IMG/VR virus record: IMGVR_UViG_3300045996_001447
Location: 1-58,770 of that record
Direction: 5' to 3' (one strand)
Source of the DNA: a virus
Length of the DNA stretch: 58,770 nt
Made by a program: the position numbers and the translations under genes. This document shows, one piece after another, positions 1-58,770 of this stretch. The notes beneath the pieces were generated by a model. The model was not told the DNA's origin, ran no database searches, and worked only from the letters and a program-made list of their open reading frames with translations. Position 1 is the stretch's first letter. Each line of letters opens with the position of its first letter.

Positions 1-392
1 ACGCCGATGCCCTCGGGCAGCGCGCCGGGCGCGCGCAGCGCGTCCAGCTCGTCCTCGGTGAACGTGATACCGACCCCGGCCTGGGCCGCAGCGGCCGCGG
101 CGTAGCTGTCCGAGCGGGTCCACGGGCCCTCGGTGATGGAGGACTGGGTGAGCCCGGCCGGGTTGCGCATGTACCGGATGACCGCCTGGGCCACCACGTC
201 GCGCACGTCGGCCAGATCGACCGCTCCACTGTCGACCCGCTCACGCAGGTCTCGGACCAGCTTGACCAGCCGACGCTCGGCCACGTTGATCAGTGCCTGG
301 ACGTGCGCCTCCCGCCCGGTGACCGACCCCTCGTAGAGGTCGTCCACGTAGGACACCGGGGTCCAGGGTTCCGGTGTCTCGGGCGTGGTCAT
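1..392 (-). CDS. head-to-tail adaptor, partial (C-terminus outside window)
   Basis: The first 130 residues of a leftward gene that runs off the left edge. The start is an ATG that overlaps the stop of the preceding gene. The visible part resembles the Gp19/Gp15/Gp42-like family of head-tail connector proteins: a mostly helical N-terminus followed by the segment RYMRNPAGLTQSSITEGPWT and FTEDELDAL. Its place directly after the capsid genes fits an adaptor bound under the portal. The rest of the head-tail joining and tail tube genes would lie beyond the edge. Family call is from motif recall, not a search. Confidence 0.72.
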   Translation of the reverse strand, partial: MTTPETPEPWTPVSYVDDLYEGSVTGREAHVQALINVAERRLVKLVRDLRERVDSGAVDLADVRDVVAQAVIRYMRNPAGLTQSSITEGPWTRSDSYAAAAAAQAGVGITFTEDELDALRAPGALPEGIG

Positions 393-769
393 CAGACTCG
401 GACCCCCGCGGCCTTCAGGGCCGCGATGATGTCGCCACGGTCGGCGTCGTCGGCCACGCTCACGTTCTTGCGCTGGGCGTAGGCGCGCCACGCCGCAGTG
501 CCCGAGCCCGGCCCGCGCTGGGGCGGAGGCTCGTCGGCTCCCGCGGCCGCCTGGGCCTCGGGGGTCGTCTGCACCTCGGTGCGGGTCGGACGCTGCTGCT
601 CCCGAGCCGGGGCGGACGGTGCGCTGGGGAGCCCCGCACCGTCCGCCCAGGCGGCCGGGTTGCTGATCTTGGCCACAGCCCAGTCCGGGACGTCGTCGTG
701 CGGGCCGAACACGTGCGGAACACCTCGTCCGTCCCGCACGTGAACGTCCCGCGCCAGGCGCTTGGCCAT
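392..769 (-). CDS. head-associated protein with C-terminal SAP/HeH-like domain
   Basis: A 125-residue protein between the major capsid gene and the head-tail adaptor, overlapping both by short stop-start junctions. The N-terminal 40 residues are compact. A Pro/Ala/Gln-rich linker follows (about 45-85). The last 40 residues (GTAAWRAYAQRKNVSVADDADRG and onward, ending LKAAGVRV) look like the small helix-extended-loop-helix fold seen in Lsr2 C-termini and SAP/HeH modules, which suggests nucleic-acid or protein contact. Similar small proteins occupy this slot in many actinophages. Exact function unknown. Confidence 0.7.
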   Translation of the reverse strand: MAKRLARDVHVRDGRGVPHVFGPHDDVPDWAVAKISNPAAWADGAGLPSAPSAPAREQQRPTRTEVQTTPEAQAAAGADEPPPQRGPGSGTAAWRAYAQRKNVSVADDADRGDIIAALKAAGVRV

Positions 770-1830
770 CAGGCGGCCGGGGCCAGGACGTCGGCCACGA
801 GCGACAGGTTCGCGTCCACCGCGACCGGCAGGGCGATGCCCGCACCGATCGTGTCGACCCGGACCGGCGTCTTGCGCTCAACGAAGCTGGCCACGACGAT
901 CCCGGCCTCCTCACCGGCCTCCACGCCGTAGTCCGGAAGCTGGGCCTCGATCGTGGTTCCCCACAACGTGGCGCCGAGCTGGCCGCCCTCGGTGGTGGAG
1001 CTACCGCCCGGAGCGGGCAGCAGGGCCACCTTGTGGTCCGGCACGATCCGGCGCGTGGCCCGGGTGCCCGAGGCGTCCGCGAACGTGGCGTTGCCCGAGT
1101 AGGTGTAGATCGGGGGCAGCGTCTCGTCGGACAGCAGGTCGTCCAGGTCCGACCGGCGGACCCGGGCGGTGGAGTCGTCCCCGCGGATGGCGCCGAGGAT
1201 CTGCGGGTTACGCAGCCACACGCGCACCACGCGCTCCGAGGTGAGGATCGCACCCGGGCGGGTGCCGTTGAGCGCCTCGTACGCGTCGCACCACGAGATC
1301 AGCTCGTCCAGGACCTCGGCGGCCTCGTCGTCGTGCAGCGCGGCCGGGGTCGGCTCCATGGACGCGTCCCGGTCGAAGTCGACCGTCAGGGACAGGCCGT
1401 TCTCGGCCAGGTCCACCTTGGCCTCGAAGATGGCCTGGGCGCGCGCCACCTCCATCCGCCGACCCATCGTGTTCGCGATGCGCGCGGCGTCGCGCAGCAG
1501 CAGGTTGCGCACCTCCTCCTCCGCGTTGCGGAGGATGAGCTGGTCGTACTCGTTGAGCGTCATCTGCCGGCCGAGCGGGGGCAGCGAGCCCTCGATCGCC
1601 CGGATGCCCTCACGCCGGCCGAACGTCGGCTCAGAGTTGTACGCCCGGTAATCGGCCACGTCCAGCAGGCCCACGGGCCCGGACTCCAGCCGGTAACGCA
1701 GATCGTTGATCTGCTGGTTCGGCAGCCACCGCGAGAGGGTGAACTGGTTCTCGTTCAGCGTGTCCAGCTCGGCTCGCCCGTACCCGGTCAGCTCGGCCGG
1801 GGTGACGAACTCGTCGTAGAGATCAGCCAT
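769..1830 (-). CDS. major capsid protein (lambda gpE-like)
   Basis: 353 residues, the usual size for lambda-E-type HK97-fold capsid proteins. The C-terminus carries the family hallmark of alternating beta segments ending in TPVRVDTIGAGIALPV and DANLSLVADVLAP. The middle has a long helical part (roughly 90-150) and a nucleotide-rich-phage-like TSERVVRVW segment. The start ATG has a strong GGAGG ribosome site about 8 bases upstream. Its neighbours are the decoration and scaffold genes upstream and connector genes downstream, the standard head order. It forms the icosahedral shell around the scaffold. Confidence 0.93.
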   Translation of the reverse strand: MADLYDEFVTPAELTGYGRAELDTLNENQFTLSRWLPNQQINDLRYRLESGPVGLLDVADYRAYNSEPTFGRREGIRAIEGSLPPLGRQMTLNEYDQLILRNAEEEVRNLLLRDAARIANTMGRRMEVARAQAIFEAKVDLAENGLSLTVDFDRDASMEPTPAALHDDEAAEVLDELISWCDAYEALNGTRPGAILTSERVVRVWLRNPQILGAIRGDDSTARVRRSDLDDLLSDETLPPIYTYSGNATFADASGTRATRRIVPDHKVALLPAPGGSSTTEGGQLGATLWGTTIEAQLPDYGVEAGEEAGIVVASFVERKTPVRVDTIGAGIALPVAVDANLSLVADVLAPAA

Positions 1831-1845
1831 GGTTCAGTCCTCCTC

Positions 1846-2229
1846 TCAGGCCGTCGGGGCGTTCTCGTAACGGATGTGCGTGGCCGCTGCGGCCTGGGCC
1901 GCGGTGAGGTCCACCGGCAGGAACCGGCAGTCCACGACGCCCTCCCACTGGAGGGCCGCGCCGGCCTTGGCCGGGGCCGGGTCCGGCACGTGCACGACAC
2001 CGCGCAGGTGTCCCTCCACGACGGACCCGGTGGCCAGGCCGTAGAGCCCGTCCGTACCGACCGGGGCCAGTGGCAGCCCGGAGGGGAGGAACCCGTCCGG
2101 GTAGTGGGTGGCCTTGGTGAACGTGGACATGTCCAGCGTGACCGAGCGGCAGGTGTCGAGACCCTTGCGGCTGGCCAGCCATGACGTGTCGTCCACGCCC
2201 CAGGACCGGGAAGTGGTCCCGAGATCCAT
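1846..2229 (-). CDS. head decoration protein
   Basis: 127 residues, directly upstream of the major capsid gene, the place and size expected for a lambda gpD-like capsid-stabilising trimer protein. The sequence is beta-rich with many Gly, Val and Leu (for example YPDGFLPSGLPLAPV and GLYGLATGSVVEGHLRGVV). The motif of an initial fixed price of small residues leading to FLPSG-LP is common in actinophage decoration proteins. It would bind the outside of the mature shell. Call rests on position, length and this motif. Confidence 0.78.
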   Translation of the reverse strand: MDLGTTSRSWGVDDTSWLASRKGLDTCRSVTLDMSTFTKATHYPDGFLPSGLPLAPVGTDGLYGLATGSVVEGHLRGVVHVPDPAPAKAGAALQWEGVVDCRFLPVDLTAAQAAAATHIRYENAPTA

Positions 2230-2253
2230 GGTGTGTGTCCTCTCTCGTCAGAA

Positions 2254-3078
2254 TCAGGTGGTGGAGGTGGCGTTCTGGCGGGTGCCCTTGCGCTCCTGGT
2301 GCAAGGCGCGGCCCGCGGCCACCCCGACGGGGCCGGACTGCTGTCCGCGTCCCCCCTGGCCGATGCCGCCTCCCGGGCGACCACCGGATCCGTTCGTTCC
2401 CCCACCGGCCGAGAGCCGGGGGTTGTTCTTGACCGCCTCGGTGACCTTGTCCCCGAGGCGGGTCGTGAAGTCCTGGGCGGTCGGGTCCAGATCGGACACC
2501 GAGTCCAGGAACGTGCGCGAGTCCAGCAGCGCGGCCGGATCGGCGCCGGACTCGGGAGCCGTGCGGTAGACCGCCAGCTCGACCGAGCGCATCCGCGCCG
2601 TGTCCTGGGCCTTGGCCAGGTCCGCGGCCAGCTTGTCCGGGTCCGGCTTGCCGTCACCGTCCACATCGATCCCGAACGCCGCGGCCACCTTGCGCTGCAG
2701 GTCGGTCAGGGTCTGCTCGACCTCGCGCTTGCCGGTGCGGTGCTCGGCGGCCTCCCCGCGGTAACCCCGAGCAATCTCGATCAGCTCGTCGCGGTCCAAG
2801 TCCTCCAGCTTGCGGCGCCGGTCGGTGTTCTGCTGGCCTCCGCCGCTCTGGCCGCCCGAGCCGGAGCCGGTGCCGGTCCCACCACCGGCTCCCCCGCGGT
2901 CCCCGGCGCGTGCGCCGTCACCCGACCCACCGGTCTGGCCGCCGTTCTGCTGGCCACCGGTGGAACCGTTCTGCTGGCCGCCGGTCCCGGACCCGCCGGA
3001 ACCGCCAGATCCCCCGCCCGAGCCGCCCTCGTCATTGAACAACGACAGCAGCAGGTCCGAGGTGCGCGTGATGTGCAT
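2254..3078 (-). CDS. capsid scaffolding protein
   Basis: 274 residues lying between the MuF-like gene and the decoration gene. Residues 18-85 are a Gly/Ser/Gln-rich low-complexity stretch. Residues about 85-170 are charged and predicted helical or coiled-coil (LEDLDRDELIEIARGYRG, VEQTLTDLQRKV), and the C-terminus is Gly-rich and basic. Disordered ends with a coiled-coil core and lack of any enzyme motif are typical of scaffolds that direct capsid assembly and are then removed. A calcium-loop-like DVDGDGKPDPD is present near 140 and may be incidental. Confidence 0.82.
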   Translation of the reverse strand: MHITRTSDLLLSLFNDEGGSGGGSGGSGGSGTGGQQNGSTGGQQNGGQTGGSGDGARAGDRGGAGGGTGTGSGSGGQSGGGQQNTDRRRKLEDLDRDELIEIARGYRGEAAEHRTGKREVEQTLTDLQRKVAAAFGIDVDGDGKPDPDKLAADLAKAQDTARMRSVELAVYRTAPESGADPAALLDSRTFLDSVSDLDPTAQDFTTRLGDKVTEAVKNNPRLSAGGGTNGSGGRPGGGIGQGGRGQQSGPVGVAAGRALHQERKGTRQNATSTT

Positions 3079-3133
3079 GGGTTACTGGCCTCCTGGGCCG
3101 ATCGGTCCGGCACCCGGCCGGACGGTGGTGGGT

Positions 3134-3997
3134 CTACGCAGCCCGCAGGACCGGGCCCAGTTCTCCGTGGTCGGTGACCCGCACCCGGACCTTGGCCAGG
3201 TCCGTGGCGCGGTTGGATCCGGCCACCTCGTAGATCCGGAACAGGTCGTCGGTGTTCAGCTCGCGGCCGGGATCGTGCTCGCGGGTCACCGGCATCACGT
3301 CGCACGCGCAGTGCGTGTGCAGCGGCATCAGTTCGGAGGTGCGGTAGAGCCGGTCCGCGGCCACCAGGCAGAGCCCGCACGGCCCGCCGGAGGTCATCTC
3401 GGGGCGGACCAGGCGCCGGTAGCCGATCGCCTCGTCGGTGCCGTCCAGCACCTCGTACGCGGCCGAGCGCATCGCCATGCCCAGGTCGTTGGACACCTGG
3501 CGCTCCAACCGGTCCAGCCCGGCGGCCTTGGCCTCGGGCTCCGGCGCGCCGATCGACCGGGCATAGCGCCACTGCTCGAACGCCCGGTAGTAGACGCTCT
3601 CCGGGTCGGTGACCTTGCGCAGCGTGGCGCCCAGCGCGATCGTGCCGGCCACCGCGGCGGTGACCGCGATGTGGCGCGAGGTGATCTGGGACAGCACCGC
3701 GCGCAGGTAGGCCGCGGTGGAGTTGGCCGTGGCCGACTGTCCACCCTGGATCAGCCGGAACGTGGCCCGGGCGGCCGCGGCGATGGCCTCGGGGTCACGC
3801 GGGTCGGCCACCGCGGCGTACTCACCGGTAACCAGGCGCAACGTGGTGGACGCGATCCGGAGCCGCGCCTGGGCCTGGCGCTCGGCCAGACTCAGCGCGG
3901 CCCCGGCCGCACCGCCGGGGAGCAGGGTCAGCGCGGGAGCGGCCTGGTAGGCCGCCTGGGCGGCCAGGGCCTCGGCCAGCGGGGCCGGGCTGGTCAC
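3134..3997 (-). CDS. MuF-like minor capsid protein
   Basis: 287 residues, overlapping the portal stop by 4 bases, with a GTG start in the coupled position. The N-terminal two thirds are helical and Ala-rich. The C-terminal third has a Cys/His cluster (GGPCGLCLVAADRLYR, then LMPLHTHCACDVMPV) that is characteristic of the MuF-type head morphogenesis proteins which sit next to the portal and are packaged with DNA. Some relatives are annotated as capsid maturation proteases, but no clear protease triad is visible here. Confidence 0.82.
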   Translation of the reverse strand: MTSPAPLAEALAAQAAYQAAPALTLLPGGAAGAALSLAERQAQARLRIASTTLRLVTGEYAAVADPRDPEAIAAAARATFRLIQGGQSATANSTAAYLRAVLSQITSRHIAVTAAVAGTIALGATLRKVTDPESVYYRAFEQWRYARSIGAPEPEAKAAGLDRLERQVSNDLGMAMRSAAYEVLDGTDEAIGYRRLVRPEMTSGGPCGLCLVAADRLYRTSELMPLHTHCACDVMPVTREHDPGRELNTDDLFRIYEVAGSNRATDLAKVRVRVTDHGELGPVLRAA

Positions 3998-5637
3998 GAG
4001 CCCGACGAGCCCGACGAACTACCGGAACCGCCCGAACTGTCCGAGCCCCCGGACGAACCGGAGCCCGACGAGGTCGACGACCCGCCGGACGAGGTCCCCG
4101 GAGACCCCGCCGAGGCAGCGGAGCCCCCAGCGGCCCCCGTGCCGGTCGTGGCCGGGGTCTCCGGGGCGAATATCAGGTCGTCCGCGCGCTGCGCGCGCAG
4201 CCGCGGCAGGTCGTCCGGCTCGTACTGCAGCACGTCCACCATCCGGGACTCCCACGGCAGGCCCGCGGTGACCGCCTGGGCGGCCGCGGCGTAGCGCTCG
4301 GAGAGGCTGAACCGCTCGATGGGCGACCACAGGGTGGTGATCGTGAGCGGGTCGTCCCCCTCGGTGCCGGGTAGGTAGCCGAACGCCAGCGAGAACGCCT
4401 CGGCGAACCCGGACGAGCACCGGTTTCGCCGGTCCTTGGCCCGAAAGATCAGCCCTTCCTTGGCCGAGCTGGCGCCCTCGGCGGAGGCGTTGGCCGCGTC
4501 CGGCATGAAGTGCTGGACCGGCATCCGCAGCACCGCGGCCAGGTCCCGGACGTCGTCGCGCACGCTGGTGAGTAGCGGCCCGAGGTCCACCTGGCCGGAC
4601 TCCCACAGTTCCGCGGTAGCCGGCAGCAGCCACAGCGCCGAGGGGTCGTTGGTGAAGATGTCGGAGTAGTCGATCGGGTTGCCGTCCTTGTCCTTGGTCG
4701 GCACACCCTTGATCGCCCGCTGGCGGAACGCCTGCAGCGTGGCGATCACGATCCGCTGTAGCAGCATGTGGTTGACCCGGTCCAGGTGGTCGGTGTGGTT
4801 CTCGAACTCACCTTCCGAGTCGTGGTTGGCGAACCGGGCCACCGCGCAGCGGTCACCGATGGAGCCGGACAGGTCCCGGTCCACGGTGATCTCCCACTGG
4901 CGCGGGTCGAACCGGAACCGGCGCCGGGTCACGTCCAGGGACGAGGTTCCGCGCACGCTGTCCCCGGTGCGCTCGAACTTCACCGCGCGCCCGGGCGGGT
5001 AGAGCCACCCGACATCGCGCTGGGCAATCGGGTCGTAGTACAGCTTGAGCCCCATGATCACTCGCTGGGGCATCTCCGGGTCCTGCTCGGTGATCACCCA
5101 GCGCGGGTCCTCGGCGGTGATGATCGGCAGGGCGCCGCGGACCGGGACGCCGGCCGCGTCGGTGCGCGGCGGTCCGGTGATGGTGTAGCTCTCCCCCATC
5201 ACCAGCATTTTCTCGATCACCTCGGACGCCTGGACGTCCATGGAGTTGGCCGCCCAGATCCGGCGGGCCAGCGCGTTGGTGGTGTCGTTCGGGACCGGCG
5301 CCAGCGCCGAGCCGACCTGGCGCGCGGAGCCGGTGGCCACGGCCACCGAGTCGATCGTGGCCTGGTCGGTCTCCACCCGGCACCCGATCGGCTCCAGCCG
5401 CTCGGCCACGGTGCGGGTGACCAGCTCGGCCAGGTTCATCCGGGCCTTCTGCTGGAACGCTTTCCAGACCCGTTCCCGGTTGCGCGACGCGGCCGGCGAG
5501 CCCAGCTCGGGCAAAGGCGGGTTGCCCTTGTGCCGGTCCCAGAGCGGCTGGATGCGCTTGCGGCGCTCCATGAGCGCGTCGGCCAGGCGCTGGATCCACC
5601 AGCCGTCCGACTCGGGGACGTCCACGTCGTTGATCAC
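3994..5637 (-). CDS. portal protein
   Basis: 547 residues, SPP1-gp6-like. The N-terminus (GWWIQRLADALMERRKRIQPLW) and the body with NLAELVTRTVAERLEPIG and the membrane-fold-like wing and stem regions fit dodecameric portals. The last 50 residues are an unusual Ser/Gly-rich tail (many GSSG and SGGS units), longer than most portals carry. GTG start. It is the DNA entry gate of the capsid and the docking site of the terminase. It follows the large terminase with an HNH gene and an opposite-strand gene in between, so the terL-portal link has been broken by insertions. Confidence 0.93.
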   Translation of the reverse strand: MINDVDVPESDGWWIQRLADALMERRKRIQPLWDRHKGNPPLPELGSPAASRNRERVWKAFQQKARMNLAELVTRTVAERLEPIGCRVETDQATIDSVAVATGSARQVGSALAPVPNDTTNALARRIWAANSMDVQASEVIEKMLVMGESYTITGPPRTDAAGVPVRGALPIITAEDPRWVITEQDPEMPQRVIMGLKLYYDPIAQRDVGWLYPPGRAVKFERTGDSVRGTSSLDVTRRRFRFDPRQWEITVDRDLSGSIGDRCAVARFANHDSEGEFENHTDHLDRVNHMLLQRIVIATLQAFRQRAIKGVPTKDKDGNPIDYSDIFTNDPSALWLLPATAELWESGQVDLGPLLTSVRDDVRDLAAVLRMPVQHFMPDAANASAEGASSAKEGLIFRAKDRRNRCSSGFAEAFSLAFGYLPGTEGDDPLTITTLWSPIERFSLSERYAAAAQAVTAGLPWESRMVDVLQYEPDDLPRLRAQRADDLIFAPETPATTGTGAAGGSAASAGSPGTSSGGSSTSSGSGSSGGSDSSGGSGSSSGSSGS

Positions 5638-5676
5638 GCGCTACCGGACTCCTCTCCGAGTCGTCGTATCTGGGGG

Positions 5677-5711
5677 TTGCACTACTGTCGGGCAGGGTTT
5701 ACAGTCGTCCT
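5677..5711 (+). promoter_or_regulatory. leaderless-type promoter cassette, copy 1
   Basis: TTGCAC at 5677-5682, a 17-base spacer containing TGTCGGG, TACAGT at 5700-5705, then exactly 6 bases to the ATG at 5712. GACCGCCACC follows at 5714-5723. The same arrangement recurs in the rightward early block. Transcription starting at or next to the ATG is predicted. It runs against the surrounding structural operon. Confidence 0.7.
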
Positions 5712-5924
5712 ATGACCGCCACCGAGAACACCGCCCGCACCGCCCGACAGGACATCGATGACAACTTGCGCGCCACGATCGGCTCCGGCCGCGCCGTACA
5801 CCGCGCGTTCGTGGTCCGCCGACAGGCGTTCGTGTCCTGTGGTGCGGCCAGCCGCTCCGGCGCCTCGCGAATCCGGCTGACGAGCAACCCCGAGATCACG
5901 TGCCGGAAGTGCCTCGCCGAGTAG
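5712..5924 (+). CDS. small protein with C-terminal Cys motif, opposite to the structural operon
   Basis: 70 residues, the only rightward gene inside the leftward head module. No known family recognised. The C-terminal half has VSCGA and, at the end, ITCRKCLAE, which could form a small zinc site. Its start sits 6 bases after the -10 box of a promoter identical in design to those of the early genes near 27-31 kb, and a strong hairpin terminator follows, so it looks like a self-contained expression unit (a moron). No ribosome site is visible, consistent with a leaderless message. Confidence 0.68.
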   Translation: MTATENTARTARQDIDDNLRATIGSGRAVHRAFVVRRQAFVSCGAASRSGASRIRLTSNPEITCRKCLAE

Positions 5925-5937
5925 CCCACCGGCCACC

Positions 5938-5968
5938 GAGCCCCGATCCGCACCGCGGGTCGGGGCTC
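5938..5968. terminator. bidirectional hairpin terminator
   Basis: Perfect 9-base arms GAGCCCCGA (5938-5946) and TCGGGGCTC (5960-5968), extendable by inner pairs. It lies between the convergent ends of the rightward small gene and the leftward HNH gene, so it can serve both. On the plus strand it is followed by TCGTTCGTT, a weak T-rich tail. Confidence 0.7.
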
Positions 5969-5976
5969 TCGTTCGT

Positions 5977-6588
5977 TCAGTAGACCCGGATCCGCCACTC
6001 CATGACCGTCAGCGCGCCCTTGCGGGTGTTGCACGTCGGGCAAGCGGGGGCCAGGTTTCCGATCGCGTGTCGTCCACCCCGAATGATCGGGATGATGTGG
6101 TCCCAGTGCAACGACGTGCCCGGGACGACCGGCACGGCGCAGTACGCGCACCGGCCGCGGTGACGATCTAGTAGCCGGGCCAGGTCCCGCGCGGTGACGC
6201 GTCGTCGCTCCGCACCACGCCGGACAGCTTTCTGGACGCGCAGCAACTCGGCCACGATGTCCCGGTTCGACCGGCGCCAGTCCGCCACGGCGCGACGGCG
6301 GCGCTCGGGGTCCTGGGCGTACCGGGCTCGTCGAAGCGCGTTCCGCCGGACCTTGTCCCGCTCGTGCCGAACGCGGTCGTAGGCGCGATGCCGCTCCGGG
6401 TCGGTCGCTCGGGCCGTCCGACGACGAGCGTTGACATCATCCCGACGACGGGCGTGCGACCGGCGATCCTGCTCCGGGTCCCGGCGTCGGTAGTTCTGGT
6501 TCCAGCACCGATGAGAGCAGAACCGAGCGTCCGACCGGCGGCCGGTAAACGAGGCATCGCACTCCGCACAGCGGAGATCGTGTTCCAC
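5977..6588 (-). CDS. HNH homing-type endonuclease
   Basis: 203 residues from a GTG 4 bases after the terminase stop. An in-frame ATG at 6654 lies inside the terminase gene and is less likely. The N-terminus has a zinc site (LRCAECDASF, then ARFCSHRCWNQ), the middle is very Arg-rich, and the C-terminal HNH core reads CAYCAVPVVPGTSLHWDHIIPIIRGG followed by NLAPACPTCNTRKG. It cuts DNA and probably spreads itself. It splits the usual terminase-portal pair. Its last codons and those of the terminase are near-identical (both end IRVY), because a 13-base direct repeat flanks the gene. Confidence 0.88.
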   Translation of the reverse strand: MEHDLRCAECDASFTGRRSDARFCSHRCWNQNYRRRDPEQDRRSHARRRDDVNARRRTARATDPERHRAYDRVRHERDKVRRNALRRARYAQDPERRRRAVADWRRSNRDIVAELLRVQKAVRRGAERRRVTARDLARLLDRHRGRCAYCAVPVVPGTSLHWDHIIPIIRGGRHAIGNLAPACPTCNTRKGALTVMEWRIRVY

Positions 6589-6607
6589 CTCATTAGTATA
6601 CCCGGAT
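5979..6607. repeat. direct repeats flanking the HNH gene
   Basis: AGTAGACCCGGAT at 5979-5991 and AGTATACCCGGAT at 6595-6607 agree at 12 of 13 positions. One covers the stop of the HNH gene, the other the stop of the large terminase. They bracket the endonuclease almost exactly, as expected for insertion by recombination or homing at the terminase 3' end. Confidence 0.55.
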
Positions 6608-8275
6608 TGGTACGAAAACTTGATCCTCGGTGATCCCCGCGGCCACCGCGTCACAGCGGGCCTCGTAGGCCAGGACCGCGGCCATGCACGCGTCGATCTT
6701 GTCCGGGCTCTGCGGGAACGGCTTGCCGATCAGGTCCCCCGAGCGGGTGGGCCGGACTCGGGCGTTGCCGATGTGACGGGTGAGCGTCGGCTGGTCGGCG
6801 TGGCTCAGCGCAACGTCCTGGGCGGCCTCGTGGAACCGCTCCAGCGCGGTCACCATGCGCCGGGAGTGCCCACCACCGGTCCACCACTCCATCGGGCGTG
6901 AGCCGCTGGCCTTGAGCCGCATCGCGTCGCCCCACTCGGCCTGCCAGCGGTCAAGGTAGTCCTGCCAGTGGGCCGGGTCGGCGTAGACCGCGGCCACGTC
7001 GTAGGTCTCCATCGCGCGGGTGAACGCCGCGTCCACCGCGACCCGGTCCACCTGCCAGTCCTTGGCGTACGGCGGGCGCTCCCAGCAGCCGATCAGCTCC
7101 AGGTACCCGTCGGAGATGCGGGCGGCCACCAGGGCCGTGGCGTCGTCGCGGATCGACCCGTCGAACCCGAGGGTGACCAGGTCCCCGTCGGCCAGCGGCG
7201 CCGGCTCGTCCTCACCCCGGTCGCGGCGGGCCTTGCGTCCGCACGCGTGCCAGGTCTGCAGGTCCATCCAGGCGTCCTCGCCAGAGATGATGTGGTTCAG
7301 GTAGAACCGGGCGGCCATCTCCGGCGGGGTGCCGGGGTCCAGGTACTCGACGACGATCCGTTCGATGTCCACCCAGGGCGCGCCCGAGTAGGCCCGGCGC
7401 AAGCCACGACGCAGCGACTCGGGGTCCCGGGGATCGGTGTCGGCCGGGGCTTCCAGGGAGTCGTAGAGCAGGCTCCGGCGCACCGTGCGGCCCTCGGTCT
7501 GGGCGACGTAAGCGCCGTGCGTGGCCTCGGCGACCGAGTCCTGGCCGGGGACGAACGCGTTGCACGTCTCGATCGACCGGCCGCCGATCTTGCCGAGGTT
7601 ACGGCGGATGACCTTGGCAAGATCGTGGCCGCCGTTGGACGCCAGCCACCACTCGGTCTCGTCCAGCACACAGAACGTCGGCCGGGCGCCCTCCGCCGCG
7701 TGCGGGGACGCCGTGATGATCTCCAGGCGGCCCCCGCCGGGGGTGTAGACCCGCGTCTTGCCGGTGTCCAGGCCGTACCGCTCCCGCACCCGCGACCCGG
7801 GCGGCACGAGCGCGGTCACCATGGACATGGTGTTGGTGGTCTGGGCCTCGGCGGTGGCCGCGATCTGCACCCAGGGCATCGGCACCGACTTGCCCACCAG
7901 GAACTCGAACCCGGCGGAGTCGTCGGTGGAGTCGAATCCGGCGAACCGGACCGGCCCCACCAACTCGCACAGTGACAACGCGGCTACATAGGGTGACTTG
8001 CCAGTCCCTTTCGAGCGGCGGATCGCCGCGCGGTTGTGCAGGAACCGGCCGTCGTCGTCGATCGCGTAGTACCAGAGCAGGAAGTGGATCTGGGCGTCGG
8101 TGAACCGCCAGGGCTCCCCGGCGTGGTCCCCGTCGGGCTGGACCAGCCAGGTGTGTGCCCACAGGATCACGCCCCAGCCCAGCGTCCGCATCGGGTCGGG
8201 CTCGTGCTCGGGCAGCGTGTCCGAGAGCGGGAACACCTCGGCCGGCGCCTCGGGAGCGTCCGGGGTGAGCGTCAC
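6593..8275 (-). CDS. terL: terminase large subunit (structural operon copy)
   Basis: 560 residues with ATPase and nuclease domains. Walker A is RRSKGTGKSPYVA near residue 85, Walker B FCVLDETEWW near 200, and a coupling segment TCNAFVP follows. The RNase-H-like nuclease has its first acid in LVTLGFDGSIRDDATA (near 375), a second in VAAVYADPAHW and a third in PDKIDACMAAVLAYEA near the end. It packages DNA into the prohead through the portal. The start overlaps the stop of the small gene upstream (ATGA). It is in its normal place after the small terminase. A second, different large terminase lies at 41.2 kb. Confidence 0.95.
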   Translation of the reverse strand: MTLTPDAPEAPAEVFPLSDTLPEHEPDPMRTLGWGVILWAHTWLVQPDGDHAGEPWRFTDAQIHFLLWYYAIDDDGRFLHNRAAIRRSKGTGKSPYVAALSLCELVGPVRFAGFDSTDDSAGFEFLVGKSVPMPWVQIAATAEAQTTNTMSMVTALVPPGSRVRERYGLDTGKTRVYTPGGGRLEIITASPHAAEGARPTFCVLDETEWWLASNGGHDLAKVIRRNLGKIGGRSIETCNAFVPGQDSVAEATHGAYVAQTEGRTVRRSLLYDSLEAPADTDPRDPESLRRGLRRAYSGAPWVDIERIVVEYLDPGTPPEMAARFYLNHIISGEDAWMDLQTWHACGRKARRDRGEDEPAPLADGDLVTLGFDGSIRDDATALVAARISDGYLELIGCWERPPYAKDWQVDRVAVDAAFTRAMETYDVAAVYADPAHWQDYLDRWQAEWGDAMRLKASGSRPMEWWTGGGHSRRMVTALERFHEAAQDVALSHADQPTLTRHIGNARVRPTRSGDLIGKPFPQSPDKIDACMAAVLAYEARCDAVAAGITEDQVFVPIRVY

Positions 8276-8481
8276 GGCGTCGCTCGGGGCACCTTGGGGG
8301 CCGAGGCCAGCGGGTCACCCGCGCCGCGGTTCTCGGCGGCCTCCACGCAGTCACACGCGGGGCAGGCTACCGCCAGGTAACCGCCGCTGGTCCGCACGCC
8401 GACGCGCACCCGGCCCTTGCGACAGCAGGTGCACGCCGGCCCGCGCCGGGCCTCGGGCTCGACCGGGCGCGGGTCCTTCAC
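8272..8481 (-). CDS. small Cys-rich (zinc-ribbon-like) protein
   Basis: 69 residues from a GTG that overlaps the stop of the gene before it (GTGA). A start 24 bases further up would overlap that gene by 28 bases and is less likely. It contains CTCCRKG and, 20 residues on, ACPACDCVE, so four or five Cys in a zinc-ribbon pattern. Lies between small and large terminase and is coupled to both sides. Function unknown. Confidence 0.68.
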   Translation of the reverse strand: MKDPRPVEPEARRGPACTCCRKGRVRVGVRTSGGYLAVACPACDCVEAAENRGAGDPLASAPKVPRATP

Positions 8482-8675
8482 GACCGGTCCGCGTGCTGCG
8501 GGCACCGATCCGGGGCGCCCTCGTCGTCACCGGCCTGCCAGCCGCGCTCTCGGGCGATCAGGCGCACCTCGGCGTCGTCCATGCCTGGGGCTCCGTGGAG
8601 CCGGGCCGGGCAGAACTCGCCCTGGTCGTCCATCCGGTCACACCCGATCCGGGGTGAGCGCACCTGTTCGATCAC
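8478..8675 (-). CDS. hypothetical protein in terminase operon
   Basis: 65 residues, GTG start overlapping the stop of the upstream gene and GTGA overlap with the next. It has a few Cys (IGCDR, EFCPARLHG, RCPQHAD) and an acidic middle segment DDAEVRLIARERGW. Not recognised. The unbroken coupling chain from small to large terminase supports it as a real gene. Confidence 0.62.
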   Translation of the reverse strand: MIEQVRSPRIGCDRMDDQGEFCPARLHGAPGMDDAEVRLIARERGWQAGDDEGAPDRCPQHADRS

Positions 8676-8896
8676 GTGACGCCCTCCGGCAGGGCGATCC
8701 AGGCCACCTGGTGGGCGTTGATCACGTCACGGCGGGAGCCGAACAACTGGACCGCCGGGTCCCCGCCGTGGCCACGCCAGGCGCTGCGGATGGCGTCCAC
8801 GATGGCCTGGGCATTGGAGACTAGACAGGCCTGGAGCCGGTGCTGGTGTCCGCCGGCCATGTGGATCACTAGGGTGACCCGGCGCTCGTCGGTCAT
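8672..8896 (-). CDS. hypothetical protein in terminase operon
   Basis: 74 residues, ATG overlapping the small-terminase stop by one base pair of the ATGA type. Sequence VTLVIHMAGGHQHRLQACLV then AQAIVDAIRSAW, RDVINAHQVAWIAL suggests a small alternating beta/alpha fold. Not recognised. Position next to the small terminase suggests a packaging or early head role, but this is inference only. Confidence 0.65.
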   Translation of the reverse strand: MTDERRVTLVIHMAGGHQHRLQACLVSNAQAIVDAIRSAWRGHGGDPAVQLFGSRRDVINAHQVAWIALPEGVT

Positions 8897-9324
8897 CAGG
8901 CACCCCGCGACTTGCGTCGTTGCGCGGACAGGCTGGCCACCGCGCCGTCCCGGGCGCTGTCGCCCGCGGCGTCCGGGCGGGCCAGCTCCATCTTGGCCCG
9001 GCGCCGATCCCCGGCCGTGGCCAGCAGGGACGAGCATCCGGACAGGAACGCCGACAGGGCGTTACCGCCCATCGGGCCCTTCCACGCCAGGTGGCGGGAC
9101 AGGTCCTCGGCCAGAACCCAGGCCGTCTCGGCGTCGCTCTGCTGGTAGTCGATCGCCTGGGCGCTCTGCTGGAGGCTCAGGTACCACGCCTCGGCGGCCT
9201 CGTGCCAGTCCCCGGGCTCACGCCAGGTGACCGCCATCGGGGTCACCTCGTCGAACGGGTCGTTCTGGGCGCCGTGCCCGTGTCGCATGTCCGGCCGCTT
9301 GCCGACCGGCCCGCGTTCTCCCAT
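8896..9324 (-). CDS. terS: terminase small subunit
   Basis: 142 residues from the ATG of MGERGPVGKRPD, the standard opening of actinophage small terminases. An in-frame start 21 bases upstream is possible. A helical body follows (WHEAAEAWYLSLQQSAQAIDYQQSD, WVLAEDLSRHLAWKG, ALSAFLSGCSSLLATAGDRRRAKMEL) and a basic C-terminal tail. It recognises the packaging site and loads the large subunit, which lies three small genes downstream. An HNH gene and an AT-rich repeat array lie just upstream, as in many cos phages. Confidence 0.83.
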   Translation of the reverse strand: MGERGPVGKRPDMRHGHGAQNDPFDEVTPMAVTWREPGDWHEAAEAWYLSLQQSAQAIDYQQSDAETAWVLAEDLSRHLAWKGPMGGNALSAFLSGCSSLLATAGDRRRAKMELARPDAAGDSARDGAVASLSAQRRKSRGA

Positions 9325-9473
9325 GATCGCCTCCTGGGTGACCAACTAGCCCGTAACGCCTGGTCACGGGGTGAAACTGTCGCCTGGACCCGCCAGGGAA
9401 ACCCCGGCGCACTGTCAGCGCGTGAACCCGCCGGGAGGCGTGCGTACCGGGGGAGGGGGTCCCCCGTCCCCCG
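9325..9473. other. intergenic region with G/C-tract hairpin
   Basis: 149 bases between the small terminase start and the HNH stop. It contains GGGGGAGGGGG and CCCCCGTCCCCC tracts around 9450-9475, which can fold into a very stable hairpin. In HNH-linked cos phages the packaging site often lies near here, but no cleavage site can be assigned by eye. Confidence 0.4.
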
Positions 9474-9800
9474 TCACGGGTCGATCAGCCCTGGGTGCTC
9501 GCGCACGTGACGCGGTCGGCGACGGTAGCGCTCAGCATTGGCTCGGCCACCCTCGGATGCTGTCTTGGCCGTGTGGTGCGAGGTGCACAGCGCCCATAGC
9601 TCGTCGTCCGGCACGGATCCTGTTGTGCCGCAGCGCTTGTGGTCGACATGTGTCGCATGTGCAGCACATATGCGATTCGCATATGGCCATTGGCACGTAT
9701 GCCCATCACGCTCAAGGATCCGATTGCGTGTTCCATCTTTCAGATACCAATCGTTTGGCAATCGAGCCTTACGATCAGATACTGAATCATATGACCACAC
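9474..9800 (-). CDS. HNH endonuclease adjacent to small terminase (HK97 gp74-like)
   Basis: 108 residues, GTG start. The core is DGTRNRILERDGHTCQWP, then ATHVDHKRCG and DELWALCTSHHTAK, an HNH fold with two zinc-binding Cys/His pairs. Proteins of this type sit beside the terminase in many cos phages and are needed for packaging-site cleavage in HK97-like systems. The first 30 codons are strikingly AT-rich against the GC-rich genome, suggesting recent arrival or a composite boundary with the AT-rich array directly upstream. Confidence 0.85.
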   Translation of the reverse strand: MWSYDSVSDRKARLPNDWYLKDGTRNRILERDGHTCQWPYANRICAAHATHVDHKRCGTTGSVPDDELWALCTSHHTAKTASEGGRANAERYRRRPRHVREHPGLIDP

Positions 9801-9810
9801 AATACTAATA

Positions 9811-9966
9811 TCCTCACACTAATTAGTATCAGCACACTAATTAGTATCAACAGTAATTAGTACCAGCACACTAATTAGTATCAACAGTAATTAGTATCAG
9901 CACACTAATTAGTATCAACAGTAATTAGTATCAGCACACTAATTAGTATCAGCACACTAATTACCT
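9811..9966. repeat. AT-rich iteron-like array of nine TAATTAGTATC repeats
   Basis: Copies of TAATTAGTATC or close forms start at 9820, 9838, 9854, 9872, 9888, 9906, 9922, 9940 and 9958 (the last degenerate). Spacing alternates 18 and 16 bases, giving a 34-base higher-order unit. The core ACTAATTAGT is a perfect palindrome. The DNA is non-coding and far more AT-rich than its surroundings. It could be a packaging-site recognition array for the adjacent HNH and small terminase, an origin, or an operator cluster. Which of these cannot be decided from sequence. Confidence 0.85.
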
Positions 9967-9997
9967 GCTATGGAATCACTATTATTGTGCTACACAG

Positions 9998-10070
9998 ATA
10001 TGTGTTATAGGGCTGATGTGTTGGACCGCCACCACAGCCTCACAACACATCAGCCCTACACCACACATAT
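9998..10070. repeat. long inverted repeat (cruciform or terminator)
   Basis: Outer arms ATATGTGT (9998-10005) and ACACATAT (10063-10070), inner arms AGGGCTGATGTGTTG (10009-10023) and CAACACATCAGCCCT (10043-10057), all perfect, with a 19-base loop. It lies in the non-coding gap between the array and the leftward basic-protein gene. It may end leftward transcripts or act as a protein site. Confidence 0.75.
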
Positions 10071-10075
10071 GCCCT

Positions 10076-10112
10076 GATACTAATTCCTCTACGGGGGAGA
10101 GGAATTAGTATC
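10076..10112. repeat. 15-base perfect inverted repeat containing the array motif
   Basis: GATACTAATTCCTCT (10076-10090) and AGAGGAATTAGTATC (10098-10112) with a 7-base loop of ACGGGGG. The arms carry the AATTAGTATC of the array 100 bases away. It lies just downstream of the leftward gene at 10128-10319, so a terminator that doubles as a binding site is plausible. Confidence 0.72.
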
Positions 10113-10127
10113 GGCCTGAGTGTGTGC

Positions 10128-10319
10128 CTATCGGCCTCGGCGCCTACGGGTACGTGCTGCCTTGCGTGCCATCCGAGACCTGGCCGCACGAGTCTTGCCC
10201 GCATTGGCGATGCGTGCTGCTGTGGACTTGGACAGTTTGCCCTTGCGCCGCATGCCTCGGTACGCCTTGTGACGGGAACGGACCACATATCCGTACTTCC
10301 CGCCCCTGCTGGAGACCAT
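10128..10319 (-). CDS. small very basic protein
   Basis: 63 residues, GTG start. Nearly half are Arg or Lys: SSRGGKYGYVVRSRHKAYRG, then RRKGKLSKSTAARIAN and a C-terminal ARKAARTRRRRGR. Likely binds nucleic acid by charge. It is one of two such proteins in a row, with a small membrane protein between them. No family function known to me. Neighbouring inverted repeats at its 3' side suggest it ends the leftward operon. Confidence 0.72.
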   Translation of the reverse strand: MVSSRGGKYGYVVRSRHKAYRGMRRKGKLSKSTAARIANAGKTRAARSRMARKAARTRRRRGR

Positions 10320-10389
10320 GGGCTACACACCCCCGAATTACTACCGGCCTCGGGGCCCTGGGAATTAGTACCCGGGCCACACCGGGGCC

Positions 10390-10545
10390 TTAGAACCAAT
10401 ACTGGCGTCCACCCACCGGGCGACCGATCCCGCCGAGCACGAGCAACACCAGCCCGATGATGAGCAGGATGCCGCCGGCCACGTACAGGATCTTGATACC
10501 GATGAAGTAGCCGACCAGCAGCAGGATGAGCCCGAGGATGATCAC
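10390..10545 (-). CDS. small two-helix membrane protein
   Basis: 51 residues from a GTG overlapping the stop of the basic-protein gene before it (GTGA). An AGGAA ribosome site lies 7 bases upstream. Almost all of it is hydrophobic (ILGLILLLVGYFIGI, then YVAGGILLIIGLVLLVLGG), two membrane helices with a short turn, ending GRPVGGRQYWF. Proteins with this two-helix plan and Tyr-Trp-Phe end are common in actinophages. Role unknown. A longer reading frame upstream is out of keeping with the overlapping basic gene and was not used. Confidence 0.72.
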   Translation of the reverse strand: MIILGLILLLVGYFIGIKILYVAGGILLIIGLVLLVLGGIGRPVGGRQYWF

Positions 10546-10676
10546 TTTCGGTTCCTGCTCCCCCGCTTGGGCCCAGGGCGCTTGCCACGGCCCTTGAACC
10601 GCTGGTCCCCGCCCTTGGACTTGGTGCGCGAACGACCCGGCTTGGGTGTTCCGCGCTTGCGCTTGCCCCTGGCCAT
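10542..10676 (-). CDS. tiny, extremely basic protein
   Basis: 44 residues starting MARGKRKRGTPKPGRSR and ending GPKRGSRNRK. About half of all residues are Lys or Arg, with Gly and Pro, and no hydrophobic core, so it should be disordered and bind nucleic acid or ribosomes. A GGAGGTG ribosome site lies 8 bases before the ATG, and the stop overlaps the start of the membrane-protein gene (GTGA). Too short for most gene finders, but signals on both sides support it. Confidence 0.68.
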   Translation of the reverse strand: MARGKRKRGTPKPGRSRTKSKGGDQRFKGRGKRPGPKRGSRNRK

Positions 10677-10696
10677 GCGATCCACCTCCGAGCATG

Positions 10697-10732
10697 GAAC
10701 AGCCCCGCGGGGAGTGGTCCGCGGGGCTGTTC
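10697..10732 (-). terminator. 14-base-pair hairpin
   Basis: GAACAGCCCCGCGG (10697-10710) and CCGCGGGGCTGTTC (10719-10732) are perfect complements around an 8-base loop. It lies between the HTH gene and the basic-protein gene, both leftward. It could end the transcript from the polymerase side or act as a processing point. Confidence 0.65.
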
Positions 10733-10806
10733 GTCGTGCGCAGCAACCATCTTGGTGAGAACACCGACACTACGGCCAGGTTCACATGGAGGATCTTCGG
10801 TCCTGG

Positions 10807-11007
10807 TCAGCTTGTCAAGCCGTGGGATCGTCTCCGATCGTAGCTGGCCTGGATCTGCTCCATCGGCCAATGCCGATCACACCGACGACCGTGACGTTTC
10901 CACTCGTCCTCGTGAGCCCACCGATGCACGGTCCCTCGGGGAATCCGGAACAGGGACACCACCTCCGAGCTGGACAACAGGATTGTCCCGTCGTCCAGCC
11001 TCCTCAC
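10807..11007 (-). CDS. helix-turn-helix DNA-binding protein
   Basis: 66 residues, GTG overlapping the stop of the gene before it (GTGA). SSSEVVSLFRIPRGTVHRWAHEDEWKRHG is a helix-turn-helix of the excisionase/MerR-like type found in small phage regulators. The rest is basic. It may be a regulator or a recombination-directionality factor, but no integrase is in the window, so regulation is more likely. Confidence 0.75.
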   Translation of the reverse strand: MRRLDDGTILLSSSEVVSLFRIPRGTVHRWAHEDEWKRHGRRCDRHWPMEQIQASYDRRRSHGLTS

Positions 11008-11678
11008 GCGATGGCCCGGGCCGGTCGGTCGGTCATCCGGCGCAGGATCCGCCGACCCGCGCGCAGCCACTCCGAGGTGCCCCAGCTCGTCCGGCAGGCC
11101 CGGCACGTCATCACCGAGGGCGTGTCCCCGCGTCCGATGTAGGCCATCACGGTGCCGTCGCAGTGGGTGAGCCGGTTCGGGTCGTCGTCGGTCGGTGTCC
11201 ACTCCGGGCACGGGCCCACCTCGAACCGGCTGGACTCGGCCGGGATGTCCACGGCCACCCGGGCCTCGTACACCGCGGTGATGATCTCGGTGTAGATCCG
11301 GTCCGACTGGGCCGAGGCACGCAGAGCCGGGAGCGCGCGCCGGATCGCCCGTGCCCGCTCGGCCAGCCCGATCGGTACCGGGTCCGGGTCCAGGGCGCCG
11401 CTCCAGGTGGCCAGGACGACGTCCAGGTGGCGCAGGGCGGCCGAGCCGTGCTCGGACCAGGGCAGGGGCCTGTCGTGGCCCGCACGGCGCGCCTGGGGCC
11501 CCATCCGGTCGGCTCGGACGAACGTCGTCATCAGGTCCTCGGCCAGGTCCCGGTCGGCGACCCAGGCCAGCTCGTCGGCCAGATAGGCCGCATCGATCCG
11601 GCACAGGGTCAGCCCGTTGGGGCTCAAGGACCCGCAGACCGAGCACGCGGTACGGGTCGGGGACGTGGATCCAGGCAT
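11004..11678 (-). CDS. zinc-finger-like protein, unknown function
   Basis: 224 residues. GGAGG lies 7 bases before the ATG. The N-terminus has CSVCGSLSPNGLTLC, a zinc-knuckle pattern. The C-terminus has GPCPEW, HCDGTVMAY and VMTCRACRTSWGTSEWLR, a second zinc-ribbon-like cluster followed by a helix. The middle is helical. This two-finger plan recurs in actinophages next to replication genes. It lies between the polymerase fusion and a small HTH gene. Function unknown. Confidence 0.75.
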   Translation of the reverse strand: MPGSTSPTRTACSVCGSLSPNGLTLCRIDAAYLADELAWVADRDLAEDLMTTFVRADRMGPQARRAGHDRPLPWSEHGSAALRHLDVVLATWSGALDPDPVPIGLAERARAIRRALPALRASAQSDRIYTEIITAVYEARVAVDIPAESSRFEVGPCPEWTPTDDDPNRLTHCDGTVMAYIGRGDTPSVMTCRACRTSWGTSEWLRAGRRILRRMTDRPARAIA

Positions 11679-11739
11679 CGGGTGCCTCCACAGGGGAGCG
11701 TGTGGGTGGACTACGCGGGGTTGAGCCTATCGGCGCACG

Positions 11740-14700
11740 TCACACCTCCGCCCGGTCGTGCTCGGCGCCGTAGCAACCGGACCAGCGCTGGGCCAGCCGG
11801 CCGGCCTCGGCCTCGATCCGCACGGTGCGGTCCTTGCCGGGCAGCGCCAGCTCCCAGTTGAAAGCCTCGGTGATGACCCGGACCAGCTCGGGCGCGTCGG
11901 CCCGGGGCACCTCGAACACGGCCTCGTCGTGCACCTGGGCGCGCAGCATCCGGGCCACGTCGTCCGGCAGGCGCAACAGGCACTCGGCCATGGCGTCCCG
12001 GGCGCAGCCCTGCCCGATCAGGGCCACGGCCTGGGTGTAGGCCCGGTTCTGGTCCACCCGCATCAGGCGGCCGAACCCGTTGTCCAGCCAGCCGGTGGAC
12101 TCCCCGATGGCTCGGGTCTCGTCCTTCCACTGCTGCAGGCGCGGGAACCGCTCGTTCATCGTGTTGATCACCCGCTGGGCCTCGGCCTCGGGCACTCCGG
12201 TGGTGGCCACCAGCTTGTCCAGACCCATCCCGTAGGGCAGCCCGTGGGTGATCGCCTTGACCCGGTCGCGCAGCGTCTTGGGCTCGGCGTCGTAGGCCCG
12301 GTCACCCCAGACCATCCGGGCCACGATCTCGTGCGCGTCCAAGCCGGGCTCGAACAGTGCCAGGTACGCCGGGTCCTGGGAGTGCACCGCGATCGACCGA
12401 GAGTCGATCTGGGACAGGTCGATCGCGAACAGCGCGTGCTCCGGGTCGGTGGCGGTGAACACCGCGCGCTCGATCACCTTGCCCCCGCGCTTGCCGAACA
12501 CGGTCAACCCCGGCTTGCGCACGCTCCAGCGCCCGGACGCCTGGAACGTGGCCACCTGCGGATGGACCCGGCCGTCGTCGTGGGTGTGGGCCAGCGCGGT
12601 GCCGTAGACGGTCCGCACACCCCCGACGTCGGCCACCACGTCGCACAGCGCCGTGATGGACTCCCCGTTGGGGTGCTCGGCATAGGTCTCGGCCATCGCC
12701 CGGATGCCGTCCCCGGAGAACGACGCCCGCCCGCCCTTGGTGCGCGGGATGTCGGCGGGGTCCACCCCGAGCTGCAGCAGTGCGCGCAGGATGGCCTCCC
12801 GGCCGCCCTTGGTGGCCGCTGGCGAGTCGGCGGGCTTCCCGTCGGCCTTGGTGGTGGGGATGCCGTACTCGCGCACCAGGCGCCGGGTGAGGTCGTTCTT
12901 GCGCCCGTAGCCGCTCCAGAACCGGCGCTGGAGCAGGTGCTGGTCCACCGCGAACCCGGTCATCCCCATCTCCGCGGCGATGGCGTGCACCCGGTGTTCC
13001 CGGAGCAGGTAGGCGCGGCGCTCGGCGGGCAAGGTGACGATCTCGGCGAGCTGGGCGCGGGCCACCGCGGCGGTGGTGTCGACATCCCCGGCGCAGTACG
13101 CCCGGTACTCGGGGTCCTCGGTGGGGATGGCGTCGTAGCCGCCGTGCACCTTGGCCAGCCGGTCGATCTCGTCGATCTTGCCGGGGATCTGCCGGCGCTC
13201 GGCCACCGCGTCCAGCTTGAACCACTTCATGGCCCGATCGATCTCGCCCGGGCGGCCGCCCTCGTTGAGCACCGGGTGCAACACCGACTCGGTGATCATC
13301 GTGTCGTGCAGCCGTCCGGCCCGGGCCAGCGCGAGCACATCCACCCGCGGGTCGACGCGGGACAGGACCGGCAGATCGAACGCCACCCCGTTGTGCGTGA
13401 TCACGCGCTGTGACTGGGCCACCGCGTCGGTGACGGCGTCCGGACCGGTGTGCACGACGGTGCTCCCGGACTCGCGCAGGCCGGCGATCCGGACGAACCC
13501 GCGGGGGTCGGCGGTGGTGTAGCCCGAGGCCGCGTCCCCGGTCTCCAGATCGACCACGACGGGCCCTCGGACGGCCTCCGGGAGGGCCTCGGTGTTGCCG
13601 TGTTGCCGATATGGAGCATCTTCCTCCCACGGTCCGGAAACACACACCTCCGTCCTCGGCGTGTCGTCGGCGTGTCGGATCTGAGTGTGTGTGTTCTCCG
13701 TGAGAGGGGTTCCCCTGTCTATATCGGCAACATCGGCAACATCGGCAACCGAATCGCTCTGAACAGGGGTTTCGATGATCGACTGTGTTGCCGATATGGG
13801 TTCGATGTCGGCAACATCCGAGGTCGATATCGGCAACACTTCCGAGGTACCCGGCACCGTGGGTACCGGGTGCTCCGGCGGTGTTGCCGATATCGGGGAG
13901 GGCAGCGGGGCGATATCGGCAACACCGTCCGGGGACCCTCCGTTGAGCCACCGCAGACCGGTCCAGGTGAGCCGGATCGACGAGCCGTCGCGGATCTTGC
14001 GCGGGTTCTCCAGGCGGGGGTCGATCCCGAGCACGCGCTGAAGCTGGGAGGTGAAGTTGTTGCGTCCGCGGTCGGCCGGCATCCGCTCGGTGGTCACGTT
14101 CTGTGCCCACCACTTCCGGCACGTCTCGTGTACCTCGGAGGCCAACAGCCGGTCGTCCTCGTCGTGGGTGACCACCAGGTGGGTCTCGGCGAACACGGCC
14201 AGGTGGTCGGACTCGGCCTGGGCCTCGTGCGTGGCGGCCAGCACGGCGTCCGGCTCGGCCAGCCCGCGGGTGAGGTAGTCGGCCAGCCCGGTCAGGCACC
14301 GGTTGAGCACCCCGGACAGCTCGTGGGCGGCGATGTGGCGCTCCAGGGTGGGATCCTCGTGACCCTCCACCGACACGGTGAACGGGATCTCCCGGTAGCG
14401 CATCCAGAACGCCGAGTCCGAGCGGGCCACCGGCGGGCGGTCGTTGGCCGTGACGATCAGCGTGTGGCTCGGGTCGAACGTGACGTCGTTCTCGCGCATC
14501 AGGCGCCCAGTCAGCCGGTCCCCACCGGTCCAGGACTTGATCCGCCCGGTGTTCCAGCCCTTGCCGGCCTCGGGCTCCTGGGCGGTGGCCAGCCGGCGCC
14601 CGTTCAGCTTGGCGATCTCCTGGGTGTGCGCCTCGAACTTGGCCTCCTGCAGGGCCCGGGGATCGATCGTCACGGCCATCTCGCCGAACAGCCGTTCCAT

Positions 14701-16152
14701 GGTCCGGATCAGCGCGCCCTTGCCGTTGCGCCCGGAGCCGACGAACACCGCGAACACCTGGGCGTCCGCGCGGACCTCCCCGAGCATCGCCACCCCGAAC
14801 AGGCGCAGCACGTAGGCGCGGACCTCGGGGTCGGGCAGGATCTCGTCCAGGAACGCGTCGAACCGCGGACAGGTGGCCTCGGGGTCGTAGATCACGTCCG
14901 AGCCGACGGTCAGCAGTAGCTCCGGGTCGTGTTCGCGGAACTCGCGGGTGAACAGGTCCACCGTGCCGTTGCCGGCCACCCAGAGCGTCGGGTGCGAGTC
15001 CAGCTCGTCCCGGCCGACGTGCAGGTCCGAGTGCCCGCCCGCTCGGGCCAGCACCGTGGTGATCTTGTTGTGGCCCAGCAGCATCCGCGCGGTGTCGTCC
15101 AGCTCGCGGGCCTGGTCCCCGTCGGAGCCCTGGGCCGCGGCCCGGTAGGTCTGGGCGACGTCCACCAGGAACCGGGCCACGTCGTCGTACGGCGCCCGGG
15201 AGCTGACCGGCTCCCAGCGCCCGATCCGGTAGCGCAGCCACCGCTCGGTGTCGAGCAGGAACCGCCACCGGGTCCGCGCGGTGTCGGCCCAGGTGGTGGC
15301 CAGCGCGGTGTCGTTGGGGTCCAGCAGCCCGGCCCCGTCGGTGCCCAGTGCGGAGCGCTCGCGGGCCCGGGGCTTGGGCATCCGGTCGGCCGGCTTGGCC
15401 CGGGCCATCTCGGTGATCCGGGAGACCAGCGTGCGCCGGGCCTCGTCGGTGACCGTGCGCCCGATCAGGTCGTCCACGCCGTTGGACCCGCGCACCGGCA
15501 ACCGGGAGAACGTGACCGACTCGGCCCCGTAGCCCTCGCACGCCAGCCCGAGCGCCACCCCGGCGTCGTAGACGTTGCGGTTGGTGCCGGCGTCGGCGTC
15601 GAGCACCACGGTGACGTCGCGTCCGTCCACGATGGCCAGGCCGGCGTCGGCCAGCCCGTCGCGGCTCCAGGCGTCACAGCCGGCGATGGCCAGGACGGTC
15701 ACGTCGTCCTCGGCGTAGTGGGCCACCGCGCGGGACTGGAACGAGCCCTCCACGATGAGCACCGGCCCGTCGCGCCGGGTACCGCGCCGGACCAGCCCGA
15801 GCGCCACGTGACCCTCGGTGGGCCAGACGTACTTGCGGACCTCGGGCTCTCCGCCGGGGGTGGTCGTCTCGATCGGCACGTGCGGCCGGTACTGCCAGCC
15901 GGGCTCGGGCTCCGGGTCCCCGCCGGGCACCGGGACCGGGTCCCAGCGCAGCAGCAGCCCGGGCACCGTGACGTACGGGTGGGCGCGTAGCTCGTCGGGT
16001 AGCTCGGTGTGTTCGTGTACCTCGGTGATGCCCAGCCCGGTCGCGGCGTCCCACGTGAGCCCGCGCCGGGTCAGGATCTCGGTGGCGGCCGCGGTGAACG
16101 TGCTGGTGACGGCCGACTCACGCGGTTCTCTGTCGGCCTCGGGGTGTGTCAT
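11740..16152 (-). CDS. fused TOPRIM primase - SF3 helicase - 3'-5' exonuclease - family A DNA polymerase
   Basis: 1,470 residues, ATG with GAGG upstream. A start 21 bases further up is possible. Domains in order: an N-terminal domain with a TOPRIM core (VLIVEGSFQSRAV near 130, VTVVLDADAGTNRN near 180); a D5-type SF3 helicase (FVGSGRNGKGAL near 472, TLIVTANDRPP near 565); a low-complexity linker (about 740-860); a DEDD exonuclease (VVDLETGD near 868, THNGVAFDLP, YCAGDVDTT); and polymerase A with FAIDLSQIDSRS (motif A), DRVKAITHGLPYGMG (motif B) and QVHDEAVFEV (motif C). All signature residues are present, so one chain could prime, unwind, copy and proofread. The linker DNA holds the TGTTGCCGATAT repeat cluster. 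Primase-polymerase fusions are known in phages. The full four-activity chain is unusual. Confidence 0.92.
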   Translation of the reverse strand: MTHPEADREPRESAVTSTFTAAATEILTRRGLTWDAATGLGITEVHEHTELPDELRAHPYVTVPGLLLRWDPVPVPGGDPEPEPGWQYRPHVPIETTTPGGEPEVRKYVWPTEGHVALGLVRRGTRRDGPVLIVEGSFQSRAVAHYAEDDVTVLAIAGCDAWSRDGLADAGLAIVDGRDVTVVLDADAGTNRNVYDAGVALGLACEGYGAESVTFSRLPVRGSNGVDDLIGRTVTDEARRTLVSRITEMARAKPADRMPKPRARERSALGTDGAGLLDPNDTALATTWADTARTRWRFLLDTERWLRYRIGRWEPVSSRAPYDDVARFLVDVAQTYRAAAQGSDGDQARELDDTARMLLGHNKITTVLARAGGHSDLHVGRDELDSHPTLWVAGNGTVDLFTREFREHDPELLLTVGSDVIYDPEATCPRFDAFLDEILPDPEVRAYVLRLFGVAMLGEVRADAQVFAVFVGSGRNGKGALIRTMERLFGEMAVTIDPRALQEAKFEAHTQEIAKLNGRRLATAQEPEAGKGWNTGRIKSWTGGDRLTGRLMRENDVTFDPSHTLIVTANDRPPVARSDSAFWMRYREIPFTVSVEGHEDPTLERHIAAHELSGVLNRCLTGLADYLTRGLAEPDAVLAATHEAQAESDHLAVFAETHLVVTHDEDDRLLASEVHETCRKWWAQNVTTERMPADRGRNNFTSQLQRVLGIDPRLENPRKIRDGSSIRLTWTGLRWLNGGSPDGVADIAPLPSPISATPPEHPVPTVPGTSEVLPISTSDVADIEPISATQSIIETPVQSDSVADVADVADIDRGTPLTENTHTQIRHADDTPRTEVCVSGPWEEDAPYRQHGNTEALPEAVRGPVVVDLETGDAASGYTTADPRGFVRIAGLRESGSTVVHTGPDAVTDAVAQSQRVITHNGVAFDLPVLSRVDPRVDVLALARAGRLHDTMITESVLHPVLNEGGRPGEIDRAMKWFKLDAVAERRQIPGKIDEIDRLAKVHGGYDAIPTEDPEYRAYCAGDVDTTAAVARAQLAEIVTLPAERRAYLLREHRVHAIAAEMGMTGFAVDQHLLQRRFWSGYGRKNDLTRRLVREYGIPTTKADGKPADSPAATKGGREAILRALLQLGVDPADIPRTKGGRASFSGDGIRAMAETYAEHPNGESITALCDVVADVGGVRTVYGTALAHTHDDGRVHPQVATFQASGRWSVRKPGLTVFGKRGGKVIERAVFTATDPEHALFAIDLSQIDSRSIAVHSQDPAYLALFEPGLDAHEIVARMVWGDRAYDAEPKTLRDRVKAITHGLPYGMGLDKLVATTGVPEAEAQRVINTMNERFPRLQQWKDETRAIGESTGWLDNGFGRLMRVDQNRAYTQAVALIGQGCARDAMAECLLRLPDDVARMLRAQVHDEAVFEVPRADAPELVRVITEAFNWELALPGKDRTVRIEAEAGRLAQRWSGCYGAEHDRAEV
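13593..13924. repeat. TGTTGCCGATAT repeat cluster inside the polymerase fusion gene; candidate replication origin
   Basis: Exact 12-base copies, in either orientation, at 13601-13612, 13721-13732, 13786-13797, 13827-13838, 13882-13893 and 13913-13924. One copy has a single change (13805-13816), and partial copies lie at 13593-13600, 13732-13740 and 13741-13749, the last two forming a perfect 9-base triple with 13723-13731. Each is one arm plus the centre of the palindrome TGTTGCCGATATCGGCAACA. The copies are read as VADI, ISAT, LPIS and YRQH, so the DNA rather than the peptide is conserved. Lambda also keeps its origin iterons within its O gene. Confidence 0.85.
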
Positions 16153-16192
16153 ACTGACCTCGCATGGCGTCATTGCTCGGTGTCGTGTACGG

Positions 16193-16232
16193 AAGCGCCC
16201 GACCCCTTCCCGAGAGGGACCGTCGGGCGCTT
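16193..16232 (-). terminator. hairpin between HTH gene and polymerase fusion
   Basis: AAGCGCCCGAC (16193-16203) pairs perfectly with GTCGGGCGCTT (16222-16232). It lies in the 160-base gap between the divergent-junction HTH gene and the polymerase gene, both leftward. It may partly separate their transcripts, acting as an attenuator. Confidence 0.6.
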
Positions 16233-16314
16233 TCGTGTTTCCGGCTCTCCGTGGCGGAACGAGGGGGAGCGTCGCCCGGTACGGAGTGCGGACCAGGTTA
16301 GACCACGTGGCCCC

Positions 16315-16557
16315 CTACCCGGAGTTATCGGAGCGGGTGTTCCCCTGCTCCACCTGCTGAGCGGGTCGTACCAGCTCGTTTAGCTCGGTGCGGTTGTAGA
16401 GCGGCTTACGGAGCCCGGCCGCGTGGTACTTGCGGATCTTCCCCTGGCGTACCAGCCGGTCGAACGTCGCCACGGCCATGTTCAGATGCGCGGCCGCCGC
16501 CTCCCGGCCTAGCCACTCTCCCGATGAGTCGTTCACTGTCTGCGGCATGTCGGCCAC
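16315..16557 (-). CDS. helix-turn-helix regulator at the divergent junction
   Basis: 80 residues. GEWLGREAAAAHLNMAVATFDRLVRQGKIRKYH is an excisionase/MerR-type winged HTH, followed by LYNRTELNELV and a short polar tail. It is the first gene of the leftward early block and faces the first rightward gene across about 100 bases, the usual place of a phage switch or early regulator. On its own strand TACTGT lies 7 bases before the ATG, hinting at a leaderless start. An in-frame ATG at 16548 is an alternative. Which promoters it controls cannot be told. Confidence 0.72.
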   Translation of the reverse strand: MADMPQTVNDSSGEWLGREAAAAHLNMAVATFDRLVRQGKIRKYHAAGLRKPLYNRTELNELVRPAQQVEQGNTRSDNSG

Positions 16558-16583
16558 AGTAGCACTGGGGTCGGCTCGGGTGG

Positions 16584-16612
16584 TACTGCACTCGTCTGGA
16601 GTGTGCTAGAAT
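16584..16612 (+). promoter_or_regulatory. promoter of the rightward helicase-methyltransferase operon
   Basis: TACTGC (16584-16589) and TAGAAT (16607-16612) with a 17-base spacer. The -10 is close to consensus, the -35 is weak. A 50-base leader follows to the first gene. It is distinct from the leaderless cassettes further right. Confidence 0.5.
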
Positions 16613-16670
16613 CGTCATCACCTCGGCCGCTGGGCCGAGAGACCGCACGGACACGAGAGTGAGACGAGCC

Positions 16671-16901
16671 ATGCGTGAGTTGCACCAGGTGCACCGCCCT
16701 GGATGGGAGCACGAGACCCGGACCGGCCGGACCTACATGGTGTGGGCGCCGCGAGCCGACCGGCCCCACTGGACCGCGTCCTGGCAGAACGCCGAGAGCA
16801 CCGATGGCGACTTCCGCCGCGGGGACAGCCTGGACGGAGTCTTGTCGATCTTCCCGCCCGCCATGCGCCCGCTGTTCCGTCATATGGCAGGGACGTCGTG
16901 A
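16671..16901 (+). CDS. hypothetical protein, first gene of helicase operon
   Basis: 76 residues. Tryptophan and proline-rich (HRPGWEHETRTGRTYMVWAPRADRPHWTASWQNAE), then FRRGDSLDGVLSIFPPAMRPLFRHMAG. A GTG in frame at 16659 is an alternative start. Ends in a GTGA overlap with the next gene. No family recognised. Confidence 0.62.
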   Translation: MRELHQVHRPGWEHETRTGRTYMVWAPRADRPHWTASWQNAESTDGDFRRGDSLDGVLSIFPPAMRPLFRHMAGTS

Positions 16902-17215
16902 GCACGCGGATCATCGCGTGCACTCAGTCGGACGTTCTCGGGGACGGTTGCCCCGGGTGTGGCGGTTGGCTGCACCGGGTCCAGCGGGATGGGTTCGTGG
17001 GTCCCGGTGGGATGCGGTTCTGCGACGAGGAGTGCATCGCCGACGACTACGAGCACCGCCGTCGGGAGCACATGCGCGCTCACTACGGAACGCGAGACCT
17101 GCTCTGCAACTGCGCCGAGTTCTGCGCTCCGGCCGGCCTGCCGACCGTGGAGATGGTCCGGGAGTACGAGGACTATCTGGCGACCCTCGTCGACGGACGG
17201 GAGCCGACGCCGTGA
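16898..17215 (+). CDS. Cys-rich zinc-finger-like protein
   Basis: 105 residues, GTG overlapping the previous stop. CPGCGGWLHRVQ and FCDEECIADDYEHRRREHM form a treble-clef-like zinc site, and DLLCNCAEFCAPAG adds a second Cys group. The C-terminus is acidic and helical. Overlaps the helicase start by GTGA, so the two are probably made together. Function unknown. It may tether the helicase to a nucleic acid or protein partner (inference). Confidence 0.68.
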   Translation: MSTRIIACTQSDVLGDGCPGCGGWLHRVQRDGFVGPGGMRFCDEECIADDYEHRRREHMRAHYGTRDLLCNCAEFCAPAGLPTVEMVREYEDYLATLVDGREPTP

Positions 17216-19608
17216 GCCCGATCGACATGGAGGCGCTGGCCGAGACGATCGCCGAGGACGCGCGCACCGAACCCGACCGCGACGCCCCGCGGCCGACGCT
17301 GCGCCCGTACCAGGTGCGTCTCCTGGATGCGATCTTCACCGGCTGGGACGCCGGGCTGTCCCGGGTGGCCATCTCGATGGCGACCGGCGGGGGTAAGTCG
17401 GTGGTGTTCGCCGAGGTGGCGCGCCGGCACCTGGCCGCGCATCCGGACGCCGGGCCGGTGGTGCTGCTGACGCACCGCCGCGAGCTGGTGGAGCAGGCCG
17501 CCGGACACTTTCGTCGGGCTGCGCCCGACTTGCGCGTGTTGGAGGTGATCGGCTCCCCGGGCCCCTACGGCTCGGCCAAGCGGACGTCCACGGTGCGCCG
17601 TTGGCGTCGGGCGGACATCCTGGCCACCAGCGTGCAGACCCTGGCCTCGGTGAACACCCGCGACGTGTTCCCCGACCCCAGCCTGGTGATCGTGGACGAG
17701 TCGCACCACGCGATGGCCCAGTCCTGGACGACCGTGCTCACCGCGCTGGGCGCGTTCTCCGGTAACACCCGCGCGCTCGGGGTGACCGCCACCCCGTTCC
17801 GCGAGGACCACCGCAGCTTCTCCGATGTCTGGCAGGCGATCGTGGCCTCGGTGGACATCTCGTGGCTGATCGCCCACGGGCTCGACGCCGAGGGCAACGA
17901 GGTGCCGGTGGCGCCCGGTCACGGTTACCTCGTGCCGCCGGATCTGCGCCACCTCACGATCGATGGGCTGAACCTGGCCGATGTCCCGACGTCGCGCCGC
18001 TCGGGCGCGGTGGACTACCGGGAGACCGAGCTGGCCGATGCGATGGAGGAGGCCGGCGCGTTCGACATCGTGGCCCAGGCCGTGGTCTCCGAGTTGCCCG
18101 GGCGCAAGGGCGCGGTGTTCGCCCCGACCGTGGCGTCCTCCCAGGCGCTGGCCGGCCGGCTGACCGCGCTGGGCCAGCGCGCCGAGCACCTGGACGGCGA
18201 GACCCCCAAGCCCGAGCGCAAGGCGATGCTGGACCGGTTCCGGGCCGGGACGACGCGCTGGCTCTGCAACGTCGGGATCATCTCCGAGGGGTTCGACGTG
18301 CCGGACATGGACGCGGTCGTGCTGGCCCGCCCCACCCGGTCGCGGATCTTCTTTCGACAGTCGGTGGGCCGAGCGCTACGCCCGAGCCCGGGCAAGACGG
18401 GCGCGATCGTGCTGGACGTGGTCGGGGCCAGCGACGGGCACACGCTGGCCGGCGTGGAGTCGTTGACCGATGCCGACGTCCTGGACTCGGTGGCCGGCGA
18501 GGGGCTCACCGAGCTGCTGTCCCGCTCCGAGCGGGCCCGGGCCGGGCGGGCCGACCGGATCGCCGCGCACATCCGTGACGCGCGCGACGTGCAGACCCGC
18601 GCCGAGCACACGGTGGAGCAGATCAGCGTCACCGCCGAGGGGATGCGCGAGGCCCTGCCGGGGCTGGCCACGTTCCCCGAGCGAGCCCGCGCCGCGCTGC
18701 ACCCGGTGCTCGACCACACCACCGCGGTCACCGACCAGGAGAGCCCGGCGGTGCTGGAGCACTCGGGCGCGATGACCCTGGACGAGCTGGGCCGTATCGA
18801 GCGGGTCTGTGCCGACGAGGTGGCCGCGGCCCACAAGCGCCTGGCCGAGCTGGACACGCTCAAGGATCTGATGCGCCAGGCGCTGGCCGAGCTGCGCGAG
18901 GACCCCGAGGGGGAGGTGGCCCGAGCACTGGTGACCGGTCGGGTGGCCACGGTGCGCGGGCAACTGTTCGGCGAGGCCGAGGAATGGATCCGCCCGGCCG
19001 CGCCCGGGCACGCCGGAGCGCTGCAGGTGCGGGGCGGCGGTCGGAACGCCCGTCCGACCCATCCCGCCCGGGTGGGGTGGCTGCTGCGCTCCCCGGCCGG
19101 GCACCTGTTCGCGCCGATCCAGATCCCGGACCCGGCCGACCCGCGGCACGCCACGGCCTACGGCACGACCGAGGTCTACGCGGGCGAGCGTCGCCCGGAC
19201 GGGCTCGTGGTGGCCGCGGCACTGCCGGGCGGTCGGTGGTTCCCGGTGACCTGGTCCTCGGTGGACCAGAACGTCACCGAGATCGGGCGCACGCTGTCCG
19301 ACGAGTCGGACGCCTACCGGCTGGTGGTGGAGTACGCGATGGAGAACACCGCCGCCCCGAACCTGCTCAACCCCGGCTCGGCGTGGCGCCGCAAGCCGTC
19401 CCCGACCGGCAACGGCGCCCGGGCGATGGCTCGTCGCGTTGCTCCGAACGCGGAGATCCCGGACGACGCGACCGCCGGGTACGTCTCGGACGTGATCAGC
19501 ATGGGCAAGTTCGGCCACGTCGTGGACCGCCTCGCCTCGTGGGTGGCCACACAGACGGCCACCATGTCCACCAGCAGCTCCCCCGCACAGAACGGAACCT
19601 CGGCATGA
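17212..19608 (+). CDS. superfamily 2 DNA/RNA helicase
   Basis: 798 residues from a GTG in the coupled position. LRPYQVRLLDAIF (Q-motif-like), SMATGGGKSVVF (motif I), VVLLTHRRELVEQA (Ia), LVIVDESHHAM (II), LGVTATPFRED (III) and FRQSVGRALRPSPGK (VI) make an intact SF2 helicase over the first 420 residues. The next 380 residues are helical, then beta-rich, and not recognised. No nuclease motif seen. ATP-driven unwinding or remodelling during replication or recombination is likely. The stop overlaps the methyltransferase start, so the pair is co-translated. That also recalls helicase-methylase pairs of defence or restriction type, though no restriction nuclease is adjacent. Confidence 0.9.
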   Translation: MSPIDMEALAETIAEDARTEPDRDAPRPTLRPYQVRLLDAIFTGWDAGLSRVAISMATGGGKSVVFAEVARRHLAAHPDAGPVVLLTHRRELVEQAAGHFRRAAPDLRVLEVIGSPGPYGSAKRTSTVRRWRRADILATSVQTLASVNTRDVFPDPSLVIVDESHHAMAQSWTTVLTALGAFSGNTRALGVTATPFREDHRSFSDVWQAIVASVDISWLIAHGLDAEGNEVPVAPGHGYLVPPDLRHLTIDGLNLADVPTSRRSGAVDYRETELADAMEEAGAFDIVAQAVVSELPGRKGAVFAPTVASSQALAGRLTALGQRAEHLDGETPKPERKAMLDRFRAGTTRWLCNVGIISEGFDVPDMDAVVLARPTRSRIFFRQSVGRALRPSPGKTGAIVLDVVGASDGHTLAGVESLTDADVLDSVAGEGLTELLSRSERARAGRADRIAAHIRDARDVQTRAEHTVEQISVTAEGMREALPGLATFPERARAALHPVLDHTTAVTDQESPAVLEHSGAMTLDELGRIERVCADEVAAAHKRLAELDTLKDLMRQALAELREDPEGEVARALVTGRVATVRGQLFGEAEEWIRPAAPGHAGALQVRGGGRNARPTHPARVGWLLRSPAGHLFAPIQIPDPADPRHATAYGTTEVYAGERRPDGLVVAAALPGGRWFPVTWSSVDQNVTEIGRTLSDESDAYRLVVEYAMENTAAPNLLNPGSAWRRKPSPTGNGARAMARRVAPNAEIPDDATAGYVSDVISMGKFGHVVDRLASWVATQTATMSTSSSPAQNGTSA

Positions 19609-21110
19609 CCGACACCGAGCACGAGAACACCGACGGCACCCCGGAGCCGACGGTCACGTTGCACTACGGGGACTGCCTGGAGGTGCTGCGGACCCTGCCC
19701 GACGACTCCGTCCACTGTGTCATCACGGACCCGCCGTACGGGCTGGCCGAGCACAAGCCCGCCACGATCGTCACCGCGCTGACCGCGTGGGCGAACGGGG
19801 ACCGCGACCACGTCCCCACCGGGCGCGGGTTCATGGGCCGGGACTGGGACGCGTTCGTCCCGCCGCCCGCCGTGTGGGACGAGTGCCTACGGGTGCTCAA
19901 GCCCGGTGGGCACCTGGCCGTGTTCGCCGGGTCGCGCACGGTGGACCTGATGGGGCTGTCGATCCGGTTGGCTGGGTTCGAGATGCGGGACGGGATCGCG
20001 GCGTGGCTGTACGGGTCCGGGTTCCCCAAGTCGCTCGAAGTCGGCAAGGCGATCGAGCGGAGCAAAGTCACAGGAGACGCGTCGCTGATCGTGCGCGACA
20101 TCACCGCTCCCGCCACCGACGCCGCCCGCACCTGGGACGGGTGGGGGACCGCGCTCAAGCCGGCGCACGAGCCGATCCTGATCGCGCGTAAGCCGCTCGG
20201 CGGGACGGTCGCGGCGACCGTGCTCGCACACGGCACCGGCGCGATCAACGTCGACGCGTGCCGGGTTGGTATGTCCGAGCCTGCCCAGGGCGGCCGGTGG
20301 CCGACGAACGTTGTGCTGGCGCATCACCCCGGGTGCGGCCCGGACGAGGCGCCGGGGCCGTGTGTGCCCGGGTGTCAGGTGGCGGAACTGGACCGGCAGA
20401 GCGGGCAACAGCGCGACGGGCTCGCGGTCAAGCGGAACGGTGCATCGACGGGCGGTCTCTATGAGGGCGGTTTCGGGAGGGTCGCGAGCGTTGACCAGGG
20501 CTACGGCGGCCAAGGCGGCGCCTCTCGCTACTTCCCGACGTTCCGCTACCAGGCCAAGGCCCCCAAGCGGGAGCGCCCGACGATCGACGGGAAGGGCTGG
20601 CCCACGGTCAAGCCGCTGGGGCTGATGGAGTGGCTGGTGCGACTGCTCTGCCCGCCGGGCGGCACGGTGCTGGAGCCGTTCACCGGGTCCGGGGCGACGT
20701 TGGAGGCCGCCCGCAACGTCGGGGTGAGCGCCATCGCCGCCGAGCGTGACCGGTTCGCCTACCGGCTGGCTCACGTGCGGCTCGGGTGGGACGACCCGGG
20801 CGACGCGGAGCCGGTCGCCGATCCCGATCCGGTGGTGGTCGAGGTGCCGTCCCCGACGCCGATCTCCGAGGCCGCGTGTGACGTGCACGGCCCGCACCCC
20901 GGGACGGTGGACTGCCTGGACTGCCTGGCCCAGGTGAACACGACGGTGGACCTGGTGGTGGGCACCGCGACTCGGTTCCCGGAGGTGCCGGGGGTGGCCG
21001 AGGCGGCCGAGCGGGCGGAAGCGGCCACGACGGTGGCCGAGGCCCAGGCGGCCCGTGACGACCTCAAGGCGGCCCTGGTCGCGGCTCGGACGAGCCGGGA
21101 GGCGTCGTGA
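19605..21110 (+). CDS. DNA methyltransferase (N6-adenine or N4-cytosine, beta class)
   Basis: 501 residues, ATG overlapping the helicase stop. Near the N-terminus it has LHYGDCLEVLRTLPDDSVHC and the catalytic DPPYG (motif IV). Later come GGTVLEPFTGSGATLEAAR (motif I, AdoMet binding) and IAAERD. Order IV then I defines the beta class. A target-recognition-like region and SRYFPTFRYQAKA lie between, typical of phage methylases. The last 100 residues include CDVHGPH and DCLDCLAQ, a possible zinc site, and an Ala/Glu-rich helix. It probably modifies phage DNA against host restriction. The element GACACCGAGCAC lies within its first codons (MTDTEH). Confidence 0.9.
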   Translation: MTDTEHENTDGTPEPTVTLHYGDCLEVLRTLPDDSVHCVITDPPYGLAEHKPATIVTALTAWANGDRDHVPTGRGFMGRDWDAFVPPPAVWDECLRVLKPGGHLAVFAGSRTVDLMGLSIRLAGFEMRDGIAAWLYGSGFPKSLEVGKAIERSKVTGDASLIVRDITAPATDAARTWDGWGTALKPAHEPILIARKPLGGTVAATVLAHGTGAINVDACRVGMSEPAQGGRWPTNVVLAHHPGCGPDEAPGPCVPGCQVAELDRQSGQQRDGLAVKRNGASTGGLYEGGFGRVASVDQGYGGQGGASRYFPTFRYQAKAPKRERPTIDGKGWPTVKPLGLMEWLVRLLCPPGGTVLEPFTGSGATLEAARNVGVSAIAAERDRFAYRLAHVRLGWDDPGDAEPVADPDPVVVEVPSPTPISEAACDVHGPHPGTVDCLDCLAQVNTTVDLVVGTATRFPEVPGVAEAAERAEAATTVAEAQAARDDLKAALVAARTSREAS

Positions 21111-21319
21111 CACTCTACACCGAACGCCGGGCACGCAAGGCGCACCGCTGCACCCGGTGCCGGACCTGGATCCAGCCGGGCGAGACCTACGTCCGGGCCG
21201 CGCTCCCGCCGCGTTCGGACCCGTTCAATTCGGACCACTGGTGGACCGACGTGGCGCACGGCCGCTACCCGGCGGACTGTCCGGTGGACGCCTGGGGCCA
21301 GCCGCGGGAGGCGTCGTGA
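21107..21319 (+). CDS. small zinc-finger-like protein
   Basis: 70 residues, GTG overlapping the methyltransferase stop. RKAHRCTRCRTWIQPGETYVRAALPP is a two-Cys knuckle followed by a beta hairpin, and HGRYPADCPVDAW adds a third Cys. Similar short proteins are frequent in actinophages with no known role. Confidence 0.68.
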   Translation: MTLYTERRARKAHRCTRCRTWIQPGETYVRAALPPRSDPFNSDHWWTDVAHGRYPADCPVDAWGQPREAS

Positions 21320-21594
21320 CTCGCGTAACCGTGGCCTGGGCGTTGATCGTGCTCGGGGTGTTCGGATTCTTCACCTACGCGGTGTTCTGGACACCCGATG
21401 ACCGGCAGTCCGGCCAGCCGGTGCCCGGGGACCCGCGGGCCAGCCAGGGCGCCCGGCTGACGTCCTACTGCCTGACCGACGGCTCGGGGATGCGGGTCTA
21501 CGAGCGCCCGTTCCCGTCCGGCGGCACCCAGCCGCTGTTCAGCGTGGTGTGGACCGGCGGGCTCCAGCCGGGCAACCCGGCACGCTGTCCCTGA
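21316..21594 (+). CDS. single-pass membrane or secreted small protein
   Basis: 92 residues, GTG overlapping the previous stop. Residues 5-25 (TVAWALIVLGVFGFFTYAVFW) form a membrane helix or uncleaved signal. The rest is polar with two Cys (TSYCLTDG, PARCP) that could pair outside the cell. Function unknown. Last gene of the helicase-methylase group. Confidence 0.65.
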   Translation: MTRVTVAWALIVLGVFGFFTYAVFWTPDDRQSGQPVPGDPRASQGARLTSYCLTDGSGMRVYERPFPSGGTQPLFSVVWTGGLQPGNPARCP

Positions 21595-21708
21595 CTGTCG
21601 TTAGGGATGACAAGCAAGGTTGACAGTCTCTGCTAAGCTACCTGGGCAACGCGACACCGAGACGAGACACGGGCAACAGCACGCGTCACGAGACAGGAGA
21701 ATTCGATC
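21595..21708 (+). promoter_or_regulatory. leader region with possible promoter before the HNH gene
   Basis: 114 bases. TTGACA is at 21620-21625, but no good -10 lies at 17 or 18 bases. TAAGCT at 21634 is too close. CGACACCGAG at 21651-21660 is a partial copy of the start-associated element, and ACAGGAGAATTCGATC supplies a ribosome site for the ATG at 21709. Confidence 0.4.
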
Positions 21709-22302
21709 ATGGCCCTCGGCACCGACCAGGAGACCTGGGCCGACGCGCCCGGGTACGCCGGTCGGTACAGCGTGAGTACCGAGGCCCGGGTGTGGTCGCA
21801 CCTGTCCGGCGATTACCGCGCACTGGTGATCGGCACCCATGGCTACTGGCAGGTCACGCTCACCGGAGCGGACGGTCGCAAGCGCACGCACACGGTTCAC
21901 GAACTGGTGGCCGGTGCGTTCCTCGGCCAGCGCCCGGATGGCCACGAGGTACGCCACCGTGACGGTGACGGGCTGAACTGTTGCCGGGTCAACCTGGAGT
22001 ACGGCACGAGCGCGGACAACACCGCCGACGCCGTCCGGCACGGCACCTACGTGGCGCCGACTCAGGATCACCAACGGGCCAAGGTCCGGTGCCCCGGCGG
22101 GCACTTGCTGGCCGAACCGAACATCCGGGCATCGTTCCGGACGGCGGGCAAGCGCGCGTGCCTCGCGTGCAACCGCGCTACCGCCACCGTGAGCAACGCC
22201 AAGGCCAAGGGCATCGTCCTGGTCAAGGCGCTGGTCTCGGACGAGCACTACCGCAAGATCATGCCGATGACCCTGGACCCGTCCTGGGTTGGCTGGCGCT
22301 GA
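21709..22302 (+). CDS. HNH endonuclease with NUMOD4 motif
   Basis: 197 residues. The N-terminus (ADAPGYAGRYSVSTEARVWS) is a NUMOD4-type DNA-binding motif. The HNH_3 core follows as VHELVAGAFLGQRPDGHEVRHRDGD then NCCRVNLEYGT. The C-terminal part has a zinc knuckle VRCPGGHLL with RACLACNR and a basic helix. This is the plan of free-standing homing nucleases. AGGAGA lies 11 bases before the ATG. It sits between the methylase group and the ssDNA-binding/nuclease group and is not coupled to either, as expected for a mobile gene. Confidence 0.88.
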   Translation: MALGTDQETWADAPGYAGRYSVSTEARVWSHLSGDYRALVIGTHGYWQVTLTGADGRKRTHTVHELVAGAFLGQRPDGHEVRHRDGDGLNCCRVNLEYGTSADNTADAVRHGTYVAPTQDHQRAKVRCPGGHLLAEPNIRASFRTAGKRACLACNRATATVSNAKAKGIVLVKALVSDEHYRKIMPMTLDPSWVGWR

Positions 22303-22350
22303 CACGAGACACACGACACGAGCGACGCGCTACGGTCACGACATTAGGAG

Positions 22351-23052
22351 ATGAGTCCGATCGCACTCGGTACGTTCACGCCCCCGGTGGGTGGCAAGGC
22401 CGGTTCGTTCGACCCGCGCAACCACGCGGACAAGCCGCTGATCGTGGTGGTCCGCGAGTTCCGCAAGGACTTCACCACCCGGCGGTTCCCGAACCCCAAG
22501 GATGTGATCATCGTCGACATCGTGGACATCCTGGCCGACGCCGTGCACATCTCGGTGATCTGGGGCTCGGGCGCGATCGTGGACCGGCTCAAGGACCAGG
22601 TCCCGCAGAACGGTGAGGCCCCGCAGCGGCTCCCGGTCAAGATCAGCCACGTGACCTCCGGCGCGGGGAACCCGTACTGCACGGTGGACCCGCTGGAGGG
22701 CAAGGCGCTGGAGCTGGCCGCGGCCTGGGACCAGCGCTACCCGACGCGGATCGACGACGAGCGCGCGGCGCGCGAGGACGAGACCCGCAACGCCGTGGCC
22801 CGGTACGAGGCCGGCGACCAGACCGGCGCCGCGCCGGCCCCGGCGTTCCAGGGTCTCGGCAACGGCCAGCAGCCCGCGCCGCAGCAGCAGGCCCCGGCCG
22901 CCCAGCCGCAGCAGCAGGTGGTGCACTCGACCACGGCCCCGCAGCAGCAGGCCCCGGCCGCCCAGCCGCAGCAGCAGCAGGCGCCCGCGGCCTCGGCGCC
23001 CGGCGGGATGTCCGACGCGGACATCGAGCGTGCCATCGCCGCCCTGGGCTGA
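22351..23052 (+). CDS. possible single-stranded DNA-binding protein with Gln/Pro/Ala tail
   Basis: 233 residues. The first 120 are beta-rich (GTFTPPVGGKAGSFDPRN, PLIVVVREFRKDF, VIIVDIVDILADAVHISVIW, VKISHVTSGAGNPYC), which could be an OB-like fold. Residues 155-220 are a Gln/Pro/Ala-rich linker with a 33-base DNA repeat, and the end is a small helix DADIERAIAALG. That plan, with the next gene a Cas4-like nuclease, suggests an ssDNA-binding or recombination partner. This is inference, since no SSB motif is certain. AGGAG abuts the ATG, so the true start may differ. Confidence 0.55.
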   Translation: MSPIALGTFTPPVGGKAGSFDPRNHADKPLIVVVREFRKDFTTRRFPNPKDVIIVDIVDILADAVHISVIWGSGAIVDRLKDQVPQNGEAPQRLPVKISHVTSGAGNPYCTVDPLEGKALELAAAWDQRYPTRIDDERAAREDETRNAVARYEAGDQTGAAPAPAFQGLGNGQQPAPQQQAPAAQPQQQVVHSTTAPQQQAPAAQPQQQQAPAASAPGGMSDADIERAIAALG

Positions 23053-23067
23053 TCCGCCCACCGACAA

Positions 23068-23113
23068 CCGCCCGCTGTCCGGAGATCTTCCCCCGACCCC
23101 GGACAGCGGGCGG
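23068..23113 (+). terminator. 15-base-pair hairpin terminator
   Basis: CCGCCCGCTGTCCGG (23068-23082) and CCGGACAGCGGGCGG (23099-23113) are perfect complements with a 16-base loop. It follows the stop of the putative ssDNA-binding gene and precedes the nuclease gene, whose GAGGAGA ribosome site starts 9 bases after it. Confidence 0.75.
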
Positions 23114-23133
23114 CCCCATCTGAGGAGACGCCC

Positions 23134-23937
23134 ATGGGCCTCGGTGAGTTGCCTGTTCGTCCCTACATGGCGCACGCCGCGGCCGACGAGACCGGGTTGC
23201 GCTCGGAGATCATCCGGGTGATCCGGTTCGCCGCGGACAACGCGCCACGGTCCCTGCAGCGCCGGGTGGGCCCGTCCCAGGTGGGCACGCCGTGCGCGCG
23301 CCAGCTCGCCTACCAGGTGGCCGAGCACCCCCCGGCGCCCGGGCGGGAGTCCATGCACGACCCGTGGCCGTCGATCCTGGGCACCGCCACGCACGCCTGG
23401 TTGGCCGAGGCGTTCGAGGTGGCCAACGTAGATGCCGAGCGCGCCGGGCTGTCCGGGCCGTGGCACCTGGAGCGCAACGTGGACGTCGGGCTGGGGCTGC
23501 GCGGTTCGTGCGACTGTTTCCACGAGCCGACCGGCGTGGTGCTGGACTGGAAAGTCCTGGGGGACACGCAGTACCGCAAGTACACGACCGAGGGCCCGAG
23601 CGAGACCTACCGGACCCAGGCGCACTGCTACGGGCTGGGCTGGATGCGCGCCGGGTTCACCGTCAACCGGGTCGGGATCGGGTTCTTCGGCCGGTCCAAG
23701 AAACTGTCCGACCTCCACATCTGGTCCGAGCCGTTCGACCTGGAGGTGGCGCTGCGCGCGCTCAAGCGCCTGCGCACCGTCCAGCAGCTCGTCCAGGCCG
23801 GCGTCGGTCCGCGCCAGATCCCGGCCAAGCCGGGCGGGGCCTGCTATTTCTGCTCGTGGCGCGGTCGCCCGGAGGACGGGTTCTGCTCGGGCACTTCGGA
23901 GGAGGACAACCTGGCCCCGCGGTTCAGCGGCCAGTAA
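23134..23937 (+). CDS. Cas4-like PD-(D/E)XK exonuclease
   Basis: 267 residues, GAGGAGACGCCC before the ATG. An early Cys (GTPCARQLAY) and a C-terminal set (GACYFCSWRGRPEDGFC) give the four Cys of the Fe-S site of Cas4/RecB-family nucleases. GSCDCFHEPTGVVLDWKVLG carries the catalytic Asp and the D-x-K pair, and YRTQAHCYGLGW is the downstream Gln motif. Likely a 5'-3' or end-processing nuclease for recombination or replication. It follows the candidate ssDNA-binding gene. Not linked to a CRISPR locus. Confidence 0.87.
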   Translation: MGLGELPVRPYMAHAAADETGLRSEIIRVIRFAADNAPRSLQRRVGPSQVGTPCARQLAYQVAEHPPAPGRESMHDPWPSILGTATHAWLAEAFEVANVDAERAGLSGPWHLERNVDVGLGLRGSCDCFHEPTGVVLDWKVLGDTQYRKYTTEGPSETYRTQAHCYGLGWMRAGFTVNRVGIGFFGRSKKLSDLHIWSEPFDLEVALRALKRLRTVQQLVQAGVGPRQIPAKPGGACYFCSWRGRPEDGFCSGTSEEDNLAPRFSGQ

Positions 23938-23944
23938 CCAGGGG

Positions 23945-23973
23945 TTGTACGACTGACGGATCAGCCTTACAGT
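23945..23973 (+). promoter_or_regulatory. early-type promoter with an untranslated leader
   Basis: TTGTAC (23945-23950), 17-base spacer, TACAGT (23968-23973), preceded by the GGGG of the family. Unlike its relatives it has no start codon 6 bases on. The next ATG is at 24016 after GGGAGAACGAC, so this copy makes an ordinary leader. Confidence 0.65.
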
Positions 23974-24015
23974 GGACACCGAGGGACCACCCCACCGACC
24001 GAACGGGAGAACGAC

Positions 24016-24348
24016 ATGAGCACCGAGAACACCACCGAGGCCCCCGCGCCCAAGCCGGGCAGCGCCACCGTGGACGCCGGCCCGATCTCGGACTGGATCG
24101 ACACGCTGGCCAAGGCGCGGCACGCCAAGAAGATCGCGACCGAGCGTGAGGCCGAGGCCCGCGACGCGATCCTGAGCTACCTGGACGCGCACGGAGCGCG
24201 GTTCGGGACGATCAACGGGGTGCCGCGGGTGGACGCGAACCCGTCGTCGCAGACCCGGTTCGCTACTGCGAAATTCCGCGACGCCTACCCGGACCTGGCC
24301 GCCGAGTTCTCGGTGTCCACGCCGATCACGAAACTCGAACTGAAGTAG
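24016..24348 (+). CDS. hypothetical helical protein next to Cas4-like nuclease
   Basis: 110 residues. An Ala/Pro/Thr-rich start, then an amphipathic helix (DWIDTLAKARHAKKIATEREAEARDAIL) and a compact C-terminal part (ARFGTINGVPRVDANP, KFRDAYPDLAAEFSVSTPITKLELK). Proteins with this ending accompany phage recombination nucleases and often carry a helix that contacts the nuclease, but that role is inferred. GGGAG ribosome site 8 bases before the ATG. Confidence 0.68.
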   Translation: MSTENTTEAPAPKPGSATVDAGPISDWIDTLAKARHAKKIATEREAEARDAILSYLDAHGARFGTINGVPRVDANPSSQTRFATAKFRDAYPDLAAEFSVSTPITKLELK

Positions 24349-24355
24349 CGCGACC

Positions 24356-24422
24356 GCTCCGGTAGCTCAACGGTAGAGCCGCCTGACACGCAGAGATCCG
24401 GGTTCGAGTCCCGGCCGGAGCC
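24356..24422 (+). tRNA. tRNA-like element with defective anticodon arm (Val-GAC-like)
   Basis: Perfect 7-base acceptor stem GCTCCGG (24356-24362) and CCGGAGC (24415-24421), D stem GCTC/GAGC (24365-24368, 24376-24379) with an AACGGTA loop, and T arm CCGGG-TTCGAGT-CCCGG (24398-24414). Between D and T arms only 18 bases remain. The one T that fits position 33 is followed by GAC, as in tRNA-Val, but the flanking bases cannot form a 5-base-pair anticodon stem. Total 66 bases plus discriminator against the normal 73, and no encoded CCA. It may be a decayed tRNA, a noncanonical one or a decoy. Confidence 0.5.
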
Positions 24423-24431
24423 CGACCATCA

Positions 24432-24444
24432 CGACACCGAGCAC
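24432..24444 (+). promoter_or_regulatory. start-associated element CGACACCGAGCAC, copy 1
   Basis: The 13-base element ends 22 bases before the ATG at 24467. GAGGGGAACGAC lies between them as ribosome site. Confidence 0.6.
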
Positions 24445-24466
24445 CGATCACGAGGGGAACGACGTC

Positions 24467-24676
24467 ATGGCGGGCAAGCATCGATCCGGCGAGACCAAGG
24501 GTCAGAGCAAGACAAAGAAACACGGTCAGGAACCGCGCCGGATCCTCCCGGCGCCGCTGTGCTCGTGCGGGTCGGGGATCTCGACGAACCGTTGCAACTG
24601 CCGACGCGTGCGCTCCGGGCGCGACCGCATCCCGACGCTGGGCAGGGGCACGACCAAGAAATGGGGCCAGCGGTAG
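24467..24676 (+). CDS. small basic Cys-containing protein
   Basis: 69 residues, GAGGGGAA ribosome site and a start-associated element upstream. The N-terminus is Lys/Gly/Ser-rich (KHRSGETKGQSKTKKHGQ), followed by LCSCGSGISTNRCNCRRVRSGRD, a four-Cys zinc-like knuckle, and a basic end. It probably binds nucleic acid. Role unknown. Confidence 0.65.
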   Translation: MAGKHRSGETKGQSKTKKHGQEPRRILPAPLCSCGSGISTNRCNCRRVRSGRDRIPTLGRGTTKKWGQR

Positions 24677-24731
24677 CGATGGCCTGGGAGGACCACCCCG
24701 AGCTGCTGCACGCGCCGGGGGACGGATACGA

Positions 24732-24744
24732 CGACACCGAGCAC
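24732..24744 (+). promoter_or_regulatory. start-associated element CGACACCGAGCAC, copy 2
   Basis: Ends 18 bases before the ATG at 24763. It lies between two in-frame ATG codons (24679 and 24763) and favours the second as the main start. Confidence 0.55.
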
Positions 24745-24762
24745 GACGAGGACGGAGACGAC

Positions 24763-25485
24763 ATGCACGGGTTCGACGACGACATCGTGGACTGGATGAC
24801 CGACCCGATGCGCGAGGCTCAGATGGCCAAGCGGATCGCGATGGCCCGGCACCCGGCGGGGCGACGCCGGCCGATCCTGCCGCTGGAGGTGGCCATGGCT
24901 GCTGCGGCGCCGGCCGGGGCCGAGCGGTTCGGCTCGGAGCCCCCGATCGGCACGGTGCTGCGCTGGAGCGCACCCGGCCGCTACGGCCAGGGTGTGACGC
25001 TGACGTACCTGGCCGTGCGAGTGGGCAACGGGGACTGGTACTCGACCGGGTCCAGCCGCGGGTCCATGAGCTGGGCCCAGCTCGTGCACGTCATCGGGGA
25101 CAAACCGTGCCACGTGGCCACGGCCTGGACCGAGATCCCGGCGCCCGAGCCGGAGCCGCAGGGCGACGACGTGGTGGCCGCCTGGGCGTCCCAGTTCCGC
25201 CGCGCCGACGTCTCGGCCGATGGCCGTGGACCGATCGGTGAGGCGGCCGCCGAGGCGGTGAACCTGGACGAGGCCGCGGAGGGCTGGCAGGTCCGGTGCC
25301 GGTCGTGTGGGCGCGTGCTGGGGATCTCGGCGGACGCGTCCGTGCTCCCGGACCACATCTCGTCAGGCACTTCTACGGAGTTCTGCACGGGCTCCGGTTC
25401 GCTTGTCCAGGGCGCCTGGCCCTCGGACCAGCACCCGTGGCGGACTTCCGCACGTGAGCGACACAACGACCCGGAGCAGGACTAA
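24763..25485 (+). CDS. hypothetical protein with C-terminal zinc-ribbon
   Basis: 240 residues from the ATG that follows the start-associated element and GGAGACGAC. An in-frame ATG at 24679, 2 bases after the previous stop, would add 28 acidic residues. The N-terminus is acidic and helical (DDDIVDWMTDPMREAQMAKRIAMA). The centre has a beta segment with tryptophans, including GVTLTYLAVRVGNGDWYSTG. The C-terminus has VRCRSCGRVLGI and a later Cys (TEFCTG). Stop and next start share TAATG. Not recognised. Confidence 0.66.
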   Translation: MHGFDDDIVDWMTDPMREAQMAKRIAMARHPAGRRRPILPLEVAMAAAAPAGAERFGSEPPIGTVLRWSAPGRYGQGVTLTYLAVRVGNGDWYSTGSSRGSMSWAQLVHVIGDKPCHVATAWTEIPAPEPEPQGDDVVAAWASQFRRADVSADGRGPIGEAAAEAVNLDEAAEGWQVRCRSCGRVLGISADASVLPDHISSGTSTEFCTGSGSLVQGAWPSDQHPWRTSARERHNDPEQD

Positions 25486-25967
25486 TGCCCGGCGGGCTGG
25501 TGCTGCTGCTGGGCGTGGTCGCCGCGATCGTGTTCTACCTGCTGGCCGGTGTGCTGGTCGCTCGGGTGTCGGCACACCGGCTCTACGGGGTGAACGTGCG
25601 CTACGTCCGAAACCAGCGCGGTTCCAGGACGTGGAAGGGCAACTGGCTTACCGACCCGTTGACCGAGGCGGAGATGGCCACGGTGTTCCGGGAGATCCGC
25701 AGGGACCAGCGGGACATGATCATTCACTGGCCGGGGGAGATCGGCTATCTGATCAGGTCCCGTCGGGGTCGGCGGGACGTGGCGGCGGGCTGGATGGTGG
25801 CCGGGGCCCGGGCCGCGCACGACGAGGTGGCCGGCGCCCGGGCCGCGTTGGAGGTCTGGGAGGCCGAGCTGGCCGACGACGCGATGACCGACATGCACCG
25901 GGAGGCGGCCCAGCTCCTGGTCGACACCACCCGCGAACGGATCAAGCGGCTGGAGGGCCGGAACTGA
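25485..25967 (+). CDS. membrane-anchored helical protein
   Basis: 160 residues. Residues 4-27 (GLVLLLGVVAAIVFYLLAGVL) are a membrane helix. A soluble part follows with basic patches and a long Ala-rich helix (residues 100-155, with AARAALEVWEAELADDAM) likely to form a coiled coil. Starts on the A of the previous stop (TAATG) and ends TGATG with the next gene. Function unknown. Confidence 0.68.
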   Translation: MPGGLVLLLGVVAAIVFYLLAGVLVARVSAHRLYGVNVRYVRNQRGSRTWKGNWLTDPLTEAEMATVFREIRRDQRDMIIHWPGEIGYLIRSRRGRRDVAAGWMVAGARAAHDEVAGARAALEVWEAELADDAMTDMHREAAQLLVDTTRERIKRLEGRN

Positions 25968-26245
25968 TGATCAAGCGATACGAGCCGGTTACCCCGTTCG
26001 ACCAGGACCCGGAGCCGGTGACCTGGCCGCGGTACCTGAGCTGGCGTTGGGGCTCCCTGCCGACGTGGGCCAAGGTGTTCCTGGGTACGTTCGTCACGCT
26101 GCTGGCGGCGGTCACGTTCGGCCTGCTGGCCGCGTGGTTCTTGTCCTACGGCTGGGTGATCCCGGGAGTGATCACGATCTGTGCCGCGGTCGCGGCGTTC
26201 GTGACCGGGTTCGCGGCGCTGGTCACCGAGGGGTTCAGTGGATGA
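25967..26245 (+). CDS. two-helix membrane protein
   Basis: 92 residues. A polar N-terminus ends in WPRYLSWRWGSLPTW, then two membrane helices: VFLGTFVTLLAAVTFGLLAAW and VIPGVITICAAVAAFVTGF. The Trp-rich interface before the first helix is typical of inner-membrane proteins. Coupled on both sides by overlapping stop-start codons, so made with its neighbours. It is far from the lysis genes, so not an obvious holin. Confidence 0.68.
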   Translation: MIKRYEPVTPFDQDPEPVTWPRYLSWRWGSLPTWAKVFLGTFVTLLAAVTFGLLAAWFLSYGWVIPGVITICAAVAAFVTGFAALVTEGFSG

Positions 26246-26640
26246 CCGCGACCGAGACGACCGAGAACTCCGCCGAGCTGGACGCGCTCAGCGCCCGGAT
26301 GGTGGCCCAGCTCGACGCCTACCACCGGGTGGGTCCGCTGGCCGACCAGTTGGGCTGGGCGCTCTGGATGTGCTGCGCGCGCAACGCCGCCTGGTGCCGG
26401 CTGCTGGCCGCCTCGTGGCAGCAGGTGTCCGAGGCGGTCCCGACGGGGCTGCTCGCCCAGGCCGCGCTCAACTCGACGCTGCACTACGACAGCGCCCGGG
26501 CCCAGTGGCGCTCGTTGGCCCTGGCGGTGGCCCGGGAACAGCGCTGCGCCGAGCCGGCGCCGGTCTCGGGTGACGAGTGCACGCTGATCACCGGGCACCC
26601 GGGGCGACACCGGGACCCGAGCCACGGTGTCGACCGATGA
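26242..26640 (+). CDS. hypothetical helical protein with C-terminal Cys/His
   Basis: 132 residues, ATG overlapping the previous stop. Mostly helical (ELDALSARMVAQLDAYHRVG, WALWMCCARNAAWCRLLA). It ends with CTLITGHPGRHRDPSHG, a Cys/His segment that recurs in phage proteins as a small zinc site. Not recognised. Confidence 0.65.
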   Translation: MTATETTENSAELDALSARMVAQLDAYHRVGPLADQLGWALWMCCARNAAWCRLLAASWQQVSEAVPTGLLAQAALNSTLHYDSARAQWRSLALAVAREQRCAEPAPVSGDECTLITGHPGRHRDPSHGVDR

Positions 26641-26894
26641 CCGCGCCGGAGAATCCGGTGTTCGTCCTCGCCGACCACTACCGGATGGCTGTCGAGTACG
26701 CCCGGGCGAACGACCTGGGACCGGAGGGCCGGGGATGGGTGTTCACGACACGGCTACGGCAGGTCCTGGGACGGACGGGTCCCGGCCGGTTCGTGTGGGT
26801 GTCGATCGGCGCGGCGCCTCGGGACCTGGCCGAGGAACAGCGGGTCATCGCCACCCATCTACGCCTGTACGGGTTCACCGAGGCAGACCGGTGA
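26637..26894 (+). CDS. hypothetical protein
   Basis: 85 residues, ATG overlapping the previous stop. Mixed alpha/beta composition: VFVLADHYRMAVEYARAND, WVFTTRLRQVLGRTG, FVWVSIGAAPRDLAEEQRVIATHLRLYGF. The plan resembles small phage proteins that take part in nucleotide or protein binding, but no motif is clear. Followed by a GTGA overlap. Confidence 0.65.
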   Translation: MTAPENPVFVLADHYRMAVEYARANDLGPEGRGWVFTTRLRQVLGRTGPGRFVWVSIGAAPRDLAEEQRVIATHLRLYGFTEADR

Positions 26895-27160
26895 CCGCCC
26901 GGGCCCAGTGGTCCGGGTTCCCCACGGACGTGACGCGGGTGTTCCACGAGGCCGAGGAACCGGACGGGGTGGTGGCCACGATGACGGTCCGCCTGACGTT
27001 CGGGGACTCGGGCACGACCCCGAGCCGGCACTACGGGCGCCTGGTGGCGGTTCCGCTGACCCGACCGATGCTGGAGGTCCTGGCCCGCCTGGCCTGCGAC
27101 GCCAGGGTGGTGGACTACGTCCAGACATGGCCGCGGGACGAACTGGGGAACCCCGAGTGA
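26891..27160 (+). CDS. hypothetical protein
   Basis: 89 residues, GTG overlapping the previous stop. A beta-rich start (VVATMTVRLTFGDSG), then a helix (PMLEVLARLACDARVVDYVQTW). No Cys pairs, no membrane segment. Part of the coupled chain from 24.8 to 27.2 kb. Confidence 0.62.
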   Translation: MTARAQWSGFPTDVTRVFHEAEEPDGVVATMTVRLTFGDSGTTPSRHYGRLVAVPLTRPMLEVLARLACDARVVDYVQTWPRDELGNPE

Positions 27161-27249
27161 CGGGGCTCGTGCTGGAGTGGCTCGGCCCGATGCTCGGGGC
27201 GCTCGGCGGGCTGGGGCTGGCCGTCCGGCTCCGGCCCCCGCCCCGCTGA
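27157..27249 (+). CDS. very small membrane peptide
   Basis: 30 residues, GTG overlapping the previous stop by GTGA. VLEWLGPMLGALGGLGLAV is a single hydrophobic helix, followed by a basic Arg/Pro end. Last gene before the first terminator-free gap and a leaderless promoter. Its coupling and high third-position GC are the only support. Confidence 0.42.
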   Translation: MTGLVLEWLGPMLGALGGLGLAVRLRPPPR

Positions 27250-27258
27250 ATCCAGGGG

Positions 27259-27288
27259 TTGTGCCTAGTGTCGGGTGTGCCTTACACT
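27259..27288 (+). promoter_or_regulatory. leaderless-type promoter cassette, copy 2
   Basis: AGGGG then TTGTGC (27259-27264), 18-base spacer with GTGTCGGG, TACACT (27283-27288), 6 bases, ATG at 27295, and GACCGCCACC at 27306-27315. Confidence 0.75.
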
Positions 27289-27294
27289 GAGAGC

Positions 27295-27555
27295 ATGACA
27301 ACGCAGACCGCCACCACCGCCCGCGTTCCCGGCTCCGTCCGTTACAGCGTCTGGATGGACTCCGAGACCATCACTCTGATCCGCGACGTGTACGCCGGGG
27401 TCTCCGGCCCGATGCAGTCGATCCCGACCGGTAAGCGTGACCTAGCCAGCGTCACGGCCTGGGTGGAGCGCCAGGGGTTCCGGGTCATCTCGGACTGGGC
27501 CGTGGACCACAACTACAACGGCCTGTTGCTCACCGCCGAGCTGGCCGAGTCCTGA
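27295..27555 (+). CDS. small protein from leaderless cassette
   Basis: 86 residues beginning MTTQTAT, as in the two genes that follow. A beta-rich start (VPGSVRYSVWMDSETITLI) leads to a helix and a second beta segment with DWAVDHNYNGLLLTAELAE. No family recognised. No ribosome site: the start lies 6 bases after the -10 box, so a leaderless message is expected. A terminator hairpin follows directly, making it a single-gene unit. Confidence 0.72.
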   Translation: MTTQTATTARVPGSVRYSVWMDSETITLIRDVYAGVSGPMQSIPTGKRDLASVTAWVERQGFRVISDWAVDHNYNGLLLTAELAES

Positions 27556-27561
27556 CCGAGT

Positions 27562-27597
27562 AGATGTGGCCCGGGTCTCCGGATCCGGGTCACATCT
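27562..27597 (+). terminator. 13-base-pair hairpin terminator
   Basis: AGATGTGGCCCGG (27562-27574) pairs with CCGGGTCACATCT (27585-27597) with one G-U pair and a 10-base loop. It sits between a gene stop and the next promoter, only 5 bases before that promoter's -35. Confidence 0.75.
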
Positions 27598-27602
27598 GGG
27601 GG

Positions 27603-27632
27603 TTGCATCTAGTGTCGGGTATGCCTTACACT
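27603..27632 (+). promoter_or_regulatory. leaderless-type promoter cassette, copy 3
   Basis: GGGGG then TTGCAT (27603-27608), 18-base spacer with GTGTCGGG, TACACT (27627-27632), 6 bases, ATG at 27639, GACCGCCACC at 27650-27659. The promoter and first codons match copy 2 almost base for base. Confidence 0.78.
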
Positions 27633-27638
27633 GAGAGC

Positions 27639-27941
27639 ATGACAACACAGACCGCCACCATCACCTACTTCGGCCAGATCCTGCGGATCGAGATCCCGAC
27701 CGCGAACCGGGACGAGGCCGCGGCCCTGGCCGCCACGTTCCCCAAGGCGTGCAAGTTCCGCGACGCGATGATCCTCACCGCCACCGGTCACGGTGCCGGC
27801 GCCCGGGCGGAGATCAACCTGGCCTCCACCGGCGTCACCGGGGAGATCAACGAGGCCGGGATCCGGCGCCTGCGGACCATCCGCAAGGCTCTGGCCGCCA
27901 AGGCCATCACGGTCACCGCCGACGAGGCGGCCGACATCTGA
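27639..27941 (+). CDS. small protein from leaderless cassette
   Basis: 100 residues beginning MTTQTATITYFGQILRIEIP. The body has a helix (ANRDEAAALAATFPKACKFRD), a beta segment with AEINLAS, and a final helix (GIRRLRTIRKALAAKAITV). It resembles small DNA- or protein-binding phage factors but no motif is certain. The message probably begins at or next to the ATG. The end of the gene is followed by an inverted repeat that also covers the next gene's ribosome site. Confidence 0.72.
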   Translation: MTTQTATITYFGQILRIEIPTANRDEAAALAATFPKACKFRDAMILTATGHGAGARAEINLASTGVTGEINEAGIRRLRTIRKALAAKAITVTADEAADI

Positions 27942-27949
27942 CCGACCGT

Positions 27950-27991
27950 CCTCCCTCCGGAGGCCGGGAGGTCCCGACCACCGGAGGGAGG
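27950..27991 (+). promoter_or_regulatory. hairpin that hides the WhiB ribosome site
   Basis: CCTCCCTCCGG (27950-27960) pairs perfectly with CCGGAGGGAGG (27981-27991), 20-base loop. The 3' arm is the ribosome site of the WhiB-like gene, whose ATG is 5 bases on. It can act as terminator for the gene before and as a translation switch for WhiB. Confidence 0.7.
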
Positions 27992-27996
27992 CTCCG

Positions 27997-28227
27997 ATGA
28001 CCTACAAGACGCCGTGCCAGCTCGGGGACCCCGAGGTGTGGTTTCCGCTGGACGAGGACGGCCGTGCGGCCCGTCCCGCGCGGGAGGGTTGCCGGGCCTG
28101 CCTCGGCCGCACCGCGTGCCTCACCCTGGCCCTGGAGCTGGGTGCCGAGGGGATCTGGGGCGGCACGAGCACGAGCGAGCGCCGGGCGATGCGGCGCGCC
28201 GCGCGCCGGCAGGCTCGCACCGCATGA
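27997..28227 (+). CDS. WhiB-family transcriptional regulator
   Basis: 76 residues. One Cys near the start (PCQLGDPEVWFPLDEDG) and the set GCRACLGRTAC give the four Cys of an Fe-S cluster. LELGAEGIWGGTSTSERR is the conserved WhiB turn, and the Arg-rich end is the DNA-binding tail. WhiB proteins bind host sigma-A and change promoter choice. Phage versions can block host WhiB proteins or steer transcription. Its start has a strong GGAGGGAGG site, which lies in the arm of a hairpin, so output may depend on whether upstream translation or transcription opens it. Confidence 0.88.
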   Translation: MTYKTPCQLGDPEVWFPLDEDGRAARPAREGCRACLGRTACLTLALELGAEGIWGGTSTSERRAMRRAARRQARTA

Positions 28228-28229
28228 CT

Positions 28230-28273
28230 CGCGGCCGGAGGGATGTTCTTGGCGGTCCGTCCCTCCGGCCGCG
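28230..28273 (+). terminator. 14-base-pair hairpin terminator after WhiB
   Basis: CGCGGCCGGAGGGA (28230-28243) and TCCCTCCGGCCGCG (28260-28273) are perfect complements, 16-base loop. It directly follows the WhiB stop and lies 15 bases before the next leaderless promoter. Confidence 0.78.
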
Positions 28274-28288
28274 TTCCATATTTAGGGG

Positions 28289-28318
28289 TTGCACCTATTG
28301 TCGGGTGTGCCTTACACT
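28289..28318 (+). promoter_or_regulatory. leaderless-type promoter cassette, copy 4
   Basis: AGGGG then TTGCAC (28289-28294), 18-base spacer with TTGTCGGG, TACACT (28313-28318), 6 bases, ATG at 28325, GACCGCCATC at 28336-28345. Confidence 0.75.
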
Positions 28319-28324
28319 GAGAGC

Positions 28325-28519
28325 ATGACAACGCAGACCGCCATCCGTTACACCGTGATCATTGTCCTGACCGTCGTGTCCGTCGCCTGTTTCGTCGTGG
28401 TCGTCGTCTCGAACCCGGCCGCGGCCGCGGCCGGGTTCGAGACCGCTGCGACGCCTGTGCGCTCGATCTGGGCGTTCGTCGTCCACACCGTGAGCGCCGG
28501 GTTCGCCCACCTGTCCTGA
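28325..28519 (+). CDS. small membrane protein from leaderless cassette
   Basis: 64 residues beginning MTTQTAIRYT. Residues 8-30 (VIIVLTVVSVACFVVVVVSN) form a strong membrane helix. An Ala-rich turn and a second, weaker hydrophobic stretch (SIWAFVVHTVSAGFAHL) follow. The start is 6 bases after the -10 box. Function unknown. An early membrane peptide could act against the host envelope or on superinfection (inference). Confidence 0.7.
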   Translation: MTTQTAIRYTVIIVLTVVSVACFVVVVVSNPAAAAAGFETAATPVRSIWAFVVHTVSAGFAHLS

Positions 28520-28524
28520 CACAC

Positions 28525-28535
28525 ACACCGAGCAC
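28525..28535 (+). promoter_or_regulatory. start-associated element ACACCGAGCAC, copy 3
   Basis: Ends 13 bases before the ATG at 28549. GGAG lies in the gap as ribosome site. Confidence 0.58.
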
Positions 28536-28548
28536 TGGAGTGACCGCC

Positions 28549-28872
28549 ATGACCACCACGAGCACCCTCACCGAGACCGAGGCCCGAGCGCGGGCCACCG
28601 AGTACCGCGAGGCCACGCGCCGCGTGGCGGCCGCCGTCGGACGTGACAGCCACGACGTCGTCCTGGACGAGCTGAGCGAGATTCACCACCGGGTCAACGC
28701 CCTGGACAGCACCCTGGGCACGTGGCTGCTCTGTGAGCGCTGCGACTACTCCGAGCTGGCCCGCCAGCTCCGGACCAGTTCGGGGCCGAACCCGGACGCG
28801 GTCGTCGCCCTGGCCGAGACCTGGCGCGAGTCCTACCAGCGCACCGAGGACCACATCCGGAGCCTCGGGTGA
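28549..28872 (+). CDS. hypothetical helical protein
   Basis: 107 residues, TGGAGTGACCGCC before the ATG with a start-associated element upstream. All-helical, charged: TLTETEARARATEYREATRR, DVVLDELSEIHHRVNAL. Cys pair in LLCERCDY. Probably a dimeric helical protein. Overlaps the next gene by GTGA. Not recognised. Confidence 0.68.
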   Translation: MTTTSTLTETEARARATEYREATRRVAAAVGRDSHDVVLDELSEIHHRVNALDSTLGTWLLCERCDYSELARQLRTSSGPNPDAVVALAETWRESYQRTEDHIRSLG

Positions 28873-29297
28873 GCCCCCGCGTGTGGGAGGTCCCCGAGGC
28901 CCCCGAGATGGCGGTCACCGTGGTGCACACCCACGACCAGGACACCGGACGCCCGGTGGTCTGGTACCGGGCGGTGGACGGGGTGAACTGGTCGCGCCAC
29001 GAGAACGCCCGGCCGGGGGACGGCCTGTTCACCTGGCGCGAGCTGCTGGACCTCGGTCCGGTCACCGAGGGCCACCAGGTGCCGGAGTACCGGCGGGGGT
29101 TCTACCGGCTGCGCGGACGCCTGGATCTGGGAGGTGCTGACCGCACGGTGGAGGCCGGAACGCTACTGCTGGTCTCCGAGGTGGTCCGCGCTCCGCTCAC
29201 ACCCATGGCCGTGATCGACACTGTCGGGATCCCCCGGGTCACGGTCACCTGGACCGAGCTGGACCTGGCCGGCGCCGAACGCGTCGACAACCCGTAG
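28869..29297 (+). CDS. hypothetical beta-rich protein
   Basis: 142 residues, GTG overlapping the previous stop. The pattern VTVVHTHDQDTGRPVVWYRA, FTWRELLDLGPV and TEGHQVPEYRRGFYRLRGRL suggests a beta-sandwich or SH3-like fold with many aromatic residues. No catalytic signature. Ends 19 bases before a promoter with -10 at 29340. Confidence 0.66.
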   Translation: MSPRVWEVPEAPEMAVTVVHTHDQDTGRPVVWYRAVDGVNWSRHENARPGDGLFTWRELLDLGPVTEGHQVPEYRRGFYRLRGRLDLGGADRTVEAGTLLLVSEVVRAPLTPMAVIDTVGIPRVTVTWTELDLAGAERVDNP

Positions 29298-29315
29298 CCG
29301 CTCGGCGACACCCCG

Positions 29316-29366
29316 TTGCCTCCGAGTGTCGCGTGGCCCTACAGTGAGCCGTGCGACACTCGGAGG
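29316..29366 (+). promoter_or_regulatory. promoter overlapped by a 13-base inverted repeat
   Basis: TTGCCT (29316-29321), 18-base spacer, TACAGT (29340-29345). CCTCCGAGTGTCG (29319-29331) and CGACACTCGGAGG (29354-29366) are perfect inverted copies flanking the -10. The right arm includes the GGAGG site of the ATG at 29372. It could be an operator. In read-through RNA it would hide the ribosome site. Confidence 0.6.
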
Positions 29367-29371
29367 TGACC

Positions 29372-29563
29372 ATGGGCCGCCACTGCGACGGCACCCCGAT
29401 TCACGCGCTCTGGGGCATCCCCGCCCCGCGACGGGCGCCGCACACCATCACCGGCCGCCACCGCGCGGTCCCGCCACCACGACACCGATTGGATCATCCC
29501 GATGAGCGAGACCACTTCCCCGACGAGTACCGGACCGGAGCCCGCCGGCACGCCGGCGCCTGA
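29372..29563 (+). CDS. possible small basic protein, overlaps next gene
   Basis: 63 residues from the ATG 5 bases after GGAGGTGA. Gly/His/Arg/Pro-rich (GRHCDGTPIHALWGIPAPRR, then HRAVPPPRHRLDHPDERDHF), no clear fold. It overlaps the next gene by 62 bases. The promoter and ribosome site argue for it, composition and overlap against. An in-frame GTG at 29351 is another start. Confidence 0.4.
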   Translation: MGRHCDGTPIHALWGIPAPRRAPHTITGRHRAVPPPRHRLDHPDERDHFPDEYRTGARRHAGA

Positions 29564-30008
29564 CCGCTGGGAGCTGGCGCCCGAGCCGAATCTCGTGCAG
29601 GCCCGTCGGGCGGACGCCGACTACAAGGCCGGCAGCCTGGAGCAGGCCAAGGACCGGGTGGCCGATCTGCTGCGGGTCAACGATGACCTGCGCTGGAGCC
29701 TGGCCCGTTACCGCGGCACGCCGGAGTTGCGCACCGCGGCCCGGACGGTCGTGGACGCCCCGACTGCCGTGGACCGCACCTCCGCGGTCGATCGCCTGAG
29801 CAGGGCGCTGGAGGCGGTGGAGCGTGACCCCGAGGTCACCGAGCCGGACCTGAACCGCGCGGTCGTGGTGGCCGCGCGCCGGGTGCACGAGCGCTACCGG
29901 AACGGGGCCGCTCGGGACATCCCGCGGGAGCACTGGACCGAGCTGTCCCGGGCGCTGCGCGACTACGACAGGCACGTAATGGCGGCCAACCAGGAGGTGG
30001 AGGCATGA
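29502..30008 (+). CDS. hypothetical helical protein
   Basis: 168 residues. A Thr/Ser/Pro-rich start, then a nearly all-helical body: LEQAKDRVADLLRVNDDLRW, AVDRTSAVDRLSRALEAVE, TELSRALRDYDRHVM. A partial start-associated element (CGACACCGAT) lies about 20 bases before the ATG. No enzymatic motif. Coupled to the next gene by ATGA. Not recognised. Confidence 0.66.
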   Translation: MSETTSPTSTGPEPAGTPAPDRWELAPEPNLVQARRADADYKAGSLEQAKDRVADLLRVNDDLRWSLARYRGTPELRTAARTVVDAPTAVDRTSAVDRLSRALEAVERDPEVTEPDLNRAVVVAARRVHERYRNGAARDIPREHWTELSRALRDYDRHVMAANQEVEA

Positions 30009-30631
30009 GCAACGAGGGTGTCTGGGAAGTCGACGGGATTGCGCCGGAGGTCGTGTTGGCCTGGGCCCGTGGCGTGGCCGGGGACGCCCCGGCCGCCTCG
30101 GTGATCCTGACCCGGGCCGGTGAGGGCGGGCCGGTCACGATGGACGGTCGGGCCACGCTGCTGCACCACGACGTGACCGCGGTCGGCACGTTCACCGTGG
30201 TGCTCTGGGCCGAGCGTCCGCACGACCACGGCGCGGACTACGTCATGCGCCAGCACGTGCTCCGGGATCGGCCTGCGCCGGAGACGTCCGAGCCGGTCTC
30301 GACCCTGCGGCCGCGGGTGCGCGCGTTCCAGCCGGACCCCGACCGGGACCCGATCCTCGTGCTGGACCGCTGGCCTCACGACATGAGCCTGCCGACGTTC
30401 GACCCGCGCCAGCTCGGGTTCTCCGGGGCCGTGGCGTTCCCGATGGCCGTGGACCTGGACGACGACGGCCTGGACGACGAGCCGGACGCGGTCGTGCGGA
30501 CGCGGGACAAGGTGCTGGCGTTGGCCCGGGACCTGGCCGTGTTGCACGACGAGGGCCGCGACACCGCGGCCGCCCGGGAGCACCTGGCCCAGGCCGTGAC
30601 CGAGTACGGAGAGGCGGTGGAGGGCGCCTAG
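30005..30631 (+). CDS. hypothetical protein
   Basis: 208 residues, ATG overlapping the previous stop. A beta-rich first half (APEVVLAWARGVAGDAP, VTMDGRATLLHHDVTAVGTF) resembles the segment after it and may be a repeat of one domain. A Pro-rich stretch, then an acidic loop (DLDDDGLDDEPD) that resembles calcium-binding loops, and a final coiled helix (KVLALARDLAVLHDEGRDT). Function unknown. A leaderless promoter begins 11 bases after its stop. Confidence 0.66.
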   Translation: MSNEGVWEVDGIAPEVVLAWARGVAGDAPAASVILTRAGEGGPVTMDGRATLLHHDVTAVGTFTVVLWAERPHDHGADYVMRQHVLRDRPAPETSEPVSTLRPRVRAFQPDPDRDPILVLDRWPHDMSLPTFDPRQLGFSGAVAFPMAVDLDDDGLDDEPDAVVRTRDKVLALARDLAVLHDEGRDTAAAREHLAQAVTEYGEAVEGA

Positions 30632-30641
30632 AATCTGGGGG

Positions 30642-30671
30642 TTGCAATGACTGTCGGGTTCGTCCTACACT
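30642..30671 (+). promoter_or_regulatory. leaderless-type promoter cassette, copy 5
   Basis: GGGGG then TTGCAA (30642-30647), 18-base spacer with CTGTCGGG, TACACT (30666-30671), 6 bases, ATG at 30678, GACCGCCACC at 30689-30698. Confidence 0.75.
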
Positions 30672-30677
30672 CTTGGT

Positions 30678-31208
30678 ATGACGAACTCGACCGCCACCCG
30701 CATCGCCGCTCCGGCCACCCCCGCGCAGCGCGCGTTCCTGTCCAAGCTGATCGCCGACGCCGCCGAGCTGGGCGTGACCCTCCACCACGACCTGGACGCG
30801 CTGTCCAAGCACTCCGCCAGCTACGCGATCGACGGCGCCAAGCTGGCCATCTCCGAGGCCCGGCGCCAGCAGCCCGTCCGCCGGCCGGCCCGCGACACGC
30901 AGGGCCCGGCCGAAACCGTCACCGAGGGCATGTACCTGGCCGACGAGGTGATCTACAAGGTGCAGCGCGCGGTGCACGGCTCGGGCAACCTCTACGCCAA
31001 ACGCCTGGTCGTGGACGAGTACGGCTCGGCCCGGTTCGAGTACGCCCCCGGCGCCATCCGCACCCTGACGGCCGAGCACAAGATGACCCTGGAGCAGGCC
31101 AAGGCGTTCGGCGCGCTCTACGGCTCGTGCGTCGTCTGCGGCGCCACGCTGACCAACGAGGACTCGATCGCGGCCGGCATCGGCCCGATCTGCGCCGGCC
31201 GATTCTGA
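30678..31208 (+). CDS. DUF6011-like zinc-ribbon protein
   Basis: 176 residues. An N-terminal helical domain (TPAQRAFLSKLIADAAELGV and onward) of the type often fused to single-Zn modules, a central beta hairpin with an aromatic core, then the C-terminal GSCVVCGATLTNEDSIAAGIGP, where C-x2-C and a last Cys form a zinc ribbon. Proteins with this ending are widespread in actinobacteria and their phages and were long of unknown function. Start 6 bases after the -10 box, so probably leaderless. A hairpin terminator follows. Confidence 0.8.
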   Translation: MTNSTATRIAAPATPAQRAFLSKLIADAAELGVTLHHDLDALSKHSASYAIDGAKLAISEARRQQPVRRPARDTQGPAETVTEGMYLADEVIYKVQRAVHGSGNLYAKRLVVDEYGSARFEYAPGAIRTLTAEHKMTLEQAKAFGALYGSCVVCGATLTNEDSIAAGIGPICAGRF

Positions 31209-31217
31209 CTACCTCGG

Positions 31218-31248
31218 CCCGGGGCCCGTCACCACGGCGGGCCCCGGG
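31218..31248 (+). terminator. 11-base-pair hairpin terminator
   Basis: CCCGGGGCCCG (31218-31228) pairs with CGGGCCCCGGG (31238-31248), 9-base loop. Ends the DUF6011-like unit. The next start-associated element begins 9 bases later. Confidence 0.72.
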
Positions 31249-31257
31249 TCCCCTTCC

Positions 31258-31270
31258 CGACACCGAGCAC
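31258..31270 (+). promoter_or_regulatory. start-associated element CGACACCGAGCAC, copy 4
   Basis: Ends 24 bases before the ATG at 31295, with ACAGGAGAACGAG as ribosome site between. Confidence 0.6.
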
Positions 31271-31294
31271 CGAGACGACAGGAGAACGAGCGAC

Positions 31295-31717
31295 ATGCGT
31301 ACCGAGACCTGGACCCCGATTGCCCGTATCCGCGACGACGCCGGGGTGACTCCCGAGCGGATGGCCAAGGCCCCCGCCTGGACCACCAAGGCGATCGACC
31401 GCCTGGAGCGCGAACTGGCCGAGGCCCGTGCTGCGTTCGACGCGCTGGCCGGGAACGTCCCCACGGGACCCGGCGTGATCGAGGTGGCGCCCGACCACGG
31501 CGGCCAGGCCGTCCGGTTCCAGCCCGGCGCGTCGGTCGTCGTGCACCTGGCCGACGGGGAGCGGCACGGGGAGCCGCCGCGCGCCTACCGGATCCGACTC
31601 GACCGGTTCGGGCGCAACCCCGAGGCGCTGGACGTGATGTGGACCGGGTCGTCTCCGCTGGCCGCACTCGGCACCGGCGGACAGAACGTCTTGTCCCTCG
31701 TGGCTCTGGAGCGCTGA
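31295..31717 (+). CDS. hypothetical protein
   Basis: 140 residues. A helical N-terminal part (IDRLERELAEARAAFDALAG) and a beta-rich C-terminal domain (VIEVAPDHGGQAVRFQPG, ASVVVHLADGER) that could be a ligand- or nucleic-acid-binding barrel. AGGAG lies 11 bases before the ATG. No family recognised. Confidence 0.68.
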   Translation: MRTETWTPIARIRDDAGVTPERMAKAPAWTTKAIDRLERELAEARAAFDALAGNVPTGPGVIEVAPDHGGQAVRFQPGASVVVHLADGERHGEPPRAYRIRLDRFGRNPEALDVMWTGSSPLAALGTGGQNVLSLVALER

Positions 31718-31720
31718 GCG

Positions 31721-31858
31721 ATGCGTACCCGCCGACGCCGCTCGTCTGCTCGGATCGGCCCGTTCCGGCTCAACCGGTCCGGCCTGACCCGGGTCACCTC
31801 GGTGACGATGCGCCTGCCGCTCGGCCGCACGCTCGTGCTCTGGGAGCGTCCGCGATGA
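31721..31858 (+). CDS. DUF4236-like tiny basic protein
   Basis: 45 residues starting MRTRRRRSSARIGPFRLN, with SVTMRLPLGRTLVLWERPR at the end. The basic opening, RLN turn and beta strand recall DUF4236-type proteins. Starts 3 bases after the previous stop, ends ATGA with the next. Short, so the call is tentative. Confidence 0.55.
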   Translation: MRTRRRRSSARIGPFRLNRSGLTRVTSVTMRLPLGRTLVLWERPR

Positions 31859-32013
31859 CTCGCCGGGATGACAGCCTGCGCCCGTCACGGGCGGAGCTGG
31901 AGGCGCTGCGCGAGCGGCTGGAGTCGCTGAGCCCGGAGCAGGCCGAGCACGAGATCCGAGCGGCCGTGCGCGAGAGCCGTAAGCGCGCCGCGGGACGGGA
32001 GGGGCGGAACTGA
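31855..32013 (+). CDS. small helical protein
   Basis: 52 residues, ATG overlapping the previous stop. A single long charged helix (RAELEALRERLESLSPEQAE) with a basic end. Stop and next start share TGATG. No function known. Confidence 0.58.
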   Translation: MTRRDDSLRPSRAELEALRERLESLSPEQAEHEIRAAVRESRKRAAGREGRN

Positions 32014-32165
32014 TGGCCCGCCGAGCACGGGACGCCTGGCGCGATCAGCGCGGTTCCGGCCACGAGGGCACCGACACCCGCACCGGGGCGTCCGGTCCGG
32101 ACATGTGGCCGGATCCGCAGTGCCCGCACAAGGCCGAACGGGACCGCCGGAAGCCTCGCCGATGA
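32013..32165 (+). CDS. small polar protein
   Basis: 50 residues. Arg/Gly/Asp-rich, with PDPQCPHKAERDRR near the end. Coupled on both sides by overlapping codons. No fold can be inferred. Support comes only from the operon chain and codon use. Confidence 0.52.
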   Translation: MARRARDAWRDQRGSGHEGTDTRTGASGPDMWPDPQCPHKAERDRRKPRR

Positions 32166-32302
32166 ACGCCGAGCCCGTACGGGACCGGTGCAGCCGATGT
32201 GGCCGGGAGATTCGCCTGGTGCGCGGTCCCACCGGCCCTTACTGGCGCCACGCGCCCGAGCTGCCCTGGTGCGACGACAAGCGCCCCGAGCCCGCCCGAT
32301 GA
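32162..32302 (+). CDS. small zinc-knuckle protein
   Basis: 46 residues, ATG overlapping the previous stop. RCSRCGREIRLVRGPTGPYW gives a two-Cys knuckle followed by a beta hairpin, and LPWCDDKRP a third Cys. Likely a zinc-ribbon fragment or mini-protein. Ends ATGA, which would place an alternative start for the next reading frame at 32299. Confidence 0.6.
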   Translation: MNAEPVRDRCSRCGREIRLVRGPTGPYWRHAPELPWCDDKRPEPAR

Positions 32303-32393
32303 CCGTGCGGCGCCGCCGGGTCTGGGTCACCGCCGGGACCACCGGCTGGGCCCGGGCCCCCTACGACCCCGACCGCGACCCGTCCCTCCCACC

Positions 32394-32406
32394 CGACACC
32401 GAGCAC
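32394..32406 (+). promoter_or_regulatory. start-associated element CGACACCGAGCAC, copy 5
   Basis: Ends 15 bases before the ATG at 32422, with GGAGAG as ribosome site between. It lies in a frame that also opens at 32299, so the element is read as DTEH if the upstream start is used. Confidence 0.55.
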
Positions 32407-32421
32407 CCGGAGAGTCCTGAC

Positions 32422-33435
32422 ATGCCTACCGATCACACCCTGACCCCTGCCGATATCGCCGCCCGGTGCCGCATCCTCGGATGTGGCGTCACTATCCATG
32501 GCGCGAACTACAGGATCGTCCCTCCGGCGGATGCGACCACCGAGGACGGCTCCCGCCCCAGCGTCGTGCACTTCCCCGCCGACGCCGAGTTCCGCAGCAA
32601 GGCCGATCGAGCGCTGTCGGTGCGCAACCTGCGCAACAACGGCGTGGACGTCATGGAGGATCGGGACTGGACCGAGCGGCCGGCCGCCGAGCCGGAGCCG
32701 GCACCGGAGATCCCCAAGCTGGCGCCGATCCCCGGGCCGCGCCCGACCGCGGCCTGGTCCAAGAGGGCATCCGAGCCGGCACCGCAGCGGATCGACCCGG
32801 TCACCGAGGTGACGCCGGAGGACGTAGACCGCTCGGCCGAGATCGTGGCCGCGCTCGGCCACGAGCTGGCCCGCCTGCTGCTCCCGCTCAACGAGCGCCT
32901 GGACAAGCTGGCCACGCGGCTGGAGGCGGTGGAGTCCCGGCCCTCGGTCGGGGCGATGCGGGTCGGTCAGCTCGACGAGTCGGTGGGCAACCTGGCCCGG
33001 CGCGTCAACGACACCGAACGGGCTGCACTGAGCGCCCGGACCGGGCTGGAGCACGCGAACGACGCGGTCAAGGCGCTGACGGACAAGGTAGGTGGGAACG
33101 CCGCACGGGCGACGAACCTGGGTGCCGAGCTGGTCTCGATCCGCCAGCGATTGGATGCGCTGGAAGCCGGCACCGCGGCCGAGCCGGCACCGGACCCGAA
33201 CGCCTGGATGGACGAGATGCGCCGGGCCGTGCTCACCGCGCTGAGCCCCTACGGGGCCGTGTTCCTGCCCCGGGCCACCATCGCCGAGATCATGGGCATG
33301 GAGGACTCCCACGACTCCCCCGAGATCAAGCGCCTGTCCTACGTGCTCAAGATGATGAAGGAATCCGGGGAGCTGGAGTCCACCGGCGCCAAGTCCCAGA
33401 CCCGCTGGCGCCTGACCCGGAAGGACGAGAGCTGA
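32422..33435 (+). CDS. coiled-coil protein with C-terminal winged-helix-like domain
   Basis: 337 residues. An N-terminal domain of about 75 residues contains VTIHGANYRIVPPADATTED. A Pro/Glu-rich linker leads to a long coiled coil from about 130 to 250 (LLPLNERLDKLATRLEAVES, ARRVNDTERAALSA, LGAELVSIRQRLDALEAG). The last 80 residues (LPRATIAEIMGMEDSHDSPE, RLSYVLKMMKESGELESTG) look like a winged helix. The start follows the start-associated element. The coupled ATG at 32299 would add 41 residues. A DNA-binding oligomer is likely. Confidence 0.7.
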   Translation: MPTDHTLTPADIAARCRILGCGVTIHGANYRIVPPADATTEDGSRPSVVHFPADAEFRSKADRALSVRNLRNNGVDVMEDRDWTERPAAEPEPAPEIPKLAPIPGPRPTAAWSKRASEPAPQRIDPVTEVTPEDVDRSAEIVAALGHELARLLLPLNERLDKLATRLEAVESRPSVGAMRVGQLDESVGNLARRVNDTERAALSARTGLEHANDAVKALTDKVGGNAARATNLGAELVSIRQRLDALEAGTAAEPAPDPNAWMDEMRRAVLTALSPYGAVFLPRATIAEIMGMEDSHDSPEIKRLSYVLKMMKESGELESTGAKSQTRWRLTRKDES

Positions 33436-33581
33436 TGTTCATCACCGGAGCGATGTTCGACGCGCTGGTGGAGCAGGTGGCCCGGCTCGCGGTCCGGGTC
33501 GGCCAGGAATGCAAGGCGCTCCACGAGCGGATCGACGCGCTGGAGCAGCGCCTGGATGAACAGGGGAGGGACCAGCGATGA
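33435..33581 (+). CDS. small coiled-coil protein
   Basis: 48 residues, start shares TGATG with the previous stop. AMFDALVEQVARLAVRVGQE and ERIDALEQRLDEQ form one amphipathic helix with heptads. It may pair with the coiled coil of the protein just upstream (inference). Ends ATGA. Confidence 0.6.
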   Translation: MFITGAMFDALVEQVARLAVRVGQECKALHERIDALEQRLDEQGRDQR

Positions 33582-33994
33582 CCACCGCACGGGAACGACT
33601 GCTGGATCGGCTCACCCGGTGGAGCGGTCCGGGTGGCGAGGGTTGCCACACCGACATCGGGTCGGACGTTCGGATCCTGTTGGCCGAGGTGGACACCCGC
33701 GAGGACATGACGCCCGAGGTAGAGCCGAACCCGGCCGACACCATCGCCGCCGTCCGGTGGGCCGTGACTGGTCGCACCGACGTGGAGGTGCCGAGCTGGG
33801 TAGAGCGTGACCCGGCCGGGGTTCTCGACGCCATCCGGTCGTTCCTCACCCGGCACGAGGTGCCCCGCGCGCCGGTCAAGGCGCTGCTTGCCGCGCTGGA
33901 CGACATCGACGCGTACAGCCCGCAGACCGTCGATCTCGACGCTGTCGTCGCCGAGGTGCGGCGCCACCTGGACGAGTCGGAGAGTGACCGGTGA
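33578..33994 (+). CDS. hypothetical protein
   Basis: 138 residues, ATG overlapping the previous stop. Helical first part (TARERLLDRLTRWSGPGGEG), then ILLAEVDTREDMTPEVEPNP and helical segments DPAGVLDAIRSFLTRHEVPR, ALLAALDDIDAYSPQTVDLD. Acidic. No family recognised. Overlaps the RusA gene. Confidence 0.65.
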   Translation: MTTARERLLDRLTRWSGPGGEGCHTDIGSDVRILLAEVDTREDMTPEVEPNPADTIAAVRWAVTGRTDVEVPSWVERDPAGVLDAIRSFLTRHEVPRAPVKALLAALDDIDAYSPQTVDLDAVVAEVRRHLDESESDR

Positions 33995-34542
33995 TGACCA
34001 CCGCCGAGAAACGCGCCGTGCGGGCCGAGGCCGCCGGCCGCTACCGCAACCTGCTGGACCACTGCACCCCGAGCCTGCCGTGGCACCTGGACGTCTGGGT
34101 GCCCGGCAAGCCGGTGACCAAGGGCTCCACCACGGCGTACGCGATCTCGGCGCCGAACACCAAGCGTGGGATGCGCGCGGTGACCACCGCGGCCAACGAT
34201 CCGGAGCAGAAAGCCTGGGGCGCGCACGTGCGCGAGGCGGTGGTCACGGCCTGGGGTGAGGTGTCCCAGCTCGGCGCGCCGACCGCGGCGCCGGTGGTGG
34301 TCTGGTGTGAGTTCGTGATGCCGCGGCGGGCCAGCGCGCCCAAGGGCTACACCGAGCCGCACACCCGCAAGCCCGACACCGACAAGCTGTTGCGGATGAT
34401 CGGCGACCAGCTCACCCACGTGGTGGTCACCGACGACGCCACCACCGTGCTGATGGGCGGAGTGAAGCGGGAGGCCGAACCAGACGAGGCGCCGGGCGCC
34501 CGGATCCGGGTGTGCGTGCTGGCTTGGGGCGGTGCGTCATGA
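33991..34542 (+). CDS. RusA-like Holliday junction resolvase
   Basis: 183 residues, GTG or the next codon ATG. WVPGKPVTKGSTT near the start is the G-x-P-x-x-K turn of RusA proteins. EPHTRKPDTDKLLRMIGDQL followed by VVVTDDATTVLMGG holds the acidic residues KPDxDKL and DD that bind metal. It cuts four-way junctions, helping finish recombination or clear DNA before packaging. Longer than E. coli RusA (120) by an N-terminal helix. Coupled to small genes on both sides. Confidence 0.85.
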   Translation: MMTTAEKRAVRAEAAGRYRNLLDHCTPSLPWHLDVWVPGKPVTKGSTTAYAISAPNTKRGMRAVTTAANDPEQKAWGAHVREAVVTAWGEVSQLGAPTAAPVVVWCEFVMPRRASAPKGYTEPHTRKPDTDKLLRMIGDQLTHVVVTDDATTVLMGGVKREAEPDEAPGARIRVCVLAWGGAS

Positions 34543-34997
34543 GCACGATTCCGGGTTGGGAGGGGTCCATTGGCCCGTCTCCTGCGCAGTACGGCGACCT
34601 GCACGTCTATGCCCGCGACGTGACGTCGGGCGCTGGGAACTGCGTGTGCGGGCGAGACCCGGGTCATCGGCTGCACGTCCAGGTCGGCACGGCGCCCGAG
34701 GTGCAGTGCCCGAGGTGCGGGACCACGATCCGGTCCCGGCTTCCCGATGCCGAGGACGCTGCGCGGGTCGCCGAGCTGGAGATTGAGCTGGCCCGCGCCC
34801 GAGCCCGAATCCGGGAGCTGGGCGCCGACCTGAGCCTGGCCAAGGACGCGCTGCGCGAGCACGAGGCCACCCGCACCCTCGGCGGCCCGATCACCGGACG
34901 CCGGGTCCCGGACGACACCTGGGACAACGCCCCGTCCGCGGGGCCCGTCCAGCACGACTACAGCGGATCCACCGACGAGACAGGGGAACGATCGTGA
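34539..34997 (+). CDS. zinc-ribbon and coiled-coil protein
   Basis: 152 residues, ATG overlapping the RusA stop. NCVCGRDPGHRLHVQVG and VQCPRCGTTIRSRL give two Cys pairs, a zinc ribbon with a basic beta hairpin. A long helix follows (ARVAELEIELARARARIREL, LSLAKDALREHEATR), and the tail is polar. Likely a DNA-binding adaptor. Ends GTGA. Confidence 0.68.
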   Translation: MSTIPGWEGSIGPSPAQYGDLHVYARDVTSGAGNCVCGRDPGHRLHVQVGTAPEVQCPRCGTTIRSRLPDAEDAARVAELEIELARARARIRELGADLSLAKDALREHEATRTLGGPITGRRVPDDTWDNAPSAGPVQHDYSGSTDETGERS

Positions 34998-35431
34998 GCA
35001 CCGATCCGGCCGTCCAGATCGCGGCCACCGTCCAGCACCGGGTGGACCAGCAGTACCGCTACAAGCACGGCGGCCGGGAACGCCCAGGCCCGCGCTGGAG
35101 TGACCAGGCGTGCGCGGCGTGGCGCGAGGCGCACCGCCGGGCCGGCATGACCGGGGCCTGGACCACTACCCCGGTGGCCTCGGCGGTGGCTCTGCTCGAC
35201 GCCCTGGCCGGGCTGGGCACGTGCAACGGGGCCGAGTTGGCGCGACACGCCGGGGTGCAGCAGGGACAGGCCACCTCGGTGACCCTACCCCGGTTCGAGA
35301 GGCTGAACCTGGTGTCCCGGTCCACCGACGCCGAGGGCGTGGCCGGGCGCACCGGCCGGCCGACCCGCTGGACCATCACCCGCGCGGGTCGCGAGCTGGC
35401 CCGGGTGCTGCGGGACGGGAGGCTCCGATGA
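34994..35431 (+). CDS. winged-helix DNA-binding protein
   Basis: 145 residues, GTG overlapping the previous stop. VALLDALAGLGTCNGAELAR and HAGVQQGQATSVTLPRFERL read as a helix-turn-helix, followed by the wing LVSRSTDAEG and TRWTITRAGRELARVLRD, as in MarR-like regulators. The first 60 residues are basic. It may regulate phage or host genes. No target can be named. Confidence 0.74.
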   Translation: MSTDPAVQIAATVQHRVDQQYRYKHGGRERPGPRWSDQACAAWREAHRRAGMTGAWTTTPVASAVALLDALAGLGTCNGAELARHAGVQQGQATSVTLPRFERLNLVSRSTDAEGVAGRTGRPTRWTITRAGRELARVLRDGRLR

Positions 35432-35604
35432 TCCCCCGCGACGCCGACGCCTGGATCCTGTTCCTGTACCTGCTCGGCGCCGGCCTGGTCATCGGTGGGG
35501 CCTGGATCGGCACCTGGTGGATCTTCGTTCCCGGGCTGCTGTCGGTGGCCGCGGCGTTCGTCGTGTTGTTCCGGGACGAGGCGCGGGAACGGAGCGGCCG
35601 ATGA
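35428..35604 (+). CDS. two-helix membrane protein
   Basis: 58 residues, ATG overlapping the previous stop. AWILFLYLLGAGLVIGGAWIG and WWIFVPGLLSVAAAFVVLF are two membrane helices with a Trp-rich turn, then a basic end. One of several very small membrane proteins in this block. Not near the lysis genes. Confidence 0.66.
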   Translation: MIPRDADAWILFLYLLGAGLVIGGAWIGTWWIFVPGLLSVAAAFVVLFRDEARERSGR

Positions 35605-36398
35605 GCACGCCCGAACGGCTGGAGGCCGCGGACGCGTTCCTGGACCGGTCCGCCGCGGTGTTGGCCGAGCCCGAGCCGCTGACCGCGTGCGCGTGGTGCT
35701 CGCACCCGCTCGACGCGGGGTCCCCGTCCGGGGAGTTCTGCGGGGAACAGTGCGCGGCGTACTGGCGATCCGGGGCCGACTGGAGCCCGGGGGAACGGTG
35801 CGTGTGCCAGACCTGCGACCCCGAGGCGTACGCCGAGCGGGATCGGATCATGTCCCGGTGGCTGGGTGAGATCCGCCAGCGGAGCGCGGCGTCCCCCGCC
35901 CGCGGCCTGTTCCAGGTGATGCCGTCCACGTACCGAGAGCGTGCGCGCACCGGCGCCACCCTGCACGAGGTGGCCGAGTGGTTCGCGGGGGAACAGGCCG
36001 CCCGTCCGTACCAGTGGGGCGGAGTGCCGTCGGTCAGCGTGGAGACCTTCCGAGTCGAACGCGCGCTGGCCGAGGCGGAACGCCGGCTGGAGGAGTTCCG
36101 CCAGCGCCGGTTCCTCGGGATCGACGTCACCGAGCACGGTTCGGCGGTCTCCGTGGCGCACTACGACGACGCCGGCAACCTCGTGCTGGAGAGCCTGACC
36201 GACCTGACCGGCTGGACGGACATGGGCTGGTTGCAGGACCGTTCAGCCGACGTCCCGCCCGCCCCGCACTGGGAGGTGGCCTCGTTCCAGCGGCACTGGT
36301 TGGACCGATGGGTCGGCGGTGTCGAGACCACCGAGGTACCGGTGACGCGCTGGGTCGGGCGCAAGCCGAACCGTCGCAGGCGCAAGCGCCGGGGCTGA
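35601..36398 (+). CDS. Cys-rich protein with basic tail, unknown function
   Basis: 265 residues, ATG overlapping the previous stop. CAWCSHPLDAGSPSGEFCGE and CAAYW then CVCQTCDPEAY form a zinc-binding N-terminal half. A second region (FLGIDVTEHGSAVSVAHYDD) is beta-rich, and the protein ends RKPNRRRRKRRG. The zinc fingers and basic tail suggest nucleic-acid binding. Last gene of the coupled chain 31.3-36.4 kb. Confidence 0.7.
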   Translation: MSTPERLEAADAFLDRSAAVLAEPEPLTACAWCSHPLDAGSPSGEFCGEQCAAYWRSGADWSPGERCVCQTCDPEAYAERDRIMSRWLGEIRQRSAASPARGLFQVMPSTYRERARTGATLHEVAEWFAGEQAARPYQWGGVPSVSVETFRVERALAEAERRLEEFRQRRFLGIDVTEHGSAVSVAHYDDAGNLVLESLTDLTGWTDMGWLQDRSADVPPAPHWEVASFQRHWLDRWVGGVETTEVPVTRWVGRKPNRRRRKRRG

Positions 36399-36436
36399 TT
36401 GTCGGGGCGTGGACAGCCACGTAAGAACGCCGGTTA

Positions 36437-36460
36437 GCGCAGCGGGCTGGTTGGCTGCGC
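36437..36460 (+). terminator. small hairpin in intergenic region
   Basis: GCGCAGC (36437-36443) and GCTGCGC (36454-36460), perfect, 10-base loop. In the 150 bases between the basic-tail gene and the next leaderless promoter. A weak terminator at best. Confidence 0.4.
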
Positions 36461-36514
36461 ATGGAGGCCAATGACCGACGTCGCCCCGACCCCTCGGTCG
36501 GACTGTCCACCCCC

Positions 36515-36544
36515 TGGTGTCGGACTGAAAGTGTGGTTTACACT
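36515..36544 (+). promoter_or_regulatory. leaderless-type promoter cassette, copy 6 (diverged)
   Basis: TACACT at 36539-36544 with TTT before it, 6 bases, ATG at 36551. The -35 is weak (TGGTGT at 36515-36520). The GTGTCGG block is present but shifted upstream. GACCG at the second codon keeps part of the downstream element. Confidence 0.58.
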
Positions 36545-36550
36545 GCACCC

Positions 36551-36904
36551 ATGGCGACCGACGAGACCGCGCTGGCCGAGCTGGCCAAGGTCCGGGACAA
36601 GATCCGCGAGACCGAGGAAGTGGACCTACCGCGCCTGCGGACCGAGCGTGACGAGCTGATCTGTGCCGCGCGCAAGGACGGCGCCATCGGTGACGAGCTG
36701 GCCGAGGCGTCCGGGCTGTCCCGTCAGAGCGTGCACAACGTGCTGCGGGACTACCGGATCCCGGCCCCGAACCGCACCCGCTCGGCCGAGCGACGGGCCA
36801 ACCAGGCCCGCTCGGACCTGCGCCGGGCGCTCGTCTCGGCCGGCCTGGACCCGGAGAACGTCACCGCCGAGGCGGTCCGCAGCGCGCTTGCGGATCCCGA
36901 GTAG
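36551..36904 (+). CDS. helix-turn-helix DNA-binding protein
   Basis: 117 residues. ALAELAKVRDKIRETEEVDL is a helix or coiled coil, then GAIGDELAEASGLSRQSVHN with VLRDYRI forms a helix-turn-helix. The C-terminus is basic and helical. This dimer-helix-plus-HTH layout is common in small phage and actinobacterial regulators. Start 6 bases after the -10 box. It may control the following block that includes the second terminase (inference). Confidence 0.76.
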   Translation: MATDETALAELAKVRDKIRETEEVDLPRLRTERDELICAARKDGAIGDELAEASGLSRQSVHNVLRDYRIPAPNRTRSAERRANQARSDLRRALVSAGLDPENVTAEAVRSALADPE

Positions 36905-36915
36905 ACCCGCACCAC

Positions 36916-36928
36916 CGACACCGAGCAC
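36916..36928 (+). promoter_or_regulatory. start-associated element CGACACCGAGCAC, copy 6
   Basis: Ends 13 bases before the ATG at 36942, with CAGGAGG as ribosome site between. Confidence 0.62.
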
Positions 36929-36941
36929 CCAGGAGGACACC

Positions 36942-37223
36942 ATGCCCCGACCCACCCAGGACCGGATCGACCGGTCCGAGCTGCCCGAGTTCCTGCGTAG
37001 CAAGGCGATCGGCGCCGTGGTCGCCGAGGCGCTGCTGTCGCCGAGCAACGGTGACGACTGGCCGGACGCCTACCGGACGATGGTCCAGGAGGCCGCGGCC
37101 GAGATCCGCACGTTCCACGGGTTGCCGGAGCCGGCACCGGAGATCGTTCGCAACGGTCACCTGACCGACTACCAGGTGGAGCGCGAGCTGGGCGTGGACA
37201 CGCAGGTGGAGGTCACGGACTGA
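36942..37223 (+). CDS. hypothetical protein
   Basis: 93 residues, strong CAGGAGG site and start-associated element upstream. DRSELPEFLRSKAIGAVVAE and YRTMVQEAAAEIRTFHGLPE are helices, and the end is acidic. No motif recognised. Stop and next start share TGATG. Confidence 0.68.
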   Translation: MPRPTQDRIDRSELPEFLRSKAIGAVVAEALLSPSNGDDWPDAYRTMVQEAAAEIRTFHGLPEPAPEIVRNGHLTDYQVERELGVDTQVEVTD

Positions 37224-37558
37224 TGGCACCGGTCGATCTGCACGCGCTCCCGTTCGGGTCGGTAATCGCGGCGGGACAGACAGTGGCGATCCGGACTGCC
37301 CGGGGCTCGGTCGGCGGAGGTCTGCCGCGGCCCTGGTACCTGACTGACCCGCCTCACGGCCCGTACACCGTCGGGGACCTGCTGGCCATGTCCCAGGACT
37401 GGGTGGTGCTACGGCACGGGCCGTCCACGGTGGTCGGAGACCAGGCCGAGGTGGCCGACGAGTACGACCGGGACCCGGACGACGAGCCGGGCGGGGACGA
37501 CCCCGAGGCGCCCGGTGTCCAGGACCTGGGCCAAGCCTGGACGGAGCGGCACCGGTGA
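37223..37558 (+). CDS. hypothetical acidic-tail protein
   Basis: 111 residues. The first 70 are beta-rich with Leu/Pro (LPFGSVIAAGQTVAIRTARG, YTVGDLLAMSQDWVVLRHG). The rest is a strongly acidic tail (DEYDRDPDDEPGGDDPEAPG). Acidic tails of this kind can mimic DNA. That is only a possibility here. Ends GTGA. Confidence 0.64.
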   Translation: MAPVDLHALPFGSVIAAGQTVAIRTARGSVGGGLPRPWYLTDPPHGPYTVGDLLAMSQDWVVLRHGPSTVVGDQAEVADEYDRDPDDEPGGDDPEAPGVQDLGQAWTERHR

Positions 37559-37677
37559 CTGAGTGCGGCGGGTCCCTGGCGTGCGAGTTGACCGGCCTCC
37601 CGCCGGGGATCCTCACCGTCGGGGTGGCGGTGCTCGTGCTGCTGGGCCTGGTGTCCCAGGCGGGGAGGCGGAAATGA
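37555..37677 (+). CDS. very small membrane peptide
   Basis: 40 residues, GTG overlapping the previous stop and ATGA with the next. CGGSLACELTGLPPGILTVG leads into VAVLVLLGLVSQ, a single membrane helix with a basic end. Found only by following the coupling chain. Confidence 0.52.
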   Translation: MTECGGSLACELTGLPPGILTVGVAVLVLLGLVSQAGRRK

Positions 37678-37859
37678 TCACGACGCCGGAGCCGGGCCGC
37701 TGCGACGCCCCGACCGGCCCCGCCGGCTCGTGGCTCTGCGGGCGCCTGCTGCTGGGGACCGGGCGAGCGCGGCTGTGCACCGAGCACCCGGACCACCCCC
37801 AGGGTGCACCCGAACTGCCCGAGGTACCGCTGGAGCGACGCCGGCACCGGCGCCGCTGA
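37674..37859 (+). CDS. small Cys/His protein
   Basis: 61 residues, ATG overlapping the previous stop. GRCDAPTGPAGSWLCGR and LCTEHPDHPQG suggest a zinc site of Cys and His, followed by a basic RRRHRRR end. Function unknown. Confidence 0.6.
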   Translation: MITTPEPGRCDAPTGPAGSWLCGRLLLGTGRARLCTEHPDHPQGAPELPEVPLERRRHRRR

Positions 37860-37878
37860 GTACGAGACGAGGGTGACC

Positions 37879-38295
37879 ATGTCCGACACCGAGCACCGAT
37901 TCCCGTCGATCTCCGCCGAGCCCGAGCCGCGCCCGGGTACCGACGTGGAGCGTCCGAGCGGCCCCGTGCCGCCGTGGTTCCGGCCGGAGACCTACGTCCG
38001 GTGGGCGCTGACCGCGGGCTACGTGATCGCGCTGGCCGGACTGGTGTCCACGCTCGGTGGCGGAGTGGCCCCCTGGCTGGGCTGGATTGTGCTGCTGCTC
38101 GGTACCGGCGCGCCGGCCCTGGTGTTCTGGATCAAGCACAACGACCACCAGAACGCGATCGACCGGGGCGTGCGCGGGATCGGCACCGGTCCCGGGGCGT
38201 CCCGGTTCCAGGGCGGGACGTCGCTCTCGGCGGGCCCGGGACGCGACGACGACCACCGGGCCGACGATTCCGAGTCGGACGTCAGATACCCCTAA
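37879..38295 (+). CDS. two-helix membrane protein
   Basis: 138 residues, GAGGGTGA ribosome site before the ATG. The start-associated element lies just inside the gene (MSDTEH). A polar N-terminus ends at WFRPETYVRW. Two membrane helices follow, ALTAGYVIALAGLVSTLGG and LGWIVLLLGTGAPALVFW, and then a polar tail. Role unknown. Last gene before the possible second terminase small subunit. Confidence 0.66.
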   Translation: MSDTEHRFPSISAEPEPRPGTDVERPSGPVPPWFRPETYVRWALTAGYVIALAGLVSTLGGGVAPWLGWIVLLLGTGAPALVFWIKHNDHQNAIDRGVRGIGTGPGASRFQGGTSLSAGPGRDDDHRADDSESDVRYP

Positions 38296-38335
38296 TGATC
38301 TTCATTAATGCAGATCAGGGGCACGTGCGGGAAGT
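38296..38335 (+). other. short AT-rich gap before second terminase block
   Basis: 40 bases including TGATCTTCATTAATGCAGATCA, locally AT-rich with the palindrome CATTAATG. Could carry a promoter, but no pair of -35 and -10 boxes is convincing. Confidence 0.35.
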
Positions 38336-38893
38336 GTGTGGATCATCATGGACACGGAGGGTGAACAGCCGTCACGCGCTGATCTGATCGCCCGTGCCTG
38401 GGAACTGTCCACCGGCAACGCTCCCGAGTGCCACGACCGGCCGATGAGCACTCGCCGCGTGGCCCGAGAGATGGACATCCCGCACTCCACGGCGCGGGAC
38501 TACATCAAGGAAGCGCACGAGGTCCAGGGATGGATCGACCTGCTGGACCGGGCCGAGGGGCGACAGGCGCTCGCGTTGCGGACCATGCGGGTGCTCGATC
38601 GGCTGGACAAGGTGATGGAGGACGACGAGCGGCTGGTGGAGGTGGCTCCGGTGTGGTTCAAGGGAGCCGGCCAGCTCGCCCAGTTGCTCGGGCTCAACGC
38701 CCCGGTGCGGGTGCAGAACGAGACGGTACGGCCGAACGTGGAGCCGAGCCCCGACGTGGCCGAGGCGGTCCGCGCGGCCCAGCGACGAGCGGCCCGGGAA
38801 CGCGCCGAGATCCGCGGGGAGTCCCCGCTGGTGATCGCGCCGGGGCAGGACGGTACCGAGAACGACGACGACGACGGAGACGGAGAGACGTGA
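38336..38893 (+). CDS. possible second terminase small subunit (HTH protein)
   Basis: 185 residues from GTG. The ATG 12 bases on is an alternative. STRRVAREMDIPHSTARDYI is a helix-turn-helix like those at the N-terminus of small terminases. A helical core follows (LALRTMRVLDRLDKVMEDDE, APVWFKGAGQLAQLLGLNAP), then a charged tail ending in a run of Asp. HTH, oligomer core and tail is the small-terminase plan, and a second large terminase lies 2.3 kb downstream in the same operon. A plain DNA-binding regulator is the alternative. No similarity to the 9 kb small terminase is visible. Confidence 0.55.
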   Translation: MWIIMDTEGEQPSRADLIARAWELSTGNAPECHDRPMSTRRVAREMDIPHSTARDYIKEAHEVQGWIDLLDRAEGRQALALRTMRVLDRLDKVMEDDERLVEVAPVWFKGAGQLAQLLGLNAPVRVQNETVRPNVEPSPDVAEAVRAAQRRAARERAEIRGESPLVIAPGQDGTENDDDDGDGET

Positions 38894-39384
38894 TGCCGCA
38901 CTGGAACTACCGAGTTCTGCGCCGGGAGGTGAATGGGGAAACGGAACTGGCCGTGCACGAGGTCTATTGGGACGGAGACCGGATCACCGGGTGGACCGAG
39001 ACCCCGGCAACGGCCACGGCGGAGACCCTTCCGGAGCTACGCGACGTCCTGGCCAAGATGGCGACCGCCCCGGAGTTCGACGTGATCGAGATCAGCACCG
39101 ACGACGAGGAGTGGAACATGAGCTGGGGACACTGGAGCGGAGACTACGACCCGCCGGCCGCGAACCGGCCGCCGAGCGGGCTGCGCCACGCGCTGGCGAT
39201 GGCCTGGCGCGACGCCCGGCCCGAGCTGGCCCAGGCCCTGCAGCGTCTCGCGCTGCGCCTGGACCCGGGGATGCCCTACGTCCGGGACACCGGGTACGGG
39301 ATGGAGGTCTGGGCGAACGGGGTCAAGCTGCTGCGCCTCGGGCGCGGCTCGGTAGCGGGGCGCCAGTACGGGGGCGAGGCATGA
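38893..39384 (+). CDS. hypothetical protein
   Basis: 163 residues, start shares TGATG with the previous stop. HWNYRVLRREVNGETELAVH and EVYWDGDRITGWTETP form a beta-rich N-terminal module of a type seen in many bacterial and phage small proteins of unknown role. A helical and acidic middle (LPELRDVLAKMATAPEFDVI) and a basic C-terminus follow. Confidence 0.68.
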   Translation: MPHWNYRVLRREVNGETELAVHEVYWDGDRITGWTETPATATAETLPELRDVLAKMATAPEFDVIEISTDDEEWNMSWGHWSGDYDPPAANRPPSGLRHALAMAWRDARPELAQALQRLALRLDPGMPYVRDTGYGMEVWANGVKLLRLGRGSVAGRQYGGEA

Positions 39385-39476
39385 ACTGCCCAGGGTGCGG
39401 CCGGACGCTGTCGAATCCGAGGCGCTGCATCGCGTGCGGCTGGGGATTCTTCCGTCGGCTGGTGATGACGCGATGA
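39381..39476 (+). CDS. minimal zinc-ribbon protein
   Basis: 31 residues, ATG overlapping the previous stop. NCPGCGRTLSNPRRCIACGW gives two C-x2-C pairs at ideal spacing for one zinc, with a basic end (FFRRLVMTR). Among the smallest zinc-ribbon genes. Ends ATGA with the next gene. Confidence 0.62.
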   Translation: MNCPGCGRTLSNPRRCIACGWGFFRRLVMTR

Positions 39477-39958
39477 CCGGCCCGCGCGCCCGGGACCCGC
39501 AGCCCGGGGACCCGGACTACGGCGAGCACCTCGCCCGGCGGATCGCGGGGGCGATCGCCTGGCAGGGGCGGGTTCCCGCGAACCAGGCCCTGGGCGGGAT
39601 CGACTTGGCCCGCGCGATCGTCGCGTTACCCGAGGTGCAGGCGTTGCTCGCCAGTGAGCTGGATCGGTCCTCCACGGGGCTGCTGTCGTCGGTGGACGAT
39701 GTCGCCCGCGTCTGCCAGGCCGCCGGGCTGCGAGAGGGCGGCGATCAGGAGTGGGGCGCTGGTCCGGTCGCGGTGTATACCGGGCTGCGGCGCGGGCGGA
39801 CGCTCCGCTCGGTCGTTGTCGAGCGACTCGAACACGTCGACACGCATCAGAGCGGCGTCCGGGCCGTGTGGTCGGCACGGTTCTACCCCGGCAGCCCCGC
39901 TCACCTGTTGTGGGCGGCGATCCAGGCCGCGCACGTCGGGCAGCGGGACGGCGCATGA
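39473..39958 (+). CDS. hypothetical protein
   Basis: 161 residues, ATG overlapping the previous stop. Helical segments (EHLARRIAGAIAWQGRVPAN, DLARAIVALPEVQALLASEL, VDDVARVCQAAGL) and a beta segment VVERLEHVDTHQSGVRAVWS. A long helical N-terminal half and beta C-terminal half. Not recognised. Confidence 0.66.
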   Translation: MTGPRARDPQPGDPDYGEHLARRIAGAIAWQGRVPANQALGGIDLARAIVALPEVQALLASELDRSSTGLLSSVDDVARVCQAAGLREGGDQEWGAGPVAVYTGLRRGRTLRSVVVERLEHVDTHQSGVRAVWSARFYPGSPAHLLWAAIQAAHVGQRDGA

Positions 39959-40110
39959 TCCGCGGGCTGTTCGGCCGGCTCGTGCCGCCTCGGGACCCGG
40001 ACGAGGCGCCGGTCCCGGTGCGGGAGGTGCAGCGGCTGGAGGACGAGGTCCGGGCGCTGCGTGAGCGGGTGCGGGTGCTGGAGGAACGAGTGGACGAGGT
40101 GGGCTGGTGA
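39955..40110 (+). CDS. small coiled-coil protein
   Basis: 51 residues, ATG overlapping the previous stop. A basic start, then QRLEDEVRALRERVRVLEER in clear heptads. Oligomeric helix likely. Ends GTGA. Confidence 0.6.
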   Translation: MIRGLFGRLVPPRDPDEAPVPVREVQRLEDEVRALRERVRVLEERVDEVGW

Positions 40111-40304
40111 TTGACGTGACGATGACGTTCCGGGTGTCGCGCCCGGACGGGACCGCGGACACCGTGACCGTCCAGCGCCGGATCGACCGGCCGGGGGACC
40201 CGGCGGGAACGGTGGTCCCGGGGCGACTCCACGCCGACATCGCGGCCATGGGTGTGCGCCTGGCCCACGACGTGAACCGGATCTACGCCCCGAGGGAGAC
40301 CTGA
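40107..40304 (+). CDS. hypothetical protein
   Basis: 65 residues, GTG overlapping the previous stop. A beta hairpin (VTMTFRVSRPDGTADTVTVQ) and a helix (LHADIAAMGVRLAHDVNRIY). No motif. Stop and next start share TGATG. Confidence 0.6.
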   Translation: MIDVTMTFRVSRPDGTADTVTVQRRIDRPGDPAGTVVPGRLHADIAAMGVRLAHDVNRIYAPRET

Positions 40305-40552
40305 TGACCGAGTACGAGCGCGAGGACGGGCCGCGGGCCACCAAGTCGATCGATCTCACCGCACTGCCCCCGCCGGTGGAGTTCATCGTGCGCGCTCGGG
40401 TGCCGGCGTGGCAGGTCACCGGCGGCACGATGTACGCCGACGAGATCCCGCTGTTCGAGTGCTCGCGGTGCCCGGGCGTGGTGATCTGGGGTGACCGGCT
40501 CTACCCGCACCGGGAGTGGCACCTGGTCCAGGATCGGAGGCCGCCGACGTGA
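40304..40552 (+). CDS. hypothetical protein with single Cys pair
   Basis: 82 residues. PPPVEFIVRARVPAWQVTGG is beta-rich, and LFECSRCPGVVIWGDRLYPH has a Cys pair and His like half a zinc site. The last 24 bases belong to a 27-base direct repeat that recurs 101 bases downstream. Confidence 0.62.
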   Translation: MTEYEREDGPRATKSIDLTALPPPVEFIVRARVPAWQVTGGTMYADEIPLFECSRCPGVVIWGDRLYPHREWHLVQDRRPPT

Positions 40553-40656
40553 TCGGGTTCATGGAGTACATGACTGTTGCTTTGTCGAGCGGTGGACTCG
40601 CCTACGTCGTGGGGTATCGCTCCGGTCGGCAGGATCGGAGGCCGCCGACGTGATCG
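40529..40656 (+). repeat. 27-base direct repeat spanning two stop-start junctions
   Basis: CAGGATCGGAGGCCGCCGAC and the following GTGATCG occur perfectly at 40529-40555 and 40630-40656, period 101. Each copy holds a GGAGG site, the last codons of one gene (QDRRPPT), and the GTGA start of the next. Confidence 0.8.
40549..40653 (+). CDS. very small protein created between direct repeats
   Basis: 34 residues, GTG inside the first repeat, stop inside the second. FMEYMTVALSSGGLAYVVGY is weakly hydrophobic and may be a membrane peptide. The end QDRRPPT copies the end of the gene before. It probably arose by tandem duplication of the junction or as a short remnant. Confidence 0.48.
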   Translation: MIGFMEYMTVALSSGGLAYVVGYRSGRQDRRPPT

Positions 40657-40985
40657 AGATGGGCCTGTTCGTCCTGCTGAACGCCGGGCTCTCGATGTTC
40701 GCCGGAGGGATCGGGGCCTTGGTGGCGTTCGCGATCGACCGGAGGATGGACGACCGACCGACACAGCCTCCCGCCGAGCCCCAGCCGCTGGAGGCGGTGT
40801 GCTCGTGCGGGCACGGGTACGGCAAGCACCGTCACGACGGGTGCGGCGGGGTCACCGTGGTGCGCCGGGAGTGGACCCAGGACAGTTCGCTGAACACGTG
40901 GTTCGAGGAACAGATCCTGGAGTGCGGGTGCATCACCTACGACGGTCCGGACCTGGAGACGGTCCGGATGCTGCGGGGAGGCTGA
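40650..40985 (+). CDS. membrane-anchored zinc-knuckle protein
   Basis: 111 residues, GTG in the second repeat, with GGAGG 9 bases upstream. EMGLFVLLNAGLSMFAGGIG then ALVAFAIDRR is a membrane helix. AVCSCGHGYGKHRHDGCGG is a Cys/His knuckle, and ILECGCITYDG a second Cys pair. Such knuckles with the CxCGH pattern are frequent in actinophage proteins. Confidence 0.66.
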   Translation: MIEMGLFVLLNAGLSMFAGGIGALVAFAIDRRMDDRPTQPPAEPQPLEAVCSCGHGYGKHRHDGCGGVTVVRREWTQDSSLNTWFEEQILECGCITYDGPDLETVRMLRGG

Positions 40986-40986
40986 C

Positions 40987-41238
40987 GTGACCGAGCGACT
41001 GCACAACAAGGACTACACGGTGGCCGAGGCGGTCCAGGTGGTTCACACGGTGCGCGACCATCCGGCGCTCTCCGGGTTCCTCACGCGGCGAGACCTGTTG
41101 CGCGCGGCCGGCGTGCTGGCCGACTACGCGGCCGCCACCGGAAACGGGCCGATCAACGTGGCGCCCGGCCGCGCGGTGATCACGATGCCAGACGGCACCT
41201 CGTACGAGATCCCGCTGGTGGGCCGGGTGGCCCGATGA
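40987..41238 (+). CDS. hypothetical protein
   Basis: 83 residues, GTG one base after the previous stop. DYTVAEAVQVVHTVRDHPAL and FLTRRDLLRAAGVLADYAAA are helices, and the end is a beta hairpin (RAVITMPDGTSYEIPLVG). Immediately upstream of the second large terminase and overlapping it by ATGA, so perhaps a partner of it (inference). Confidence 0.62.
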   Translation: MTERLHNKDYTVAEAVQVVHTVRDHPALSGFLTRRDLLRAAGVLADYAAATGNGPINVAPGRAVITMPDGTSYEIPLVGRVAR

Positions 41239-42713
41239 CCACGATCGAGTTCCCGCCGGGCGTGGACGCGGCGCGGGTGCTGACGCCGCTCAACTCGGCG
41301 GCCTGGGAGCACTCTCCGGCCTACCGGCGCGCGGTCACGGTGAACGACCCGGTGGCGTTTGCGATCACCTACCTCCCCCACCACCTGGCCAGCACGCTGA
41401 CGGGTGGGGTGATGTCGTTCGCGCCGATGCACATCGCGATGGCCAAGCTGGGCCGGTCGTGGCTGGATGACCGGCCGCACCGGGACGCGGTGATCGCGCC
41501 GCGCTCGATCGGGAAATCCACCTGGGCGTTCCTGGTGCTCCCGCTCTGGGCGATGGCGCACGGGCACCGGTCCTACGTGGTGGCGTTCGCCGACGCCTCG
41601 GGGCAGGCCGAGGGGCACCTGGCGAACTTGCGGAACGAGATCGCACGCAACGAGCTGCTGGCCCAGGACTTCCCCGAGCTGACGCCGGCCGGGCGCAACA
41701 ACGCCAAGGACCTGGTGACCGAGGGCGGGGCCGCGTTCTCGGCGCGCGGGATGGACTCGCGCACGCTGGGGGCCAAGTCCGGGGCCGACCGCCCGGACCT
41801 GCTGATCGGGGACGACCTGGAGCCGATGAGCCGCTACAGCGCCCAGGTGCGTGACGAGCGCCTCCACGTCCTGCTGGACGGGGTGTTGCCGATGGGCGAC
41901 CGGGCCAACGTGCTGCTGGTCGGCACCGTGGTGCGCTACGGGTCGATCATGCACACGCTGGCCCAGTACGCACGCGGCCGGGAGACCGGGGAGGCGTGGC
42001 CGGTGTCCGAGGGGATCGCGGCGCACTACTTCCCGCCGATCCTGGGCACCGGGGCCCGGGAGCGCTCGTGCTGGCCGGCGCGCTGGCCGCTGTCCGAGCT
42101 GCGTGCGCTGCGTGATGCGGGCGGGTCCAAGTGGTGGCTGAACTTCCTCAACGACCCGCCGCGCCCGGGCGAGTCCGGCGCCGGCTGGACGCCGGAGATG
42201 TTCACCTACGGCGGGGCCGACGTGGACCAGTGGGTCGTGGTGGTGGACCTGGCGCCGACGTCCAAGGCCACGAGCGACCAGACCGCGGTGGCGGTGCTCG
42301 GGGTGGACGTGTCGGGCCGGCACCTGGTGGTGGCCGAGTGCCGCGGGGTGCGCGCCCAGCCCGGGGAGATCCGGGACCTGGTGCACCGGCTGGCCAAGCG
42401 CTACCACGCGCGGGAGGTGCACGCCGAGGTGAACCAGGGCCACGACACCTGGCGCCGGGTGTTCCAGCCGATGCCTCAGCTCCCCGGCTCCGGAAAGCCG
42501 GTCCGGCTGGTCCCGTTCCACACCTCGTCCAACAAGCGGGAGCGGATCCTGGACCTGGTGGACCTCTACGGCCGCGGCGGGGTGATCCACCTGGATCGGC
42601 TCGGGGAGCTGGAGCGCCAGGCCCTGGCGTGGCCGGATGTGCGCCACGACGACCTGGTGGACGTGATCGCGCTCGGCGCCGAGCGCCTGGCCGGTCAGCT
42701 CGTGCGGCTGTAA
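41235..42713 (+). CDS. second terminase large subunit (accessory region)
   Basis: 492 residues, ATG overlapping the previous stop. HRDAVIAPRSIGKSTWAFLV is Walker A near residue 88, DLLIGDDLEP Walker B near 190, and LLVGTVVRYGSIMH the coupling motif. The nuclease domain has WVVVVDLAPTSKATSDQTAV (first acid), ARE-VHAEVNQGHDTW (second) and DVRHDDLVDVIALGAERL (third). Both catalytic centres are intact. It differs in length, Walker A context and motif wording from the terminase at 6.6 kb, so it is not a recent duplicate. It is expressed with the accessory block, away from portal and capsid. Role unknown: alternative packaging, DNA cutting, or an acquired module. Confidence 0.88.
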   Translation: MTTIEFPPGVDAARVLTPLNSAAWEHSPAYRRAVTVNDPVAFAITYLPHHLASTLTGGVMSFAPMHIAMAKLGRSWLDDRPHRDAVIAPRSIGKSTWAFLVLPLWAMAHGHRSYVVAFADASGQAEGHLANLRNEIARNELLAQDFPELTPAGRNNAKDLVTEGGAAFSARGMDSRTLGAKSGADRPDLLIGDDLEPMSRYSAQVRDERLHVLLDGVLPMGDRANVLLVGTVVRYGSIMHTLAQYARGRETGEAWPVSEGIAAHYFPPILGTGARERSCWPARWPLSELRALRDAGGSKWWLNFLNDPPRPGESGAGWTPEMFTYGGADVDQWVVVVDLAPTSKATSDQTAVAVLGVDVSGRHLVVAECRGVRAQPGEIRDLVHRLAKRYHAREVHAEVNQGHDTWRRVFQPMPQLPGSGKPVRLVPFHTSSNKRERILDLVDLYGRGGVIHLDRLGELERQALAWPDVRHDDLVDVIALGAERLAGQLVRL

Positions 42714-42772
42714 CGGGCTAATTCGAGGCAACCGTGTTTCGACTGCTGAGTGTGGGGGTTCTCGACCGAGTT

Positions 42773-42874
42773 ATGAGACAGATGCCGGACGGCCTACGGT
42801 CGCGGTGGTTCCGGTGGCGTGCGAAACGGATTATCCGCCAGGTGGACCGACGTCACGGCCCGTTGGGCTACTAG
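42773..42874 (+). CDS. possible 33-residue basic peptide
   Basis: Starts MRQMPDGLRSRWFRWRAKR and ends RRHGPLGY. Arg and Trp-rich. No clear ribosome site. It fills the gap after the second terminase and ends inside a small palindrome. Weak support. Confidence 0.28.
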   Translation: MRQMPDGLRSRWFRWRAKRIIRQVDRRHGPLGY

Positions 42875-42889
42875 CCCGGACACGACGAA

Positions 42890-42935
42890 ACGCCCCGGTC
42901 GCCGACCCGCTGTAGCGGTGCCGACGCCGGGGCGT
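42890..42935 (+). terminator. hairpin terminator after the second terminase block
   Basis: ACGCCCCGG (42890-42898) and CCGGGGCGT (42927-42935) are perfect, with a 28-base structured loop. It ends the long rightward operon just before a new promoter. Confidence 0.68.
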
Positions 42936-42968
42936 CATCAGTTCTAGGTACGGCCTTGCATTCGTCGG

Positions 42969-42998
42969 TTGCACGTAGTGTCGGGCGTGGTTTACAGT
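42969..42998 (+). promoter_or_regulatory. leaderless-type promoter cassette, copy 7
   Basis: TTGCAC (42969-42974), 18-base spacer with GTGTCGGG, TACAGT (42993-42998), 6 bases, ATG at 43005, GACCGCCACC at 43019-43028. Confidence 0.76.
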
Positions 42999-43004
42999 GG
43001 TCGC

Positions 43005-43385
43005 ATGACGCACACCGAGACCGCCACCCCCACCAGCATCGCGCACCTGATCGTGGATGACCTGGACTACATCAGCAGCAAGCCCGTTCGGGTCCCGCAC
43101 GTCGGCCGGGTCGGCGTTGTCCAGTCCGCCTACCGGATCTCCGGTCAGATCACCGTGGACGTCCGGTTCCCGGATGGCTCGGTCATCGGGGACCTGGGCG
43201 CGTTCGGCGAGTACGCCGATGTAAAGCAGGTGGACGACACCACGGCTTACGAGGCGTACCGCCGCGACATCGCGCTGGACGCGCGCTGGATGGTGTGGCC
43301 CTCGTGCGACGAGTGCGACAACGGGCCGTCCAAGCCGTGCCGCCGGACCTGCTCGTACATCGCCCGGATCTACCACACCCGCTGA
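43005..43385 (+). CDS. small Cys-containing protein from leaderless cassette
   Basis: 126 residues starting MTHTETATPTS. A beta-rich domain (VRVPHVGRVGVVQSAYRISG, QITVDVRFPDGSVIGDLGAF) may be an SH3- or OB-like barrel. SCDECDNGPSKPCRRTCSYI near the end is a four-Cys zinc site. The start is 6 bases after the -10 box. A hairpin terminator follows. Confidence 0.72.
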   Translation: MTHTETATPTSIAHLIVDDLDYISSKPVRVPHVGRVGVVQSAYRISGQITVDVRFPDGSVIGDLGAFGEYADVKQVDDTTAYEAYRRDIALDARWMVWPSCDECDNGPSKPCRRTCSYIARIYHTR

Positions 43386-43393
43386 CCGCTGGT

Positions 43394-43423
43394 CCCCCGA
43401 GCCCCCAGGGAAGGGCTCGGGGG
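43394..43423 (+). terminator. 11-base-pair hairpin terminator
   Basis: CCCCCGAGCCC (43394-43404) and GGGCTCGGGGG (43413-43423), perfect, 8-base loop, directly after a stop codon. Confidence 0.75.
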
Positions 43424-43437
43424 CCTGTCATCTCATC

Positions 43438-43448
43438 ACACCGAGCAC
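43438..43448 (+). promoter_or_regulatory. start-associated element ACACCGAGCAC, copy 7
   Basis: Ends 13 bases before the ATG at 43462, with GAGTAGGAACC as ribosome site between. Confidence 0.58.
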
Positions 43449-43461
43449 GAGAGTAGGAACC

Positions 43462-43845
43462 ATGACACGCCAACCCGGGATCCCCGTCGGTGACGGCGCC
43501 GCGCGCCTGTCCGGCCGCCAGCGCCGCGCCGTGGACGCCCGTATGTCCGAGGTCCTGGGCAACGACGACCGGCCGCCGGCCGTGTCCGGCTGGACCCGGT
43601 TCTCCCACCAGATGAGCGTCCAGGCCCAGGTGATCCACGGCCAGCCGCGGTTCGGCCACCTGCTCCACGCCTGCCTCACGATCCTGACCGGCGGGGCCTG
43701 GGGCCTCGTGTGGTGGGCGTGCTGGATGGGCTCGGCCCGGCGCCGCTACCAGCGCACGCGCCTGCGCCAACTCGACGCGGCCGGCCTGCTGCACCCGGGG
43801 GACCTGTTCCTCCCCGGCGGCTCCGGGCCGCGGCGGGCGCCCTAG
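43462..43845 (+). CDS. membrane protein at the convergent junction
   Basis: 127 residues, last rightward gene. A polar N-terminal half with DARMSEVLGNDDRPPAVSGW, then a membrane region LLHACLTILTGGAWGLVWWA and a basic stretch ARRRYQRTRLRQLDAAGLLH. This resembles small membrane proteins of actinobacteria that carry a single Trp-rich helix. Its stop overlaps the stop of the leftward minor-tail gene by 4 bases, with no room for a terminator between. Confidence 0.68.
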   Translation: MTRQPGIPVGDGAARLSGRQRRAVDARMSEVLGNDDRPPAVSGWTRFSHQMSVQAQVIHGQPRFGHLLHACLTILTGGAWGLVWWACWMGSARRRYQRTRLRQLDAAGLLHPGDLFLPGGSGPRRAP

Positions 43846-44528
43846 AACGGCAGGAACAGCGGCCGGGCCACCGGCGCGGCCGCAGCAGCGCCGCGGATCG
43901 CGATCGAGACCGCCACCCACGGGTGCGCGACGGCGGCGACGGCGGTACGGGTGCCGGTCGCGCCGGACGCGGCGAGGGTCTGCCGGTTGTAGCTGGACGT
44001 GCTGTAGGTCGGGTCTAGCTCTACGTCCTCGGTCATCCCGGATGGCGGGGTGAGGTTGGTTGAGGCAAAGTTCCCCGCCGCGGTCATGAACGCGCACAAC
44101 AGCAGGTCGTCGTCGCCGACCGGGGACACCGACGGCGCGACCAGCGACGTACTGTTCGCGCCGGAGGCACCGGCCGCGCCGTCCACCGGCCCGGTCGCGT
44201 GCACGTCGGTGAGCACGTAGAGCCCGGCGTGCTGGGCCGCGTCCTGGTTGCGCGGCACGGTGACCGTCTGCGCGCCTCCGGCGGTCACCGACCGGGTCCA
44301 CACCTTGAAGTGCCCGAAACCCGACCCGCCGTCCGCTTGGGTCTGCTGGGCCCACGTGCCCGCGGTGCCGGTGGGGGTGGTCATCCCGGCCAGCGTGTAG
44401 TAGTCGGTGCCGTGGATGCACACCAGGAAGTCGCCGACGGCGGTGCCGGAGCCGGTGGTGAGGGTGAGGGTGGCGGTGCCGGTGTTGTCGGAGCCGGACA
44501 GGAACTGCCGCACCCCGGGGGTCGCCAC
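43842..44528 (-). CDS. minor tail protein (beta-rich)
   Basis: 228 residues. Small, Gly/Ala/Ser/Thr-rich, beta-sandwich-like (ATLTLTTGSGTAVGDFLVCI, TVTVPRNQDAAQHAGLYVLT, LVAPSVSPVGDDDLLLCAFM) and ending VAVSIAIRGAAAAAP. This matches actinophage tail-tip or fibre decoration domains, which often bind surface sugars. Last gene of the leftward structural operon. Confidence 0.72.
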   Translation of the reverse strand: MATPGVRQFLSGSDNTGTATLTLTTGSGTAVGDFLVCIHGTDYYTLAGMTTPTGTAGTWAQQTQADGGSGFGHFKVWTRSVTAGGAQTVTVPRNQDAAQHAGLYVLTDVHATGPVDGAAGASGANSTSLVAPSVSPVGDDDLLLCAFMTAAGNFASTNLTPPSGMTEDVELDPTYSTSSYNRQTLAASGATGTRTAVAAVAHPWVAVSIAIRGAAAAAPVARPLFLPF

Positions 44529-44531
44529 CGG

Positions 44532-45326
44532 TCAGTACCCCTTGACGTAGCCGATGACCCGCCAGCGGCTCGCGGACGACCGGTAGACGGCCTGGATGTA
44601 GTCGGTGAGCCCGGCGCCGGTCGCGCTCAGCGCGGTGATGTCGGTGCCGAACGCGAACCCGCCCGACCCGGACGCCAGCGACAAGGTGCGGGCCGACGTG
44701 ACGGCCGTGTGCTCGAGCACGATCACCTGGCCGTCGGTGGGGTTGGTGGGGGCGGCCACGTTCCGGTTCCCGGAGGCGGCGAGCCGGAAGTGGGTCCCGT
44801 CCGCGGCGTTGAGCGCCACCGTGGCCCCGTCGGTGAGGTCCACCGGCGGGTACGGCTTCACCGACAGCCGCGCGTCGTTGCCCTGCGCGGCGGTGCCGGC
44901 CGTGGTGCCGTAGGAGACGGCCAGAGACCGGTCGGCGGCCAGCGTGCCGCCACCGGACAGGCCGGTGCCCGCGGACACCGAGCGGGTGGTGGGGACGTAG
45001 CCGGACAGGTCGTGGGTGTGCCCCGAGGTGGCCGCGCCGATGTCTCCGGGCACGAGCGCGTCCGACCCGCCGGTGGCATGACTCGTCTTGTGCGCGGTCG
45101 GGGTGCGCGCGTTCGAGTTCCGGCTGTCGTCGTTGCGGACCGGGTGAGACGCGGCGCTCGGGACCGGGATGACCGGCGAGGACCCGAACGTCTTGACCCC
45201 GTTGACGGTCTCGTCGCCGGACTTGTGCACCACGGCCGTATCGTTGGCCTTGTCGGCGGACAGCGCCTTGACCGATGCGCCGATCGCGGCCACGACCGCG
45301 GCCAGCCGGGCCTCCAGTGTGGCCAT
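44532..45326 (-). CDS. tail fibre-like minor tail protein
   Basis: 264 residues, GGAGGGGGTGAGCT before the ATG. A helical start, then the fibre-type repeats KSGDETVNGVKTF, ATSGHTHDLSGYVPTTR, TGLSGGGTLAADRSLAVSYG. These motifs (SGHTHD, GTGLSGGG) are hallmarks of phage fibre shafts. A C-terminal domain (YIQAVYRSSASRWRVIGYVK) probably caps the fibre. Receptor binding or fibre assembly. Confidence 0.8.
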   Translation of the reverse strand: MATLEARLAAVVAAIGASVKALSADKANDTAVVHKSGDETVNGVKTFGSSPVIPVPSAASHPVRNDDSRNSNARTPTAHKTSHATGGSDALVPGDIGAATSGHTHDLSGYVPTTRSVSAGTGLSGGGTLAADRSLAVSYGTTAGTAAQGNDARLSVKPYPPVDLTDGATVALNAADGTHFRLAASGNRNVAAPTNPTDGQVIVLEHTAVTSARTLSLASGSGGFAFGTDITALSATGAGLTDYIQAVYRSSASRWRVIGYVKGY

Positions 45327-45358
45327 AGCTCACCCCCTCCGGGTGCGGAGAGGTGGAC

Positions 45359-46045
45359 TCAGACCAGCGCGGCGTTGTAGTCGGCCACGAGATCCCGGTC
45401 GGTGTTGCCGAGGTCGGCGGCCGCGGCCGCGGCGATGTTCGTCCGCGCCTGGGCCTGCTGGGTGCTGTTGAGCCCCTGCGCGGCGTCCACCCGGACCCGG
45501 TTGGCCAGCGCGGTGGTGATCGCACTGACGTCCGAGTCGGTGTCCTGGATCAGCGCCTGCAGCTCGCCCAAGGTGTCGGCGAGGGTGTCCGCCCCGCCGA
45601 TCAGCTCGGACTTGGCGTTGGCGATGGCCGCGGCGATGGCGCTGGCCGACAGCGTGGAGCCGGTGGCCGCGGGGGCCGCGTCGTCGATCACGTCGGCCAC
45701 CGCCGAGGTGATCTCCGTGTCCGTCTTGGACGACGACCAGGCGGTGGTGGTGGACGGGGCGCCGTCGTCGATCGCGTCGGCCACCGCCCCGGCGCGCGCC
45801 GTGGCGATCTCGGTGGACGTCTTGGACGACGACCACACCGAGGACGTGGACGTGGTGGCGTCGTCGATCCCGGACGCGGTGGCGATGGCTCCGTGGATCT
45901 CGTTGAGCGCGTTCACCAGCGACGTCTTGTCGGTGGTGGCCAGCGCGGTCAGGTCCGCGGCGTTGCCGTTGATCAGTACGCGTAGCGCCTTGTCCCCGGT
46001 ACCGCTGGCCTGGGCCAGCTCCTGCAGGCGGGTCTCCAGCGTCAT
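45359..46045 (-). CDS. minor tail / fibre protein with repeats
   Basis: 228 residues, GATGGAGGAACG before the ATG. Two copies of a unit with WSSSKTSTEIATARAGAVAD and WSSSKTDTEITSAVADVIDD, and Ala-rich helices (SASAIAAAIANAKSELIGGA) point to a helical, trimeric fibre shaft. The end TNIAAAAAADLGNTDRDLVA resembles fibre foot domains. Goes with the next fibre gene. Confidence 0.76.
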   Translation of the reverse strand: MTLETRLQELAQASGTGDKALRVLINGNAADLTALATTDKTSLVNALNEIHGAIATASGIDDATTSTSSVWSSSKTSTEIATARAGAVADAIDDGAPSTTTAWSSSKTDTEITSAVADVIDDAAPAATGSTLSASAIAAAIANAKSELIGGADTLADTLGELQALIQDTDSDVSAITTALANRVRVDAAQGLNSTQQAQARTNIAAAAAADLGNTDRDLVADYNAALV

Positions 46046-46055
46046 CGTTCCTCCA

Positions 46056-46646
46056 TCAGAGCAGGGCGTTCCGGTACCAGAGCGTCAGGTCCGGGATGTC
46101 GTCGTAGGCGGGGTGCGGGTCGGGATCGATCGCATGGGCGGCGATCGATGTGCCGATCTCGGCCGTGACCTCCACCCGGGTCGGTCGGTCGGCGATGGCG
46201 GCCCGGTCGGGGCGGAACCGCCCGTCGGTGCCGCGGCGCAGCGCGACCGGCAGGTCTACCGGCGCGGTGTCGGCGTCCACGATCACCGATCCGCCGGGGG
46301 CCGGGACGTCCGGGCCGTCGGGGTCCTCGGGGTCCCCGCCGCCCGGGTTGACCGTGGCCCCGGCGGTGATGGCCAGCCGGGCGCCGAGCGCCACGGTGTA
46401 GTCGCCGCCCTCGGGCAACCGGACCGCCTCGGGCGCCCAGTGCTCCCCGGGACGCGGCTCGGCGCGGGCCACCAGGGTGCCGTTGACCCGGATCGCCCCG
46501 ACGTCCTGGTCCAGGTACTCCAGCTCCACGGTGCTGGCACCGACCCAGCGGGTGCCGAGGGCCACCGGGTCACCGGTGAGCGGGTCGTCCAGCGTGCGGG
46601 TGTCGGCGTAGAACACCCGGTCTACCGCCAGGATGAGATCACGCAC
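46056..46646 (-). CDS. minor tail protein
   Basis: 196 residues from a GTG that overlaps the stop of the membrane gene before it by 8 bases. Upstream in-frame starts are possible. ILAVDRVFYADTRTLDDPLT and VELEYLDQDVGAIRVNGTLV are beta-rich. A Pro/Gly/Asp linker precedes a C-terminal segment (VEVTAEIGTSIAAHAIDPDP) that ends with a hook-like YDDIPDLTLWYRNALL, shared by actinophage fibre-associated proteins. Probably a tail-tip or fibre-base component. Confidence 0.7.
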   Translation of the reverse strand: MRDLILAVDRVFYADTRTLDDPLTGDPVALGTRWVGASTVELEYLDQDVGAIRVNGTLVARAEPRPGEHWAPEAVRLPEGGDYTVALGARLAITAGATVNPGGGDPEDPDGPDVPAPGGSVIVDADTAPVDLPVALRRGTDGRFRPDRAAIADRPTRVEVTAEIGTSIAAHAIDPDPHPAYDDIPDLTLWYRNALL

Positions 46647-46968
46647 TGTGCCGGGCACGGCTACCCCCTCCGCTGTGTGGGTCCTCGTCACCGCGCATCC
46701 GCCGGACCTCGGCCCAGCCGATCAGCGCCACGCCGATCGCGCCGGCCACAAGTTGCCAGGTGACCGGCTCCCCGATGCGCTCGATCCGCGAGCCGACGAT
46801 GGTTACCAGCACGAGTCCGACGCCGGCCCGGCGCAGCCTCCGCGACAGCGGGGCGCCGGCCCAGCCCCGGCACATCGCGCCGATCAGCAGCAGCGCGACC
46901 ACCGTCGTCAGCAGCCGCGCCACGTCAAGCAGCGCGATGATCGGCGTCCCGAACGCCCCGTGTGGCAT
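46639..46968 (-). CDS. membrane protein, holin candidate
   Basis: 109 residues. TPIIALLDVARLLTTVVALL then LLIGAMC, RAGVGLVLVTIVGSRIE, and WQLVAGAIGVALIGW make three membrane helices, and the tail is basic. It lies between fibre genes and the endolysin and could be a holin or holin-partner. Similar membrane proteins at 46972, 49625 and 50904 make it hard to say which is the holin. Confidence 0.68.
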   Translation of the reverse strand: MPHGAFGTPIIALLDVARLLTTVVALLLIGAMCRGWAGAPLSRRLRRAGVGLVLVTIVGSRIERIGEPVTWQLVAGAIGVALIGWAEVRRMRGDEDPHSGGGSRARHSA

Positions 46969-46971
46969 GGC

Positions 46972-47379
46972 TCAGCTCGTCCAGGTGTCCCCGTGGGCCA
47001 CCACGCCCGAGTCGCCGCAGGTCTCCGCGGCCGTCACGGGGCCGGCGACCGGGACGTCCGGGGTCAGGACGTTGCCGAGGTTGTCCCGGGGGCTGGCCAC
47101 CGGGGTCACGTCGTCCTTGGCCGCGGCCACGGTGCGGAACGAGGCCACCACGCCGGTGATCAGCGGGAGCACGCCGGCCACCACGGTGCCGACCGCGGTG
47201 ACGGTGTTCTGGGCCTCGGCCCCGGCCAGTGTGATCGCCTCGCCCTGTGCGGCCGACAGCACGCCGAACGTCACGAGCGCGGACACCACGCCGGAGGCCG
47301 CGGCCCAGGCGGTGCCCACCTTGCTGGCCGCGTTCTTGAGCGGGTTCGGGCGGTCGACGGGGGAAACCTGGGTCGTCAT
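46972..47379 (-). CDS. membrane protein, holin candidate
   Basis: 135 residues. SKVGTAWAAASGVVSALVTF and VTAVGTVVAGVLPLITGVVA are two membrane segments separated by a Gln/Glu turn, followed by a polar C-terminus. This matches two-helix actinophage holins. It overlaps the next small gene by 4 bases and lies just downstream of the endolysin. Confidence 0.7.
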   Translation of the reverse strand: MTTQVSPVDRPNPLKNAASKVGTAWAAASGVVSALVTFGVLSAAQGEAITLAGAEAQNTVTAVGTVVAGVLPLITGVVASFRTVAAAKDDVTPVASPRDNLGNVLTPDVPVAGPVTAAETCGDSGVVAHGDTWTS

Positions 47380-47492
47380 CTGCTGTTCCTCTCGGTGAAC
47401 CGCCGGGCTCGTACCCGGCGGACGATCTCGAACGCGTGACCGGCCAGCACGAGGGCCGCGCCCAGGGCGCGCTCGGCCGGCGTCGGGGTCAC
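47376..47492 (-). CDS. very small helical protein in lysis cassette
   Basis: 38 residues, GTG overlapping the endolysin stop. ERALGAALVLAGHAFEIVRR is an amphipathic or weakly hydrophobic helix, ending in basic residues. It could be a small lysis accessory peptide. Coupled both ways. Confidence 0.52.
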   Translation of the reverse strand: MTPTPAERALGAALVLAGHAFEIVRRVRARRFTERNSR

Positions 47493-48463
47493 TTGGTCCG
47501 CCACCACTGGATGACCGCGCCGTCCGGGCAGGACAGCACGATCTCGATCATGTCGGCCGCGGGCGGTGCGCCGGTGACCCAGCCGAACCCGACGAACCGT
47601 TCCGAGCCGTTCGGGCCGACCGGGTGGTCCTGGTGGTCGTGCAGCGGGACGTTCGGGTTCCACGCCTTGGCCCGCAGCCACCACCGTCCAAGGTGGATCC
47701 ATCCGCCGCGGCCACAGTGGTCCACCTTGAGCAGGCCGGTACCGGGCTCGAACGCCAGCGGTACCCGGATGGTCGGCCATTCCCGCTTGGGCTGGTCCTT
47801 GGTGGGCTCGGGGGACTTGACGTAGATCATCGGGTCGTCTCCGAACAGGGGCTGGGGAGCGGGCAGGGGTGGCGGGGGCTGGCGCGGGGCGCCGGGTGCG
47901 TTGACGCTGGGGAGGATCCGGTCGCCGAGCCCACGGCAGCGGTCCCAGCGGTTGCGCCGGTCGGCCAGGCCGTTGGTCCCGCCGTTGATCGCCCGGGTGA
48001 CCCCGACCAGGTCTCCGGCGTCACACATGGCGTTGATCCGGGCGCGGGCCACGGTCCAGTACCAGACCGGCCCGAGGAACACGTAGCGGTCCGAGGCCAG
48101 CTCGGCCGGATGGTCCACAAAGTACGTCGGGGTGGGCACGAGGCCGCGGCCGTGCGCCCAGCGCGAGACCGCGGTGTAGTTGGCCCGGCCGGTGATCTGG
48201 ATGGGGCCGCGGCCCTTGAACCGGCGCCCGTCCCCGCGCACCGTGTTGCCGAGGTCGCGCCGGCCTTCGTACGCCGCGCCCGAGGCGATCTCCTCCATGT
48301 AGCGCAGCCCGGCGGACTCGTGGCCGAGCTGGGCGCACCACATCGCGGCACGGTTGCGGGTGGTGCACCCGGCGGTGAGCATCGCCGCGTTGCACGGACC
48401 CACGTAGCGCTCGGCCACCGCGCGGGAACAGCCCATCGCGCTGGCCAGGGTGGCGGTGTCCAT
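47489..48463 (-). CDS. endolysin, glycoside hydrolase family 19-like
   Basis: 324 residues, ATG sharing TGATG with the previous stop. MWCAQLGHESAGLRYMEEIA contains the catalytic Glu of GH19, and the second acidic motif is near SGAAYEGRRDLGN. RRFKGRGPIQITGRANY is the GH19 signature, and TRAINGGTNGLADR closes the domain. After a Pro-rich linker the C-terminal 110 residues (WIHLGRWWLRAKAWNPNV and onward) are an unrecognised beta-rich domain, perhaps a wall-binding or adapter module. It digests cell wall sugars at lysis. Confidence 0.88.
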   Translation of the reverse strand: MDTATLASAMGCSRAVAERYVGPCNAAMLTAGCTTRNRAAMWCAQLGHESAGLRYMEEIASGAAYEGRRDLGNTVRGDGRRFKGRGPIQITGRANYTAVSRWAHGRGLVPTPTYFVDHPAELASDRYVFLGPVWYWTVARARINAMCDAGDLVGVTRAINGGTNGLADRRNRWDRCRGLGDRILPSVNAPGAPRQPPPPLPAPQPLFGDDPMIYVKSPEPTKDQPKREWPTIRVPLAFEPGTGLLKVDHCGRGGWIHLGRWWLRAKAWNPNVPLHDHQDHPVGPNGSERFVGFGWVTGAPPAADMIEIVLSCPDGAVIQWWRTK

Positions 48464-48870
48464 CAGTCCCGCAGGCGGTCCGGGTTCACGCCGGTCCCGC
48501 ACGTCGGGCAGCACACGAGGTCCGGCGTCGGTGCGGCGTAGGACTGGGGCGTCCCGCCTCGGCGCTCGTCGTGCTCCGGGGCCCAGTCCGGCGGAGGCCA
48601 ATCCTGGTCGGTCTGCGGGTCGATCGTGGGCAGCGGCTCGGGGTCGGCGTAGTGGCCGCCACCGTCCGCGCCCAGGCTGGGGTCGTAGATGCTGCGCGGC
48701 ACCCGGGGCTGCTGGCCCTGGTCGCGCTGGTCGTGCTGGTCGCGGTAGTCGGCCATCGGGGAGCCTCCGGCGTAGCTGGGGAGCATGTAGGTAACCGACG
48801 GGTCAGCGGGCGTCGGGTCCCAGTCCCAGGAACCGTCCGACCGCGCCGCCCACTGACCCATCGGGATCAC
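48463..48870 (-). CDS. hypothetical protein with zinc-ribbon end
   Basis: 135 residues. Low-complexity Asp/Gln/Pro/Arg middle (DYRDQHDQRDQGQQPRVPRS) and a C-terminal LVCCPTCGTGVNPDRLRD with two Cys pairs, a half zinc ribbon. No fold evident in the first 80 residues. It is coupled to the endolysin. Confidence 0.62.
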   Translation of the reverse strand: MIPMGQWAARSDGSWDWDPTPADPSVTYMLPSYAGGSPMADYRDQHDQRDQGQQPRVPRSIYDPSLGADGGGHYADPEPLPTIDPQTDQDWPPPDWAPEHDERRGGTPQSYAAPTPDLVCCPTCGTGVNPDRLRD

Positions 48871-49257
48871 TCAGCCCTGGGACTCGTCCACGACGACCGG
48901 GCCACCCTCGGCCGGGGGCTCCGGGAGCGGGTCCGGGGTCGGGGCCTCCTCGGTCTGGTCGAACAGGCCGGCCACCTGGTCGAAAGCGGACTTGGTGTTC
49001 GTGGCCGCGTCGGACTCGGCCACGTCCTCGCCCTCCAGCTCGGCGTTGCGCACCCGGAGCCGGGAGTTCTCGGCCAGCAGCTCGGAGATCCGCGGGCCCA
49101 GGTTGTCCCGGAGCCCGGCGGCCACGTCGTTGAGCACCTGCGACACGTCAGCCATGCCATTCCCCAATCCGTTGATCTTGCTTTCCACTCTCCAGACCGT
49201 GGCCTGGATGTCAGACAACACCTTGCGCGACAGGAACATCCGGTCCCACCAGCTCAT
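48871..49257 (-). CDS. coiled-coil protein
   Basis: 128 residues. An N-terminal helix with a hydrophobic face (WWDRMFLSRKVLSDIQATVW), then a coiled coil (SQVLNDVAAGLRDNLGPRIS, ELLAENSRLRVRNAELEGED), and an acidic Pro-rich tail. Similar short coiled-coil proteins lie in actinophage lysis cassettes. May be a spanin-like or holin-partner protein, but no membrane segment is seen. Confidence 0.66.
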   Translation of the reverse strand: MSWWDRMFLSRKVLSDIQATVWRVESKINGLGNGMADVSQVLNDVAAGLRDNLGPRISELLAENSRLRVRNAELEGEDVAESDAATNTKSAFDQVAGLFDQTEEAPTPDPLPEPPAEGGPVVVDESQG

Positions 49258-49628
49258 CGGCTCCCCTCCCTGTTGTTCCGGGCCCGCGCCGCGGCACGGA
49301 CCCGGCGGGCCTCCAACTCGGCCCGGATCGTGGGGACCTTGCGCTGAGCGGGGACCCGGGCCCGTATCGGCTGGGTGTCAGCGGCGGTCATCCGGTCCCG
49401 GTAGCCGGGGTTGTACTCGGCCAGGTGGGACAGGTTGCGGTAGAAGTGCGCGTCCGACTCGGCCAGCGCGAGGCGCTGGGCCGTGGTCATCAGCCCGGCC
49501 AGCTCGATCCGGTCGGCCAGCGCGATGTACCAGGGGCACCGCCCCGAGCCGCACTGGCCACAGTCCGAGCCGTCCCGGTAGTGGTCGTGGCGGTCGGCGG
49601 GATGCCCGCACACGCAGCGGCTCATCAT
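49254..49628 (-). CDS. zinc-finger-like protein in lysis region
   Basis: 124 residues, ATG overlapping the previous stop. SRCVCGHPADRHDHYRDGSD and CGQCGSGRCPWYIALAD form a Cys/His cluster for one or two zincs. A helical C-terminal half (AQRLALAESDAHFYRNLSHL) ends basic. The CxCGHxxxxH pattern recurs in proteins across this genome. Function unknown. Confidence 0.66.
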   Translation of the reverse strand: MMSRCVCGHPADRHDHYRDGSDCGQCGSGRCPWYIALADRIELAGLMTTAQRLALAESDAHFYRNLSHLAEYNPGYRDRMTAADTQPIRARVPAQRKVPTIRAELEARRVRAAARARNNREGSR

Positions 49629-50218
49629 GTCGGTGGCCTCCGGTCCTCGCGCAGCTCGTGCCGGCCGTGGCCGGTGGCCTCCTCCGGATCCACCGCGTCC
49701 ACCGGTTCGGTCGGCTCGGGCGCGCGCCGGGCCGGGCGTCGGGGCTCGTCCAGCACCGGGGTGCCCTCCAGGCGCAGCACGGCGTTGGTGGCCAGCAGCG
49801 CCACGTGGTCGGCCGCTCGCGGGCCGGTGACCCGGCGCCGGTTCATGGCCTCCCGGATCGCGGTCCGGACCTGTTCCTGGCGCTGCGGGTAGGCCCGGGT
49901 CCGCTTCCGCTGGTAGGCGCCGACCTCGATCACGCCGATCAGTAGCAGCAGCATCCCGACCGTCCACATGACCACGCGGGCGGTGGTGGCGGCCTGGGTG
50001 ACGATCTTGTCCAGGCCGTCGTAGAGCGCCCAGGCGGTGGCCGTGGTCTGGCCGAACGTCCCAACCGACACCTCGGCCACGTGCCGGGCGAGGATCCGCC
50101 CCGGACCGGAGCGCCGACGCGCGGCGTACAAGTAGCGGACCAGGACCATCAGCACCGCACCGGAGACGAGCGCGGCCAGCCCGGCCGCGATCAGGCGCAG
50201 CAGATCAGGTGTGCTCAC
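49625..50218 (-). CDS. membrane protein, holin-like
   Basis: 197 residues from a GTG overlapping the previous stop. LLRLIAAGLAALVSGAVLMV and ARVVMWTVGMLLLLIGVIEV are two membrane helices with a soluble stretch between. The C-terminal 100 residues are charged and soluble. Possibly a pinholin-like or regulatory membrane protein. Coupled to the collagen-like gene. Confidence 0.66.
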   Translation of the reverse strand: MSTPDLLRLIAAGLAALVSGAVLMVLVRYLYAARRRSGPGRILARHVAEVSVGTFGQTTATAWALYDGLDKIVTQAATTARVVMWTVGMLLLLIGVIEVGAYQRKRTRAYPQRQEQVRTAIREAMNRRRVTGPRAADHVALLATNAVLRLEGTPVLDEPRRPARRAPEPTEPVDAVDPEEATGHGRHELREDRRPPT

Positions 50219-50907
50219 TCGGTCCCCGGGTCGGTGGTGGGAGCGGGTTCCTCGGACACGCATCCGAGGCCCTGCTGGCCGGAAGCGAACTGGACCGGCT
50301 GGAGGCTGGTCCCCTCGGGACAGGTCGGCCCCGGCGGGCCCTGGGCCCCGTCACGGCCGGGCTGGCCGTCGACACCGTCGCGGCCGGGCTGTCCGTCGAC
50401 ACCGTCGCGGCCGTCGCGGCCCTGGCACATCGCAGGTTCGGCCAGGCACGGCGGGGAGAGCCCGTCCACGCCGTTGGTGCCGGCCAGGCCGTCCACGCCG
50501 TTGGTGCCGTTCTGGCCCGCCAGGCCGTTGGTGCCGTTGGTGCCGTTGACCCCGGGGGTGCCAGGGGTTCCCGGAGCGCCGAGCCCGCCCGGCTTGCCGG
50601 GGGTACCGGGGGCCCCGGCATCTCCCGGGGCACCGGCGCGGGTGATCACGTACGGGCCGGCGCGGCGCGCGTCGTTGGCCGCGGCGCAGGTGCCCAGGTT
50701 GGCCAGCTCGGCCGACGCAGCCGAGCGCTGGGAACAGATCTCGGCCACCGGGGTGATGACCTTGTCGGCCTTGGACGCGGTCACCCCGGCCAGCCCCCAG
50801 CCGCCGAGCGCGGCCAGGAACATCAGCACGAGCCCCACGAGCACGGCGCGCGGGTCGAACCGGGCATGAGCAACGGCAGAACGCACCTGGGCAACCGGGT
50901 GGATCAT
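50215..50907 (-). CDS. membrane-anchored collagen-like protein
   Basis: 230 residues. One membrane helix near the start (AVLVGLVLMFLAALGGWGLA). A linker with paired Cys follows (EICSQRSAASAELANLGTCA). Then Gly-x-y repeats over about 100 residues, many GTPGTPG, GTNGTNG and DGRDG units, interrupted by LSPPCLAEPAMCQG. The last 40 residues have two Cys. Collagen-like stretches are usual in tail fibres, but a membrane anchor is not. Sits in the lysis cassette, so it may cross the envelope like a spanin or be displayed outside. Confidence 0.75.
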   Translation of the reverse strand: MIHPVAQVRSAVAHARFDPRAVLVGLVLMFLAALGGWGLAGVTASKADKVITPVAEICSQRSAASAELANLGTCAAANDARRAGPYVITRAGAPGDAGAPGTPGKPGGLGAPGTPGTPGVNGTNGTNGLAGQNGTNGVDGLAGTNGVDGLSPPCLAEPAMCQGRDGRDGVDGQPGRDGVDGQPGRDGAQGPPGPTCPEGTSLQPVQFASGQQGLGCVSEEPAPTTDPGTE

Positions 50908-51209
50908 GGCGGACCCTCGGATCGGGATCGGTGGTGGCGCCCGACGTCAGGACGATCAGCGGCGGGTAACGGAGCAGTGGCCGAGGGGAACTCCGGAACC
51001 GGATCCGGGGCCGGGTCCTCGGGGGACGCGGGGTCGGAGGGCTTGGGGCCCTTGACGCCGGTGACGATGGCGCCGATCAGGGCGATGATGCCGCCGTCGA
51101 TCACCGGGTTGGCCGTGTGGCCAGGGATGACGAACTGGCCGCCGATATCGGCGCCCAGGTAGGTCAGCAGCACCAGAACCACGATGATCACGACAGGCCG
51201 GGGGATCAT
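50904..51209 (-). CDS. small membrane protein, holin candidate
   Basis: 101 residues, GGAGG 6 bases before the ATG. PRPVVIIVVLVLLTYLGADI is a membrane helix, and DGGIIALIGAIVTGVKG a second one. A Pro/Ser/Asp-rich acidic tail and a basic end follow. Two helices and a charged end fit holins. First gene of the lysis cassette, coupled to the collagen-like gene by an overlap. Confidence 0.68.
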   Translation of the reverse strand: MIPRPVVIIVVLVLLTYLGADIGGQFVIPGHTANPVIDGGIIALIGAIVTGVKGPKPSDPASPEDPAPDPVPEFPSATAPLPAADRPDVGRHHRSRSEGPP

Positions 51210-51287
51210 GTGTGCCTCCGGATGCCGGAACCTCCCGAGTAGGGGTGCCACCAGTCCAACGACCGGGGGCCAGGTGGCGGTACGCAT

Positions 51288-52580
51288 CTACCGACGTTCG
51301 AGAGCAGCAATGCGTTGCTCGATGGCCGCGGCCCGCCGTGCCGGGTTCGGCTTGGGCGCGTTGACGGTCACCGTGACGGCCTCCCCGCCGTTCGGGTCCG
51401 GGGTGAACTCCATCTCATAGACCCGCATGACCGCGTCCGTAACGTTCAGCCGGCCCGAGATCAGCCGGACCAGAACCCCGTCGCCTACCCAGCAGTGGTC
51501 CGGGCCCTGCCACCAGCCGCGCTTCATCGTGAACGAGTAGGACGGCCGGACCACCTGGGACTCCGCGAGTTGCCAGCCGATCCGGTCGTTGACCGCGGCC
51601 GCGGTGACCATGTCCGAGCCGATCACGGCCTCCCAGCGGCCCTGCGGCGCGGTAGTGATGTCCGCGGCGTAGCGCTCGTGCGGCGGGGGCTCGGAGCCTC
51701 CGCCCTCGGGCGCCTTGCCAGTCATCCGGATGGCGTTGGCGTAGGCGCCGGAGTCGACATCTCGGGTGAACTCGGAGGCGTTGCCCCCGTACTCGATCAG
51801 GACGTTGCGGTCCAGGCCGCGGCGCGGGTACCAGGTCTGGTACTCCAGGACGCGTTCGTTGACCGGCACGATGTCCCAGTCGAACCCGTCCTGGACCTCG
51901 GACAGTTCCTGGATCTTGGCGCCGATCTCGTCGGCCAGCTCGTAGGTGCGGTCCCGGGTGATCCCGGACGGCACCGAGCCGTTGGTGATCCCGAGGTAGC
52001 CGCCTCCGCCGGTGGCGTTCTGGGTCTGGGTGATCAGACCCCAGCCGATCGCGGTCTGGTCCACCCCGGTCCAGGTCTGCTGGGCGCCGGTGAACAGGTA
52101 GCGGCGCTTGAGGACGCCGCGGTAGTCGACCGAGGGCACCGAGAGCCGGTGGCTTTCCTTGGACCCCTTGTCCGACGCCTTGCCGATCCGGCCGCGGTAG
52201 AGCTGCTGGCGCGCGTCGGCCGGGGACCGGCGGTAGAGCACGTGCAGGTCGGTGGCCAGCTCGTCGATCCACCCGGCCACCGGGTCCCGGCCGTCCATCT
52301 CGAACGAGGCGTCCGAGGACTCGGTGAGCTTCACCGAGAGCTTGCGCATGGAGGTCTGGGGGATGTCGTGGGTGATCCCTCCCTCGCGCGCCGGCCCGAT
52401 CCCGAACAGCCAGGTGGACTGGGGCGCGTCCACCACCAGGGCCGGGGGCTCCGGGGCCACCTTGTCCGGTGGGGGCGGTAGCTCGGGCGCGCTCGGGCCG
52501 GGGCCGGTCAGTTCCAGATAGCCGGGATAGGCACCCGCGGCGCCCGGGTAGAAGTCCGGAGCGGAGGGGTAGGTGGCCAC
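51288..52580 (-). CDS. minor tail protein, siphovirus Gp37-like baseplate hub
   Basis: 430 residues. A Pro-rich N-terminal arm (residues 1-50), then a hub-like body with KLSVKLTESSDASFEMDGRD, VLYRRSPADARQQLYRGRIG, VDYRGVLKRRYLFTGAQQTW and a long YELADEIGAKIQELSEVQDGF helix. This layout matches Siphovirus ReqiPepy6 Gp37-like proteins, which form the tail-tip hub. The end is helical (NPARRAAAIEQRIAALERR). It follows two minor tail proteins and precedes the lysis cassette. Confidence 0.83.
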   Translation of the reverse strand: MATYPSAPDFYPGAAGAYPGYLELTGPGPSAPELPPPPDKVAPEPPALVVDAPQSTWLFGIGPAREGGITHDIPQTSMRKLSVKLTESSDASFEMDGRDPVAGWIDELATDLHVLYRRSPADARQQLYRGRIGKASDKGSKESHRLSVPSVDYRGVLKRRYLFTGAQQTWTGVDQTAIGWGLITQTQNATGGGGYLGITNGSVPSGITRDRTYELADEIGAKIQELSEVQDGFDWDIVPVNERVLEYQTWYPRRGLDRNVLIEYGGNASEFTRDVDSGAYANAIRMTGKAPEGGGSEPPPHERYAADITTAPQGRWEAVIGSDMVTAAAVNDRIGWQLAESQVVRPSYSFTMKRGWWQGPDHCWVGDGVLVRLISGRLNVTDAVMRVYEMEFTPDPNGGEAVTVTVNAPKPNPARRAAAIEQRIAALERR

Positions 52581-53153
52581 TTACGGCCCCACGTACTCGA
52601 CGGCCAGGAACGTCTCGTATCCGGAGGTACCGTAGACCGAGCCACTGGAGCCCTTGACGTGCAAACGCAGCACGTCCCCGGCGGCCAGCTCCACCACCGC
52701 GGACCGGAACGTGGTCCAGTCGGTGGCGTCCGGCTTGTAGCCGAAGATCGTAGAGATCAGGTTGGTGGTCGGAGGCAGCGCGCTGTCGTTCTTGGTCACC
52801 GCGCACACCGCCTTCCACGGGGCGGTCCCGCCGGTCATGTAGATGCCCGCGCTCACCCGGTAGGGCCCGGTGGTCGGCACCGTGAGGCTGTCGTTGGCCG
52901 CGCTGAACGTGACCCCGCCCCGGGTGATCTGGGAGGCGGTCAGGTTCAGGAACGCCCCGTTGACGTTGTTGAGCCCCTGGGAGCCCGCGGTGTAGCCGGC
53001 GTGCCCGATCGGCTTGGTGGCCCCTCCGCTGGCCAGCGCGGTCTCGTGCTCGTCCAGCGCGTTCTCGATCCCCTCCAGGCTGGCCGCGGTGACCGGCGTG
53101 GTGGTGTTCGGGTAGTCCTGCCAGGTGGCGTTGCCCGAGGCGGGGTGCGTCAT
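52581..53153 (-). CDS. minor tail protein with C1q/TNF-like receptor-binding domain
   Basis: 190 residues. Residues 1-55 are a helical stalk (TPVTAASLEGIENALDEHET). Residues 60-190 are jelly-roll-like: TFSAANDSLTVPTTGPYRVS, AGIYMTGGTAPWKAVCAV, AVVELAAGDVLRLHVKGSSG, and final ETFLAVEYVGP. That order and ending is typical of C1q/TNF-like domains at phage tail tips. Binds host surface. Confidence 0.8.
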   Translation of the reverse strand: MTHPASGNATWQDYPNTTTPVTAASLEGIENALDEHETALASGGATKPIGHAGYTAGSQGLNNVNGAFLNLTASQITRGGVTFSAANDSLTVPTTGPYRVSAGIYMTGGTAPWKAVCAVTKNDSALPPTTNLISTIFGYKPDATDWTTFRSAVVELAAGDVLRLHVKGSSGSVYGTSGYETFLAVEYVGP

Positions 53154-53166
53154 GGTCGGGAGCCCC

Positions 53167-54051
53167 TCAGATCCGGTAGAAACAGCCGTCGAACGAGAAC
53201 CACGACCCGTTGGTCTGGTAGGTCACGGCCTGTTGGAACCGGTGGTAGATCCGGCCGTCGGGGTACACCGCGTAATGCACCGGTCCGAAGATCGACGCAC
53301 CGACGAAGTCCCGGATGCCGGGGGGCTTGACCGCGGGGTCGGCCAGCGGCGTGCCGCCCATGGTGCGCTGCTCACCGGCCGGCACCGTGGTGGGGATCTC
53401 GACCCAGCGCAGGAACCCGGAGAGCTGGACCCAGCCGTCCGGGTTGACCGACCAGCGGCACGGCCGGGTGGCGTCGTTCGGGGAGTACCCGGAGTAGAAC
53501 GCGCCCATCAGGCCGTCCACGGCGGCCGTGCCGACGCTGGCCCGCTTGCGCGCGTCGGAGATCATGGAGTTGACGATGGACCCGGCCCCGGCCGGCACGG
53601 TGACGGTGGACAGGGTGATCGCCGAGGCCGGCTCGGCCGGGACACCGGTTCCGGTGTCGGGCAGCAGCATCGGCAACCAGTCGTAGGTGTTCGCGGCGTA
53701 GGCCGCGTTGGCCGAGCGGTCCCGGAGCTGGGCGACCACGCGGTGGGTGCGCGAGCCCGAGCCCGGGGGTGCCGGCACGGCCAGGGAGTACGCGGTGGTG
53801 TTGGTGACCGCGTACATCCCCTGGTCCGAGGCGTCGTCGCCCTGGATCGCGGCGCGGCCCGCGGCCACCTCCACGGTCATGTTCGCGCCGAGCGCGCGCT
53901 GGGCCACCTTGAGGTGCCCGCCGCGCAGGTCGTAGACCCCTTCCCGGCTGAACATCGCCGAGAGCAGCGTCGCCCGGAAGTCCTGGGCCGAGTACGGGAT
54001 CGCCGTGTCGCCGGAAACCGGCTGGAGCACCGCGGGCTTGAGCAGAGCCAC
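53167..54051 (-). CDS. minor tail protein
   Basis: 294 residues from a GTG with GAGG 8 bases upstream. A TTG 21 bases further up is an alternative. LLKPAVLQPVSGDTAIPYSA is the opening common to actinophage minor tail proteins. The centre (GDDASDQGMYAVTNTTAYSL, PAPPGSGSRTHRVVAQLRDR) is beta-rich, and the last 90 residues are a distinct domain that begins DATRPCRWSVNPDGWVQLSG and contains FGPVHYAVYPDGRIYHRFQQ, probably receptor or sugar binding. Confidence 0.78.
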   Translation of the reverse strand: MALLKPAVLQPVSGDTAIPYSAQDFRATLLSAMFSREGVYDLRGGHLKVAQRALGANMTVEVAAGRAAIQGDDASDQGMYAVTNTTAYSLAVPAPPGSGSRTHRVVAQLRDRSANAAYAANTYDWLPMLLPDTGTGVPAEPASAITLSTVTVPAGAGSIVNSMISDARKRASVGTAAVDGLMGAFYSGYSPNDATRPCRWSVNPDGWVQLSGFLRWVEIPTTVPAGEQRTMGGTPLADPAVKPPGIRDFVGASIFGPVHYAVYPDGRIYHRFQQAVTYQTNGSWFSFDGCFYRI

Positions 54052-54061
54052 TAGATCATCC

Positions 54062-54934
54062 TCACTGGTCAACCCAGGCGGGGCGGTAGGTGGTCACGGA
54101 ACCGGAGCCGGCGTCCACCTCGGACGTCGGGTGATAGCGCACGACGCTCTGACCGGGCGGGATCTGCCACCAGGTGGACACCGTGTAGTCCAGGAAGTGA
54201 GCCCGGGTGGCGGCCGGGTCGGACAGGTAGTAGGCCGTGTGGTTGGCCGTGTCGATCTCGACGTACTCACCGAGGCCGATCACCAGGTCCGTGGTGAACG
54301 CCAGCGTTTCGCCGGTGGTGTCGTTGGTGTAGCGCGGCCCGCGGCACGGGCCGTAGAGCCGGGCCACCTGGTCGGCCGGCTCGGTGCCCGGGTTGGTGTG
54401 CAACACCCGGCCGCGCGGCTGGGCCGCGGGGAACGAGATCGGGAACTCGATCGGGAACGTGATCCCGGCCGGGTCCTCGGTCTCGGCGTTCAGCTCGAAC
54501 GTGACCGGGTCGGTGGCCTGCCAGGCGCCGGTCGGGCAGGCCCACTGGAACTGGAGCGGGCGCCGGATGTGCGCCATGTGGTCGATGTCGCCCGGGGTGA
54601 AGTTGTCCCGGCGCAGTAGCAGGAACCGTTCCCCGTCGTAGATGTCGGGGTCGGTGATCCCGAGCATCGGGCGCAGCGCCGGAGACAGGTAGGTGGTGAT
54701 CTCCCGCAGCAGGCTCGGCGACCAGACGGTGGCCACCATCTCGACCACCCGCCCGCTGTAGTACCGGGTGGTGTCGTACTGGCCGTGGGCTCCGGTGCGG
54801 TCCTCGGCCACCGTGCGTACGGTCGGCGACCCCGGGTTGATCTTGTGGACCAGGATGTCGTCGCGGGTGTTGTCCCGTCCACCCAGGACCAGTTCCCGGG
54901 CACCGTCGAACAGCCGGATTTTGGTGACGGTCAC
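54062..54934 (-). CDS. distal tail-like minor tail protein
   Basis: 290 residues, GTG overlapping the tape-measure stop. The N-terminal barrel (IRLFDGARELVLGGRDNTRD, YDTTRYYSGRVVEMVATVWS) and the galectin-like second part (LQFQWACPTGAWQATDPVTF, TFPIEFPISFPAAQPRGRVL) are the pattern of distal tail (Dit) proteins. It caps the tube under the tape measure and links the hub. Confidence 0.83.
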   Translation of the reverse strand: MTVTKIRLFDGARELVLGGRDNTRDDILVHKINPGSPTVRTVAEDRTGAHGQYDTTRYYSGRVVEMVATVWSPSLLREITTYLSPALRPMLGITDPDIYDGERFLLLRRDNFTPGDIDHMAHIRRPLQFQWACPTGAWQATDPVTFELNAETEDPAGITFPIEFPISFPAAQPRGRVLHTNPGTEPADQVARLYGPCRGPRYTNDTTGETLAFTTDLVIGLGEYVEIDTANHTAYYLSDPAATRAHFLDYTVSTWWQIPPGQSVVRYHPTSEVDAGSGSVTTYRPAWVDQ

Positions 54935-57900
54935 AGCGTCGTGCTCCGTTCCCGCCAGTCGAGCTGGTTGTAGAGGCTGTCCACGTCCATCGGGTCGTTC
55001 ACGTCGCCGTGCACGTGCAGATGCACCTCACGCCCGCCGGGGACCCCGGCGCCGGCCATGAGCGCCACCTGGCGGGGATCCAGGTTGCGAGTTGGGACCA
55101 GCCGGCCGTCGTCGATCATCTTCCGGTAGGCGGACAGGGTGTCGTAGTCCCCGGTCTGCTCGGGGTCCAGGACGCGCTCGTCCCGGATCACGTCCTTGAA
55201 CATGATTCCCTTGCCCCGCGCCACCCCGCCGTTGTCGAACGGGTCGGCCGGGCGCACGAACCCACCACCGGCGTAGTAGTTGCGCGCGTTGTGGAACGCC
55301 AGAGCCGCGGTCGGCGTGCCGTAGCGGCCGCGGATGTAGTCCAGGCCCCAGGCAGCCTGCCCGGCCGGTGTCGGCTCCACCGGGCCATGTGCAGACGTCA
55401 TCTTCTGGAAGAGGCCTCTGGCATTTGATGTTGGGTTCGCTGCGTTCGGGTTCCAGCTCGACTCTTTTTGGATCAGCCGGACGATGGCGTCCCATTCGGC
55501 GCCCTCGGACCAGCCGAACTGGGCGGCCACCTGGCGGACCTGGTCCACCACCGGTCCGGAGATCCCGGAGACGTCGATCCCCGAGCCCGAGCTGGTGTCC
55601 TTGCTGAACAGGAAGTCCAGGATCTTGTCCCGCCACATCGTGGCCATGTCCACCGGGACCTTGCGCCACAACGGCGGGGGCTCGCCGAGCATCGCCCGCA
55701 GGCCGTCCAGCGCGGGGTTGGTCAGTTCCTCGAAGATGCCGCGGATGAACGAGGCCAGGCCACCGCCGCTCCCGTTGCCACCGGAAACGAACTGGCCGCC
55801 GACGACCGGGAGGTGCCACTGCTGGGTGAAGTACCCGTTATCGGCACCCCACCGGCTCGGGAACGAGAACGGCGTCCCATTAGGACCGTGCTGCTCGACG
55901 TTCTGGCCGGCCAGAGTGCCGGCCATGTGGTCTGCCGGCTTGTTGCCGACCGCCCAGGCGCTGTTGAGCCCCGGCGCGAACCCGCCCCACGGCATGGACG
56001 CCGTGGTGCCGATCCGGCCCGAGTCCGGCGGCCGGCCGGACAGGATGTGGGTGACCGCCGAGACCATGGACGAGCAGTCCATGCCGGCGCGCGGGTTGGT
56101 CCCTCCACCGTAGACATACGGGGCGCCGCGGGCCGGGCCGGACAGCCACCGCTTGGCCTCGTCGATCCGGACTTCCACCGGGCCACCGGCAGCGCGGCGC
56201 GGGATGTTGCGGTCGAAACCGGACTTCCCGTGGAACGCCTTGGGCGCGACCCGGCGCAGCCCCCCGGCGGCCTGCAGCGCCTCACCGTTGCCGGCGTTGA
56301 GCGCCTGCAGGAACGGTGCCGTTCGCTTGGCGATCGACTCCCGAACCACGAACTCCCGGTTCGACACCCAGGAGGTCGGGATCTTGCGCCGGGCGTCGAT
56401 CCCCAGGATGGAGTCCGAGGTGCCGGTCCCCGGGCCGCGCAGCATCCCGCCACCCGCACGCTTGGTGCCGCCGTGCCGGCCGATCGGGCCACCCTCGGCG
56501 TTCTCCGGGATGGGCCGCAGTGGTCCGATCGGGTCGACGCCGGGCAACAGGTCGGCCACCTTGTTCCAGGCCGGGACGATGCCCTCGTTCCACACCGTGT
56601 TGATCATGAAGTTGATTGGTTTCGCGAGGAAACCACGGATGCGGGCCCAGATCTCACCGATCCAGTTGGTGACCTGGTCGAACTTCTCGCCCACCCACTG
56701 CAGGCCGCCGACGATCGCGTCCCAGCAGGGCTTGAGCACGTTCAGCCAGACCCAGTTGATCCCGGCCATCAGCAGCGCCCAGCGCTGCTCGATCCCGGCC
56801 AGGATCGGCAGCCAGACGTTGTTGTAGAGCCAGGTCAGCCCCGCGATGATCGCGTCCCAGCAGGGCTTGAGCACGTTCAGCCAGACCCAGTTCAGCGCCG
56901 CCATCAGCAGCGCCCAGCGCTGCTCGATCCCGGCCAAGATCGGGAGCCAGACGTTCACATAAAGCCAGGTCAGCGCCATGATGATCGCGTCCCAGCAGGG
57001 CTTGAGCACGTTCACCCAGACCCAGTTGATCCCGATCATCAGCAGTGACCAGGCCGCGCCGATGGCCGCAAAGATCGGCTGGAACACGTTGACCCAGAGC
57101 CAGGTCAGCGCCGCGGTGATCAAGTTGAAAGCGACGATGAACGGCGCGACGAGCACGACGAAGATCACCGCGCCGAGGAACTGCAGCGCCTGCCAGATGA
57201 AGTTCAGCACCGGCGAAATCACGGTGTTCCAGGCCCACGAGATCGCCGCGGAGATCGCATTCCAGGCCGGCACGATCGCGGTCTGCCAGAGCCAGATCGC
57301 GGCCGCGCCGATCCACTGGAAGATCGGGACCAGGAAGTTGAGCGCCGGCACCACCACGTTGGTGATCACCCAGGCGATGGCCTGGCTCAGCACGCCGGCC
57401 AGGCCCACCAGGATCGGGATCAGAAACTGGATGGCCGGGATGAGCACGTTCGTGATCGCCCAGCTCAGCACCGAGGTGTAGAGGTTAGCCAGGAAAACGA
57501 TCACCGGGATGAGCACGTTCTGGATGATCATCACCAGGGGCGGCAGCACCGCCCCGATGAGCTGACCGAGCGCGCCGATCACTGGCCCGAGCACGGCCAC
57601 CAGGATCTGGCCGAACGCCTGGCCCAGCAGGGCGATCACCGGGACCAGCGCGCCGACCAGTTGCATCAGCGGCGGGAGGATCGCGCCGGCCAGTTGCATC
57701 AGGACGCCGGCCACCAAGTTGATCACCGGGACGAGCGCGGCCGCGAGCTGGCCGACGAGCTGGCCGACGATCCCGCCGAGCATCCCGAGCACCTGGCCCA
57801 GCACGGTGAAGATCGGCATCACCGAGCTGACGATCTGGCCGATCAGCGTCATCAGGACGCCCAGCAAGCCGTTGATCGCGTTCCGGAACGGCTCGGAGGA

Positions 57901-58770
57901 CTGGTACAGGATCCCGAACGCCACGATCAGGATCCCGATCGGGCCCAGCGCCATCAGGATGGCCCGGCCGATGAACATGATCACGTTGCGGAACAGGGCC
58001 ATGTAGCCGCCCGCGGCGCCGGCCGCCAGCCCGAGCGCGGAGAACGGGCGCAGCAGCGCGAACACGATCTGGGCCAGCTTGGACCCCTGCAGCCCGACCG
58101 CAGCGAACACCGCGCCCAGGGCCCCGATGAGCATGGACCGCAGCGCCCAGGTGGCGATCAGGCCGAGCACGAACCCGAGCGGGCGCAGGGCGCCCAGCAG
58201 CGTGATGACCGCGCCGACCACGCCCATCACGAGCGCCGGGTTCTGCGACATCCAGGTGGCCAGCATGACCAAGAACGGGGTGGCCATCTGGATCGCCCCG
58301 ACCAGGCCGGTGGCGATGCTCTGAGCGAACTGGACCAGGAACGGCGTCAGCGCCACCAGGATCGGCGTGAGCGCCTGCAGGGCCGCGCCGAGGACCTGGG
58401 ACAGCGCCACGCCCATCGCGTTGAGAATCGGCGACAGGGCCAGCAGCAACGGCCCGAGGAACCCGAGCGCGCCGATGAACGCCTGGGCGGCCGGCACCAT
58501 CCCGATCAGCGCCTGGGCCAGCGGGCCGGCCAGTCCGGCGATCAGAACGGAGAGCATGTCGAGCACGCCGAGCCCGACGCTGGCGAACGGCAGGAACGCC
58601 CGGATCAGCTCGGCGCCGGCCCAGGCCAGGGTCATCAGGGACTGGAACAGCCGCGGGATCACCGTGCCCGCGGCGTTGCCCAGCATGGCAAAGAACCCGG
58701 CCCAGTACGGGTTGGCCAGCGTGGTGAGCACGAACTGGAGCCCGGCGCCCATGCCGGCCGCGAGCTGACC
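54931..58770 (-). CDS. tape measure protein, partial (N-terminus outside window)
   Basis: At least 1,279 residues, open at the right edge, where 6 codons precede the first internal Met with no stop. Long hydrophobic helices and Leu/Ile/Val/Gly-rich stretches over the first 560 residues. Three tandem 45-residue Trp-rich repeats follow (about 565-700). Then a cell-wall peptidase-like domain PYVYGGGTNPRAGMDCSSMV near 885 (NlpC/P60 type, Cys) and an SLT lysozyme-like domain RLIQKESSWNPNAANPTSNA near 1096. It sets tail length, forms a channel, and its C-terminal enzymes open the wall at entry. Confidence 0.94.
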   Translation of the reverse strand, partial: GQLAAGMGAGLQFVLTTLANPYWAGFFAMLGNAAGTVIPRLFQSLMTLAWAGAELIRAFLPFASVGLGVLDMLSVLIAGLAGPLAQALIGMVPAAQAFIGALGFLGPLLLALSPILNAMGVALSQVLGAALQALTPILVALTPFLVQFAQSIATGLVGAIQMATPFLVMLATWMSQNPALVMGVVGAVITLLGALRPLGFVLGLIATWALRSMLIGALGAVFAAVGLQGSKLAQIVFALLRPFSALGLAAGAAGGYMALFRNVIMFIGRAILMALGPIGILIVAFGILYQSSEPFRNAINGLLGVLMTLIGQIVSSVMPIFTVLGQVLGMLGGIVGQLVGQLAAALVPVINLVAGVLMQLAGAILPPLMQLVGALVPVIALLGQAFGQILVAVLGPVIGALGQLIGAVLPPLVMIIQNVLIPVIVFLANLYTSVLSWAITNVLIPAIQFLIPILVGLAGVLSQAIAWVITNVVVPALNFLVPIFQWIGAAAIWLWQTAIVPAWNAISAAISWAWNTVISPVLNFIWQALQFLGAVIFVVLVAPFIVAFNLITAALTWLWVNVFQPIFAAIGAAWSLLMIGINWVWVNVLKPCWDAIIMALTWLYVNVWLPILAGIEQRWALLMAALNWVWLNVLKPCWDAIIAGLTWLYNNVWLPILAGIEQRWALLMAGINWVWLNVLKPCWDAIVGGLQWVGEKFDQVTNWIGEIWARIRGFLAKPINFMINTVWNEGIVPAWNKVADLLPGVDPIGPLRPIPENAEGGPIGRHGGTKRAGGGMLRGPGTGTSDSILGIDARRKIPTSWVSNREFVVRESIAKRTAPFLQALNAGNGEALQAAGGLRRVAPKAFHGKSGFDRNIPRRAAGGPVEVRIDEAKRWLSGPARGAPYVYGGGTNPRAGMDCSSMVSAVTHILSGRPPDSGRIGTTASMPWGGFAPGLNSAWAVGNKPADHMAGTLAGQNVEQHGPNGTPFSFPSRWGADNGYFTQQWHLPVVGGQFVSGGNGSGGGLASFIRGIFEELTNPALDGLRAMLGEPPPLWRKVPVDMATMWRDKILDFLFSKDTSSGSGIDVSGISGPVVDQVRQVAAQFGWSEGAEWDAIVRLIQKESSWNPNAANPTSNARGLFQKMTSAHGPVEPTPAGQAAWGLDYIRGRYGTPTAALAFHNARNYYAGGGFVRPADPFDNGGVARGKGIMFKDVIRDERVLDPEQTGDYDTLSAYRKMIDDGRLVPTRNLDPRQVALMAGAGVPGGREVHLHVHGDVNDPMDVDSLYNQLDWRERSTTL
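56713..57060 (-). repeat. 135-base tandem repeats in the tape measure gene
   Basis: Three units begin near 56713, 56847 and 56982 on the plus strand, each starting GATCGCGTCCCAGCAGGG. Each codes 45 residues with NWVWLNVLKPCWDAI and WLPILAGIEQRWALLM. The third, farther copy is more diverged. Spacing is constant at 135 bases. Tape repeats change tail length in steps. Confidence 0.82.

Follow-up and report, generated by a model that had tools for sequence, protein, structure and literature searches.

Tailed phages are regarded as having a single packaging motor, paired with a single portal. The question raised by this locus is therefore why a phage genome encodes, far from its structural genes, what appears to be a second and complete terminase large subunit. 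The window analysed here, 58,770 bases long (71% GC), is a linear IMG/VR virus record in which no terminal repeats were found, and its packaging, head and tail features are listed in Table 1. An initial annotation, made from the sequence, had described the protein at 41.2 kb (TerL2) as a complete large terminase, not a recent copy of the one at 6.6 kb (TerL1), and had proposed several roles for it.

Gene layout and the structural packaging module

The left part of the minus strand carries the polymerase, TerS1, TerL1, HNH, portal, protease and capsid genes, and its right part the tape measure, tail and lysis genes. The plus strand, from 16.7 to 43.8 kb, encodes a helicase, a methyltransferase, an HNH protein, an exonuclease, RusA and many small genes. 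TerL2 belongs to this strand, opposite to the structural genes, as initially described. The contig is broken between the genes of the major capsid protein (MCP) and the tape measure protein; since these are separated by about 4.4 kb in Gordonia phage Angelique, some 4-6 kb of this interval is probably absent. Searches of viral contigs with the polymerase and TerL2 retrieved no near relatives of the window, nor was the two-terminase arrangement found in any other genome.

Table 1. Coordinates of packaging, head and tail genes and of the genes between TerS2 and TerL2 in the window.
Feature	Coordinates	Strand	Remarks
Major capsid protein (MCP)	769..1830	-	
Head maturation protease	3134..3997	-	
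Portal protein	3994..5637	-	PHROG 104
HNH endonuclease between TerL1 and portal	5977..6288	-	PHROG 2118, E 1.9e-20
TerL1, terminase large subunit	6593..8275	-	PHROG 9, E 4e-73; intact
TerS1	8896..9324	-	PHROG 226; small-terminase position and family of TerL1-type phages
TerS2, predicted small terminase of TerL2 kind	38336..38893	+	HTH, long helices, 26-aa acidic C-terminal extension
Small gene between TerS2 and TerL2	38890-39384	+	Coding model
Small gene between TerS2 and TerL2	39473-39958	+	Coding model
Small gene between TerS2 and TerL2	39955-40110	+	Coding model
Small gene between TerS2 and TerL2	40107-40304	+	Coding model
Small gene between TerS2 and TerL2	40304-40552	+	Coding model
Small gene between TerS2 and TerL2	40650-40985	+	Coding model
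Small gene between TerS2 and TerL2	40987-41238	+	Coding model
TerL2, second terminase large subunit	41235..42713	+	PHROG 38 type; ATPase and nuclease residues intact, C-terminal tail missing
Tape measure protein	54931..58752	-	Open at contig end, probably cut

The minus-strand genes reproduce the TerS-TerL-portal-protease order of the HK97-like actinophage module (PHROG 9) of Reedo, Tweety19 and Mysterium, to whose large terminases TerL1 is 43-49% identical. TerS, TerL1, HNH and portal lie in one operon, the motifs of TerL1 are intact, as the initial annotation had noted, and its C-terminal tail is of normal length (35 residues vs 34-44 in its relatives). Homologues of TerS1 are found just upstream of TerL1-type genes, and its position matches that of the annotated TerS in Mysterium and Tweety19. 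The PHROG 104 protein is the sole portal found in the window, which was also searched by tblastn with seven portals. The best reading of these data is that TerL1 is the motor that packages the virion DNA.

Other features of the record were noted in passing. An AT-rich island just upstream of TerS1 (9806-9964; 39% GC) contains eight tandem ACTAATTAGTATCAGC-like units with 16/18-nt spacing, with outlying copies at 10076-10115, and is a candidate origin, packaging or partition site. Primase and DNA polymerase are fused in one protein of 1477 aa (11740-16173, minus strand); in the closest Streptomyces phages they are separate adjacent genes, and a related fusion is present in a TerL2-type phage contig (G036). 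The early region holds a single tRNA gene, tRNA-Val (gac), at 24356-24423 (plus strand), and the product of 30005-30631 (plus strand) gave a sub-threshold match (E 0.0045) to the hairpin domain of Acb2/Tad1, a family of anti-defence nucleotide sponges.

Assignment of TerL2 and its small subunit

The TerL2 ORF starts with ATG and encodes 492 aa, of which residues 35-488 match PHROG 38 'terminase large subunit' (E 1.9e-63). The profile search, singled out beforehand as a possible source of refutation, thus places the 41.2-kb protein inside the terminases. In an alignment with 30 relatives, the Walker A lysine (K94, in APRSIGKST), the Walker B acids (D193, D194 and E196, in IGDDLE), the coupling motif (G230, T231) and the nuclease residues (D338, D348, E398 and D473) were all invariant. 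The AlphaFold2 model (mean pLDDT 90.8) has the two-domain fold of an ATPase and an RNase H-like nuclease, and the best PDB folds retrieved by Foldseek were large terminases, namely PhiV-1 TerL (8dgc, E 6.5e-21), T4 gp17 and Sf6 gp2. Judged by its family profile, residues and modelled fold, TerL2 is a full-length large terminase that is predicted to be enzymatically intact, in agreement with the initial annotation. Its intact catalytic residues and a GC3 of 0.97 argue against old debris.

TerL1 and TerL2, located 33 kb apart, are full-length enzymes of unrelated families. No sequence similarity was detectable between them (BLASTP E 9.5; profile-profile probability 0.2%), which rules out that TerL2 is a recent duplicate of TerL1 and confirms the initial impression that neither is a recent copy of the other.

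The HTH protein at 38.3 kb had been described as being of small-terminase plan. This was borne out by a TerS profile that was built from ORFs preceding TerL2-type genes in other phages, with no window sequence included, and that reaches 83 such ORFs: it recovers the 38.3-kb protein (as ORF 38309-38890) at E 1.1e-10, the next window ORF scoring 0.03. Aligned with its relatives, the protein displays the HTH, long helices and an LLGLDAPxK-like motif; its AlphaFold2 model has a pLDDT of 83.8, and Foldseek found no significant PDB match for the monomer. The gap to TerL2 is 2.3 kb, and TerS-TerL gaps in relatives reach 4.5 kb. Based on profile and spacing, this protein is assigned as the small terminase of TerL2 (TerS2), encoded in the same gene block. 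One contig therefore carries two unrelated complete TerS/TerL pairs. Profile searches matched none of the seven intervening genes to a named family. No 14-mer is common to the TerS1 and TerS2 regions that could represent a shared packaging sequence, and no TerS2 packaging site was found.

Two other assignments were discarded. A 164-aa ORF at 40491, whose true start is probably 40650, was considered as the TerS of TerL2 by analogy with the gene order of Wyvern and OscarSo, and shows no similarity. The function 'RNase E', carried by PHROG 645, was rejected for the 38.3-kb protein, as a PHROG 645 member (L095, 9469-9999) lies directly upstream of TerL as TerS. The PHROG 645 members seen here, this one and the window protein at 38336-38893, adjoin large terminases upstream or match the TerS profile, and the name 'RNase E' looks wrong.

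The coexistence of both types is unusual. Among the sampled records, a PHROG 9 terminase was found in 0 of 46 that carry a TerL2-type enzyme, and a TerL2-type terminase in 0 of 55 HK97-like TerL1-type records, in contrast to the window; both queries detected their own types in positive controls, although many of these records are fragments and the zeros are not absolute. The rule of one motor per phage, invoked in the initial annotation, thus held in the sampled records. The literature searched yielded no report of a phage with two full-length unrelated large terminases. Pairs of ORFs annotated as large terminase also occur in PDS1, in the Xanthomonas phages XaC1 and XbC2 and in the S. warneri prophage vB_G30_01; these are adjacent or in tandem, unlike the distant, full-length TerL1 and TerL2, and those of PDS1 correspond to the two domains of a single enzyme (PMC10773633). 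For Kuttervirus, what looked like a second TerS was attributed to misannotation by the authors of that study (PMC9409062).

Portal and C-terminal tail in the TerL2 family

The PHROG 38 enzymes of the Streptomyces phages KimJongPhill, Zuko and Dryad and the Microbacterium phages OscarSo and Wyvern are 34-36% identical to TerL2 over 91-96% of the length and share all its catalytic residues, with TerS upstream, sometimes after intervening genes. In these five phages it is the sole TerL found and a portal follows, whereas in the window it is a second TerL with neither portal nor tail. The same holds in a wider sample: a portal lies directly or closely downstream of the TerL2-type gene in all 116 testable relatives and is absent beside TerL2. 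The count comprises 110 of 118 loci, the satellites MiniFlayer and Mulchroom, and four loci (L074, L076, L094 and L095) that were considered as portal-less relatives until all were seen to carry a PHROG 776 portal; two loci, the window itself and one cut by a contig end, stand outside it. Since these relatives were found through their similarity to TerL2-type sequences, very diverged stand-alone copies could be missed. The neighbouring portals belong to two families, the KimJongPhill type and PHROG 776.

The second difference from other PHROG 38 members is the lack of the conserved C-terminal tail. TerL2 has 21 residues between the nuclease DD and its stop codon, compared with 29-45 in 102 complete relatives, 89 of which have an aromatic residue among the last five, in a terminal motif (SYV, for example). 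Tails of 31-35 residues were measured in six TerL2-type copies from host genomes, some of which had also supplied earlier loci. TerL2 is ended by an early TAA, past which the frame stays open for 11 more codons, giving about the usual tail length; this fits a recent truncation, and no conserved motif was seen in these codons. TerS2 is extended C-terminally by an acidic stretch of 26 residues (net charge -8), relative to 2-11 residues in 32 relatives, so that both subunits are altered at their C-termini. In its tree, TerL2 also forms the sole long terminal branch (2.15, against a median of 0.41; the TerL1 end branch is 1.16, median 0.37), which may be due in part to missing close relatives.

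The C-terminal region of lambda terminase (gpA) binds the prohead. In T3 terminase this region has been reported to be important for prohead binding (Morita 1995, as cited in PMC2366019). By analogy with these enzymes, the PHROG 38 tail probably docks the enzyme at the portal. TerL2 does not have the appearance of a working second capsid-filling motor, because both portal and C-terminal tail are missing. That it nevertheless docks on the PHROG 104 portal and, directed by TerS2, packages other elements or a different form of DNA is very unlikely: although its ATPase and nuclease are complete, a TerS of the same kind is present and the occurrence of TerL2-type enzymes with two portal families suggests that partners can change, the cognate portal is absent, the tail is missing while that of TerL1 is normal, and the two TerL types were together in 0 of 101 sampled records.

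An integrated capsid-forming satellite was also considered. MiniFlayer and Mulchroom carry, on an accessory element, a TerL of the same family (33-34% identity to TerL2) with its own TerS; however, they keep the C-terminal tail and the portal, scaffold and capsid genes, which the TerL2 pair lacks. Capsid-forming PICIs likewise encode portal, scaffold and capsid proteins in addition to TerS/TerL (PMC10690885). All of these are satellites, whereas TerS2/TerL2 belongs to a phage equipped with a terminase of its own, and no portal or capsid gene was recognised near 38-44 kb, which eliminated a satellite of either type.

The arrangement could in principle be a chimera, assembled from two phages of the TerL1 and TerL2 types, as the record is single, metagenomic, linear and incomplete and has no close relative in the collections searched. 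However, the window has a single complement of head and tail genes and of the polymerase, and a second capsid gene is absent. Since TerL2 always has a portal next to it in relatives, a single join cannot leave it facing tail genes, and a chimera would require two joins, flanking about 4.4 kb (38-43 kb). Moreover, the GC and tetranucleotide profile shows no break from 36 to 45 kb (composition being a weak test), the TerS2-TerL2 spacing is as in relatives, and no repeats near the pair are long enough for mis-joining. A misassembly, which the initial annotation had raised against its own interpretation, is thus unlikely, and a low probability is assigned to it.

Origin and possible use of the TerS2/TerL2 pair

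Based on the available evidence, the explanation that we favour, with slightly better than even confidence, is that TerS2/TerL2 is an unrelated terminase pair orphaned from its own capsid module, the genome being packaged by the TerS1-TerL1-HNH-portal set. Orphaning may have occurred by capture of the pair or by replacement of its structural genes. The pair keeps a complete DNA-recognition subunit, ATPase and nuclease but has no cognate portal beside it and no conserved tail; lacking these, TerL2 would be unable to load a prohead and presumably no longer fills capsids. The pair resembles a packaging enzyme that has become detached from packaging. Among the roles proposed in the initial annotation, that of a captured module is plausible, whereas the packaging of another DNA form is weakened by the missing portal and tail. 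The cutting or engaging of DNA, or competition with satellites or related phages, may be among its uses.

A more doubtful proposal is that the pair is a non-functional relic, left in another transcription unit when the structural module was recently exchanged, with tail loss as the first damage. The missing portal and tail, the long TerL2 branch and the early TAA with its 11 open codons are consistent with this, and so is a primase-polymerase that the window has in common with two TerL2-type phages at about 38-40%, which suggests a possible common history of the replication and TerL2 modules. Phage genomes, however, usually lose dead 1.5-kb genes quickly. The TerL2 catalytic residues are all intact, with a GC3 still at the value given above, and TerS2 is intact too, with an added acidic tail, which argues against decay.

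If the orphaned pair is instead kept for use, interference fits best, because recognition and cleavage are present and docking is absent. It can be hypothesized, tentatively, that TerS2 targets phages, prophages or satellites of TerL2 type by binding their packaging sites and that TerL2 cuts or occupies their DNA portal-free, acting as a dominant-negative poison of a competitor's packaging. Somewhat less probable still is the more specific proposal of a phage-borne packaging-interference weapon, in which TerL2, freed from portals by the loss of its tail, would cut or block the TerL2-type DNA of competitors. The TerL2 family is present in about 2% of sampled Streptomycetaceae genomes and is also carried by Streptomyces satellites.

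If this interpretation is true, one phage holds two unrelated complete terminase pairs, one of them without its capsid partner and docking tail, which would mean that a terminase can outlive its capsid. The TerS2/TerL2 pair of the window would then provide a natural test for non-packaging functions of terminases, for example against satellites or related prophages.
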